Notes under the pieces: generated by a model | The model's database searches: none | The model's input: the letters and a program-made list of their open reading frames with translations, nothing else | What the model was told of the DNA's origin: nothing | Assembly: GCA_902555695.1 (NCBI GenBank) | Contig: CACDTV010000010.1 | Coordinates: forward strand, 1-43,369 | Direction: 5' to 3' | Length of the DNA: 43,369 nt | DNA from: an uncultured Alphaproteobacteria bacterium | GTDB taxonomy: Bacteria > Pseudomonadota > Alphaproteobacteria > HIMB59 | Position numbers and translations under genes: made by a program | Shown: positions 1 through 43,369 of the stretch, piece by piece | Numbering within the stretch: position 1 is the stretch's first letter | Layout of the letters: every line of letters begins with the position of its first letter

Positions 1-806
1 TTTTTTAATAAATTAATATTTAAATATTTGTAATGCTCTAATTCATTTATTGTATTAATTATTGAAGTTGTCTTCTTTTTGATATTCACAAGATCTAATT
101 TTTCTAAAAAAAAAGCATCTTTCGCAAATTGCCTACCAATCATAAATTGAGTAATATTTTTTGACTGAAAAAATTTAAAGGTTGCTAAATCATTAACCTC
201 ACCGTTAGGAATAAGTTCCATTTCAGGAAATTGATCACAACACTCTATAAATAAATTGTAATTAATTTTCGGAATTGTTCTATTTTTTTTGGTATCTAAG
301 TTCAAAACACCATTTCTACAATGTATAAATACTTTTTTAATTCCTATTTCATTAAACAATTTAAGATAATCAAAAATATAACTCTTATCCTCATCCATAC
401 CTAAACCAAGTCTACATTTTACCGATACATCTTTATTATATTTTATCAATTCATATAAACATTTTTTTACTAAGTCATACTTTTGGGTTAAAGCTAAACC
501 AAGCATATTTTCTTGGACTCTAGAACTTGGGCACCCTAAATTAAAATTTACATGTTTAATAATATCTACTTTATTCAAAATATTTATTGTTCTTTTAATT
601 TCTTCAGGATCTGAGCCTGCAATTTGAATGGCGCTTTTATTATTTTTTAAAAAATGCTTGGTTATTGTTTTGGTCTCATTGTGGATGATTGCTTTATCCA
701 CTATCATTTCAGAAAAAGTAATTACACTATTTCCATAAATGTTTTCCACTAAACTTCTAAAATAGCAGTCTGTGTAACCCATCATTGGTGCTAAATAATA
801 ATTCAT
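1..806 (-). CDS. tRNA-dihydrouridine synthase (partial, 3' end outside window)
   Basis: I translated this frame by hand from the ATG at 806; it stays open to the window edge, so the C-terminus is missing (268 codons visible). It starts MNYYLAPMMGYTD, the FMN-binding N-terminal motif of Dus enzymes. It continues with LGCPSSRV, which carries the catalytic Cys that protonates the uracil ring, then VKCRLG and FIHCRNG, the usual TIM-barrel phosphate/RNA-binding strands. Dus enzymes reduce uridine to dihydrouridine in tRNA using NADPH and FMN. Which subfamily (A, B or C) cannot be settled here; the short N-terminus looks DusA/C-like rather than DusB-like. It is divergent from hisI with only 66 bp between them. 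Confidence 0.9.
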   Translation of the reverse strand, partial: MNYYLAPMMGYTDCYFRSLVENIYGNSVITFSEMIVDKAIIHNETKTITKHFLKNNKSAIQIAGSDPEEIKRTINILNKVDIIKHVNFNLGCPSSRVQENMLGLALTQKYDLVKKCLYELIKYNKDVSVKCRLGLGMDEDKSYIFDYLKLFNEIGIKKVFIHCRNGVLNLDTKKNRTIPKINYNLFIECCDQFPEMELIPNGEVNDLATFKFFQSKNITQFMIGRQFAKDAFFLEKLDLVNIKKKTTSIINTINELEHYKYLNINLLK

Positions 807-872
807 CGAAAAAATTCTTTTAATAATTGAAAAATACTTTAATAAAAGTAAAAATCATTAAAAATCAAGACA

Positions 873-1205
873 TTGGAAAATTTCAACATAAATCACCTAG
901 TTTTTAATTCTGATGGGCTAATACCTACGATTGCTCAAGAGAAGTCAACTAATGAAATTCTTATGATGGCCTACTCAAATAAAAATTCTATTGAAATGAC
1001 AGTAAAAACAAAAAAAGCACACTTTTGGAGTAGAAGTAAAAAAAAATTATGGTTAAAAGGTGAAACATCTGGCAACAAACTTAATATTATTAATATTTAT
1101 ACTGATTGTGACAGTGACGCTTTGATTTATGAAGTTGAGCTTGAAGGCATTGGCGCTTGCCATACGGGTAAAAAAAGTTGTTTTTATAAAAAATTAGAAT
1201 TATGA
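873..1205 (+). CDS. hisI: phosphoribosyl-AMP cyclohydrolase HisI
   Basis: HisI opens the adenine ring of phosphoribosyl-AMP in the third step of histidine synthesis. The 110-residue protein shows the family motifs in order: the ILMMAYSN segment, FWSRSKKKLW, KGETSG, the metal-binding DCDSDAL, and the zinc-binding CHTGKKSCF near the C-terminus. The length is normal for a monofunctional HisI without a HisE domain. The start is TTG: there is an in-frame stop at 849-851 and no ATG before residue 31, which would remove conserved sequence. No strong ribosome-binding site is visible. The stop overlaps the thrS start by 4 bases, so the two are probably cotranscribed. No other his gene is nearby. Confidence 0.93.
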   Translation: MENFNINHLVFNSDGLIPTIAQEKSTNEILMMAYSNKNSIEMTVKTKKAHFWSRSKKKLWLKGETSGNKLNIINIYTDCDSDALIYEVELEGIGACHTGKKSCFYKKLEL

Positions 1206-2986
1206 GCGATATAATAGCATTTAAAGACTCGAATAATAATTATTGGGACACTGAAGTTGAAAATAGCACTCCCATTAAACCTAAATCTGATGATGCATTA
1301 AATATAATGCGGCATGATATGGCTCATATTTTGGCTGAAGCTGTAATTACTCTTTTCCCAAATGCTAAACCAACTATTGGTCCTTTCATAAAGAACGGTT
1401 TTTATTATGACTTTGATATGGAAAGCACTCTATCAGATGATGACTTAGCTAATATAGAAAAAAAAATGAAAGAAATTCTCTTAGAGGGAAGAAACTTTTT
1501 AAAGAGAGCTGTAACTAAAAAAGAGGCATCAGAAATATTTAAAGATAATAAATATAAATTGGAGCTTATTAATAATTTAGATAATTCTGATGAAATAACA
1601 CTCTATGAGCAAAAAAATTTTACTGACCTTTGTAAAGGTCCTCATCATAAAAGCACAAAAGATTATAATGCCAGCTTTAAAATAACAAATGTATCAGGGG
1701 CTTATTGGAGAGGTATTAGCACTAACAAAATGCTTCAAAGAATTTATGCAACCGCTTGGTATTCTGAAAAAGAACTTCGAGTTTATTTAAAAAATTTAGA
1801 AGAGGCTAAAGAAAGAAATCATAGAAGATTGGGCACAGATATGGGTTTGTTCCTTCTAACTGATTTATCAGCAGGGAATGTATTTTGGAAAGATAAAGGC
1901 TTAACATTGTATCAAAATATTGAAAAATATATTCGCTCTGAGCAACAAAAACTTAATTATTTTGAAGTAAAAACACCTGAGCTAGTATCAAATGAGCTTT
2001 GGATAAAGTCTGGTCATTGGGACAATTTTAAAGAAAATATGTTTACATCAGAAACTGACAACAAGACATTTGCACTAAAACCTATGAATTGTCCATGTCA
2101 TATTGTTTTATTTAACTCTCAACTAATAACTTACAAAGATTTACCACTTAGATACTCGGAGTTTGGTAAGTGTCATAGATACGAACCCTCTGGAGCTCTA
2201 AATGGATTATTTAGGGTTAGAGGTTTTACTCAAGATGATGCCCACATATTTTGTTCTGCTGAACAAATATATGATGTTTGTAATGAGACAACCCTATTAA
2301 TTGAGAGAGTGTATAAAAAGTTTGGATTTGAAAAAATAAAATATAATATTTCTACTCGCCCAGAAAAAAGTATTGGTACGCAAGAAAACTGGGACAATGC
2401 AGAAAATCAGTTAAAAAAAGTTTTAAAAGACAACAATAAAGAATTTAATATTTTAGAGGGTGAAGGGGCATTCTATGGCCCAAAAATAGAATTTACATTA
2501 GAGGACTCACTGGGTCGAGAATGGCAATGTGGAACGATACAAATTGACTTCAATCTCCCTGATAGATTGGGTGCAAAATACAAAGACAAAGATGACAAAA
2601 ATCAAGTTCCAATTATGATACACCGAGCAGTTGTCGGATCTCTAGAAAGGTTTATAGCAATTATTCTTGAAAACACTAATGGCTGGCTTCCCTTATTTGT
2701 TACGCCTATACAACTTGCAATTCTCCCTGTGTCTGAAAAATTTGTTGATCATAGTAACCGAATTAAAGGGGAACTTCAAAAACTGGGTGTAAGAGTAATT
2801 GTTGATGGATCTGATAACAAATTGGGTTATAAAATAAGAAATTCTGTTTCTAAAAAGATACCCTATTCTCTTGTAATGGGTGAGAAAGAGATTGAGTCAG
2901 ACTCATTTACTCTAAGAAGTAATGAGGGTAAGAATACTTCTTTTGATGATATTAAAACTCTCTCAGATTTCTTTATCAGTAATTAA
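1202..2986 (+). CDS. thrS: threonyl-tRNA synthetase lacking the TGS domain
   Basis: This enzyme charges tRNA-Thr. The editing domain is present, with H38-x3-H42 and C144-x3-H148 matching the metal-like HxxxH/CxxxH site that removes mischarged serine. The class II catalytic core follows: KPMNCPCH with the zinc Cys, RVRGFTQDDAHIF (motif 2), IHRAVVGSLERF (motif 3), then an anticodon-binding domain at about 500-594. At 594 residues it is about 45 shorter than the E. coli enzyme, and the missing part is the N-terminal TGS domain: only about 36 residues precede the editing motif. An in-frame stop at 1187-1189 rules out an upstream start, so this is not a mis-called start. It overlaps hisI by 4 bases. 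Confidence 0.96.
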   Translation: MSDIIAFKDSNNNYWDTEVENSTPIKPKSDDALNIMRHDMAHILAEAVITLFPNAKPTIGPFIKNGFYYDFDMESTLSDDDLANIEKKMKEILLEGRNFLKRAVTKKEASEIFKDNKYKLELINNLDNSDEITLYEQKNFTDLCKGPHHKSTKDYNASFKITNVSGAYWRGISTNKMLQRIYATAWYSEKELRVYLKNLEEAKERNHRRLGTDMGLFLLTDLSAGNVFWKDKGLTLYQNIEKYIRSEQQKLNYFEVKTPELVSNELWIKSGHWDNFKENMFTSETDNKTFALKPMNCPCHIVLFNSQLITYKDLPLRYSEFGKCHRYEPSGALNGLFRVRGFTQDDAHIFCSAEQIYDVCNETTLLIERVYKKFGFEKIKYNISTRPEKSIGTQENWDNAENQLKKVLKDNNKEFNILEGEGAFYGPKIEFTLEDSLGREWQCGTIQIDFNLPDRLGAKYKDKDDKNQVPIMIHRAVVGSLERFIAIILENTNGWLPLFVTPIQLAILPVSEKFVDHSNRIKGELQKLGVRVIVDGSDNKLGYKIRNSVSKKIPYSLVMGEKEIESDSFTLRSNEGKNTSFDDIKTLSDFFISN

Positions 2987-3027
2987 CTATTAAAAAGTTA
3001 ATTTATAAAATAAGTTAATTTCTTAAA

Positions 3028-3924
3028 ATGAGCGACCACATCAAGGCAGTAATTATAGTAGTTTTAAGTGGATTAATATGGAGTTTTGGACCACTGGTGG
3101 TCAAAAATATGATAGACCCTCAAATCTATCAACTCCCCTACCTTGTTATTAGAGGGCTTACAGTTGCAATTATCATCGCCACATATCTTATTCTTAATGA
3201 GCAAAAAGACTTTTTTATGAATGTAATCAAAATAGATAAAGTTTCTGTGATTGGTGGTCTTAGTTTAACAACAGCCATGGTTGGTTTTATTTATTCAATA
3301 AGCAATACAACTGCCGCAGTTACTCTATTTATGTTGGCGTTAATGCCTTTTTTAGCATCATTAATTGCCCTAGTATTTATTAATGAGAAAATCTCAAAAC
3401 AAAATTTTATTACTATGATTATTGCGTTTATTGGTGCTTTAATAATGATATATGCAAGTGCCTTTAGTGGATCGTTGTATGGATTAATTATGGGCTTTAT
3501 ATCAAGTCTTGGCTTTGCAGCATTCACTGTTGCTTTGAGAAGCAAAAGTAACTTTAAAAAATTTTATATTTTAATTTATGCAGGAATTTTTTGCGCAGCT
3601 ATTTCCGCCTTTTTAATGATTTTTAATGATCAAGAAATCTATTTACCCTTCAGAAATATTCTTTTGAGTATGACTCATGGTTTGATCGTAGCAACTGGGC
3701 TTATCCTTTTTAGCATTGGTTCAAAACAATTACTTTCGGGAGAACTAACAATGCTATCTTTATTAGAAGTAGTTGGAGGAATTTTTTGGGCGTGGCTACC
3801 TATTCTGGGTATCAATGAAACACCAGATATAAATACAATTATAGGAGGAATTATTATTTGCTTAGCTATTGCGATGAATTCATATCGTTTTGATAAAAAC
3901 AGGCTTCAAAATTTAATTAGATAG
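3028..3924 (+). CDS. EamA/DMT-family transporter
   Basis: This is a 298-residue very hydrophobic protein with about ten predicted membrane helices arranged as two EamA repeats. Family hallmarks include an early tryptophan-glycine helix (IWSFGPL) and the NEKIS segment that closes the first repeat. DMT transporters of this type move small metabolites (amino acids, purines, drugs) across the inner membrane; the substrate cannot be read from sequence. It lies 41 bp downstream of thrS and its 3' end overlaps the convergent second EamA gene by 8 bases. No clear Shine-Dalgarno sequence is seen before the ATG. Confidence 0.85.
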   Translation: MSDHIKAVIIVVLSGLIWSFGPLVVKNMIDPQIYQLPYLVIRGLTVAIIIATYLILNEQKDFFMNVIKIDKVSVIGGLSLTTAMVGFIYSISNTTAAVTLFMLALMPFLASLIALVFINEKISKQNFITMIIAFIGALIMIYASAFSGSLYGLIMGFISSLGFAAFTVALRSKSNFKKFYILIYAGIFCAAISAFLMIFNDQEIYLPFRNILLSMTHGLIVATGLILFSIGSKQLLSGELTMLSLLEVVGGIFWAWLPILGINETPDINTIIGGIIICLAIAMNSYRFDKNRLQNLIR

Positions 3925-4774
3925 TAAGACCAACAACACCAATGAAAGTTAAAGAGATGCCTAAAGTTTGAATTTTAGATATTTTTTCTTTTAAAACTAG
4001 TCTAGCCAATAAAACTGTTACAAGACCAAAACCTGAAGAAATAACTACTGCAATACTCACTTTGTCAAAAGCATATGCGGAGACCAAACAAAAATAACCA
4101 GTAGTTTCTAATATTCCTTGAAAAAATAAAATAGGAACTGCTTTTTTTGTCAGTGTTATTTTAGACTTCATAAAAAATAATAAGGAAGCAATACCCAATA
4201 AACTAAAAAATCTTACATATATAACAGCCTCAATTGGATTTAAAGAATTAGAGGCCTCTTGAGAAAAAATAAGACCCAAAGCAAGCATACCACTTGCCAT
4301 AAATGACACAATTAGAGACTCTTTTATCTGTTTTTTTGACAAACCTAGGCTTTCTTTAAAACTATCAGCGCTTATGGATACAAATATTGCGCCGGATATT
4401 ACAACAAGAGTGGCAATCCACTGAGTCAGTGTGGGTTCACTTCCTAAAAAAAATCTTATGACAAAAACAAAAAAGGGGTTGGTCGCTGTTATCGAGGCTA
4501 CAATTGATACTGGTCCCATTTGAAGACCTCTGTATAAACAAAGAAGTCCAAACATTATTAAAATTCCTGATAGAAAACTATTACTCAAACCAATCGCGTT
4601 TGGAGAAAGACCACTTCCAAAAAAATAGAATAAAATTAAATAAAATATTGAGCCAACAACCAGCATCCAAAAAAGTGAATTTTTAAATCCAACTTCCTTT
4701 GATGAAAATCTAGCTAAAAAATCTCCAACACCAAAACTAAAAGCTGAGAGAATACCCAATAAGATTGCCATCAA
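3917..4774 (-). CDS. EamA/DMT-family transporter
   Basis: This is a 285-residue integral membrane protein, about ten helices in two EamA repeats; the second repeat ends with LVLKEKIS, the typical EamA closing segment. It is a paralogue-type neighbour of the convergent transporter at 3028-3924, but the two differ in sequence and belong to different EamA subgroups as far as the N-termini show. Its start lies 12 bp past the sufA stop on the same strand, so it could be a last gene of the mnmA-suf transcript, although nothing in its sequence links it to Fe-S assembly. The substrate is unknown. Confidence 0.83.
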   Translation of the reverse strand: MMAILLGILSAFSFGVGDFLARFSSKEVGFKNSLFWMLVVGSIFYLILFYFFGSGLSPNAIGLSNSFLSGILIMFGLLCLYRGLQMGPVSIVASITATNPFFVFVIRFFLGSEPTLTQWIATLVVISGAIFVSISADSFKESLGLSKKQIKESLIVSFMASGMLALGLIFSQEASNSLNPIEAVIYVRFFSLLGIASLLFFMKSKITLTKKAVPILFFQGILETTGYFCLVSAYAFDKVSIAVVISSGFGLVTVLLARLVLKEKISKIQTLGISLTFIGVVGLTI

Positions 4775-4786
4775 TATAACTAAAAT

Positions 4787-5122
4787 CTAAACGTGAAAAC
4801 TCTCACCACAACCGCATTCACTAGTCTGATTAGGATTTTTAAAAATAAACCTTTCTCCAAATTCTTCTTTAATAAAGTCCATTTCTGTGCCTATTACATA
4901 CATAACTGCTTTGTCCTCAATATATAGAGGAAACTTGTAATCATTGACTAGCTCACAACCTTGTATGTTATCATTACTCACATACTCCATTGTATAACTC
5001 AATCCCGCACAACCTTTAGTGCTTAAGCCAATCTTTAAACCAATAGCTTTACTATTATTAACTAATAATTTAGAAATTTGTTCTTCAGCAGTTTTGGATA
5101 ATGAAAATAAAGGACTGGTCAT
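4787..5122 (-). CDS. sufA: A-type Fe-S carrier SufA/IscA family
   Basis: This 111-residue HesB/IscA-fold protein carries Fe-S clusters from the SUF scaffold to apo-enzymes. The three cluster-binding cysteines are visible: one in STKGCAGLSY and the C-terminal CGC in SECGCGESFHV. It is the last suf gene of the operon, one base after the sufT-like gene. No other A-type carrier is in the window. The name SufA is chosen by context; by sequence alone it could equally be called ErpA or IscA. Confidence 0.93.
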   Translation of the reverse strand: MTSPLFSLSKTAEEQISKLLVNNSKAIGLKIGLSTKGCAGLSYTMEYVSNDNIQGCELVNDYKFPLYIEDKAVMYVIGTEMDFIKEEFGERFIFKNPNQTSECGCGESFHV

Positions 5123-5123
5123 A

Positions 5124-5513
5124 CTAAAAACCTAAAGCTAACTTTGCATTTTCACTCATCATATCTTTATTCCAAGGTGGTTGAAAGGTTAGTTTTATAC
5201 TGACTTGTCCTACATCATTTAGTTCATGAACTTTTTTAGCAACCTCTAATGGAAAACTATCAGCAACTGGACAGTTAACTGTTGTTAGTGTCATGATAAT
5301 TTTAATATTGTTAAAATTATCTATTGATATGTCGTAAATTAAACCAAGATCATAAATATTCATATCCATTTCAGGATCTTTTATATCTGTGAGAACTTTG
5401 ATTATATGATCATTTGTTAATGTCACTGACTGTGATGACGATTTTTCTCCGTAAGCAATTTCACCTTCAGAACTTAATTTTGGCATAAAGTCAGAGAGTG
5501 TTTTATTATCCAT
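5124..5513 (-). CDS. sufT: SufT-like MIP18/DUF59 Fe-S assembly factor
   Basis: This 129-residue protein has the MIP18 (DUF59) core: DPEMDMNIYDLGLIYDI followed by TLTTVNCPVAD with the conserved reactive Cys, and QPPWNKDMM at the end. SufT proteins help Fe-S cluster maturation; the family is regularly encoded in SUF operons of alphaproteobacteria. The N-terminal 30 residues are variable and Ser-rich. It lies 3 bases after sufS and 1 base before sufA, so it is translated from the same transcript. Confidence 0.9.
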   Translation of the reverse strand: MDNKTLSDFMPKLSSEGEIAYGEKSSSQSVTLTNDHIIKVLTDIKDPEMDMNIYDLGLIYDISIDNFNNIKIIMTLTTVNCPVADSFPLEVAKKVHELNDVGQVSIKLTFQPPWNKDMMSENAKLALGF

Positions 5514-5516
5514 AGC

Positions 5517-6725
5517 CTATTGAAGAAGTTTTAGAGTTTTTTTCAAAGAGTCTATAAAATGATCAATATCATTAAGATCGTTATAAATACCAAAAGAGAC
5601 TCTGCAAGAACCAGGTATACCTAACTTTTTCATAAATGGTTGGCAACAATGGTGACCTCCTCTAATCATAATTCCATACTGGTCAAGAAAAGTGGCAATA
5701 TCATTAAAATTTTGGTTTTTAATATTAAAAGAAACAATGGATGTAGCATTTCCATCTTCATTAGAGCCATATATATCTACTTCTTTGAATTCACGTAAAG
5801 CTTCAATTAATGTAGATCTTAGTTTTTTTTCATTCAGAAAATAGTCTTGGTAATTATTGTTATTTAAATATTCCATAGCTGTTTTGAAGCCAATTGCTGC
5901 CTCAATTGAAGGCGTACCCGGTTCAAATTTATTGGGTAACATAGCATAGGAAAAATCATTTGATGAAACTTCATTGATCATCCCTCCTCCAAGTGTTGGA
6001 GGATTTAATTTATTTAAAATATCTTCTTTACCATACATAATTCCAATACCAGATGGACCATAAAGTTTATGAGATGAAAAAGAGTAAAAATCACAATCCA
6101 AATCTTTTACGTCAATTTTTAAGTGTGCTATTGATTGACAACCATCAATGGCAACATAAGTATCTTTATTAATTGATTTTTTAATCTTTTTAATATCAAG
6201 TATTTGGCCAGTTACATTTGACATGTGTGTTAAAGAGAGAACCTTTGTTGAGTCATCACAATTATTAATGATATCATCTTCAGATAAAATGCCATCTTTC
6301 GAAATAGGAATTATTTTTAATTCTAAACCTAATTTTTTACATAAATTCATCCAAGGCAAATAATTTGAGTGATGTTCTAATTCAGTTACAACAATCTTAT
6401 CGCCCTCTTTAAGATGTTCAGCTAATGAATTAGCAATAATATTTATAGAGTCAGTAGCCCCTCTTGTAAAAATTATCTCATTTGTAGAATTAGAATTAAT
6501 AAAATTTTTTGCTACATCTCTAGATTTTTCATATAAATCTGTAGCATCTATACTAAGTGAATTCATTCCTCTATGAACATTTTCATAAGAATTTTCTAGA
6601 AATTCAGAAATAGAATTAATTACTTGTTTGGGTTTCTGAGTGCTTGCTGCAGAGTCAAGATAAGTAATAGCTTTATCTCTGATCTTTTTATCTAAAATAG
6701 GGAAATCTAATTTAATATTATTCAT
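5517..6725 (-). CDS. sufS: cysteine desulfurase SufS
   Basis: This PLP enzyme takes sulfur from cysteine for Fe-S assembly. The 402-residue protein has the class V aminotransferase fold: ELEHHSNYLPW, DGCQS (PLP-binding Asp), SFSSHKLYGP with the PLP lysine at about K220, and RGGHHCCQP, whose Cys at about 360 is the persulfide residue. A second Cys directly follows it, which is slightly unusual. It overlaps sufD by 4 bases. No SufE or SufU sulfur acceptor is encoded in the window, so the acceptor must be elsewhere or be SufBCD itself. Confidence 0.96.
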   Translation of the reverse strand: MNNIKLDFPILDKKIRDKAITYLDSAASTQKPKQVINSISEFLENSYENVHRGMNSLSIDATDLYEKSRDVAKNFINSNSTNEIIFTRGATDSINIIANSLAEHLKEGDKIVVTELEHHSNYLPWMNLCKKLGLELKIIPISKDGILSEDDIINNCDDSTKVLSLTHMSNVTGQILDIKKIKKSINKDTYVAIDGCQSIAHLKIDVKDLDCDFYSFSSHKLYGPSGIGIMYGKEDILNKLNPPTLGGGMINEVSSNDFSYAMLPNKFEPGTPSIEAAIGFKTAMEYLNNNNYQDYFLNEKKLRSTLIEALREFKEVDIYGSNEDGNATSIVSFNIKNQNFNDIATFLDQYGIMIRGGHHCCQPFMKKLGIPGSCRVSFGIYNDLNDIDHFIDSLKKTLKLLQ

Positions 6726-7822
6726 GATAATAAACTTTCAATTAACTCATTTGAATAATTCTTTAACATATCGTCTTTAATTGACTCAATAATCTCAACA
6801 ATAAATGCTTTTTTTAATATTTTTTTAGCTATTTCGGTATCAATTCCTCTGGACTTAAAATAATAAATTTGCTCATCATCTAATTTGGAAACAGTAGAAC
6901 CGTGACTACATTTTACATCATCTGCATAAATTTCAAGTTCTGGTTTATTGTTGGCTTTCGATATGTCATCTAAAAGCAATGATCTACTCATTTGATATCC
7001 ATCAGTTTTCTGAGCAATAGAGTCAACATATATCTTTCCTTGAAAGTTTGTAATAGCGCCCTTTTCAACAATAGATTTAAAAACTTCTCTACTTGATGAA
7101 GAGGGCTTTAAATGTTGTATAAAAGAATAATTGTCATTTACACCATAATTGTTGATATTAAGACCATATAAATCAAAGTTACACTCTTGATTTAATGAAG
7201 CATAAAACTCGTTTCGTGTATGGATATTATCTGATTGAAAAGAAACAAAATTTAAATATGAGTTGTCTTGTAAATTAGTCTCAAAGTATAAAAAAGATTT
7301 ATTATTTGAAACATTAAAGTGTACTACATTTAACTTAGAATTATTAAATAAATCTAAGAAAATTGATTTAGGGTACTCATCATTTGATTTGCTATTAAAA
7401 ATAATAAGATTGACTTCGTTTGTAGAGGATTTAGATATATGTATATTCTCATTTATTTGAGAAATATCTAAAAATAAATTTCTTTCATCAAATGTATCTA
7501 AATTTACAGATTTAGTTTCCCTCTTTACTAAAGAGGAAACTCTAAAAAAGCTATCTTCATTATTGTAATTCCAGAGATTTAATTTAGCTGTTAAGTCAAA
7601 TGGATTTGAAATAGAAGAGGTAATATTTTTAGTATTATCTAATAGTTCAGAAAAATTTATATCTCTAAGTAAGATTTCGGATTTGACATCTTTATGAAGT
7701 TGAGCGTATTTATAATTTTCAATTTTAAAATTTTTATATGGGTTTTGATTATCTAAGATGTCTTTAGCATATTGAGATACACTTTCAGATTGTATCTTGT
7801 CTAAATTTAATACAAGTTCCAT
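6722..7822 (-). CDS. sufD: Fe-S scaffold subunit SufD
   Basis: SufD joins SufB and SufC to form the SufBC2D scaffold. The 366-residue protein is poorly conserved at the N-terminus, as is normal for SufD, but the C-terminal signature is clear: KPELEIYADDVKCSHGSTVS followed by a YYFKSRGI helix. The beta-helix core between about 130 and 290 is rich in Asn and Ser. It overlaps sufC by 1 base at the start and sufS by 4 at the end. Confidence 0.94.
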   Translation of the reverse strand: MELVLNLDKIQSESVSQYAKDILDNQNPYKNFKIENYKYAQLHKDVKSEILLRDINFSELLDNTKNITSSISNPFDLTAKLNLWNYNNEDSFFRVSSLVKRETKSVNLDTFDERNLFLDISQINENIHISKSSTNEVNLIIFNSKSNDEYPKSIFLDLFNNSKLNVVHFNVSNNKSFLYFETNLQDNSYLNFVSFQSDNIHTRNEFYASLNQECNFDLYGLNINNYGVNDNYSFIQHLKPSSSSREVFKSIVEKGAITNFQGKIYVDSIAQKTDGYQMSRSLLLDDISKANNKPELEIYADDVKCSHGSTVSKLDDEQIYYFKSRGIDTEIAKKILKKAFIVEIIESIKDDMLKNYSNELIESLLS

Positions 7823-8568
7823 TAAGCAGTTTGAGATATCTCTTCGTAACCTTTTTCTTCTAGCTCTAAAGCTAAAGAGTAATCACCAGATTTTACGATT
7901 TTACCATCTGCAATAATATGAACAAAATCAGGCTTTATATAATTTAAAAGTCTTTGATAATGAGTGATAACTAAGAAAGAATTATCACTATTTCTTAATT
8001 TATTTACTCCCTCAGAGACAATTCTTAAGGCATCAATATCTAAACCGGAGTCTGTTTCATCTAAAATAGCCATTTTGGGACTTAACATAGACATCTGTAA
8101 AATTTCTTGTTTCTTTTTTTCACCACCAGAGTAGTTAACATTTAGATCTCTTTTAAGCATTTCAGTACTTATATTCAATTCTTCTGCTTTTGATTTCATT
8201 AATTTAGCAAATTCCAATGCGTCCATTTCACTTTGACCTAAATATTTTCTTTTAGAATTGATTGCTGTTTTCAAAAAAAATGAAGTTTGCACACCAGGTA
8301 TCTCCATTGGATATTGAAATGCAAGAAATAATCCCTCGTTTGCTCTTTCATCAACATCTAATTCCAATAAATTTTTACCATTGTAATCTATTGTTCCATC
8401 ATTTATTTCATATTTATCTTTACCGGATAGCACGTAAGAGAGTGTGCTTTTACCAGAACCGTTAGGGCCCATAAGTGCGTGAACCTCACCTTTATTAATA
8501 GATAAATCCAAACCTTTAATTATTTTTTTTTCTTCAATAGAGACATGAAGGTTTTTAATTTCTAACAT
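7822..8568 (-). CDS. sufC: Fe-S assembly ATPase SufC
   Basis: This cytoplasmic ABC ATPase powers the SufBCD scaffold. In 248 residues it shows Walker A GPNGSGKST (34-42), the Q-loop in LFLAFQYPMEIPG, the SufC-type signature NYSGGEKKKQEI, Walker B MAILDETDSGLDIDAL, and the switch histidine in VITHYQRLL. The DETDSGLD sequence is characteristic of SufC rather than of transporter ATPases. Stop and start codons overlap with sufB and sufD by 1 base. Confidence 0.97.
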   Translation of the reverse strand: MLEIKNLHVSIEEKKIIKGLDLSINKGEVHALMGPNGSGKSTLSYVLSGKDKYEINDGTIDYNGKNLLELDVDERANEGLFLAFQYPMEIPGVQTSFFLKTAINSKRKYLGQSEMDALEFAKLMKSKAEELNISTEMLKRDLNVNYSGGEKKKQEILQMSMLSPKMAILDETDSGLDIDALRIVSEGVNKLRNSDNSFLVITHYQRLLNYIKPDFVHIIADGKIVKSGDYSLALELEEKGYEEISQTA

Positions 8569-10025
8569 TATCCAACGCTTCCCTCTAAGCTAATTGTGAC
8601 TAATTTTTGAGCTTCAACAGCAAACTCCATTGGTAAATGTTGAAGTACCTCTTTACAAAAACCATTCACAATTAACCCCACTGCATCTTCACTGTTTAAT
8701 CCTCTTTGCTGACAGTAAAATAATTGATCTTCGTTAATTTTTGAGGTTGTGGCCTCGTGCTCAACCATTGAGTCGGAATTACTTGACTCTATATATGGAA
8801 CTGTATGAGCTCCACATTGATTACCTATTAATAGAGAGTCACATTGAGTAAAATTTCTCGCATTTTTGGCTCTCGACAAAATATTCACAAGGCCTCTATA
8901 TGTATTATTAGCTTTTCCAGCTGAGATGCCTTTTGATATGATTTTAGAAGACGTGTTTTTACCAATGTGTATCATTTTTGTGCCAGTGTCAGCTTGTTGC
9001 ATATTGTTAGTTATGGCTACTGAATAAAATTCTCCTTTAGAGTTATCTCCTTGTAAAATGCAGCTTGGATATTTCCATGTAATTGCAGATCCTGTCTCGA
9101 CTTGAGTCCAAGATATTTTAGAATTTTTCCCTCTGCAGGCACCTCTTTTGGTTACAAAGTTGTAGATGCCTCCCTTACCCTCTTTATCTCCTGGGTACCA
9201 GTTTTGAACTGTTGAATACTTAATTTCAGCATTATCTAGTGCAACTAACTCTACATTAGCAGCATGAAGTTGGTTTTCATCTCTCATTGGTGCAGTACAG
9301 CCTTCTAGGTAACTCACATAACTGTCTTTATCAGCAATGATAAGCGTTCTTTCGAATTGACCTGTATTCATTGCATTAATTCTAAAATATGTTGATAATT
9401 CAACTGGGCACCTTACTCCCTCAGGAATGTAAATAAACGATCCATCAGTGAAAACGGCTGAGTTTAATGCTGCGAAAGAATGATCTGATACTGGAATTAC
9501 ACTTCCTAGATATTTTTTTACTAATTCTGGGTGAGTTTTTACTGCCTCAGAAATTGAACAAAATACTATACCTAAGTCACTCAGTTGTTTTTTATATGTC
9601 GTGGCAACTGATACGGAGTCGAAAACAGCATCAACAGCTATACCAGATAACATTTTTTGTTCTTTTAATGGAATACCAAGTTTTTCGTAAGTTTTTAGTA
9701 TTTCTGGGTCTATTTCATCTAGTGACTTTGGTTTATCTTTTAAACTTTTAGGTATTGAGTAATAATAACAATCTTGATAATCAATTTCTGGAATATTCAA
9801 TTTAGCCCATTGAGGCTTCGGTAATTTGTTGAAGACTTTAAATGCATTTAGTCTCCATTCAAGCATCCACTCTGGTTCATCTTTTTGGGCAGATATGAAT
9901 TTTATTATTTCTTCATTTAAACCTTTTGGAGGTCGGATCTCGTCTACTTCAGTAGAAAAACCATATTTGTAATCACTACTACCCAGTGTGTTTACTTGTT
10001 TAATTGTTTGTTCTGTAGCTGCCAT
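8568..10025 (-). CDS. sufB: Fe-S scaffold subunit SufB
   Basis: SufB is the main scaffold on which new Fe-S clusters form. The 485-residue length is typical. Recognised stretches are [44 protein letters not shown], and the C-terminal [20 protein letters not shown], which mirrors that of SufD. It leads the sufBCDSTA series. A possible promoter precedes it (TTGTAA, 16 bp, TATATA on the minus strand), but the 60-bp gap after mnmA also allows read-through. No IscR gene, which often heads this operon in relatives, is present here. Confidence 0.97.
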
Positions 10026-10085
10026 AGGTCTCGATATATATGATAAATAAGGATTTTTACAAGAAAATACGAGTAAATACCCTAA

Positions 10086-11186
10086 TTAGTTCAGTTTCTG
10101 TTTAATAATCCCACCACCTAAAACCCTATCATTATCATACAAAACACAAGCTTGACCTTTGGTAATTGCCTCTGCAGGTTCATCAAACTCAAAAGAGTAG
10201 GAAGTAGATTGTTTAATAAGTTTTCCCTTTTTTGGTTCAGATAAAGATCTAATTTTTGCACTACAAGGGATTTCAACAGTTTTTTTGGAAAGGTCGTACT
10301 CTGGCATAATAAAATTCAAATCACCTAATAAAAGGGATTTACCTAACAAATCTTTCTTATCACCAACAATTATTTGGTTTTTATCTTTAATGATATCAAC
10401 AACATAAAGTGGGTCTTCATTTGCTATACCTAAGCCTCTTCTTTGGCCAACTGTAAAATATTGAATACCATCATGAAAAGATAAAACATTACCTGAAAGG
10501 TCGAGTATTTCACCTTTCTTCTTATTTGACTTAATAAATTTTTTATAATCTCCATCTGGAATGAAACATATATCTTGACTATCCTTCTTGTCATAAACGA
10601 TAAGACCAAGATCCTCTGCTATTTTTCTAGTTTCTGCTTTAGATATCTCACCAAGTGGAAATCTTAGGTAATCTAACTGATCCTGTGTTGTTGCAAATAA
10701 AAAATAACTTTGATCCTTCGATTTATCCTCGGCCCTATACATATGGGCATCTTTAATATTACCTTTTCTTCTAATGTAATGACCTGTTGCCATACAATCT
10801 GCCTCTAATTTTTTTGCAAAGTTCATTAAATCTCTAAACTTAACAGTCTCATTACACTTAACACAAGGTATTGGTGTCTCACCATTTTCGTAAGCGTTGA
10901 TAAAGTAATCGATTACATCTGATTTAAATGTTTTTTCATAATTAAATACATAGTGGGGTATATCTAATTTTTGGGCAACTCTTCTAGCGTCATAAATATC
11001 AAGACCTGAACAACAAGAACCTTTTTTTGCAGAGTTATTAGAAGTATAGAGCTGAAGAGTTATACCTATAACATTGTATCCCTCTTTTTTTAATAGACCA
11101 GCTGTGACAGAACTGTCCACTCCACCAGACATAGCAACCACCACTGTTGTGCTTGATGGATCTTTATTAAAACCTAATGAATTCAT
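10086..11186 (-). CDS. mnmA: tRNA 2-thiouridylase MnmA
   Basis: MnmA adds sulfur to U34 of tRNAs for Glu, Gln and Lys, using sulfur derived from a cysteine desulfurase. The 366-residue protein has the PP-loop SGGVDSS (20-26), the catalytic pair C108-x2-C111 in IPCVKCNETV, the second active Cys in SQDICFIPDGDY, and the tRNA-binding segments QSYFLFAT and FTVGQRRGLG. Its position just upstream of sufB, which is read in the same direction, fits a shared sulfur supply from SufS. The start ATG at 11186 leaves the normal short N-terminus. Confidence 0.97.
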   Translation of the reverse strand: MNSLGFNKDPSSTTVVVAMSGGVDSSVTAGLLKKEGYNVIGITLQLYTSNNSAKKGSCCSGLDIYDARRVAQKLDIPHYVFNYEKTFKSDVIDYFINAYENGETPIPCVKCNETVKFRDLMNFAKKLEADCMATGHYIRRKGNIKDAHMYRAEDKSKDQSYFLFATTQDQLDYLRFPLGEISKAETRKIAEDLGLIVYDKKDSQDICFIPDGDYKKFIKSNKKKGEILDLSGNVLSFHDGIQYFTVGQRRGLGIANEDPLYVVDIIKDKNQIIVGDKKDLLGKSLLLGDLNFIMPEYDLSKKTVEIPCSAKIRSLSEPKKGKLIKQSTSYSFEFDEPAEAITKGQACVLYDNDRVLGGGIIKQKLN

Positions 11187-11236
11187 TTATAACTTGCTTT
11201 TTTTATCAAAAGTAATCTATGATCTCTTCTTTAATT

Positions 11237-11875
11237 ATGCCAGAAGTATTTATACAAGGTGGCGAAGGTAAACTTCAAGCCAAATACTCACCTAGTGAGC
11301 AAGAAAAACCAAATATAGCTATAATTCTTCATCCTAATCCTAAACACGGTGGAACTATGGACACTAAAGTTAATTATGCTGCATTTAAAGTAATGAAAGA
11401 TGCTGGTTTTTCAACTTTAAGAATAAATTTTCGTGGTGTTGGCAAGAGTGATGGTGCCTTCACTGAGGGAGAGGGAGAGCTAAATGATGCGAGTGTCTCT
11501 TTAGATTGGCTCCAAAAAAAAAATGAGGATTTTAGGTCGTGTTGGATTGTAGGATTCTCCTTTGGTGCATGGATTGGATTTCAAACTCTAATGAGAAGAC
11601 CTGAAGTAGATGGATTAATTTTAATAGCCCCACCTGTAAATTTGTACGATTTTAATTTTTTATCACCCTGTCCTATAAAAACATTGATAGTTAGAGCTGA
11701 ACAAGATGAAATAGTAAAAAGAGATAATTTAAAAGAATTTTTTGAAACATTTAAAAAACAAAAAAATGCAGAAGTTTCAATGGAAACTATCTCAAAATCA
11801 AATCACTTATTTGAGGGAAAGCTAGATCCTCTTATGAATACTTTAAATAAGTATATTCAAAAACACAAAAGCTAA
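11237..11875 (+). CDS. alpha/beta hydrolase (COG2945-like)
   Basis: This serine hydrolase has about 212 residues with the nucleophile elbow GFSFGAWIG (Ser about 108), the oxyanion region HPNPKHGGTMDTK, an acidic residue in RAEQDEIV and a histidine in SKSNHLFEGK. The frame can also start at the ATG at 11219, but homologues commonly begin MPEV, so I place the start at 11237 (an inference from the family). The motif RINFRGVGKSDG is typical of this small hydrolase family. The substrate is unknown. It is divergent from mnmA and its stop overlaps that of the convergent anmK gene by 4 bases. Confidence 0.85.
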   Translation: MPEVFIQGGEGKLQAKYSPSEQEKPNIAIILHPNPKHGGTMDTKVNYAAFKVMKDAGFSTLRINFRGVGKSDGAFTEGEGELNDASVSLDWLQKKNEDFRSCWIVGFSFGAWIGFQTLMRRPEVDGLILIAPPVNLYDFNFLSPCPIKTLIVRAEQDEIVKRDNLKEFFETFKKQKNAEVSMETISKSNHLFEGKLDPLMNTLNKYIQKHKS

Positions 11876-12921
11876 CACTTTTCACCTAAGTAAATATTTT
11901 TTAAAACTTTTGTAGTTTCATAATATGTAGATTGTTTTTTTAGCATATATCTTATACCAAGTAATGCCATTCCTTGGGATTCTATAAAATCTCCATCTAT
12001 TTGGAAATCATCAATTAAAAAAATATTATCAAAATAATTACTGAAAATTTTTTTTAAAGTTAGATTTTTTCTTCCACCACCCGTTAAAATAATTTTGAAT
12101 TCTGATTGCGAGGAAATCAAAGAATTAATAGCAAATGGAATAACTTCAAGTAATGTATAAATTAAATCATTTAAATTTTTATCTTTAATAGAATAATCTA
12201 TATATTTATGAAAATAATTTCTGTCTAAAGATTTAGGAAGTTTTTCTAAAAAATACTTGTCACTTATTATTCTCTTAAATAGAACATCAATTTTTTGACC
12301 ATTATTAGATAATGAACCATCAACATCAAATCTTTCTTTAGTTTTTTCATAAATTAAATCATTAACGATGGCATTACCAAAAGAACTATCACCAGCAGTA
12401 ATTTTTTGGTTATCAATTACAGTTATATTAGTAACACCTCCTATATTGACAAAAATAACCTTTTTTAAATCTAGTTGATTAGCTAAGACTCGGTGGAATT
12501 CTGGCATTATTGGTGCCCCATTACCACCATTTAACAAATCATTTTTTCTAAAGTTACATATAACAGGAGAGTTAGTGTTAAATCTAATACTCTTATCAAA
12601 TAGTTGTATTGAAATTTTTGTTTTTTGATCGTGATATATTGTTTGTCCATGCATTGCAATTAAGTCTATTTCGAAATTATTTTTTTTTATAAAATTGTTT
12701 ATAGAATCCTTATATTCTTGATTTAGCTGGTTTATAACTTTGGTATCGTCTAAGTATCCTTTCAAAATTACATTACGTAATTTTAATTGCAGATCATCAC
12801 TATATGGAATGAATTCATTTGATATATCAGTCACATATGAAACTCCATCAGATTTGACCAAGCTACAATCAATACCATCTAAAGAAGTACCAGACATGCA
12901 ACCGAGGGCGATATATTCCAT
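11872..12921 (-). CDS. anmK: anhydro-N-acetylmuramic acid kinase AnmK
   Basis: AnmK recycles cell-wall anhydro-MurNAc by hydrolysing the 1,6-anhydro ring and phosphorylating it with ATP. The 349-residue protein has the N-terminal phosphate loop GCMSGTSLDGID (7-18), the MHGQTIYHD segment, NIGGVTNITV and AGDSSFGNAIVND in the sugar kinase/actin fold, and the C-terminal ILTGGGRKN ATP-site loop. The length is slightly below that of the E. coli enzyme (369). It is divergent from tyrS with 33 bp between the starts, an arrangement common in alphaproteobacteria. Confidence 0.94.
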   Translation of the reverse strand: MEYIALGCMSGTSLDGIDCSLVKSDGVSYVTDISNEFIPYSDDLQLKLRNVILKGYLDDTKVINQLNQEYKDSINNFIKKNNFEIDLIAMHGQTIYHDQKTKISIQLFDKSIRFNTNSPVICNFRKNDLLNGGNGAPIMPEFHRVLANQLDLKKVIFVNIGGVTNITVIDNQKITAGDSSFGNAIVNDLIYEKTKERFDVDGSLSNNGQKIDVLFKRIISDKYFLEKLPKSLDRNYFHKYIDYSIKDKNLNDLIYTLLEVIPFAINSLISSQSEFKIILTGGGRKNLTLKKIFSNYFDNIFLIDDFQIDGDFIESQGMALLGIRYMLKKQSTYYETTKVLKNIYLGEKC

Positions 12922-12954
12922 TTGATATCTATAAAATTATGTTAATTATTATAT

Positions 12955-14151
12955 ATGATAGATTATATACAGTTATTTAAAGATAGAAATCTATTCAATC
13001 AATGCACTAATGAAATAGAACTTAATAATTTACTCAATAAGAAAAAAATTATTTTTTATATTGGATTTGATGCTACTGCTGATGCATTACATGCCGGTAG
13101 TCTTGTTCAATTAAGAGCTATTAAGACTCTAATCAAACATGGTCATCAGGCTATAGTACTATTAGGTGGAGGCACAACAAAAATTGGTGACCCCTCTGGC
13201 AAAGATGCCTCAAGACAAATTTTAACTTACGAAACAATCCAAAAAAATATTGAGAATTTTAAAAGAATATTTGAACATTATTTTAGAGATTTCAAAGAAA
13301 ATATAAAATTTATAAATAATGATCAATGGCTTGATAAATTAAATTACATAGAGTTATTGAGAGATTTGGGAAGTCAAGTTTCAATCAATCGTATGCTTAC
13401 ATTTGAGAGTGTTAAAGAGAGACTTAAAAGAGAGCAATCATTATCATTTTTAGAATTTAATTACATGATACTCCAAAGTTATGATTTTCTTCACTTAAAT
13501 AAACATGAAAATTGTGAGTTGCAAATTGGCGGCTCGGATCAATGGGGTAATATCGTTTTGGGTATGGAAATTATATCAAAAATAAACAAAAAAGATGCTT
13601 TTGGTCTTACTACACCTCTTTTAACTACATCTACAGGTAAGAAGATGGGCAAGACCGAGCAAGGCGCTGTCTGGATAGATCAAAATAAATACAGTTCTTA
13701 CGATTTCTTTCAGTATTGGAGAAATGTGGATGATAATGATGTGGAAAAACTATTACTTATTTTTAGTGATTTAGATAAAGAAGAAATAAAAATATTAATT
13801 AAAGAAGATATCAATAATGCGAAAAAAAAATTAGCATATTTAGTGACAACAGATTGTCACTCAGAAAGCTCAGCACAAGAGGCTGAAGAAAAAGCAAGAT
13901 CAATTTTTGAAAATAATTCTTACGATAATATTGATGAAATTGACTTTAAAATAGACTCAAAACTCATAGATACGCTAACATCCAATAGTTCGGTCTCATC
14001 AAAATCTGAAGCAAAAAGGCTAATTGAGGGTGGTGGTATAAAGATTGACGACGACCAAATTAACGATATTAATCTTACGATTGATAAGTCTTATAACGGA
14101 AAAATACTCAAGATTGGTAAAAAAAAATATTTTAAAATTATTGTTAAGTAA
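12955..14151 (+). CDS. tyrS: tyrosyl-tRNA synthetase
   Basis: This class I synthetase has 398 residues with the HIGH-type motif HAGS (46-49), the tyrosine/tRNA-binding segments YMILQSYDFLHL and IGGSDQWGNI, the KMSKS-type motif KMGKT (230-234), and a C-terminal S4 RNA-binding domain (SKSEAKRLIEGGGIKID). This is the longer bacterial TyrS form. No strong ribosome-binding site precedes the ATG. The 3' end overlaps the convergent MetX-like gene by 8 bases. Confidence 0.97.
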   Translation: MIDYIQLFKDRNLFNQCTNEIELNNLLNKKKIIFYIGFDATADALHAGSLVQLRAIKTLIKHGHQAIVLLGGGTTKIGDPSGKDASRQILTYETIQKNIENFKRIFEHYFRDFKENIKFINNDQWLDKLNYIELLRDLGSQVSINRMLTFESVKERLKREQSLSFLEFNYMILQSYDFLHLNKHENCELQIGGSDQWGNIVLGMEIISKINKKDAFGLTTPLLTTSTGKKMGKTEQGAVWIDQNKYSSYDFFQYWRNVDDNDVEKLLLIFSDLDKEEIKILIKEDINNAKKKLAYLVTTDCHSESSAQEAEEKARSIFENNSYDNIDEIDFKIDSKLIDTLTSNSSVSSKSEAKRLIEGGGIKIDDDQINDINLTIDKSYNGKILKIGKKKYFKIIVK

Positions 14152-15160
14152 TCAATATATCCTTTATAGCATCATTAACAAAATTTAAATCATCTTTGGA
14201 CTTACCTGCTCCAGCATAGTGACCGTAGCTTGAAGGAATGATACGTAATTCACCATTTTTAATATTCTTCAATTCAATTTCATTATCCTCTGGGGGGAAG
14301 TATAAATCATTTTTACCTGGCATTAAAATACATCGCGCAGTAATAGAGTTAAGAGCTTTATCAAATTGATTATTAAATTTATTATTGTTGCTAATGTCGT
14401 GCTCTTGCCAAGTTCTTATCATCGCTAATAAATCATTTGCATCCTTACGATAATAAATTCTATTCCAAAGTTTATCCAAAACTTCTTTTGCATCTTTGTA
14501 ACCATCGTCGATATATTTTTTTTCCCTAAACCAGTCTTGCCCATGCGCCCATCCAGCCCATACTCTTGCCATTGTTGTTTTTCCATTTTGAGGTTGTTTT
14601 TCATAATTTCCAGAATTCCAGTTTGGATCTGAAGTCAAAGCAGCATATACGCCCTCTAAAAATACATATGTATGCTCTGTGGTTTTAGCATGACCACACA
14701 TAGAAATCATATTTTCTACCATGTCTGGAAAATATGACGCCCACTCAAATGCTTGTTGTCCTCCCATTGACCAACCTATAACTAATTTAATTTTTTCTAT
14801 GTTAAATATTTCTTTTAGAAGTGCGCATTGTGCTTGCACGTTATCATATATTGTAATTAAGGGAAAATTAGGTCCATTAAAGGGTTTTTCTGTATTACTG
14901 GGTGAGGATGAAACACCATTACAAAACATATTTGGTATAATGATGAAATATTTATCTGGATCTATGGGTGAATTATTACCAATCAGATATCCTTGCTCAA
15001 GATGCGTACCAGCATACCTAGTAGGAAATAAAATTACATTTGATTTGTCAGAATTTAGTTTCCCAAATGCTAAATAATTTAATTGTAAATCTATTATGTC
15101 GCCTGATTTTAATTTGAAATTATTTAATTGGTATTTATGTAGTTCCTCTTTACTAATCAA
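14144..15160 (-). CDS. MetX-like alpha/beta hydrolase / acyltransferase
   Basis: This 338-residue protein is of the homoserine O-acetyltransferase (MetX) superfamily. The nucleophile elbow is GWSMGGQQAFEW (Ser131), with Asp285 in PGKNDLYFPPED and His314 in SSYGHYAGAG completing the triad. MetX proteins have conserved regions around the elbow that partly differ here, and there is no methionine gene nearby. It directly follows the GS-fold gene (the GS stop TAA and this TTG start are adjacent), so the two are co-translated and its substrate is probably linked to the GS product. A TTG start is inferred because no ATG is available before conserved sequence. True acetyltransferase or hydrolase activity is open. 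Confidence 0.82.
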   Translation of the reverse strand: MISKEELHKYQLNNFKLKSGDIIDLQLNYLAFGKLNSDKSNVILFPTRYAGTHLEQGYLIGNNSPIDPDKYFIIIPNMFCNGVSSSPSNTEKPFNGPNFPLITIYDNVQAQCALLKEIFNIEKIKLVIGWSMGGQQAFEWASYFPDMVENMISMCGHAKTTEHTYVFLEGVYAALTSDPNWNSGNYEKQPQNGKTTMARVWAGWAHGQDWFREKKYIDDGYKDAKEVLDKLWNRIYYRKDANDLLAMIRTWQEHDISNNNKFNNQFDKALNSITARCILMPGKNDLYFPPEDNEIELKNIKNGELRIIPSSYGHYAGAGKSKDDLNFVNDAIKDILIT

Positions 15161-16558
15161 TTAAAATAACTTTAGATATTCTTTGATTTCCCAATCAGTT
15201 GTAGTTGTATGATATCTAGACCACTCATCATATTTATATCCAATAAAATTATTTATCATAGCCTCAGAAAATACTTTTCTAGTTAATTTATCAGCAGCAA
15301 AAGCGTCTACTGCCTCTAATAAATTTCTTGGCAGAGTAGTAACCTCTTTTTTTTCTTTCTCGGTCAAATCATAAAGACTTTTATTAGTTGGTTTTGGGGG
15401 CTTCATTTTTTTGTCGATACCCTCTGTAACAGCTGCGGCTAATAAAGAAAAAGTTAAATAAGGATTTTGAGTTAAATCAGATGCCCTATTTTCTATACAA
15501 TATCTATTTTGTGGTAGTCTTATCATAGCTGATCTATTATTACTGCCGTATGTCATGTGTGTTGGAGCCCATGTATGACGGCCACCATCAAGGCCCTCAA
15601 CTGTAGGAACAAATCCGTTATATGAGTTAACAGTTGGGCAGGCTAGAGCTGTAATCGCTGCTCCATGTTTTAAAATACCAGCGACAGCATTGTAGGCTTT
15701 ATCAGAGAAATTATTCCCATTCTTATAAATGTTACTATTTTTCTTTTTAATTGATGCCACACTATGATTGATGTGAGCACCAGCTCTCCAATCACTAATA
15801 GTTGTCTTTGGCATAAATGATACAAAATATCCATATTTTTTTGCAACTTCCTTGAGTAATACTCTTAAAAATACAAATCTATCAGCCATCCCTAAAATAT
15901 CTGTGTAACCGAAATCTAATTCATACTGGCCATATGCACCCTCAGCAACGACGTCATGGAGATCCCATTTCAAATCATTATTTAAAATATCTATTATTTC
16001 TTTTAAAAAATGCATTCCATCTATTGAGTACTCTGAGTCATACCCAAAAGCTTGTCTTCTTAAATTTATGGGATCTCTGTCAATTGCTTTAACTGGTTTG
16101 TCGCCCTCCCACTTCATTAAAAAAAATTCAGGTTCGATACCAACAAAAAATTTCAAGTCAGATTTAGCGCTTTCCTTTATTTGTTTTTTTAACGTCATTC
16201 TTGGGCAAACATCGTAAGGTTTGTCATTCCAATATAAATCTGCAAAAACCCATGCACATGTTTTATCCCATGGACATATAACAAGACTATCCAAATCTGG
16301 TACAGGGATTTGATCATTATCTGCTGGGGTTAATTCTGGAACAAAGGAAACAGAATGAACAGCAAATTGAGGGCCTTTACCCATACAAAGATCCTCAAAA
16401 TCAGATATAGGCATAGGCTTAGTTTTTGGACTACCCAGAAAATCAATCCAATTAGAATAAATGTATTTTACGCCTTTTTTTTCTAAATCCTTTTTTATTT
16501 TTCTAACTTTTTTTACATCAGGTAAGGCGTCTTTAAAATTTTCAAAATATTGACCCAA
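15161..16558 (-). CDS. glutamine-synthetase-fold enzyme, likely gamma-glutamyl-amine ligase
   Basis: This 465-residue protein has the GS fold with the metal and substrate residues in place: Asp39 in NWIDFLG (counterpart of the ammonium-site Asp), E142/E144 in GIEPEFFLM, the two glutamates in EGAYGQYELDFG, the ATP-site His in AGAHINHS, and an ENRASD segment near the end replacing the usual ExR stretch. It resembles GlnA3/PuuA-type gamma-glutamylamide ligases more than assimilatory GS, and lacks an obvious adenylylation loop. Start is TTG at 16558, supported by AGGAGG eight bases upstream. Paired with the MetX-like gene and close to a class I amidotransferase and amt, it may glutamylate an amine. 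Confidence 0.85.
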   Translation of the reverse strand: MGQYFENFKDALPDVKKVRKIKKDLEKKGVKYIYSNWIDFLGSPKTKPMPISDFEDLCMGKGPQFAVHSVSFVPELTPADNDQIPVPDLDSLVICPWDKTCAWVFADLYWNDKPYDVCPRMTLKKQIKESAKSDLKFFVGIEPEFFLMKWEGDKPVKAIDRDPINLRRQAFGYDSEYSIDGMHFLKEIIDILNNDLKWDLHDVVAEGAYGQYELDFGYTDILGMADRFVFLRVLLKEVAKKYGYFVSFMPKTTISDWRAGAHINHSVASIKKKNSNIYKNGNNFSDKAYNAVAGILKHGAAITALACPTVNSYNGFVPTVEGLDGGRHTWAPTHMTYGSNNRSAMIRLPQNRYCIENRASDLTQNPYLTFSLLAAAVTEGIDKKMKPPKPTNKSLYDLTEKEKKEVTTLPRNLLEAVDAFAADKLTRKVFSEAMINNFIGYKYDEWSRYHTTTTDWEIKEYLKLF

Positions 16559-16634
16559 GTTAGTCCCCTCCTAAAATTTAAATCTTATCGAATTGAAATT
16601 ATATGACCATAATATAAAATTACTACTTCAAATT

Positions 16635-16880
16635 ATGAATATTGATTACTTTAAAAAATCATGGATTAAATTTTACAAAAGAGGCTTTATGATGGGATTT
16701 TTTGTTTTAACTTTTATACTCACTGTTGATCAGTTTTTACAGACACCACTTTTTTTTAGTAAGATTACAGATATAAAAGTATTTATGTTCATTATATCCA
16801 CTATTTTTTTTGCAGCAGTTTTTTGTGGTCTTTTAGCAGTAATTTTTTTATCACTAATTATGATCGCTACTAAAAAATAA
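16635..16880 (+). CDS. small two-helix membrane protein, hypothetical
   Basis: An 81-residue frame from the ATG at 16635 (a TTG at 16593 would add 14 residues with no sign of conservation). After a basic N-terminal stretch (FKKSWIKFYKRGF) it has two hydrophobic segments at roughly 20-40 and 50-78. I do not recognise a family. It ends one base before the convergent amidotransferase stop, and fills an otherwise empty 300-bp gap. Codon use is ordinary for the region. Reality as a gene is likely but unproven. Confidence 0.5.
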   Translation: MNIDYFKKSWIKFYKRGFMMGFFVLTFILTVDQFLQTPLFFSKITDIKVFMFIISTIFFAAVFCGLLAVIFLSLIMIATKK

Positions 16881-17621
16881 TCACAATTTAATATTTTCTA
16901 ACCAATTCAGTAATTCAAGTTCTCTGTTAAATTGATCTTCATTTTCAAAACTTTGTAATTTATTTAATAATGCTTCAAATTCATTTTCACTCATAATCTT
17001 TAAATAATTTCTTTTCCAATATCTCATTAATTTACCGATATAGTTGTATGGTAGTTCTGGATGATATTGAGTACAAAATATGTTTTGTTTTTTATGACAT
17101 ATAGATTGAATAGAATGATTATTCTCAGAAATTATGTCAAAGTCCTTGGGAAGAGTTTCTAAACTATCGTAATGATGACCAGGGGCAGTAAATAAATTTT
17201 TTTTATTTTTATAAACAAAATGATTTTTTATAATTTTTATTTTTTCAGAATATCCAAACTCTGGACTCATAGAACTTGATATTTTTCCTCCAAATGCTGT
17301 TACAGCCACTTGAAGACCCCAACAACTTCCCCAAATTGGTCTTTCTAGAGTTGCTATTCTATCAAATATCTTCAACTGATTTTTATTGTGATCATTGTCA
17401 TCATAAATATTACCAAGACCTCCGGTCCATAAAAAGGCATCGTAATCTTCAAAACTAAATTTATTTACATCCTCAATGTAAGGTTTATAAACCGAGATAT
17501 TTGAGAGGGGATTTTGCTTTTTAATAATTTCTTCAAAAAAACTATATTGATAAGAAGAATTTGATTTAACATGTTCATTATCATGGTTTTTATCCATGCC
17601 ACTGATAATTAGTAAATTCAA
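16881..17621 (-). CDS. class I glutamine amidotransferase-like protein
   Basis: This 246-residue protein has the triad-type GATase1 fold: WTGGLG in the N-terminal half, nucleophile Cys100 in WGSCWGLQVA, and His187/Glu189 in TQYHPELP. It stands alone, without a synthetase domain. Such proteins hydrolyse gamma-glutamyl amides (PuuD-like) or work with a partner. Between a GS-fold ligase and amt, a role in releasing glutamate from a gamma-glutamyl amine is plausible, but that is inference from context. The last 40 residues are charged and helical. The gene is read in the same direction as amt and the small membrane proteins upstream. Confidence 0.85.
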   Translation of the reverse strand: MNLLIISGMDKNHDNEHVKSNSSYQYSFFEEIIKKQNPLSNISVYKPYIEDVNKFSFEDYDAFLWTGGLGNIYDDNDHNKNQLKIFDRIATLERPIWGSCWGLQVAVTAFGGKISSSMSPEFGYSEKIKIIKNHFVYKNKKNLFTAPGHHYDSLETLPKDFDIISENNHSIQSICHKKQNIFCTQYHPELPYNYIGKLMRYWKRNYLKIMSENEFEALLNKLQSFENEDQFNRELELLNWLENIKL

Positions 17622-17630
17622 GTTTTCTGT

Positions 17631-17801
17631 TTATTTATGTCTAGAGAATTTCTTTTTTAAAATCAATTCGTTATCTTTTTTTGCTATTTTTCTTAAAATA
17701 AAAATCATAAATGCAATCCAAATAACTGCTGCTATTAGTTTATTTTCAGCTATTGATTGAATGAGATTTTGAAAAAAGAGATTTGAAGTGTTGTAATCCA
17801 T
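17631..17801 (-). CDS. small single-helix membrane protein, hypothetical
   Basis: Hand translation gives 56 residues with one membrane helix (LIAAVIWIAFMIFIL) followed by a basic tail (RKIAKKDNELILKKK), a positive-inside pattern. It begins just after the GC-rich hairpin at 17809-17832; no Shine-Dalgarno sequence is present, but TATAAT lies immediately upstream, so it might have its own promoter. It ends 10 bp before the amidotransferase start on the same strand. I do not recognise a family. Confidence 0.45.
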   Translation of the reverse strand: MDYNTSNLFFQNLIQSIAENKLIAAVIWIAFMIFILRKIAKKDNELILKKKFSRHK

Positions 17802-17808
17802 TTATTAT

Positions 17809-17832
17809 AAGGCGGGGATAATTCCCCGCCTT
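17809..17832 (-). terminator. GC-rich hairpin, terminator of the amt transcript
   Basis: A perfect 10-bp stem (AAGGCGGGGA / TCCCCGCCTT, 17809-17818 and 17823-17832) with a 4-base loop TAAT stands out in this AT-rich sequence. It lies 10 bp after the stop of the 57-residue gene downstream of amt. The minus-strand tail (TATAATAA) has only a weak U run, so termination may be partial. Confidence 0.75.
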
Positions 17833-17842
17833 AAATTATACA

Positions 17843-18016
17843 TTATTTTGTTTTTTTTGCAGTATCAGACTCGTGTCTTGCTGTTGCCATAGTGACTAGC
17901 ACGCATAGAGCAATAACAAAAAGGGTCCAAAATATCAGTGCACCTTCACTGTTGGCATATGTGAAATAAGCGTCCACACCTTCCCAACTATTTTCAGGTC
18001 CTGGAAATGTATTCAT
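17843..18016 (-). CDS. small membrane protein in the amt operon
   Basis: This 57-residue frame (hand translated) starts MNTFPGPENSWEG, has one hydrophobic helix (LIFWTLFVIALCVLVTMAT) and ends in a short charged tail (ARHESDTAKKTK). A strong ribosome-binding sequence (AGGAAGGAGA) precedes its ATG, and it starts 20 bp after the amt stop, so it is very likely translated with amt. The family is unknown to me; a role in assembly or control of the ammonium channel is a guess from position only. Confidence 0.7.
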   Translation of the reverse strand: MNTFPGPENSWEGVDAYFTYANSEGALIFWTLFVIALCVLVTMATARHESDTAKKTK

Positions 18017-18036
18017 ATTTTCTCCTTCCTTATATG

Positions 18037-19314
18037 TTACTGATATGCCTTGAGATTTAACTCAGCGCTATCAATACCTGCTTTTTGAACTGCATCTGGT
18101 ACACGTAACCAATTCATCATTTTCATAATAAATGATAAACCATAACCAGGTACAAATCCTACTAAGAACATGACTATACATCCAACTAACTGTCCACCAA
18201 AACTTGTTGGAGGAATATCACCAGATGCTGGATAGCCTGATGCAAATAATCCCATTGCAATCACACCCCATATACCGGCAACTCCGTGAACAGAGATAGC
18301 TCCTACTGGATCATCGATCTTGAAAACACTATGTAACCAATTATTCGCAGGAATAATTATCACACCGCCAACAAAACCAAGAACAAAGGCTAATCCTGGA
18401 TACCAAACATCAAGTCCCGACGCACAGGAGAATATACCTGCAAGTCCACCTGACATCATCCAGAATGGGTTACCTTTACTCATCCAAAATGCACCAATCA
18501 TTCCACCGCCAAGACCCATTAGGGTATTGAATGCGAAAGAAGATAGTGTTGCTGGAGCACCGTAAATGTTTATCCAACCACCAAACTCTGCACCTGCCCA
18601 GATTAAACAACCACCGAGGAATCCGAAGAAACCAACAATAATCATTAACAAGCCTATAAATGAGAAACGAAGGTCATGACCCTCAATCTCATTCGCAGAA
18701 CCGTCAGCATTGTATTTACCAACTCTAGGACCTAAGTTTAAGACAACTCCGAAAGCAAACCAACCTGCTACCATGTGAACAACACCAGCTGCTCCAACAT
18801 CATGATATCCAAATTGTGTTACTAACCATCCATCAGGATGCCAGCCCCATGAAGCGGCTAAGATCCAAGCTACTGATCCTAAAACAACAGCTAAGAAAGT
18901 AAATGAGCTAATTCTAATTCTCTCAAGAACAGATCCTGAAAAAATAGATGCTGTGGTACAAGCAAATAATGTAAATGCCGCCCAGAAAACACCTGTGGCT
19001 TGGTCACTTAACATTGGTCCCATTGATACGTTCCAAGGGGTTCCATAACCCTCTAGCTCAATAGGAGTAAATCCCATTGGGAATGCTAAATAAATATACC
19101 AACCAAATAACCAGAAGGTTGGTATCATAAACGCGAACGCTAAAAGGTTTTTTGTAGCTGAAGAGACCGCGTTTTTAAAACGAGACGATCCTACTTCATA
19201 CATCAAGAAACCTACGTGAATTGCAATCATTAACGCAGTACACCACCAATAGTAAGCTTCCATACTGACGTTCGCTTGCATCATCACGTACGATTCAAGT
19301 TCTTCAAGTGTCAT
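18037..19314 (-). CDS. amt: ammonium transporter Amt
   Basis: This is a 425-residue Amt/MEP/Rh-family channel for ammonium uptake with about eleven membrane helices. The twin histidines of the pore are seen at H180 (GAAGVVHMVAG) and H343 (AISVHGVAGIWG); the aromatic gate residues lie in the WAAFTLFAC region and in SSF/TLMG segments. There is no GlnK gene beside it. The start has a good ribosome-binding site (AAGGAG). It is divergent from gmaS with a 233-bp intergenic region, which suggests that ammonium uptake and methylamine use are controlled together. It may also import methylammonium. Confidence 0.96.
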   Translation of the reverse strand: MTLEELESYVMMQANVSMEAYYWWCTALMIAIHVGFLMYEVGSSRFKNAVSSATKNLLAFAFMIPTFWLFGWYIYLAFPMGFTPIELEGYGTPWNVSMGPMLSDQATGVFWAAFTLFACTTASIFSGSVLERIRISSFTFLAVVLGSVAWILAASWGWHPDGWLVTQFGYHDVGAAGVVHMVAGWFAFGVVLNLGPRVGKYNADGSANEIEGHDLRFSFIGLLMIIVGFFGFLGGCLIWAGAEFGGWINIYGAPATLSSFAFNTLMGLGGGMIGAFWMSKGNPFWMMSGGLAGIFSCASGLDVWYPGLAFVLGFVGGVIIIPANNWLHSVFKIDDPVGAISVHGVAGIWGVIAMGLFASGYPASGDIPPTSFGGQLVGCIVMFLVGFVPGYGLSFIMKMMNWLRVPDAVQKAGIDSAELNLKAYQ

Positions 19315-19340
19315 TATATGATCTCCTTATAAATTATTAC

Positions 19341-19364
19341 TTTTTATTTTTATAAAAATAAAAA
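19341..19364. repeat. 24-bp perfect AT palindrome in amt leader
   Basis: The half-site TTTTTATTTTTA is followed directly by its reverse complement. It lies 27-50 bp upstream of the amt start codon, within the probable leader. It could form a leader hairpin in RNA or be a protein site, but pure A/T content also makes chance plausible. Confidence 0.35.
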
Positions 19365-19509
19365 AGGACAGAGAAAAAATCTTTTTACAACTTTATAGAA
19401 TCTTCTTTCCTGTACTTTTATGTATTTTACTTTTAATTGACTTAATTATAAAATCAAAAGAAGTTAATTAATGTTAAAAAAAGATTGAGTTCAATTGTTT
19501 TTTTAATGG

Positions 19510-19526
19510 TATGCACTATTTGCATA
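19510..19526. promoter_or_regulatory. inverted repeat TATGCA-N5-TGCATA before gmaS
   Basis: A perfect 6-bp inverted repeat with a 5-bp spacer (CTATT) ends 21 bp before the gmaS ATG. The spacer length is that of a dimer-type operator. It differs from the IclR-like operators elsewhere in the window, so it would be the site of another regulator. It does not fit a sigma-54 -24/-12 promoter. Confidence 0.4.
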
Positions 19527-19547
19527 TTCAAATAGAGGAGATATATA

Positions 19548-20855
19548 ATGGCAACAAACCTTCACCAATTTGCTAAAAAAAATGGTGTCAAATATTTTTT
19601 TGTAAGCTTTGTAGATTTATTTGGGGTGCTTAGATCAAAGCTTGTACCTGCAACAGCTATAGATGAAATTCAATCTGAAGGAGCTGGATTTGCAGGTTTT
19701 GCAACATGGCTTGATATGTCTCCAGCTGACTCTGATATGTTTGGTATGCCTGATGGTGATAGTGTTATCCAGCTTCCTTGGAATAAAGAAATAGCTTGGG
19801 TTGCATCTGATTTGTATATGGATGGTAAACCAGTAGAAGCTTCACCTAGAATAGCCTTAAAAAGACAAATAGAAAAAGCAGCTAAAAAAAATCTTTATAT
19901 GAAGTCAGGTGTTGAATGTGAATTTTTTTTGGTCAATGAAGACGGGACATCTTTATCAGATCAAAGGGATACGCAAGCAAAACCATGCTATGACTCCTCT
20001 GCTTTAATGAGAAGATATCATGTTATCACTGAGATATGTGACTCAATGATTGCCCTAGGATGGAAACCTTACCAAAACGATCATGAAGATGCGAATGGGC
20101 AATTTGAAATGAACTGGGATTTCTCGGATTGTTTAGTAACAGCAGATAGACATGCTTTTTTTAAATTCATGGTGAAATCTATTGCAGAAAAACATTCACT
20201 AAGGGCAACTTTCATGCCCAAACCTTTTACAAATTTAACAGGTAATGGATGTCATTGTCATATTTCTATTTGGGATAAATCTGGCAAAAAAAATATGTTT
20301 TTAGATAAAAAAGATGAATTAGGTTTATCCAAAACTGGTTATAATTTCTTAGGTGGAATAATGGAAAGCGCGGACAAAATGGCTGCTGTTTTTAACCCAA
20401 CTGTAAACTCCTATAAAAGAATTAACGGTAGTGTAACAACATCAGGTGCAACATGGTCGCCAAGCTCGATTACTTGGGCAGGTAACAACAGGACACACAT
20501 GGTAAGAGTTCCTGGAGCAGGAAGATTTGAATTAAGATTAATGGATGGAGCTACAAATCCTTATTTACTTCAAGCAGGTATTTTACTTTTAGGTTTGGAC
20601 GGTTTAAATAATAAAAGAGACCCTGGAAAACGATTAGATATTAATATGTACACAGAGGGTCACAAGGCTGGGAAAGTAAAAAAATTGCCATTAAATCTTC
20701 TTGATGCAATACGTGATTTTGATAAATCAAAAATCATTAGAGCAGGTTTTGGTGATGATTTAGTCAATAGCTATGTAAAATTAAAAAATCAAGATTGGGG
20801 TACTTTTAATAAACACCTTTCTAGTTGGGAAAGAGAAACAACTCTAGATTGTTAA
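19548..20855 (+). CDS. gmaS: gamma-glutamylmethylamide synthetase GmaS
   Basis: GmaS joins methylamine to glutamate with ATP, the first step of the indirect N-methylglutamate route. The 435-residue GS-fold protein strongly resembles roseobacter GmaS as I recall it, including the opening MATNLHQFAKKNGVKYF and GAGFAGFATWLDM. Catalytic positions are present: Asp23 in FVDLFG, GVECEFFL, EDANGQFEMNW, GNGCHCHIS and GRFELRLMD. A good ribosome-binding site (GAGGAG) precedes the ATG. It is divergent from amt and followed after 7 bp by an uncharacterised gene. The rest of the pathway (mgs, mgd) lies 9-16 kb downstream on the other strand. Confidence 0.92.
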   Translation: MATNLHQFAKKNGVKYFFVSFVDLFGVLRSKLVPATAIDEIQSEGAGFAGFATWLDMSPADSDMFGMPDGDSVIQLPWNKEIAWVASDLYMDGKPVEASPRIALKRQIEKAAKKNLYMKSGVECEFFLVNEDGTSLSDQRDTQAKPCYDSSALMRRYHVITEICDSMIALGWKPYQNDHEDANGQFEMNWDFSDCLVTADRHAFFKFMVKSIAEKHSLRATFMPKPFTNLTGNGCHCHISIWDKSGKKNMFLDKKDELGLSKTGYNFLGGIMESADKMAAVFNPTVNSYKRINGSVTTSGATWSPSSITWAGNNRTHMVRVPGAGRFELRLMDGATNPYLLQAGILLLGLDGLNNKRDPGKRLDINMYTEGHKAGKVKKLPLNLLDAIRDFDKSKIIRAGFGDDLVNSYVKLKNQDWGTFNKHLSSWERETTLDC

Positions 20856-20862
20856 ATTATTA

Positions 20863-21417
20863 ATGACACCTGAAGTTTTACAAGAAAAGTTTCTTGATTG
20901 GCAATGTCAATCTAGAATTCAGGCATTTAGAACACAAAATGGTAGACCAAACTCATCTATGGCACCAATATTGCTTGATAAGAAAGGAAATGAACTTCTA
21001 AGAATTATTGTTGTAATTTCAGAAAATGATCCTGTAAACACGACAAAACTATTTGAACACACATTTAAACGAACTTACGATCCAGCTGATCGATTTGATA
21101 AAATGAATAAATTTTTATCTTCTGAATATTTTATGGATAAAGATAAATTTTCAGACTCTTTATTTGCTACTTTTCCAAAAAATTCAAGCATCTCAAAAAA
21201 AGTAGTTAAAGATGGCTCATGTATTTTAGATTTTATTCACCTTTCTACAAATTATAGATTGTCATGTTCTCCTTTTATTCTCGATAAAAATGAGGAACAT
21301 TGGGAAAATATTTTTTGGCATAATAAAAATTTTAATCCTGGTTTGGGGAATGACATAGATGTTATAAAGTTTATTCCAAATTGGAAAAAATCTAAATTAA
21401 TAAGAATTAAAGATTAA
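20863..21417 (+). CDS. conserved-looking protein downstream of gmaS, unknown function
   Basis: This 184-residue protein starts 7 bp after gmaS and is surely cotranscribed. It is soluble, with no signal peptide or membrane helix; it contains repeated aromatic/charged segments (FKRTYDPADRFDKM, EEHWENIFWHNKNF) and no catalytic motif I recognise. The position suggests an accessory role in methylamine use. A strong terminator follows. Calling it an enzyme would go beyond the evidence. Confidence 0.75.
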   Translation: MTPEVLQEKFLDWQCQSRIQAFRTQNGRPNSSMAPILLDKKGNELLRIIVVISENDPVNTTKLFEHTFKRTYDPADRFDKMNKFLSSEYFMDKDKFSDSLFATFPKNSSISKKVVKDGSCILDFIHLSTNYRLSCSPFILDKNEEHWENIFWHNKNFNPGLGNDIDVIKFIPNWKKSKLIRIKD

Positions 21418-21430
21418 AATATTTGAAAGG

Positions 21431-21454
21431 ATAAGGGAGCAAAGGCTCCCTTAT
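21431..21454. terminator. bidirectional terminator between gmaS and glx operons
   Basis: A perfect 10-bp stem (ATAAGGGAGC / GCTCCCTTAT) with loop AAAG and A/T-rich flanks lies between the stops of two convergent transcription units (21417 and 21465). The following TTATAAAATTTT provides a T-rich tail on the plus strand. Confidence 0.85.
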
Positions 21455-21464
21455 TTATAAAATT

Positions 21465-21941
21465 TTACTCAACTAACTTAAAGTTCTCACCCTTAGCGTA
21501 TGTTCTTTTTAACTGTACCAAGGGATGATTAGGTGACATTTGAAACTTAATTAAAAGTTCTCTTGCTAACATATCTCTATCTTGTTGGTTTTTTGGAAGT
21601 TTAATCTTCTTTGGCAAAGTGATCCAAGCGTTTGCATTTCTGTCAAACACAGCAGGGGTATCACCTTCAAAACCCATATGGATGTCCTCTAACCAATTTA
21701 AATCATCCCAACCCATAATTTCGATATATTGTTTAAGAAATGGTGTTAAGTGCTTGTAATCAGGAATTAAGTTAACATCATAACGATAGCCAATATGCTG
21801 GCCAATCATTTTTTCTCTTGATGTTTTAATTTCCTTATCTTTTAATTTAGCTCCGCCGACAACTTGATAACCTTTTGACTTAGTAGGTTTTTTTGATTTT
21901 GCAGAAGTTGATTTCTTTTTTGTAACTTTCTTCTTAACCAT
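21465..21941 (-). CDS. Lys-rich-tail protein at end of glx operon, unknown function
   Basis: This 158-residue protein begins with about 25 residues dominated by Lys, Ser and Thr (VKKKVTKKKSTSAKSKK), followed by a globular part with GQHIGYRYDVNLIPDY, MGWDDLNWLEDIHMGFEGD and a C-terminal helix-rich stretch. No known domain comes to mind. It starts 9 bp after the glxD stop and is the last gene of the six-gene operon. The globular part looks like a small protein-binding or regulatory subunit, and the basic tail could bind nucleic acid or membranes; both are guesses. Confidence 0.8.
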   Translation of the reverse strand: MVKKKVTKKKSTSAKSKKPTKSKGYQVVGGAKLKDKEIKTSREKMIGQHIGYRYDVNLIPDYKHLTPFLKQYIEIMGWDDLNWLEDIHMGFEGDTPAVFDRNANAWITLPKKIKLPKNQQDRDMLARELLIKFQMSPNHPLVQLKRTYAKGENFKLVE

Positions 21942-21950
21942 AATACTCTC

Positions 21951-23285
21951 CTAAATTGAGTGGTAGTTATCTACACCTACTGTTAAATCTGTACCAGCTA
22001 ATGGAACTTTAGCCATTGCTGATGACTCCATTGTCAATGCAGCTAGATCTTCTGGCTCAAGTGAGTGAATGTTTGTCTTTCCACATGCTCTTGCTAACAT
22101 TTGGCACTCAAGAGTCATAGTGCTAAGCAAATTATAAACTCTTTCTGCTGCCTCTGTTGGGTCTAATCTACTTCTAAGAACAGGATCCTGTGTGGCCACA
22201 CCAACTGGACATCTACCAGTATGACAATGATAGCAGTAACCTGCCTCCACTCCCATTTCTTTTTCATAATCAGCTTCTGGAATATCTTTGTTACAGTTCA
22301 GTGCTACTAATCCAGCTGTACCGATAGCAATAGCATCTGCCCCAAGAGCTAAGGCTTTAGCCATATCAGCTCCATCTCTAATACCTCCAGCAAATACCAA
22401 TGATATTTCACCAGTTTTACCAACATCGTCCAAAGCTCTTCTTGCTTCTCTAATTGCCCCAATACCAGGAATACCAGTATTAGCTGCTGCGATGTGTGGG
22501 CCAGCTGCTGTTGAGCCTTCCATAGAGTCTAAAAATATAGAGTCAGGGTCACATTTTGCTGCCATTCTGACATCGTCATAAACTCTTGATGCTCCTAACT
22601 TCAATTGAATTGGTACTTGATTGTCAGTTAATTCTCTTAATTCTTGAACCTTAAGAGCTAAATCGTCTGGTCCCATCCAGTCTGGGTGTCTAGCAGGAGA
22701 TCTTTGATCAATACCAGCAGGCAACGATCTCATCTCAGCTACTTGGTCAGTAACTTTCTGGCCCATTAGGTGACCGCCCATCCCAACTTTTTGACCTTGG
22801 CCAATGAAAACCTCAATGGCGTCAGCTAATTGAGCATGGTGTGGGTTGAAGCCATACCTGGATTGAATACATTGATAATACCATTTGTGAGAGTACCTTC
22901 TCTCATCAGGTATCATACCCCCTTCTCCAGAGCAAGTTGCACTTCCAGCCATTGATGAACCTCTAGCTAAAGCAGTTTTTGCTTCATAAGAAAGAGCACC
23001 AAAACTCATACTTGTTATGTAAACAGGAATATCAAGTTTGATAGGGTTTTTTGCTCTAGGACCTATTATTGTTTCTGTTAGACACTTCTCTCTGTAACCT
23101 TCAATAACAAATCTTGTTAATGTGCCTGGTAAAAAAACTAAATCATCCCAGTGAGGAATTTTTTTCATTAACGCCATACCACGCATACGATAACGACCAA
23201 GTTGTGATTTGATATGAATGTCGTCCATTACCTCGGGGGTAAAAATTGAGTTTTGTCCTAATAATTGTGTATTACGTTTTGCCAT
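21951..23285 (-). CDS. glxD: GlxD: FMN-binding glutamate-synthase-domain protein (set 1)
   Basis: This 444-residue protein corresponds to the FMN/synthase domain of glutamate synthase. Visible features are the FMN-barrel segments FGALSYEAKTALARG, GEGGMIPDERR, LKLGASRVYDD and FAGGIRDGADMAKALALGADA, and a cysteine cluster C-x2-C-x4-C in YCYHCHTGRCPVGVATQDP, the place of the 3Fe-4S cluster in glutamate synthases. With GlxB and GlxC it forms the three parts of a split glutamate-synthase-like enzyme. It overlaps glxC by 1 base. In the N-methylglutamate route the equivalent subunit moves an amine from a glutamyl amide to 2-oxoglutarate; the substrate here is unknown. Confidence 0.9.
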   Translation of the reverse strand: MAKRNTQLLGQNSIFTPEVMDDIHIKSQLGRYRMRGMALMKKIPHWDDLVFLPGTLTRFVIEGYREKCLTETIIGPRAKNPIKLDIPVYITSMSFGALSYEAKTALARGSSMAGSATCSGEGGMIPDERRYSHKWYYQCIQSRYGFNPHHAQLADAIEVFIGQGQKVGMGGHLMGQKVTDQVAEMRSLPAGIDQRSPARHPDWMGPDDLALKVQELRELTDNQVPIQLKLGASRVYDDVRMAAKCDPDSIFLDSMEGSTAAGPHIAAANTGIPGIGAIREARRALDDVGKTGEISLVFAGGIRDGADMAKALALGADAIAIGTAGLVALNCNKDIPEADYEKEMGVEAGYCYHCHTGRCPVGVATQDPVLRSRLDPTEAAERVYNLLSTMTLECQMLARACGKTNIHSLEPEDLAALTMESSAMAKVPLAGTDLTVGVDNYHSI

Positions 23286-24121
23286 TAGCCTAATATTCCT
23301 TTCTTTTCTGCTGGCTCTAGATTGTCATAATTCCAGAGCATTCTTCCTGCAACGTATTTCTTAAATTTTGAAGCTGGGACCTTGCAATCAATCTCAGCAT
23401 TTTTAATTTTTTGTTCTAGCCATCTAACCTCGTGTTCATTCATTTCACCAGGTACGCAGTCTGTTCCAAGCGAATGAGGCTCTCCTCCTACAAAAATGAT
23501 TCCATCATACATTGAGTCACCCATGTTTGCGTTTACATCACCACAAACGATAATTCTTCCTCTTTGCATCATAAATCCAGTGTAAGCTCCAGCATTTCCG
23601 CCAATAAGAATAGTGCCACCTTTCATATCAATTCCAGTTCTTGCACCTGCATCGCCTTTAACTATAAGGTCACCGCCTCTAAGAGCAGCTCCAAAACAAG
23701 ATCCTGCATTGTTTTCAACAACAACTTTTCCTGACATCATATTTTCAGCACATGACCAACCAACTCTTCCGTTAACTCTCACTGTTGGTCCATCGATACA
23801 ACCGATACCAAAATAACCTAAGCTACCCTCAAAGATTAAGTTTAACTTATTTAGAATTCCCACACCAAGTGAGTGTTTTGCACCAGGGTTTTTAATAACT
23901 ATAGACCCATATCCCTTTCGAATTGCATCTCTAATTTTTTGATTCAAGTCATGAGCATCGATGCCTTCACAATCAATGGAGGTTCTTTTATTAAAATCAA
24001 CTTCGTGATTACCGTAGTAGGTATAATTTTCTTCTTCTGTTACTTCAAAATATAATTTTTGCGATCTACCTGATAAATTTTCATCATCAAAAGCAGTAGT
24101 TCTTTTTGTTATGCCTGCCAT
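23285..24121 (-). CDS. glxC: GlxC: glutamate synthase GXGXG-domain protein (set 1)
   Basis: This 278-residue protein is a right-handed beta-helix built of repeated glycine-rich turns (GGDLIVKGDAGARTG, GGTILIGGNAGAYTG, GRIIVCGDVNANMGD), matching the C-terminal GXGXG domain of glutamate synthase large subunits. It is about 50 residues longer than the second GlxC in this window, mainly through an N-terminal extension. It overlaps glxB by 13 bases and glxD by 1, suggesting translational coupling into one complex. Confidence 0.9.
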   Translation of the reverse strand: MAGITKRTTAFDDENLSGRSQKLYFEVTEEENYTYYGNHEVDFNKRTSIDCEGIDAHDLNQKIRDAIRKGYGSIVIKNPGAKHSLGVGILNKLNLIFEGSLGYFGIGCIDGPTVRVNGRVGWSCAENMMSGKVVVENNAGSCFGAALRGGDLIVKGDAGARTGIDMKGGTILIGGNAGAYTGFMMQRGRIIVCGDVNANMGDSMYDGIIFVGGEPHSLGTDCVPGEMNEHEVRWLEQKIKNAEIDCKVPASKFKKYVAGRMLWNYDNLEPAEKKGILG

Positions 24122-25050
24122 ACTTTTACCTCCGCTTCATAAGGGTCATATGTTTTAATTTCGTGAGGAAATATATTCCTAATTGCAACTTCCTCTGATG
24201 CACATGCTACGATGTCTTTACTTTCGTAGATTACCATTGGCTTAGCGGCCATGTGGTCTTTGGCCATTCCCAACTGATCCTTTGTTGCTACAACATATGT
24301 AAAAACTCCATCGAGCTCATCCAAGCTATCATGCATAGCTTTTTCTAGTTCAATACCGTTAGCCATCTTATCAGCTATGTAGACAGCAATTATTTCTGAG
24401 TCACAATTTGAATTAAACCTGTAACCTTTTCTTTCAAGTACTCTTCGATTGCCCCAATAATTAGTCAATTGACCATTGTGAACAACTGACACATCCTCAA
24501 AAGGGAAAGCCCAATAAGGGTGTGCAGATTTAATATCTACATCAGACTCGGTAGCCATCCTTGTATGGCCAATACCGTGTGTACCCATAAATTTATCAAG
24601 GCCATATTGATTGGATACAGTATTTGCATCGCCTAAGTCTTTAATGAGTTCAAGACCCTTACCAATTGATAAAATTTCAGTTTTTTCGACTGTTTCTATC
24701 TCAGTAGCCAAATCTGTGAGGTCACCTTTAAAATCAAATATATATCTGAAAGCGTATGGGGTGCTGGAGCTTTCTTTTGTTACTTTAGCACCATGTTTTT
24801 TTAAAATAGAGTCGACAGCATTTTTTCTATTTTTTAAATCAGCAGGTGAGTCGACAGTTGCATTTACCTTTTCAGCCTCGTTTTCAGATATTTTAAATCT
24901 CATTACGAAGCCTTTTTTTAAAGGTGTTCCGTACATAGCATATCCTGTTGAGTCAGGTCCCCTATGTTTAAGACCTTGTAACATAAGGCCCATTTGTTCA
25001 CCGACGTTGACTGTCTTCTTTTTATTTATAACTCCAGCTATTCCACACAT
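24109..25050 (-). CDS. glxB: GlxB: class II glutamine amidotransferase subunit (set 1)
   Basis: This N-terminal-nucleophile amidotransferase has 313 residues. Met is followed by Cys2 (MCGIAGVI), which is the catalytic residue after Met removal; HRGPDSTGYA, GIGHTRMAT, AHPYWAFP and VVHNGQLTNYW are the other GATase II motifs. It would release an amine or ammonia from a gamma-glutamyl amide and pass it to GlxD. It lies between the GS-fold gene and glxC, with a GGAG ribosome-binding site. Confidence 0.93.
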   Translation of the reverse strand: MCGIAGVINKKKTVNVGEQMGLMLQGLKHRGPDSTGYAMYGTPLKKGFVMRFKISENEAEKVNATVDSPADLKNRKNAVDSILKKHGAKVTKESSSTPYAFRYIFDFKGDLTDLATEIETVEKTEILSIGKGLELIKDLGDANTVSNQYGLDKFMGTHGIGHTRMATESDVDIKSAHPYWAFPFEDVSVVHNGQLTNYWGNRRVLERKGYRFNSNCDSEIIAVYIADKMANGIELEKAMHDSLDELDGVFTYVVATKDQLGMAKDHMAAKPMVIYESKDIVACASEEVAIRNIFPHEIKTYDPYEAEVKVWQA

Positions 25051-25069
25051 ACTTTTCTCCTATCTTATC

Positions 25070-26539
25070 TTATGGTAAGCAATCTAGGTATTTATCGAGA
25101 TCCCATTGAGTCGGAGTTGCTAAAAATTCTTCCCACTCATCTCTTTTATACTCCATAAACACTTTCATCATGTCACCTGGTAGAGCATCTTGTATTACCT
25201 TGTCGGTTTCTAATCGATCTAATGCCTCACCAAGAGTCATTGGTAATTTTTCAACTTGCTTACCAGCTTTCATTTGTTCATACATATTTTGTTGTTCAGG
25301 TTTGCCTGGATCCATTTTCTTTGAAATACCATGATCGAATGCTTTCAACAGACCGCTTCCCATTAAGTATGGGTTGTGGGCTGAGTCAACTGATCGATAT
25401 TCAAATCTACCAGGGGCAGATACCCTTAAACCACAGGTTCTGTTTTGATATCCCCAGTCCGCATAAACTGGAGCCCAAAAACCTGTATCCCAAAGTCTTC
25501 TATATGAATTCACAGTTGAGGAACCCAAGGCTGTTAAAGCAGGAAGGTGTTCCATAACACCACCAATGGCTTGAAGGCCTATTTTTCCAGGAATTCTTCT
25601 ATCTTTTCCGTCTGGCATAAAGACATTTGTACCTCCCCTACGGTGATGAAATACATTTTCCATACCTGGGATAGTCTTGTTACCACATGGTATTAACTCA
25701 TCTTTTCCGCCCTTCCAGAGTGAAATATTTGTGTGACACCCAGAAGCAGACACGCCAACAAATGGTTTACTCAAAAAACAAGCAATCAAATTAAATTCTC
25801 TTGCTACTTGAGCACAGATTTGTCTGTAAGTTGATAACCTGTCAGCGTTTCTAACAACATCATCGTAGTTGAAATTTAGTTCTAATTGTCCAGGCGCGTC
25901 CTCATGGTCACCTTGGATAATGTCCAAGCCCATTGCACGTGAATACTCAATTACTTTCATGTAAACAGGTCTTAATGATTCAAATTGATCAATGTGATAG
26001 CAATAGGGCTTAGAGAAACCTGAACCGGTCGGTGAACCATCTTCGTTTTTTGTTAACCACATCATTTCAGGTTCTGTCCCTGCTCGTAATTCTAGTTTGT
26101 GTTTCTTTTTAAATTCTTCGTGGGCTCTTTTTAAGTTGCCTCTGCAATCAGATGTAAGATATCCACCAGGATCTTTTTCTTCTTCCCTGTTTCTAAAACA
26201 AGTACAAAAAACTCTGGCAATTCTTTTATCCCATGGAATTTGAACAAATGTTTCAGGGTCAGGTATACCCACTAATTCGTGAGCCTCTGGTCCATAACCT
26301 ATGTAATCACCATGTCTATTTGTAAATAGATTAGCAGTAGCTCCATAAACTAATTGGAAACCTTTATTGGCTACACTCTCCCAATGATCTGCAGGAACAC
26401 CTTTACCTACAATTCGACCTGTAACAGAAATAAATTGATAATAAATGTACTCAATTCCTAATTTATCAATTTTTTTTCTAACTTGTTTTATATAGTCTTG
26501 TCTCTTTTTATCCTTAACGTACGTTTCTAGCGCTGTCAT
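25070..26539 (-). CDS. GlnT-like GS-fold protein with altered ammonium site
   Basis: This 489-residue protein of the GS fold is of the GlnT type often found beside glxBCD. Metal/ATP residues are kept: GTEPEMMWL, EDAPGQLELNF, SGCHTNIS and GRFEYRSVD. The segment FISVTGRIVGK, however, has Ser38 where GmaS (FVDLFG) and the 465-residue homologue (WIDFLG) have Asp, the residue which in assimilatory GS deprotonates ammonium. It is therefore unlikely to be an ordinary glutamine synthetase and may ligate an amine to glutamate. It follows the FAD oxidoreductase by 21 bp and precedes glxB by 19 bp, with a GGAGGAGG ribosome-binding site. Confidence 0.87.
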   Translation of the reverse strand: MTALETYVKDKKRQDYIKQVRKKIDKLGIEYIYYQFISVTGRIVGKGVPADHWESVANKGFQLVYGATANLFTNRHGDYIGYGPEAHELVGIPDPETFVQIPWDKRIARVFCTCFRNREEEKDPGGYLTSDCRGNLKRAHEEFKKKHKLELRAGTEPEMMWLTKNEDGSPTGSGFSKPYCYHIDQFESLRPVYMKVIEYSRAMGLDIIQGDHEDAPGQLELNFNYDDVVRNADRLSTYRQICAQVAREFNLIACFLSKPFVGVSASGCHTNISLWKGGKDELIPCGNKTIPGMENVFHHRRGGTNVFMPDGKDRRIPGKIGLQAIGGVMEHLPALTALGSSTVNSYRRLWDTGFWAPVYADWGYQNRTCGLRVSAPGRFEYRSVDSAHNPYLMGSGLLKAFDHGISKKMDPGKPEQQNMYEQMKAGKQVEKLPMTLGEALDRLETDKVIQDALPGDMMKVFMEYKRDEWEEFLATPTQWDLDKYLDCLP

Positions 26540-26560
26540 TTTATTCCTCCTCCTTTTACA

Positions 26561-27907
26561 TCAACTCCAAGGGAACGGGCTCTTTGAAACCGGATGTAAC
26601 TTCCCTTCTTCATAACGAGAAAATCTAAAAGGTTCTAGAATTTCAGATTTCTCACCAAGTAACTCATTAGATACAAGATCACCTAACCCAGCCATTTTGT
26701 ATCCATGGTTTGCATCAGCTATAATATATACGTTTTCTCTGTATCGGTCGAATACGGGAAAACGATCTGGAGTAACACAGCCAATACCGCCAGCTTTTTG
26801 CTTTTTGTATTTAGCGTGACATCCATCAAATTGCTTTTGGCAAAAAGCCAAAGCTGAGGTCCATTTATCCTCAAAAGAAGCCCTTGGTTGAAACTCATCT
26901 GAGTCATGACCATAAGGGTCAAGACTTATGTCATTTACAGGTTTATTTATGTCATATGGAGAGGAACCGCCTTGTATACCATCTCTGTAGACATCGGGCT
27001 TATAGTAAAAACCCCACATAACATTTTCATGTATAACATCTCCTGTTTTATTTGAGACAAGTGTAGCTTCTGTATCAACATGAATAACTGGGTACTCAGT
27101 TCCGTTTGCTGTTTTATAACTTCTTGGATCAACTTCCAACTCACCCTCTTCAAGCGCCATGTATGACCACATAGGTATATCATCAGTAAATGATCCATCA
27201 GGTTTTTTTATTTTTACGGTGTTAGGTAATTCTAAAATTTCCCAGAATTTTCTTACCCATGGACCAGCCGCAACAACTAATTGAGTGCATTCAATTTTAC
27301 CCTCTGATGTTTCTACAGCCGAAACTGCGCCACTACCATTAGAAGAAATTAAATTGTTAACAGTCACACCTTCTAAAACTTTTGCACCAGCCGATACTGC
27401 TAACTTATGGAAGCCCTCTATAGCTCCTCTATTAGCTCCATATCCTGTTTTCTTTTCGTGTAAAACTGAAGTGATGCCTTGAGCTTGCCAATCTGGCAAC
27501 ATGTCTTTCATATACTTATCACAATCAGATGCTCCCTCGATAAACTCAGAGTCAAATCCTATTTCTTTTTGCTGCTCATAAACTTCAGACATGCCCTCTT
27601 GCATAAGCTCGGAGTTGATCTGCATATAGCCAACTGGCTTGTAAGTTAAAGCCTCAGCATTCTCATTCCAAACATTTACAGAATGAGCCATTAGTCTTCT
27701 CATTGCAGGCTGGTAGTAGTTGTTCCTTACAATTCCACATGCAACACCACTAGCTCCATTTGCAACTTTGGATTTTTCCAAAACGACTACAGAATTATCT
27801 TTGAGTTGGCCTTTGCTGGATAATTTTTTACAAAGATGCCATGCGGTGCTCAGACCGTGAATTCCAGCCCCGATTATTAAATAGTCACATTTAGTAGGTA
27901 AGCTCAT
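26561..27907 (-). CDS. DAO-type FAD-dependent oxidoreductase heading the glx operon
   Basis: An approximately 448-residue flavoenzyme with the Rossmann FAD motif GAGIHGLSTAW near the N-terminus and the D-amino-acid/sarcosine oxidase layout, ending with GGIGCVTPDRFPVFDR and ANHGYKMAGLGDL. I start at the ATG at 27907 because GGAGG lies about 11 bp upstream of it; an ATG at 27964 would add 19 unlikely residues and would run into the operator palindrome. Enzymes of this family oxidise secondary or tertiary amines such as sarcosine or N-alkyl amino acids. By analogy with Mgd it may oxidise an N-substituted glutamate made by GlxBCD; the substrate is inferred. Confidence 0.85.
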   Translation of the reverse strand: MSLPTKCDYLIIGAGIHGLSTAWHLCKKLSSKGQLKDNSVVVLEKSKVANGASGVACGIVRNNYYQPAMRRLMAHSVNVWNENAEALTYKPVGYMQINSELMQEGMSEVYEQQKEIGFDSEFIEGASDCDKYMKDMLPDWQAQGITSVLHEKKTGYGANRGAIEGFHKLAVSAGAKVLEGVTVNNLISSNGSGAVSAVETSEGKIECTQLVVAAGPWVRKFWEILELPNTVKIKKPDGSFTDDIPMWSYMALEEGELEVDPRSYKTANGTEYPVIHVDTEATLVSNKTGDVIHENVMWGFYYKPDVYRDGIQGGSSPYDINKPVNDISLDPYGHDSDEFQPRASFEDKWTSALAFCQKQFDGCHAKYKKQKAGGIGCVTPDRFPVFDRYRENVYIIADANHGYKMAGLGDLVSNELLGEKSEILEPFRFSRYEEGKLHPVSKSPFPWS

Positions 27908-27962
27908 TATTTTAGTAACCTCCAAGCAATTACATTTTGTCTGCGAGGTATGAAAAAAACAC

Positions 27963-27989
27963 ATTTTGTTTCATATTATGAAACAAAAT
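27963..27989. promoter_or_regulatory. 27-bp perfect palindromic operator of the glx operon
   Basis: ATTTTGTTTCATA, then T, then TATGAAACAAAAT: a perfect 13-bp inverted repeat with a 1-base centre. The core TTGTTTCA-N5-TGAAACAA is shared with sites at 28813 and 36932. It lies directly after a probable -10 box on the minus strand, about 55 bp before the oxidoreductase ATG, the place expected for a repressor site. Confidence 0.8.
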
Positions 27990-27990
27990 T

Positions 27991-28018
27991 TTTATAAAAA
28001 TCTATTATTTATCAACAA
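27991..28018 (-). promoter_or_regulatory. probable promoter of the FAD-oxidoreductase/glx operon
   Basis: On the minus strand a -35-like TTGTTG (28013-28018), a 16-bp spacer and a -10-like TATAAA (27991-27996) directly precede the 27-bp palindrome. Its layout matches that of the iclR promoter: same spacer length, operator just downstream. Confidence 0.55.
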
Positions 28019-28024
28019 TAATCG

Positions 28025-28795
28025 TCAATTGGCAACAATTAGTCGAGAAATTTTAATAGAGGCAGATTGAAGGAGATCAACATAATCCATCATAGTTTTT
28101 GGGTTTAAGATATTTTTACTTCCTGATAAAGCGATTCCGGCAAATGATCTTTTATCTTTGTCTAAAATAGCAACTCCTATTCCATAAGAGTTTTCAAAAG
28201 CTTCTCCATGATTAAGCGCATAACCGTTAGTTCTAATTTTGCCAAGTTGTCTTTTTAAATCATTTAAATTTGTAATTGTATTGTTTGTGTGAGGATAAAA
28301 ATTATAGCTTCGATAAATTGTTGCAATTTCATTTTCAGGTCTGTACGCAAGCATGACTTTTCCCAAAGCACAGCAATGAGCGTCAAGTCTCATTCTAAAA
28401 GTTCTAATAGTTGCATCATCATTGTTGTCAGAAATTTTATCAGAATGAACTATTTGAGAGCCTTCAAGCATAGCCAAATAGGTAATTAAATTCGTTTTAC
28501 TGGAGACCTCTTTTAGAATTTCTTTAGAGGTCTCAGAAATTGACTGAAGATAATCTGAAGTTTCTCCAAATTGAAAAGCTTTATGCCCCATAGTGTATGT
28601 ATTCGATCCAGTATTTTTATGGATATAACCAAGTTGAGATAAAACAGACAATAGTCTAAATGTAGTTGTTCTAGATAAAACTGCTTTTCTGGAAATATTT
28701 GATGCCTTCAACGGGAAAATTGATTTTGATAAAATTTCAAGAATTTTAAAAGATTTTTCCAGAGATTTATTAATATATTTTAAATCTTGTTGCAA
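28025..28795 (-). CDS. IclR-family transcriptional regulator
   Basis: A 256-residue regulator: a winged helix-turn-helix at about 10-75 (LEKSFKILEILSKS, then SRTTTFRLLSVLSQLGYI) and the IclR ligand-binding domain, with RTFRMRLDAHCCALGKVMLA and YALNHGEAFENSYGIGVAI as hallmarks. The start is TTG at 28795, preceded at 7 bp by GGAGG. A promoter and an inverted repeat lie upstream. It sits between the two amine operons and its candidate operator occurs before all three transcription units around it, so it very likely controls them and itself. The effector is unknown; an amine or N-methylated glutamate is a reasonable guess. Confidence 0.9.
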   Translation of the reverse strand: MQQDLKYINKSLEKSFKILEILSKSIFPLKASNISRKAVLSRTTTFRLLSVLSQLGYIHKNTGSNTYTMGHKAFQFGETSDYLQSISETSKEILKEVSSKTNLITYLAMLEGSQIVHSDKISDNNDDATIRTFRMRLDAHCCALGKVMLAYRPENEIATIYRSYNFYPHTNNTITNLNDLKRQLGKIRTNGYALNHGEAFENSYGIGVAILDKDKRSFAGIALSGSKNILNPKTMMDYVDLLQSASIKISRLIVAN

Positions 28796-28812
28796 AACTG
28801 TCCTCCAATAAA

Positions 28813-28831
28813 TGTTCCACAGAATGAAACA
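28813..28831. promoter_or_regulatory. IclR-type operator upstream of iclR
   Basis: TGTTCCA-CAGAA-TGAAACA: 7-bp half-sites with one mismatch and a 5-bp spacer, the same as the sites at 27963 and 36932. It abuts the -10 box of the iclR promoter on its downstream side, which predicts autorepression. Confidence 0.75.
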
Positions 28832-28858
28832 TTATAGTATAGTTTAAGTTATTAGCAA
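28831..28858 (-). promoter_or_regulatory. iclR promoter
   Basis: On the minus strand -35 TTGCTA (28853-28858), a 16-bp spacer and a perfect -10 TATAAT (28831-28836). The operator begins at the end of the -10 box and overlaps it by one base. Confidence 0.65.
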
Positions 28859-28865
28859 CTTATGG

Positions 28866-30185
28866 TTAAATCTTACCAGGCACCCAACCGGTTCCCGCTA
28901 AAGGAACTCTAGCCATTGCAGCAGCTTCAACTGTTAATGCACATAGGTCCTCAGGTTCAAGATTATGTAAATCGTTTTTACCACATGCCCTCGCTATAGT
29001 TTGGGCTTCAAGAGTCATAACCTTGAGATAATTAGATAATCTTTTTCCACCTTTTACTGGATCTAATCTTTTCATTAATTTTGGATCTTGTGTATTTATT
29101 CCTGATGGGTCTTTACCTTCATGCCAATCATCGAAAGCACCAGCTGTTGTTCCAAGTTTTTTGTAATCGCTCTCCCACTTTGGGTCATTATCACCAAGTG
29201 CGATTAATGCTGATGAACCAATGGAAACAGCATCAGCACCCAATGCCATAGCTTTTGCAACATCCGCACCATTTCTAATTCCACCTGAAATAATTAACTG
29301 AACCTTCCTGTGCATATCTAAGTCTAATAAAGCATCTACTGCTGGCCTGATACATGCCAATGTTGGCTGACCTACGTTTTCGATAAATACCTCTTGTGTA
29401 GCTGCAGTACCTCCTTGCATGCCATCAAGCACCACCACATCAGCACCGGCTTTTACTGCAAGTGCAGTATCGTAGTAAGGCCTAGATCCTGCAATTTTTA
29501 CAAATATGGGAACTTTCCAACCTGTTATTTCCCTGAGTTCTAAAATTTTAATTTCCAAATCATCTGGTCCAGTCCAATCTGGATGTCTACATGCTGATCT
29601 CTGATCAATTCCTTTTGGTAATGTTCTCATCTCGGCAACACGATCACTTATCTTTTGACCGAGTAACATACCTCCACCGCCAGGTTTAGCACCTTGACCT
29701 ATCACAACTTCAATAGCATCTGCTTTTCTTAAATCCTCTGGATTCATTCCATACCTTGAGGGAAGTAATTGGTAAACCAAATGCTTTGATTGTCCTCTCT
29801 CCTCAGTGGTCATGCCTCCATCGCCTGTTGTCGTTGAAGTCCCGGCAATACTAGCTCCTCTTCCAAGCGCTTCTTTCGCTGGTCCTGAGAGAGCTCCAAA
29901 GCTCATTCCAGCAATTGTTATTGGAATATCTAATTCAAGCGGTTTTTTTGCAAATCTTGTTCCAAGAGTGACGTTAGTACTACACTTTTCTCTGTAGCCT
30001 TCTAAAGGGTATCTTGACATTGATGCGCCTAAAAAAAGAAGATCGTCAAAATGAGGTAATCTTTTTTTTGAACCACCGCCTCTAATGTCATAAATACCTG
30101 TTTCTGCAGCTCTTCGAATTTCAGAGTTTGTATAGTCATCAAATGTCCAAGATTTTCTGGGTGTAGTTTTAAATTTTTCTGCCAT
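28866..30185 (-). CDS. mgsC: N-methylglutamate synthase subunit C (GlxD-type, set 2)
   Basis: This 439-residue protein with the FMN/synthase domain of glutamate synthase includes FGALSGPAKEALGRG, GDGGMTTEERG, VKIAGSRPYYD and ISGGIRNGADVAKAMALGADA. It is a clear paralogue of the GlxD at 21951-23285, but the cysteine cluster there is replaced here by AFDDWHEGKDPSGINTQDP with no Cys, so no Fe-S cluster is expected at this site. It is the last gene of the mgd-mgs operon and overlaps the preceding gene by 1 base. It is assigned to N-methylglutamate synthase because of its place after mgdABCD. Confidence 0.85.
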   Translation of the reverse strand: MAEKFKTTPRKSWTFDDYTNSEIRRAAETGIYDIRGGGSKKRLPHFDDLLFLGASMSRYPLEGYREKCSTNVTLGTRFAKKPLELDIPITIAGMSFGALSGPAKEALGRGASIAGTSTTTGDGGMTTEERGQSKHLVYQLLPSRYGMNPEDLRKADAIEVVIGQGAKPGGGGMLLGQKISDRVAEMRTLPKGIDQRSACRHPDWTGPDDLEIKILELREITGWKVPIFVKIAGSRPYYDTALAVKAGADVVVLDGMQGGTAATQEVFIENVGQPTLACIRPAVDALLDLDMHRKVQLIISGGIRNGADVAKAMALGADAVSIGSSALIALGDNDPKWESDYKKLGTTAGAFDDWHEGKDPSGINTQDPKLMKRLDPVKGGKRLSNYLKVMTLEAQTIARACGKNDLHNLEPEDLCALTVEAAAMARVPLAGTGWVPGKI

Positions 30186-30868
30186 TAGTACTCCGATACA
30201 TTATCTATATTAAAATTATAAAGTTTTCTTGCTGAACCATACATTTTGAAGTTTTTAATCTCACTTTCATTTATACTTGCTTTTTTTAAAAGAGATCTCA
30301 AAATATTTTGATCTTTTTTATTCATTTTTTTCTCTTCGCAGTCAGCACCGAGTGATTTCACCTTACCCTTAATAAAAATATTTGCTTCATAGATACTGTC
30401 TCCCAGAGCGTCTCCAGCATCTCCACATATAACTAAGTTTCCAGATTGAGCCATAAATGCAGACATATGGCCTACCGATCCTTTAACTATAATATCTATT
30501 CCTTTCATTGAAATCCCACAACGTGAACTAGTATCACCATCAATGATCAAAGTTCCACCATGTGCTGTAGCACCGGCTGATTGGGATGCATTGCCCTTAA
30601 CATGAACAGTTCCAGACATCATATTTTCGGCAACACCTGTGCCCACATTTCCATTTACAATGATATTTGCATTCATGTTCATACCAGCACAATAGTATCC
30701 TGTGTGACCATCAATAGTGACTTCAATCTCGTCTTTTAATCCAGCACAAATAGCGTGATTTCCATCTGGATTTGAAATTTTAAAAATCTTTTTATTTGAT
30801 TTTCTATCTATACTTTGAAGAGTTTCATTAACTTTCCTCAATGACTCTTTTTTTAAATTTAAATTCAT
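30185..30868 (-). CDS. mgsB: N-methylglutamate synthase subunit B (GlxC-type, set 2)
   Basis: This 227-residue GXGXG beta-helix protein has GGTLIIDGDTSSRCG and GNLVICGDAGDALGD type turns. It has the length usual for MgsB/GlxC, about 50 residues shorter than the other copy in this window. It overlaps both neighbours by 1 base. It acts with the amidotransferase-like and FMN subunits to form N-methylglutamate. Confidence 0.85.
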   Translation of the reverse strand: MNLNLKKESLRKVNETLQSIDRKSNKKIFKISNPDGNHAICAGLKDEIEVTIDGHTGYYCAGMNMNANIIVNGNVGTGVAENMMSGTVHVKGNASQSAGATAHGGTLIIDGDTSSRCGISMKGIDIIVKGSVGHMSAFMAQSGNLVICGDAGDALGDSIYEANIFIKGKVKSLGADCEEKKMNKKDQNILRSLLKKASINESEIKNFKMYGSARKLYNFNIDNVSEY

Positions 30869-31749
30869 TATTTGCCCCAGCTATATACTTTTCCGGGCTC
30901 TGGTTCAAAAATTTTTGCTGAATTTACATTTGGTAAATGTGCCATTGCTTGAAACTCTGAGGCAATAGCAACATAATCCTTTGTTTCTGCAACAACTGCG
31001 GGCTTACAAGCAATCTCATCTCTAACAATTGCCATGCCATTTTTGGTTCCAGAAATAAATGTGTAAAAACCATCGAGGTCCTTCAGTCCATCCAAAAGTG
31101 TTTCTTTTAGTGATTTTTTGTCAGATAATCCGTTTGAAATATAACCTGCAGCGACTTCCGTATCATTCATGGACTTTATTTCAATCCCTTTTTTCTGAAG
31201 CGATCTTCTTAAATTGTTATGATTTGACAAGGATCCGTTATGTACAAGACATTCATCCTCACCTGTGGAATATGGATGAGAGCCATCTGTCGTGATTGCA
31301 CTTTCTGTTGCCATCCTTGTATGCCCAATAGCATGTGAGCCAGAAAACTTCTCTAGTGAAAAATTTTTAACAACATCCTTTGGATTTCCCACTTGTTTAA
31401 ATATTTCTATGCAACTACCATAACCAACTAAACTTAATTCTTCATGGTTTTTTAAAATTTCTATAAATTTCTTAGGCTTCATTGCTGTTTCAATTATTAA
31501 ATGATCTGAAATAGATTTTACTTTGATATCTTTTACATGCCTAGATAGTTTTTTTGAAATTTCTTTTACCTGATCAGTATTAGAGCAGACTGAATATTTA
31601 TATTTCTTTTTTTTCTCAGATGAGTATATCGCAAAACCTGCACTATCAGGACCACGCGTAGCCATACTATTCATCATCCCAGTGAGAAATTTACCTAATT
31701 GTGAATTGTATTTTTTATTTTTTAAATATATTCCAACTATACCACACAT
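30868..31749 (-). CDS. mgsA: N-methylglutamate synthase subunit A (GATase II, set 2)
   Basis: This 293-residue class II amidotransferase has catalytic Cys2 (MCGIVGIY), RGPDSAGFAIY, AIGHTRMATE, HPYSTGEDECLVHNGSLSNH. In the N-methylglutamate pathway this subunit is thought to cleave gamma-glutamylmethylamide and pass on methylamine. It starts 5 bp after the soxG-like gene, within the same operon. It is clearly divergent from the set 1 GlxB, so the duplication is old or one set was acquired. Confidence 0.87.
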   Translation of the reverse strand: MCGIVGIYLKNKKYNSQLGKFLTGMMNSMATRGPDSAGFAIYSSEKKKKYKYSVCSNTDQVKEISKKLSRHVKDIKVKSISDHLIIETAMKPKKFIEILKNHEELSLVGYGSCIEIFKQVGNPKDVVKNFSLEKFSGSHAIGHTRMATESAITTDGSHPYSTGEDECLVHNGSLSNHNNLRRSLQKKGIEIKSMNDTEVAAGYISNGLSDKKSLKETLLDGLKDLDGFYTFISGTKNGMAIVRDEIACKPAVVAETKDYVAIASEFQAMAHLPNVNSAKIFEPEPGKVYSWGK

Positions 31750-31754
31750 TAAAA

Positions 31755-32351
31755 TTAAATACCCTCATACCCATACTCTAATGACGAGTCAGTAATGCTA
31801 TGGTAAAAAGAACCACCAAAACTTCTTAATGCATAAAGGTTAAAACAAAACGGTTGGTCGTCTAAATAGTCGATCAATATGTTAATGCCGTTATATGTAG
31901 TGTTCACGCAATTATTTGGTTTAAACATATTTTCATTAAAATTTATTGGAGAACCTTTTTTTAAAACATTTTTTGCATTTGCGCCTGATATTTGTAATAC
32001 AGCTCTTGATTGTGAAATATCTGTAATAGCAAAATCCTGATCTCTAATCGATTTGTAAATTTCGTCTTTCAAGTCAATTTTTTTTGAGATAATTAACCAG
32101 GTATCAGGACCGGTCCACAATACTCTTGTTTCTTGGTTGTGAGAAACTTTTAGGCTTTCTGTCGGTAAATTAAGTTGATTTATGGTAACTTTTTCAATCT
32201 CAATTGAGCTTTTTTTAAATTTAGCAATTTGGAAAATACTTAGGTCTTTTATTTCCGAAATTTTTAATAGGTTTTCTTTATTCTCATGGTCGCCAAACAA
32301 GCCGAGCTTATGATCAAAATGAAGTGGTGATAGATTTTGAGCTTGTTCCAT
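31755..32351 (-). CDS. mgdD: N-methylglutamate dehydrogenase / sarcosine oxidase gamma subunit
   Basis: This 198-residue SoxG-type protein has the short GcvT-like fold; recognisable pieces are LWTGPDTWLI, ITDISQSRAVLQISG and the C-terminal FNLYALRSFGGSFYHSI. It is structural, stabilising the heterotetramer. It overlaps the alpha subunit gene by 1 base. Sarcosine oxidase and N-methylglutamate dehydrogenase cannot be separated by sequence at this level; the downstream mgs genes favour the latter. Confidence 0.83.
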   Translation of the reverse strand: MEQAQNLSPLHFDHKLGLFGDHENKENLLKISEIKDLSIFQIAKFKKSSIEIEKVTINQLNLPTESLKVSHNQETRVLWTGPDTWLIISKKIDLKDEIYKSIRDQDFAITDISQSRAVLQISGANAKNVLKKGSPINFNENMFKPNNCVNTTYNGINILIDYLDDQPFCFNLYALRSFGGSFYHSITDSSLEYGYEGI

Positions 32352-35350
32352 TACGATCTCACCCTTGTGCCTTCGGGGTCAACATAGTGTGAGGATACTA
32401 CCTCAACAGGAATTGAAATATCTTTTAAAGGAGAGACAGCATATAGATTTTTACCAATTTTATTTTTACCATCTTTTATTATGGCTATGGAAAAGGGATT
32501 ATTATATTCAACACTCCAACAAGAAGATGAAACATGTCCAAGTTTAGGTATTGGGGCAACAGCACTGTTATCTTCTATAATATGTGAACCCTCTGGGATC
32601 TTTGTTTTTTTGTCTAGTGGAACAAGTCCAACAATAGTTTGTCTATCCGACTCAGTGAATGCGTCTTTAGATAAAGATCTTTTACCTATGAAATCTTTTT
32701 TCTGACTCACCATACTATTCAGTCCAACATCAAAAGGAATAGTGCGTCCGTCTAATTCTGCTCCTGCGACATGGCCCATTTCTATTCTTAAGGTTGATAG
32801 AGCCTCTGTTCCGTATGGTTGAATATCAAATGACTGACCTTCTTCCATGATCTTCTTCCAAATATAAAGACCATAGTTTGACTCGACATTTACCTCATAA
32901 GCTAGTTCGCCAGAAAAAGAAATTCTATAAATTCTAGCTTTGATACTGTCTATTGAAGAGTCAACAAGACCCATGAATGGTAAACCCTCATTTGACATAT
33001 CTACATCAGGAAATAATTTTGATAAAAGATCTCTAGATTTTGGACCTGCCACTGCTATACCAGACCACTGTTCAGTAGTTGATAAGACATTTACATCTAA
33101 ATCTGGCCATACAACTTGTAAATAATACTCTAAGTGCGATAAAACATTTGCAGCTTGGGCAGTAGTGGTAGTCATATGAAAATGATTTTCAGATAATCGA
33201 GACGTTGTTCCATCATCAAAAACCATGCCATCTTCCCTTAGCATTAAACCATATCTAGCTTTTCCAACGGGTAGTTTCAGCCATGCATTTGTATAAACTC
33301 TGTTTAAGAATTCTGGTGCATCCGGACCTTTAATATCAATCTTACCAAGTGTCGTAACATCACAAATTCCAACATTTTTTCTTACATTTGCAGCTTCCCT
33401 ATTAACAGCACTGTTCATGTCCTCAGAACCCCTTGGGTAGTATCTGGGTCTTTGCCATAAACCTGCCGCTACAAAAACAGCATTATTTTCCTCATGCCAT
33501 GTATGAATGGGAGATTTTCTTGTAGGTAAATAGTGATTACCAACTTCTCTACCCACGATAGCTCCAATTGTTACAGGAGTGTATGGTGGTCTAAATGTAG
33601 TATGACCAACTTCTGGAACAATCTTTTTTTCAATTTTAGATACATATTGCAAACCATTTAAATTACTTGTCTTGCCTTGATCGCCAGCCATCCCAAGAGT
33701 TGTATATCTTTTGACGTGCTCAATTGATCTGAAGCCTTCTCTAATTGCTAGCTCTACATCAGAAACTGCAACGTCATTTTGAAAGTCGATAAAGCGTTTT
33801 GGTTTTTTTCCAGATGGTAAAGGCATACACCAGAGCTTTTCATGTTTTTCATAGCTAGGTTCATTTGAGTTAGGACTATTTGTAGGATTATTTTGATCTG
33901 TGAATTTGTTTGATAAATCAAAGCCCACTTGAAAACCTTCAGCTAGAGATTGATTTAAGGTGAAAGAACCATTAGCTGCTCCAATTGCTGTTTCTTTTTG
34001 TCTTTTTTTATCCGGTACGAACGCATCAATATCATCATTAAACTTTAATTTATTTCCAGCTTGGGAAGATAAATGAACCGTTGGTGTCCAGCCTCCGGAC
34101 ATACAAATGCAATCACACTCTACTGTTTCTTCTGAAATAAAAGACTCTTTTGAAGAGTCAAGCTTGCCGATGATAGCAGAATTTATCTTCAAATGTCCTT
34201 TAGTGTCTGCGATCCCTGAATTAAATTTTATAGAAATACCCTTTTGCTGAACTTCCTTGACTAATTCACCGTTTGAGCTGTCTCGAGTGTCTACAATGAT
34301 TGGTTCAATATCATTTTTAATAAACTCAAGGGCAGTTGAATATGCTGTATCATTATTGGTAAATATAATTGGTTTCTTACCAACTAATGTTTCATAAACC
34401 TTCATATACTCTTTTGCTGCTGAGGCTAATACAATTCCTGGTCTATCATTATTTCCAAAAGATATTGGTCTTTCAATAGAACCAGTTGAAACTATTACTT
34501 CTCCAGCTCTAATATAATGTAGTCTTTGTCTTGGTGTGTATTTTGAGGGATTTTCAATATGATCGCTAACTCTCTCAATCATTACGGTCATATTGTGGTC
34601 ATAGTATCCGAAGACTTGTGACCTTTTTTTTAATATTACATTTGGCATACTTTTTAGTTGGGAAATGGTATCACTAGCCCACTCTTTTCCTGACATGTTA
34701 CCAATCGTAACTTCGTCAGTTAGAAGAGAGCCGCCAAAATTAGGCTTGTCTTCTGCTAATATAACCCTTGCCCCATTTTTAGCAGCAGCCAGAGCACTTG
34801 CGAGGCCTGATGGGCCAGAGCCAACAACTAGTACATCGCAGTGTTCATAATTATGTTCGTACCTATCTGGGTCAGGTAACAGTGGTGCTTTACCCATACC
34901 AGCAGCTTTTCTTATAAATGGTTCATAGATTTTCATCCAAAAACTTTTTGGCCACATAAATGTTTTGTAATAGAAACCTGCAGGAAAAAAACGATTTAAT
35001 ACATTATTGATTTCTCCAATATCAAATTGAACTGAAGGCCAACAATTTTGACTTTTAGCTTTTAATCCCTCAACTAATTCAACTTCGGTTGCAATGATAT
35101 TAGGTTCAGATTTATTACCATCATGCAATTGTACCATTGCATTTGGTTCTTCAACACCAACTCCCAAAAAACCGCGAGGTCGATGATACTTAAAACTTCT
35201 TCCAACTAAATGAACACCATTTGCAATTAAAGCAGATGCAAGAGTGTCTCCTTCATAGCCATGATAAATAGTACCATTAAAAGTAAAATTAATTTTTTTA
35301 TCCTTATTAATAAGTCCAGTTGAGTTAGTTGTTCTAAAACTGTTAGACAT
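32351..35350 (-). CDS. mgdC: N-methylglutamate dehydrogenase / sarcosine oxidase alpha subunit
   Basis: This 999-residue SoxA-type subunit has three parts. An N-terminal ferredoxin-like fold contains KYHRPRGFLG; a nucleotide-binding domain has GSGPSG at 177-182; and a C-terminal GcvT-like domain from about 600 binds tetrahydrofolate (REDGMVFDDGT, STLRIEMGHVAGAELDG). It carries NAD and the folate site that captures the methyl-derived formaldehyde as 5,10-methylene-THF. The length is normal for the family. It overlaps soxD by 8 bases and soxG by 1. Confidence 0.9.
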   Translation of the reverse strand: MSNSFRTTNSTGLINKDKKINFTFNGTIYHGYEGDTLASALIANGVHLVGRSFKYHRPRGFLGVGVEEPNAMVQLHDGNKSEPNIIATEVELVEGLKAKSQNCWPSVQFDIGEINNVLNRFFPAGFYYKTFMWPKSFWMKIYEPFIRKAAGMGKAPLLPDPDRYEHNYEHCDVLVVGSGPSGLASALAAAKNGARVILAEDKPNFGGSLLTDEVTIGNMSGKEWASDTISQLKSMPNVILKKRSQVFGYYDHNMTVMIERVSDHIENPSKYTPRQRLHYIRAGEVIVSTGSIERPISFGNNDRPGIVLASAAKEYMKVYETLVGKKPIIFTNNDTAYSTALEFIKNDIEPIIVDTRDSSNGELVKEVQQKGISIKFNSGIADTKGHLKINSAIIGKLDSSKESFISEETVECDCICMSGGWTPTVHLSSQAGNKLKFNDDIDAFVPDKKRQKETAIGAANGSFTLNQSLAEGFQVGFDLSNKFTDQNNPTNSPNSNEPSYEKHEKLWCMPLPSGKKPKRFIDFQNDVAVSDVELAIREGFRSIEHVKRYTTLGMAGDQGKTSNLNGLQYVSKIEKKIVPEVGHTTFRPPYTPVTIGAIVGREVGNHYLPTRKSPIHTWHEENNAVFVAAGLWQRPRYYPRGSEDMNSAVNREAANVRKNVGICDVTTLGKIDIKGPDAPEFLNRVYTNAWLKLPVGKARYGLMLREDGMVFDDGTTSRLSENHFHMTTTTAQAANVLSHLEYYLQVVWPDLDVNVLSTTEQWSGIAVAGPKSRDLLSKLFPDVDMSNEGLPFMGLVDSSIDSIKARIYRISFSGELAYEVNVESNYGLYIWKKIMEEGQSFDIQPYGTEALSTLRIEMGHVAGAELDGRTIPFDVGLNSMVSQKKDFIGKRSLSKDAFTESDRQTIVGLVPLDKKTKIPEGSHIIEDNSAVAPIPKLGHVSSSCWSVEYNNPFSIAIIKDGKNKIGKNLYAVSPLKDISIPVEVVSSHYVDPEGTRVRS

Positions 35351-35615
35351 TAAAGTCCTCGTTCATTTTACAAGTGTCAAAAATTTCATGTGTAGCGGTG
35401 TCTCTTGAGACTTTAAACCATTGTCTACATCCAGAAACATGATGCCATAGTTCTGAGTGTTTTCCTCTTGGGTTATCTCTGTAGTAAACAAAATTATCCC
35501 AATCCTCGGTTGAAATTTCATCTCCTAGTTGAGGTCTTTTTATAGTGGCGTCTCCGCCATAAGAAAATTCATTTTGTGAGCGCTTGCCACAGTATGGGCA
35601 TTTTATTTCTAACAT
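35343..35615 (-). CDS. mgdB: N-methylglutamate dehydrogenase / sarcosine oxidase delta subunit
   Basis: This small 90-residue SoxD-type subunit has a zinc site: C6-x2-C9 in KCPYCGKR plus H59 and C63 in HHVSGCRQWF. It typically opens with LEIKCPYCG and contains YGGDA and YYRDNPRG, both family hallmarks. It lies 3 bp after the beta subunit gene and overlaps the alpha gene by 8 bases. Confidence 0.93.
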   Translation of the reverse strand: MLEIKCPYCGKRSQNEFSYGGDATIKRPQLGDEISTEDWDNFVYYRDNPRGKHSELWHHVSGCRQWFKVSRDTATHEIFDTCKMNEDFNV

Positions 35616-35618
35616 CTA

Positions 35619-36875
35619 TTAACCGATCCAAGGTTTAGGGCCTACACCCTTTTCATCTATAATTTTTCCAGTATGGAATCTTTCAAGGTTAAAGTCTGAG
35701 TTGAGTTCATGTACTTGATCTTGTGCTATTGTATGTGCAAAAACAAAACCTGAGCTTGGAGTGGCTTTAAAGCCTCCGTAACACCAACCGCAATTAAGAT
35801 ATACCCCCTCAATATGAGTTTTATCGATTATTGGAGAACCATCCATGGACATATCCATAATACCTCCCCAAGTTCGAAGCATTTTGAGTCTACTAAAGTT
35901 TGGGAAGACAGCCAATCCACCTGTTAAAACATGCTGTATCATTGGCATATTTCCTCTTTGAGCATAACTATTGTAACCATCTAAATCACCACCCATAACC
36001 ATTTCACCTTTGTCAGATTGGCTACAATAAAAGTGACCTGCTCCGAATGTAACTACGTTATGAAGTAAAGGTTTAACTGGTTCTGAGACACAAGCTTGCA
36101 GAACATGTGCTTCAATTGGTAGTCTCATATTTAGCATGTCTGCTAAAAGTGTAGTGCTTCCAGCAACACACAATCCAACTTTTTTAGTTTTAATATTTCC
36201 TCTTGATGTTTGAACACCTTCTATTTTTCCGTTGTTAACATCAAAACCTGTCACTTCACAATTTTGAATTATATCGACACCCATGGAGTCTGCCTGTCTC
36301 GCATATCCCCAAGCAACTGCATCATGTCTTGCAGTTCCCCCACGTGGCTGCATTAAACCACCATGAATGGGAAAACGACATGTTTCTGAAAAATCTGCAA
36401 ATGGGATCATCTTTTTTAAATCATCCCTTCCAAGAAGAATTGCATCAATACCATTTAATCTCATAGAGTTACCTCTTCTAGCGTAAGCATTCATTTGTGC
36501 ATCAGAGTGAGCTAGGTTTATAATTCCTCTCGGTGAGTACATAACGTTGTAATTTAATTCTTGGCTAAGTGTTTCCCAAAGCTTCATGCCAAACTCATAA
36601 AAATGAGCGTTTGAATCAAACATATAGTTAGATCTCAAGATGGTAGTGTTTCTTCCAACATTACCTCCACCAATCCAACCCTTTTCAAGTATGGCAACGT
36701 TTGTGATGCCATGTTCTTTTGCAAGATAATAAGCTGTTGCAAGACCATGACCACCGCCGCCTACAATTATGACATCGTATTCTTTTTTAGGCTGAGGGTC
36801 TTTCCAAGCTACCTCCCAATTTTCATGGTTGGTGAAAGCATTTTTTACTAAACTAAAAACTGAGTACTTTTGCAT
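35619..36875 (-). CDS. mgdA: N-methylglutamate dehydrogenase / sarcosine oxidase beta subunit
   Basis: This 418-residue SoxB-type flavoprotein holds the catalytic FAD and the covalently bound FMN. The FAD motif is GGGGHG (39-44), the FMN-attachment histidine is H184 in GGTARHDAVAWGYAR, and the C-terminus has GSPIIDKTHIEGVYLNCGWCYGGFK. In the complete complex it oxidises N-methylglutamate or sarcosine. It is the first gene of the seven-gene mgdABCD-mgsABC operon; its upstream region contains the IclR-type operator. It is divergent from tmm. Confidence 0.93.
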   Translation of the reverse strand: MQKYSVFSLVKNAFTNHENWEVAWKDPQPKKEYDVIIVGGGGHGLATAYYLAKEHGITNVAILEKGWIGGGNVGRNTTILRSNYMFDSNAHFYEFGMKLWETLSQELNYNVMYSPRGIINLAHSDAQMNAYARRGNSMRLNGIDAILLGRDDLKKMIPFADFSETCRFPIHGGLMQPRGGTARHDAVAWGYARQADSMGVDIIQNCEVTGFDVNNGKIEGVQTSRGNIKTKKVGLCVAGSTTLLADMLNMRLPIEAHVLQACVSEPVKPLLHNVVTFGAGHFYCSQSDKGEMVMGGDLDGYNSYAQRGNMPMIQHVLTGGLAVFPNFSRLKMLRTWGGIMDMSMDGSPIIDKTHIEGVYLNCGWCYGGFKATPSSGFVFAHTIAQDQVHELNSDFNLERFHTGKIIDEKGVGPKPWIG

Positions 36876-36931
36876 GATTCAATTAAACCTCTTCGAAAAT
36901 ATATATTCCTAATAAAATGCTACAATAAACC

Positions 36932-36950
36932 TGTTCCATAATATGAAACA
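36932..36950. promoter_or_regulatory. IclR-type operator in mgdA/tmm intergenic region
   Basis: TGTTCCA-TAATA-TGAAACA, the same half-sites and spacer as at 28813. It lies 57 bp before the mgdA start and 98 bp before tmm. A -10-like GATAAT on the minus strand ends 8 bp from it, so repression of the mgd operon is likely; an effect on tmm is possible. Confidence 0.75.
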
Positions 36951-37048
36951 ACATTTTTATTATCCCTGTATTTATTACAGAGTATGACAAAAAATGGATT
37001 GGAAATTAAAATTTAATTATTAATATTAATTCAAATCGGAGGAGAATA

Positions 37049-38383
37049 ATGACAAAAGTTGCACTAATTGGTACAGGTCCCTGTGGACTATCTTTTTTAA
37101 GATCTCTGCATCAAGCGCAAAGCAAAGGCGAAAATATTCCTGAGGTTGTTGCCTTTGAAAAACAAGAAAGTTGGGGTGGTCTTTGGAATTATACTTGGAG
37201 AACCGGGTCTGATCAATATGGAGATCCAATTCACAATAGCATGTATAGATACCTTTGGTCGAATGGGCCAAAAGAGTGCCTTGAATTTGCAGATTATTCT
37301 TTTGATGATCATTTCAAAAAACCAATTCCCTCCTTCCCTCCAAGAGCCGTCCTTCAAGATTACATTTTAGGTCGTGCAGAAAATTCAGATGTAAAAAAAT
37401 ACGTAAAGTTTAACACCACTGTTACCTCTGTTGCTGATAATGGTAATGGATTTGATATTACATACCGAAATAAAAAAGACGATCAAACTAAAACTGAAAG
37501 TTTTGATAAATTAGTTGTTGCGACTGGTCACTTCTCTGTTCCCTACATTCCTGAATATGAGGGGATGAATAGTTTTCCAGGGAGAATAATGCACTCTCAT
37601 GATTTCAGAGACGCTGAAGAGTTTAGAGATAAAAACGTTGTCGTTCTCGGAAGTAGCTACTCTGCTGAAGATGTAGCGTTACAGTGCCATAAATATGGAG
37701 CTAAAACTGTTACTATTGGTTATAGAAACAATCCAATGGGTTTCAATTGGCCTGAAGGCATGAAAGAAGTACATTACATGGATAAGATCGATGGAAACAA
37801 AGCAGTTTTTAAAGATGGCACAGTTCAAGAAATGGATGCCTTAATACTATGTACAGGTTACTTGCATCATTTTCCTTTTTTACCAGAAGATCTAAAATTA
37901 AAAACTCATAACAGACTGTATCCTCCAAACTTATACAAAGGAGTAGTATGGCAAAATAATCAAAATTTGTTTTATCTTGGTATGCAAGATCAGTTTCATA
38001 CTTTTAACATGTTTGATGCCCAAGCTTGGTATGTTAGAGACATAATAATGAACAAAATAACTCTGCCTTCAGCTGATGAGTTAGCAAAGGATATTGATAA
38101 CTGGGTTAAAAAGGAAGAGGCCCTAGAGGATGCATATCAAATGATTGATTTTCAAACAGATTATTGTGTGGATTTATGTTCTGCTGTTGACTACCCAAAA
38201 ATTGACTTTGAGTTAATTCGTAAACATTTTTATGATTGGGAACACCATAAGGAAGAAAATATCCTGACTTATAGAGATAAATCCTTTTCCTCGCCTGTCA
38301 CTGGCACCACTGGTCCCTCACATCACACTACATGGTTGGATGCTATGGATGACTCTATGGCTACATATTTAGATACAAAATAA
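37049..38383 (+). CDS. tmm: trimethylamine monooxygenase Tmm
   Basis: This flavin monooxygenase converts trimethylamine to TMAO with NADPH and O2. The 444-residue protein has the FAD motif GTGPCG (8-13), the FMO fingerprint FPGRIMHSHDF (176-186), the NADPH motif GSSYSA (201-206) and CTGYLHHFPFL. RTGSDQYGDPIHNSMYRYLW and SNGPKECLEFADY are stretches I recall from bacterial Tmm rather than from other FMOs. A strong ribosome-binding site (GGAGGAG) precedes the ATG. A weak promoter (TTGGAA, 16 bp, TAATAT) may be its own. It is divergent from mgdA. Confidence 0.94.
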   Translation: MTKVALIGTGPCGLSFLRSLHQAQSKGENIPEVVAFEKQESWGGLWNYTWRTGSDQYGDPIHNSMYRYLWSNGPKECLEFADYSFDDHFKKPIPSFPPRAVLQDYILGRAENSDVKKYVKFNTTVTSVADNGNGFDITYRNKKDDQTKTESFDKLVVATGHFSVPYIPEYEGMNSFPGRIMHSHDFRDAEEFRDKNVVVLGSSYSAEDVALQCHKYGAKTVTIGYRNNPMGFNWPEGMKEVHYMDKIDGNKAVFKDGTVQEMDALILCTGYLHHFPFLPEDLKLKTHNRLYPPNLYKGVVWQNNQNLFYLGMQDQFHTFNMFDAQAWYVRDIIMNKITLPSADELAKDIDNWVKKEEALEDAYQMIDFQTDYCVDLCSAVDYPKIDFELIRKHFYDWEHHKEENILTYRDKSFSSPVTGTTGPSHHTTWLDAMDDSMATYLDTK

Positions 38384-38390
38384 ATATTAT

Positions 38391-38564
38391 ATGTCCAATA
38401 ATACTCTTAATTTTATTGGATGGGTTTTATTTATTATTTCTGCCGTAGGCTTTATAATATCAAGTATTGGTAGTTTCTGGGCTATGTTTGGAAGTCTTTT
38501 TTTCTTTGTAGCTTGTTTTGTTTTTTTAATACCATTCTTTAGAAAAGAAAAAAATAAAGATTAA
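38391..38564 (+). CDS. small membrane protein downstream of tmm
   Basis: Hand translation gives 57 residues starting at the ATG 7 bp after the tmm stop: MSNNTLNFIGWVLF, two close hydrophobic helices (WVLFIISAVGFIISSIGSF and MFGSLFFFVACFVFLIPFF) and a basic tail RKEKNKD. It is probably translated with tmm. Its end overlaps the convergent GcvT-family gene by 4 bases. No known family recognised. Confidence 0.6.
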   Translation: MSNNTLNFIGWVLFIISAVGFIISSIGSFWAMFGSLFFFVACFVFLIPFFRKEKNKD

Positions 38565-39730
38565 GGAATATTTTTGTCAATCCCCTTTGGGATGAGTTTT
38601 TCTTTATCGTAAAATGGTAAATCAATTATTTCGCAGTCAGCTAAATTATCATTAACAGACTCGACTTTAATTTGAAATTCTTTCCACTCACCAGGGTAGT
38701 CAAAACGTACATAACCTACATACTTTTCTAAAGTAGGAGACCAAGTTGATGCTGAAAGATATCCAATTTTTTGTTCATTTGATGATAAATAAACTTTTGC
38801 TCTTGGAATAATTTCTTTATCGGTAGTTATACCAAATAATCTCTTTCCAAATTTTGTTGATAAAAATTCTAAAGCTTTTTTTCCAATAAAATTTTCTTTC
38901 TCTAAATCAACTAGAGAGCCTAATCCAATTTCATAAGGATTCATTGAAGAGTCAAAATCTGTGTTGTTATCTAGGATGCCTGCTTCAATTCTTCTTATAT
39001 CCATTGATTCTAGACCATCAAATGTCATACCCATCGGATATCCGATTTCACAAATAGTATCCCAAATTTTTTTATAATTAGTCTTATTTCCCAAGGTATA
39101 AATTTCGTAGCCTAATTCAGAAGTCCATCCTGTTCTAGAGACATATACATTTTGATCAGCAATTTTTGAATAACCTGATTGATAGTATTTAAAATCATCG
39201 TTTATTTCTCCATTTGTTAGCTTTGAAATTATATCTTTAGAAATTGGACCTTGAATTTGTATCACTCGAGAATTAGGGTCAGTTATAATAACTTCATAGT
39301 TTTTTTGATGAGCATTTAACCAAGTTTCAAGGGGTCCATCAGGTTGGACGTACCAAAATTTATTTTGCTCTAATCTAAAAAGTACACCATCTATAAATAT
39401 TCCGCCATTTTCATAACAAGCAATAGCATATTTACCCCTGCCTACTTTCATATCTTTAATTTTGCGACAAAATATTTTATCAAGAAATTCCTCTGACTGT
39501 GGTCCCTCTATTTGAATAGGTTTTTCAGGTACATCATACATGACAGCTTTTCTTCTCAAATTCCAGTAGCTATCTTTAATTTTATTTCCAACAGATATTG
39601 GAAAATAGCGATCAGCGTACACACCATAAGAATTATCTTCTTTATGATAAAATTCAAAAAAAGGCCCTTTATCAAACCTGTTATCACTAATTGGTAAAGT
39701 TGAAGATTTATCTAAAAAAATTGAACTCAT
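38561..39730 (-). CDS. GcvT/DmdA-family tetrahydrofolate-dependent methyltransferase-like protein
   Basis: This 389-residue stand-alone protein has the GcvT fold: MKVGRGKYAIACYENGGIFIDGVLF, IQGPISKDII, VSRTGWTSELGYEI, and MDIRRIEAGIL. Such enzymes transfer a one-carbon group to tetrahydrofolate. It is not a typical glycine-cleavage T protein (no gcvH/gcvP nearby) and lacks the usual DmdA N-terminus. It follows tdm by 16 bp and resembles the C-terminal domain of Tdm, so it probably deals with a methyl group or formaldehyde from the same pathway. The exact substrate is unknown. Confidence 0.8.
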   Translation of the reverse strand: MSSIFLDKSSTLPISDNRFDKGPFFEFYHKEDNSYGVYADRYFPISVGNKIKDSYWNLRRKAVMYDVPEKPIQIEGPQSEEFLDKIFCRKIKDMKVGRGKYAIACYENGGIFIDGVLFRLEQNKFWYVQPDGPLETWLNAHQKNYEVIITDPNSRVIQIQGPISKDIISKLTNGEINDDFKYYQSGYSKIADQNVYVSRTGWTSELGYEIYTLGNKTNYKKIWDTICEIGYPMGMTFDGLESMDIRRIEAGILDNNTDFDSSMNPYEIGLGSLVDLEKENFIGKKALEFLSTKFGKRLFGITTDKEIIPRAKVYLSSNEQKIGYLSASTWSPTLEKYVGYVRFDYPGEWKEFQIKVESVNDNLADCEIIDLPFYDKEKLIPKGIDKNIP

Positions 39731-39746
39731 TTAAAAGATAAAAAAA

Positions 39747-42098
39747 TTAGGATTTAACTCTTGATTTAGTTGGATCATAAAATGGAAAAGGTACAACCTT
39801 CGCCTTTATTCTTTTTTGTTGACCATCTAACTTACCTATTTCAACTTCGGTATTAAGCTCGCTGTATTTGACATTTATTTTACAAAGAGCAATATTTTTA
39901 TTTAGAACAGGGGATTTCATACCACTTGTTATAATGCCAACTTGTTCCCTTGCATTATTTGAAGGATGAACACAGTCACCATGCCCGGTAGTTTCATTTC
40001 CCTCAATCTCAAGTCCAACTAGTTTTCTTTGAGGGTTAGCCTTTCTCTCAAGTAAAGCTTCTTTACCAATAAAGTTATCCTCTTTTGATTTAAGAGGAAC
40101 TGTAAAACCAATTCCCGCCTCAAACGGATCAGTTTGATCATCGAATTCATAATTTGCGAAAACTAAACCAGCTTCAATTCTAACTAAATCCAAAGCGTCC
40201 AATCCCATAGGTACAATTCCAAACTCTTCTCCTGCTTTCATTACAGCATCCCAAACTTCAGCAGCTTTACTCGGATGACAGAATATTTCATAACCTAGTT
40301 CACCTGTATATCCAGTTCTTGAAACCATTAAAGGAATTCCATCTAAAGTATTTAACCTAGCTATAGAAAACCTAAACCACTCTAAATCAGTCAATGATGT
40401 TTGATGAGGAGGAGTCCAGATTATCTTTTTTAATATTTCTCTACTCTTTGGCCCTTGGACAGAAACATTATGTAAATTATCAGTAGAAGATTTAATCCAT
40501 ACCTTTAAGTTATGTTCCTTTGCTTTTTCTCTTAACCATTCACCGCAATACTCATCTCCACAAATCCACCTAAAATTATCATCCGTCATTTTGAATACTG
40601 TACCGTCATCAAGCATACCTCCATGCTCGTAGCACATCGCAGTGTAAACAACTTGGCCAACAGATAGTTTTCTGATGTTTCTTGTGCAAGTCATTTGTAA
40701 AAGTTCTTCAGCGTCTGGACCTCTTACTTCAAACTTTCTTAGTGCTGATAGATCCATAATGATAGCCCGCTCTCTGCAAGCTTCGTATTCTTGGTGCGCC
40801 CCGTGATTATTATAATTAGAAGCTAACCAGAAGCCTTTGTACTCAACAATATTTTCAGTAAGTTTTGATACTCTTGAGTGAAAACCAGTTTCTTTAGTTA
40901 ATTTAGGTTCAGAGTCTGCTTTCATTCTAAATGCCATTCCTTTACTAAAAGGTCTATTCGGTCTATAGACTCTAACAAAAATGTCAGTAGGATTCCATCC
41001 ATTAGCTGCATCTACATCGTCTGGACAGGCAGAGGAGACACAAACTAAATTTTTCAGAGCTTTAAACATAACATAGTCTCCTGGTCTAGACCATGGTTCA
41101 TCAAAAATTAAAGCATTATTTGCATCAATGGCTGTGTTGTAAAATAAATTTATAGCATTCCAACCTAGTCTTTTTCTCACAGTAAACTTATCTAATACAT
41201 AATTGAAATTATCAGAGCAATTTGGATGACCAAAATAACCAATATCATCATAAAATTTTGAAGTACACGCGGTACCGAACGTATCATGTCTTCCAACAGT
41301 GTCTCTGTAGACTTCAACCATGGGCATTTGATTTTCATCGTAATATTTAGAATGGAGACCTGGCATTGGAAAAGCACTTCCCATTAAATATCTACTATTA
41401 GTTGTATCTATTGAAAGCTCTTGGCCTTTTTGAAGACTCTCTGAGTCAAATGCCATAAAGTCAGAACATTGTCTTCCATAAACATCAATTATCTGAATAA
41501 AATCTCCTTCTTTGACCTCATAGGACATTGCGGTATATCTTTTAACAAAAATTTCTTCAACAGGATCCATTAAAGGGTCTGGTAATAAAAATTCCCCCTC
41601 TTCACGTTTTTTATTTCTTTGAACAATTACTCGTAGTTCGGATGCAGGAATATTTTCATGTGTAATTTCACTCTCGCCTGGTGCAGAAATTATGCAAACA
41701 ATGGAGTCGTTTGTTTTAAACTCCTCAATTGAACCTGAAAGTGAATTTTGAGAAAATACTAAAATCGATTGATTAATAGAATCTACCTCATATCCAAGTT
41801 TTTTTAATTTAGTAAGTGCTATTTGAGCTGACTCCTCTTCGCTCGTAAGGATTTTTTTTGTTAATTGACCGTTGTGTTCGTTATTAAGGCCTAATGCTGA
41901 TAGATTACATTCTCCTTTTGAATTGAAGCAAACAACCTCAGCCTGTTGATGGCCTTCTAAATTAATTATTTTAAATTTGTCATCTGGTTCTAATTTTATT
42001 GTGAGAGAACCTCCACCAGTTACCAAATAATTTTCTAAGTCGTCACCAAGAGCTGGTAATCCAGGTTCATAAGGTTGAGTAACTCTTGGGATAATCAT
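39747..42098 (-). CDS. tdm: trimethylamine N-oxide demethylase Tdm
   Basis: Tdm splits TMAO into dimethylamine and formaldehyde. The 783-residue protein has an N-terminal DUF1989-type domain and, from about 400, a GcvT-like domain binding tetrahydrofolate (CYEHGGMLDDGTVF, VSRTGYTGELGYEI). Four residues in the N-terminal domain, D213, C278, C294 and C358, have the spacing (16 and 64 between the Cys) of the three-Cys/one-Asp zinc site I recall for the Methylocella enzyme. It lies 3 bp after the permease gene and 16 bp before the GcvT-family gene on the same strand. Confidence 0.93.
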   Translation of the reverse strand: MIIPRVTQPYEPGLPALGDDLENYLVTGGGSLTIKLEPDDKFKIINLEGHQQAEVVCFNSKGECNLSALGLNNEHNGQLTKKILTSEEESAQIALTKLKKLGYEVDSINQSILVFSQNSLSGSIEEFKTNDSIVCIISAPGESEITHENIPASELRVIVQRNKKREEGEFLLPDPLMDPVEEIFVKRYTAMSYEVKEGDFIQIIDVYGRQCSDFMAFDSESLQKGQELSIDTTNSRYLMGSAFPMPGLHSKYYDENQMPMVEVYRDTVGRHDTFGTACTSKFYDDIGYFGHPNCSDNFNYVLDKFTVRKRLGWNAINLFYNTAIDANNALIFDEPWSRPGDYVMFKALKNLVCVSSACPDDVDAANGWNPTDIFVRVYRPNRPFSKGMAFRMKADSEPKLTKETGFHSRVSKLTENIVEYKGFWLASNYNNHGAHQEYEACRERAIIMDLSALRKFEVRGPDAEELLQMTCTRNIRKLSVGQVVYTAMCYEHGGMLDDGTVFKMTDDNFRWICGDEYCGEWLREKAKEHNLKVWIKSSTDNLHNVSVQGPKSREILKKIIWTPPHQTSLTDLEWFRFSIARLNTLDGIPLMVSRTGYTGELGYEIFCHPSKAAEVWDAVMKAGEEFGIVPMGLDALDLVRIEAGLVFANYEFDDQTDPFEAGIGFTVPLKSKEDNFIGKEALLERKANPQRKLVGLEIEGNETTGHGDCVHPSNNAREQVGIITSGMKSPVLNKNIALCKINVKYSELNTEVEIGKLDGQQKRIKAKVVPFPFYDPTKSRVKS

Positions 42099-42101
42099 TC
42101 T

Positions 42102-43369
42102 CTATGCTAATCCAAGAGCTTTTTTTCTTTCCTCGGCCCATTTTCTCACAATTACATCTACTGAAATAGCCATTAAAGAAACGAATAAACCTAGTGTTAT
42201 AGCAACACCAGGACCGTCTTGAGCTCTTGATAATGCTCCAAAAATAAGTTGACCTAAATCTTCAGTTCCAATTAACGCTCCTAAAATTACCATTTGAAGA
42301 GTGAAAACAACTGTTTGATTAACACCAAGCATAATTGTCGGGAAAGCTAAGGGGATTTCAATATTTGTCCATCTTTGTATTCTTGAGACACCAGACATGG
42401 TGCCTGCTTCATGTAAGGAGAGTGGGACACTATTTAGACCCCAGACAGTATATCGAGTAGCAGGAACAGTAGCATAAACAATAGCAGCTATTAACACTGA
42501 GGTATCAGTAATATTGAACAAGAAGATAACAGGTATTAAATAAACAAAGGATGGAAATGTTTCAAAAAAATCACACACGGAGAGAATAATTTTTGACCCC
42601 CTCTCAGTTTGTGCAAATATTGATCCAACTATTATTCCATTGAGAGATGCCATAATTACAGCAAATGTTGCCATGTACATTGTAATTAAAGCTCTGTCCC
42701 AATATTTTGACATAGCAATAAATAACATCATGCCCCCAACTAATAAGCTTGTTCTAATTCCACCAATGATATAAGCGACACCCATAGTAAGAGTCAACGT
42801 GGCAACTACTGGCATACCTAGATAAGCTTTTTTCATAGGACCTAGAACTTCAGTTAGAAGAAACTTATTGAAAGAATTGAGAGAATAGAAAAAAGTTTCC
42901 CAAACCCAATCAACAGCAGCATCAATATAGTGAGCAAAAGTAAAACCTTTTTCAATAGGTATAACATATAAGTAATTAATTTTATCGAAGTAACCATTTG
43001 CTATAAAAGCAATGATTGAAAAAATTAAAATTGAGGTTCCAAAGATGATTAAGAGTTTATATCTTTGAAAAAAAGTTAAATTTTCAAAATAATCAACTTG
43101 TTTATTCGCCCATGCTTTTGTAAATCGATCAAGGATAACAGCAATTAAAACGATACAAAAACCTGCTTCAGCAGCTTTGCCAATTTTTAAACTATTTAAG
43201 GCAATTTTTAAATTTAGACCAAGTCCTTTTGCTCCAACAAAAGAAGCAATTACAACCATTGCTAGGCATTGCATAATAACTGTATTGACACCGTTTAAAA
43301 TATCTCGTCTAGCTGTTGGTATTAATACTTTAAATAAAAGCTGAGTTTTTGTACAACCGCTCATAAGTC
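42102..43369 (-). CDS. betaine/TMAO-type ABC transporter permease (5' end outside window)
   Basis: This is the C-terminal part of a large permease, at least 420 residues. The frame stays open to the window edge; the ATG at 43364 lies inside the cytoplasmic EAA loop (LMSGCTKTQLLFKVLIPTARRDILNGVN), so it is internal. A second permease half follows, with its own EAA loop (EAGTMSGVSRIQRWTNIEIPLAFP), meaning two fused permease domains with a long linker. It is like the TmoW component of TMAO transporters or ProW. The tdm gene follows directly, favouring TMAO or a betaine as substrate. Binding protein and ATPase should be upstream, outside the window. Confidence 0.88.
   Translation of the reverse strand, partial: LMSGCTKTQLLFKVLIPTARRDILNGVNTVIMQCLAMVVIASFVGAKGLGLNLKIALNSLKIGKAAEAGFCIVLIAVILDRFTKAWANKQVDYFENLTFFQRYKLLIIFGTSILIFSIIAFIANGYFDKINYLYVIPIEKGFTFAHYIDAAVDWVWETFFYSLNSFNKFLLTEVLGPMKKAYLGMPVVATLTLTMGVAYIIGGIRTSLLVGGMMLFIAMSKYWDRALITMYMATFAVIMASLNGIIVGSIFAQTERGSKIILSVCDFFETFPSFVYLIPVIFLFNITDTSVLIAAIVYATVPATRYTVWGLNSVPLSLHEAGTMSGVSRIQRWTNIEIPLAFPTIMLGVNQTVVFTLQMVILGALIGTEDLGQLIFGALSRAQDGPGVAITLGLFVSLMAISVDVIVRKWAEERKKALGLA

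Follow-up and report, generated by a model that had tools for sequence, protein, structure and literature searches.

The operon and its neighbourhood

The window, by which we mean the whole stretch of 43,369 nucleotides analysed here, comes from an uncultured alphaproteobacterium of the HIMB59 lineage and carries a six-gene operon on the minus strand (21465-27964) with a ligase, a split synthase and a flavin oxidase. An earlier note had proposed such a GS-Glx-flavin oxidase operon at these positions; the open reading frames lie there and their Pfam domains agree. All six lie on the same strand, neighbours being separated by no more than 21 bases or overlapping by no more than 13, and many alphaproteobacterial families have these genes in an identical or almost identical order. 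The features of the window are as follows, those of the operon first.

26561-27964, minus strand: single-chain FAD oxidase of the DAO type (DAO), first gene of the operon (Pfam DAO, 121.7 bits)
25070-26539, minus strand: GSx, a GmaS-like amine ligase homologue (Gln-synt_C, pocket residues, separate clade)
24109-25050, minus strand: GlxB, class II glutamine-amidotransferase subunit, MgsA-like (GATase_6/7)
23285-24121, minus strand: GlxC, GXGXG subunit, MgsB-like (PF01493)
21951-23285, minus strand: GlxD, FMN glutamate-synthase subunit with a CxxCxxxxC motif, MgsC-like (PF01645, Glu_synthase)
21465-21941, minus strand: 158-aa protein, last gene of the operon, no match in Pfam and NCBIfam scans
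20863-21417, plus strand: 184-aa companion protein with a predicted FMN/heme split-barrel fold
19548-20855, plus strand: GmaS, gamma-glutamylmethylamide synthetase (645 bits to gln_synth_III, 611 bits to RhGmaS 7cql)
18037-19314, minus strand: Amt-family transporter, whose relatives adjoin the operon in several genomes
27967-27985, no strand: palindromic operator before DAO (sequence scan)
28025-28795, minus strand: IclR-family regulator (Pfam IclR_C and HTH_IclR)
28813-28831, no strand: operator before the IclR-family regulator gene (sequence scan)
28866-31749, minus strand: mgsCBA, N-methylglutamate synthase set (domain and sequence matches)
31755-36875, minus strand: mgd set, N-methylglutamate dehydrogenase (SoxG-, SoxA- and SoxB-like subunits)
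36932-36950, no strand: operator between mgdA and tmm (sequence scan)
37049-38383, plus strand: Tmm, trimethylamine monooxygenase
38561-39730, minus strand: stand-alone GcvT-type folate-binding protein (PF01571, 157 bits)
39747-42098, minus strand: Tdm, GcvT-containing TMAO demethylase (883.7 bits to the solved TMAO demethylase 9q59)

A 27-row alignment of the 158-aa family gave one match in a profile search of solved structures (E 0.065), and the structure model of this protein is weak (pLDDT 57). The model of the 184-aa companion, whose relatives adjoin the operon in other families, has a pLDDT of 79.9 and aligns best with the PNPOx-like structure 3db0 (VIA-align Z 9.9, rmsd 2.9 over 115 residues); the profile search of solved structures with its family returned no match.

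The operator was searched for in the window and in the retrieved loci. With up to three mismatches, the palindrome TGTTYCATANTATGAAACA occurs in the window at 27967, 28813 and 36932 and nowhere else; these sites bear out the earlier claim that the operon and the methylamine genes have an operator in common. Over both strands there are six matches, compared with a mean of 0.37 in shuffled sequences, and none of 100 shuffles reaches six. The site before DAO is kept with at most two mismatches in 32 of 33 HIMB59-type loci (L007-L039), the exception being L030, whose contig is cut at that point. At four mismatches the palindrome matches at unrelated places in several loci, and hence such a site in L036 is weak. 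From its gene position, the IclR-family regulator is the probable binder of the operator.

GmaS, Mgs and Mgd had all been reported for this DNA, and the three sets are present, but the label 'Mgd' rests on the place of the genes between tmm and mgsABC: the subunit at 35619-36875 scores 485 bits against solved sarcosine-oxidase beta chains, and the searches made cannot separate the mgd set from sarcosine oxidase.

Ligase, synthase and oxidase

Against the NCBIfam model gln_synth_III (TIGR03105), GSx scores 300.9 bits and thus falls below the cut-off of 469.6, which the GmaS of the window exceeds. In the phylogenetic tree, GSx forms a separate group outside the GmaS clade with 100/100 support; GSx, GmaS and another protein of the window, GS15161, are joined at 97/94, long branches making the deeper joins unsure. 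The amine-pocket residues of GmaS (Y147, Q175, D177, E179, E186, N188, W300 and R312, as listed in the accessible text of PMC7948447) are kept in 45 of 45 GSx rows, which were not de-duplicated, and K30 in 44 of them, with one gap; rows from other GS groups (11) and GSx rows below 60% identity (six) were counted separately. Relative to GmaS, Asn176 is replaced by Gly in GSx and likewise in five of six more distant GSx rows from other contexts; judged by this alignment, it is not peculiar to the operon.

For the synthase, the Pfam domains of all three subunits by which MgsABC is recognized (GATase, GXGXG and Glu_synthase) are found in the operon. The N-terminal MCGI motif is present in 101 of 102 GlxB rows. 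All 54 distinct GlxD sequences have the CxxCxxxxC motif, which the MgsC of the window lacks and which we take to bind the 3Fe-4S cluster of the glutamate synthase FMN domain. In 22 of the 23 GSx genomes of our census (see below), the GlxD of the operon is 50-54% identical to the MgsC of the window, below the 68% or more demanded for MgsC orthology; in the remaining genome, G193, the operon stands on a contig that breaks off, and an MgsC was all that the search found. Among the 29 MgsC counted is the partial match of G224, which lies at a contig end, and GlxD-like genes that do not lie beside GSx (G001, G081, G194, G196, G229) were left out of the assignment. At the cut-off used, six of the 23 GSx genomes, including the one-contig genome G207, possess GmaS and have the GlxD of the operon as their sole GlxD-family gene; hence one synthase probably serves both ligases there, and GlxBCD is probably not dedicated to dimethylamine (DMA) in these genomes. 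The idea of a complete parallel set, put forward earlier, therefore holds for a ligase, a split synthase and an oxidase under the methylamine operator, but not for these six genomes, with their single GlxD-family gene.

The Pfam scan agrees with the earlier description of DAO as a single chain without a GcvT domain. Its nearest NCBIfam model is soxB (TIGR01373), with 65.6 bits far below the cut-off of 529.45. DAO has 490 confirmed relatives in genome contigs; among the best 80 of these, the alignments of SAR11-type relatives mostly begin at residues 13-23, those of the nearest relatives at residue 1, and the protein may start some 19 codons further downstream than 27964. Matches on plasmids are weak (about 21-30% identity among those listed). 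In G176, a DAO of 64% identity directly precedes an MgdA-like gene. GSx occurs without a DAO orthologue in G071, G077, G193 and G247, the last of which has another DAO-family gene beside tdm. Conversely, because DAO occurs without GSx in G159 (beside a Rieske oxygenase), G178 (beside a gamma-glutamyltranspeptidase gene) and G064 (at a contig end), the DAO family has other substrates as well. DAO matches below 50% identity (G074, G056, G148, G028, G184) are not counted among the 23.

Co-occurrence with TMAO demethylase

Our census covers 240 alphaproteobacterial genomes, with 15 Tdm carriers, 23 GSx genomes and three Dmm genomes. The partial Tdm matches of G022 (45%) and G088 (38%) were excluded; the former would add one Tdm genome lacking both GSx and DmmA, the latter one with DmmA. 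A PF22289 match below the cut-off (G121) was likewise excluded from Dmm.

GSx is present in 14 of the 15 Tdm carriers and in 9 of the 225 other genomes (Fisher 7e-16). Genomes are not independent. Collapsing them by family, which is a partial remedy only, gives 10 of 11, with p between 1.7e-9 and 9e-11 when the number of families is set at 120 to 160. The association also appears within genomes possessing GmaS (10/11 with Tdm, 6/25 without; p 2.7e-4) and within those without GmaS (4/4 and 3/200); a shared lifestyle may partly lie behind it. DAO is found in 13 and GmaS in 11 of the 15 carriers. Whether relatives carry the operon without gmaS had been posed as a check, and the answer is yes: 16 of the 23 GSx genomes have GmaS and seven lack it at the cut-off used, three of the seven being at least 95% complete. 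Position points the same way as co-occurrence. Of 46 SAR11-type loci, all of them picked by their DAO, 43 have Tdm on the same strand, no more than 6 kb upstream; in 7 of the 14 genomes with both Tdm and GSx, from five families, the two genes lie at most 17.2 kb apart on one contig, as they do in G247.

G159, alone among the 15 Tdm carriers in lacking GSx, possesses Dmm genes, so each carrier has GSx or DmmA and none has both; the exclusion of Dmm and GSx taken alone is not significant (three Dmm genomes, p = 1). Among five further Tdm genomes, two (G242 and G244; 96% and 100% complete) lack GSx, DmmA and an operon-type DAO alike, and thus other solutions exist. The operon contains no DmmA (PF22289) or PF11927 haem-subunit domain according to Pfam, and PF22289 was not found in the organism's own genome (71% complete) or in the same-genus genome G030 (99% complete). 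Elsewhere in the own genome, a single PF11927-like gene of 237 aa stands alone, with no partner subunits next to it. According to the accessible text of two publications, dmmDABC is absent from all SAR11 examined (PMC5520151), and HTCC1062 grows with TMAO as sole nitrogen source (PMC8918994).

A candidate route for dimethylamine and its alternatives

The link of the operon to DMA is well supported by association, that is, by co-occurrence and position with tdm. Our preferred reading, to which we give somewhat better than an even chance, is that the proteins of the operon process DMA by way of glutamate, beside the N-methylglutamate route for monomethylamine; we infer all substrates and reactions. 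Tdm would turn TMAO into DMA, which GSx would join to glutamate at the expense of ATP, yielding gamma-glutamyl-dimethylamide. From this, GlxBCD would release the amine and, at its FMN subunit, assemble N,N-dimethylglutamate. DAO, as an oxidase or dehydrogenase, would remove one N-methyl group as formaldehyde and leave N-methylglutamate, whose methyl group Mgd would transfer to folate, regenerating glutamate. Free monomethylamine would never be formed on this route, and GmaS would therefore be needed only for external monomethylamine. Possibly the stand-alone GcvT protein captures the formaldehyde in trans. Besides the link to Tdm, this reading is favoured by the Dmm genes of G159, the published gap at DMA in SAR11, the GmaS pocket kept in GSx, the DAO next to an MgdA-like gene in G176 and the operator that the operon has in common with tmm and mgd; the chemistry is plausible, since GmaS too takes DMA, with a Km of 16 mM (PMC7948447). 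Against it speak the nine GSx genomes lacking Tdm, the Tdm genomes G242 and G244, the occurrence of GSx without DAO and of DAO without GSx, and the six genomes with a single GlxD-family gene.

The earlier suggestion that the leaving carbon is not a methyl group is probably wrong: N-methyl removal becomes the leading reading because the operon is linked with Tdm, whose product is dimethylamine. That no GcvT domain is fused to DAO cannot settle the matter, since the stand-alone GcvT protein (38561-39730) and the GcvT-containing Tdm (39747-42098) are encoded nearby.

The proposed system resembles the N-methylglutamate pathway (GmaS, MgsABC, MgdABCD) in its three roles and its homologous ligase and synthase subunits; in the window the two gene sets adjoin and have a common operator. 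It differs in the separate ligase clade, in a GlxD that keeps the cysteine motif and is 50-54% identical to MgsC, in a gene order of its own that includes the 158-aa protein, and in its presence in some genomes without GmaS; a single DAO chain without GcvT stands in place of the several subunits of MgdABCD with their GcvT domain. DmmDABC/HODM occupies the same metabolic position after Tdm, but its proteins are unrelated; it works with a reductase and a subunit that carries haem, and it frees monomethylamine, unlike the route proposed here. A dmmA deletion strain of Ruegeria pomeroyi DSS-3 cannot grow on the substrate of the enzyme or its precursors, but does grow on methylamines further down the pathway (PMC13390433). 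Dimethylglycine dehydrogenase and sarcosine oxidase (SoxB, MSOX) are, like DAO, DAO-family flavoproteins, and remove N-methyl groups from N-methylated amino acids, as proposed for DAO; the match of DAO is distant, however, and it has no fused folate domain.

The earlier statement that no substrate has been assigned needs a qualifier. In the accessible text of Sun et al. 2011 (PMC3160333), SAR11 glxBCD (SAR11_1313-1315) was hypothesized to be an N-methylglutamate synthase for monomethylamine; DMA is not proposed in that text. Their glxBCD-glnT is apparently the same gene set; this is judged from the operon they describe and from how the genes are arranged in other SAR11 loci rather than from a record of HTCC1062. 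An earlier proposal of the GSx-GlxBCD-DAO route for DMA was not found in the open-licence literature as far as its text is accessible, subscription papers and preprints lying outside this scope.

Among the alternatives, it is unlikely, though worth weighing, that, as the earlier note suggested, the operon glutamylates another amine (ethylamine, ethanolamine, taurine or a polyamine) to an N-substituted glutamate, from which the oxidase would free the matching aldehyde. GmaS is broad in its substrates and works well with ethylamine (Km 58 µM; accessible text of PMC7948447), and 9 of the 23 GSx genomes lack Tdm. Plasmid relatives of GSx (37-53% identity) lie in P450, aldehyde-dehydrogenase, class I amidotransferase or FAD-oxidoreductase contexts, and the glx set is absent from the four plasmid stretches viewed around the best of them; they share most pocket residues, yet branch outside the operon clade. 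Moreover, this alternative leaves unexplained the association with Tdm, the place beside tdm in SAR11 and the operator that the operon has in common with tmm and mgd.

A second route for monomethylamine, in which GSx would be the high-affinity or low-nitrogen counterpart of GmaS, with GlxBCD as N-methylglutamate synthase and DAO as a folate-free N-methylglutamate oxidase, appears distinctly improbable. It would accord with the 2011 hypothesis for SAR11_1313-1315 (accessible text of PMC3160333), with the Pfam DAO domain common to DAO and the MgdA-like subunit, and with the six GmaS- and GSx-containing genomes discussed above, where GlxBCD probably makes N-methylglutamate. But 16 of the 23 GSx genomes would then have two ligases acting on a single substrate, the gap at DMA is not filled, and GmaS is tied less tightly to Tdm (11/15) than GSx is (14/15).

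We consider it very unlikely that DAO oxidizes free DMA directly to monomethylamine and formaldehyde, with GmaS acting next and GSx and GlxBCD serving something else. To our knowledge, the substrates of the DAO/SoxB family are amino acids, not free alkylamines. Furthermore, the four Tdm- and GSx-containing genomes without GmaS, only one of which (G077) is at least 95% complete, would stop at monomethylamine, and GSx follows Tdm slightly better than DAO does (14 and 13 of 15). In its favour are an actinobacterial contig with DAO, Tmm, Tdm, Mgs, GmaS-like and Mgd-like genes, on which no second GS/Glx set is found, and a predicted general amine oxidase that HTCC1062 expresses under nitrogen limitation, an unconfirmed candidate for DMA oxidation in the accessible text of Lidbury et al. 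2017 (PMC5520151). That GSx and GlxBCD form an ammonium-assimilating GS/GOGAT variant, or that GSx is a regulatory pseudo-enzyme, in either case without an alkylamine substrate, is hardly credible: the glutamate-synthase motif kept in GlxD and the Amt gene near the operon in several genomes would suit it, but GSx keeps the amine-pocket residues of GmaS and the operon is linked to Tdm, Tmm and Mgd genes.

In its widest form, our reading is that a monooxygenase-independent pathway for DMA, via gamma-glutamyl-dimethylamide and N,N-dimethylglutamate, is widespread in Alphaproteobacteria and regularly placed beside tdm in the retrieved SAR11-type loci, and that the reported marine DMA bottleneck is largely an artefact of gene searches restricted to dmm; here we see the chances as evenly balanced. 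Dimethylamine feeds marine aerosol formation. If the operon is the missing enzyme system for DMA, the bottleneck would shrink or vanish, and metagenomic counts of DMA users would have to be redone with GSx as a marker. N,N-dimethylglutamate would then be a new intermediate of marine nitrogen metabolism, and the operon would fill a step missing from the genomes of some of the ocean's most abundant bacteria (SAR11).

The operon and its surroundings

The six-gene set described in the earlier note is confirmed: all genes lie on the minus strand, separated by no more than 21 bases or overlapping slightly. For the oxidase (DAO), the glutamine-synthetase homologue (GSx) and GlxBCD, the profile matches are to DAO, Gln-synt_C, GATase_6/7, GXGXG and Glu_synthase; the family-profile scan of the 158-aa protein gave no match.

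Features of the window
15161-17621: third glutamine-synthetase homologue (GS15161) and neighbouring 246-aa gene, close to amt
20863-21417: gene of a 184-aa protein
21465-27964, minus strand: operon (DAO, GSx, GlxB, GlxC, GlxD, 158-aa protein)
28866-30185: MgsC

One flank holds an IclR regulator gene, mgsCBA and the mgd set (N-methylglutamate synthase and dehydrogenase), tmm (trimethylamine monooxygenase), a stand-alone GcvT gene, tdm (TMAO demethylase, yielding dimethylamine, DMA) and a transporter gene; the other holds the 184-aa gene, gmaS (the ligase of that pathway) and amt. Tdm scores 883.7 bits against the solved TMAO demethylase 9q59, and Tmm matches 14 solved sequences at E <=1e-40, of which 13 are named monooxygenases, one of these trimethylamine monooxygenase. 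The 184-aa protein, whose gene adjoins the operon in many families, is predicted by modelling to adopt a PNPOx-like FMN/heme split-barrel fold (best Z 9.9); Trp-Gln-Cys and His-Asn are invariant in its 12-row alignment. GS15161 falls below the gln_synth_III cut-off and is without the Q175/D177 pair of GmaS; its 246-aa neighbour, labelled by eye, is a putative class I amidotransferase.

A palindrome-like site of 19 bases stands ahead of both DAO and the IclR gene and also in the stretch that separates mgdA from tmm, with six matches in the window over both strands (shuffled mean 0.37; at least six in 0 of 100 shuffles). The operator is thus shared as claimed, and it links the operon with this organism's methylamine genes. 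With at most two mismatches it precedes DAO in 32 of 33 HIMB59-type loci (L007-L039), the contig of L030 ending there. Two divergent relatives show a weaker match between amt and gmaS (three mismatches in L035, four in L036); four-mismatch matches also turn up at unrelated places in the loci. Judging by gene position, the IclR protein probably binds the site.

Association with TMAO demethylase

Among 240 alphaproteobacterial genomes drawn evenly, and with a separate cut-off per gene, there are 23 carriers of GSx, 23 of DAO (at least 50%), 36 of GmaS, 29 of MgsC (at least 68%), three of DmmA (DMA monooxygenase) over its cut-off, and 15 of Tdm, a count that omits two partial matches; GSx and DAO occur together in 20 genomes. 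Of the 15 Tdm carriers, 14 have GSx (10 of 11 when counted by family), compared with 9 of the 225 other genomes (p 7e-16). The corresponding figures are 10 of 11 versus 6 of 25 among GmaS genomes (p 2.7e-4), and 4 of 4 versus 3 of 200 among genomes without GmaS. G159, the sole Tdm carrier of the draw without GSx, has Dmm genes. Its family (12 genomes) adds five Tdm carriers, three with GSx; in two carriers, G242 and G244, neither GSx nor DmmA was found. Hence, with GSx in 17, Dmm in one and neither in two of 20 distinct Tdm carriers, the rule is strong, not absolute. Elsewhere in the genome from which the window comes, locus L091 (C3:4309-4821) carries an isolated 237-aa HODM-like (PF11927) gene, with no Dmm partner subunits within the surrounding 3.5 kb.

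Of the 46 SAR11-type loci, all of which were selected through DAO, 43 have Tdm upstream on the same strand, no more than 6 kb away, and two have it at a greater distance; one locus is cut. The usual order is tdm, DAO, GSx, glxBCD, the 158-aa gene, amt, followed by gmaS or in some loci by mgsABC. In seven of 14 carriers, from five families, Tdm and GSx are found on one contig at most 17.2 kb apart; the other seven have them on separate contigs. In G247, a complete TMA cluster of tdm, transporter genes and tmm is next to the glxDCB-GSx genes; the usual DAO is absent, and a different DAO-family gene adjoins tdm. An mgdA-like gene (64%) directly follows DAO in G176, and a formate-tetrahydrofolate ligase gene lies downstream of the operon in G185. 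These contexts point to one-carbon and methylamine use. A carbon-nitrogen hydrolase gene adjoins tdm in L117 and L163, and the 158-aa gene of the glx set in L161.

The search for DAO relatives matched 498 stretches, 490 of them confirmed. Among the best 80 of 490, the named genomes with the closest matches are single-cell genomes of 'uncultured Alphaproteobacteria', one of which bears the title Pelagibacteraceae; identity is 86% for 'alpha proteobacterium HIMB59 isolate MED-G104' and 53-56% for Pelagibacteraceae/SAR11. On these matches, the source of the window is an alphaproteobacterium that probably belongs to the HIMB59 clade. Other surroundings of DAO occur as well. In G159 (L124), a DAO relative adjoins a Rieske oxygenase that among solved structures best matches carnitine monooxygenase (96.7 bits); a Fer2-domain reductase-like gene and an SHMT-like gene are nearby. 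In G178 (L122), a DAO relative is flanked by gamma-glutamyltranspeptidase and MmgE/PrpD genes. A MAG titled Actinophytocola (L178, L073) has a compact one-contig TMA cluster including tdm (which this assembly shows in two frames), DAO, class I amidotransferase and tmm, together with mgsABC, GmaS-like (40%) and mgd-like genes and one-carbon genes labelled by eye; on that contig a second GS/Glx set is absent.

Ligase and synthase

The assignment of GSx to the amine-ligase type holds. Pocket residues of the solved RhGmaS, listed in PMC7948447 (Y147, Q175, D177, E179, E186, N188, W300, R312), are kept in 45/45 GSx rows (at least 60% identity to the window GSx, near-copies counted), and K30 in 44/45, the other row having a gap; Gly replaces N176 in 45/45, and Val replaces A48 in 44/45, again with one gap. 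Among 11 rows of other GS groups, Q175 is kept in none and D177 in one. The tree unites GSx in a single group (support 100/100), joined to GmaS and GS15161 at 97/94; deeper joins are unsure owing to long branches. Because GSx falls below the curated gln_synth_III cut-off, we withhold the name GmaS. According to PMC7948447, GmaS takes DMA with a Km of 16 mM versus 27 uM for monomethylamine, so a DMA ligase of the same fold is chemically reasonable.

Six distant GSx rows (37-59% identity, other gene contexts) have D177 in 6/6, and Q175 and Gly176 in 5/6 each; these residues therefore mark a wider GSx clade and alone do not point to dimethylamine. Action on another amine ranks second among our readings and, set beside the Tdm association, appears improbable. 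The Gordonia plasmid pGKT2 (L090) has a relative of GSx (37%) that continues into a gene for an FAD-dependent oxidoreductase, adjoining cytochrome P450 genes, a stretch which we take to be the xplA/xplB explosive-degradation cluster.

Relatives without gmaS also carry the operon ligase: of the 23 GSx genomes, seven show no GmaS at the cut-off used, and completeness reaches at least 95% in three of these. Their existence is consistent with a pathway that does not pass through free monomethylamine. A second monomethylamine route, ranked after the other-amine reading, seems more doubtful still; SAR11 glxBCD was hypothesised to be the N-methylglutamate synthase (Sun et al. 2011, PMC3160333). In six genomes with both ligases (G016, G034, G163, G185, G207, G228), the operon supplies the only member of the GlxD family that passes the cut-off used; among them, G207 is SAR11-type by gene order and 99% complete in a single contig. 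In a seventh genome, G081, a further GlxD-like gene is present elsewhere. In the single-GlxD lineages, GlxBCD thus probably serves both ligases. The CxxCxxxxC motif, which has an iron-sulphur cluster role, is found in 54/54 distinct GlxD and 4/27 distinct MgsC sequences; a likely iron-sulphur cluster therefore often sets the two synthases apart. MgsC itself is of two kinds, the 23/27 without the motif including that of L178, where it is partly kept.

A candidate dimethylamine route

According to Lidbury et al. 2017 (PMC5520151), dmmDABC is missing from all SAR11 representatives, from which a potential metabolic bottleneck was inferred; as an unconfirmed candidate they name a protein, predicted to be a general amine oxidase, that HTCC1062 expresses when nitrogen is limiting. 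A 2022 study (PMC8918994) reports that TMAO can be the only nitrogen source for HTCC1062, which has no dmm, although growth is weaker than with ammonium, and suggests an isoenzyme. In the accessible open-licence literature we found neither gamma-glutamyl-dimethylamide nor N,N-dimethylglutamate as a proposed intermediate. The association makes the link of the operon to methylated amines and Tdm well supported, and DMA, not another amine, is its likely substrate. We somewhat favour a dimethylamine route via N,N-dimethylglutamate, whose putative reactions would lead from gamma-glutamyl-dimethylamide (GSx) through N,N-dimethylglutamate (GlxBCD) to N-methylglutamate (DAO).
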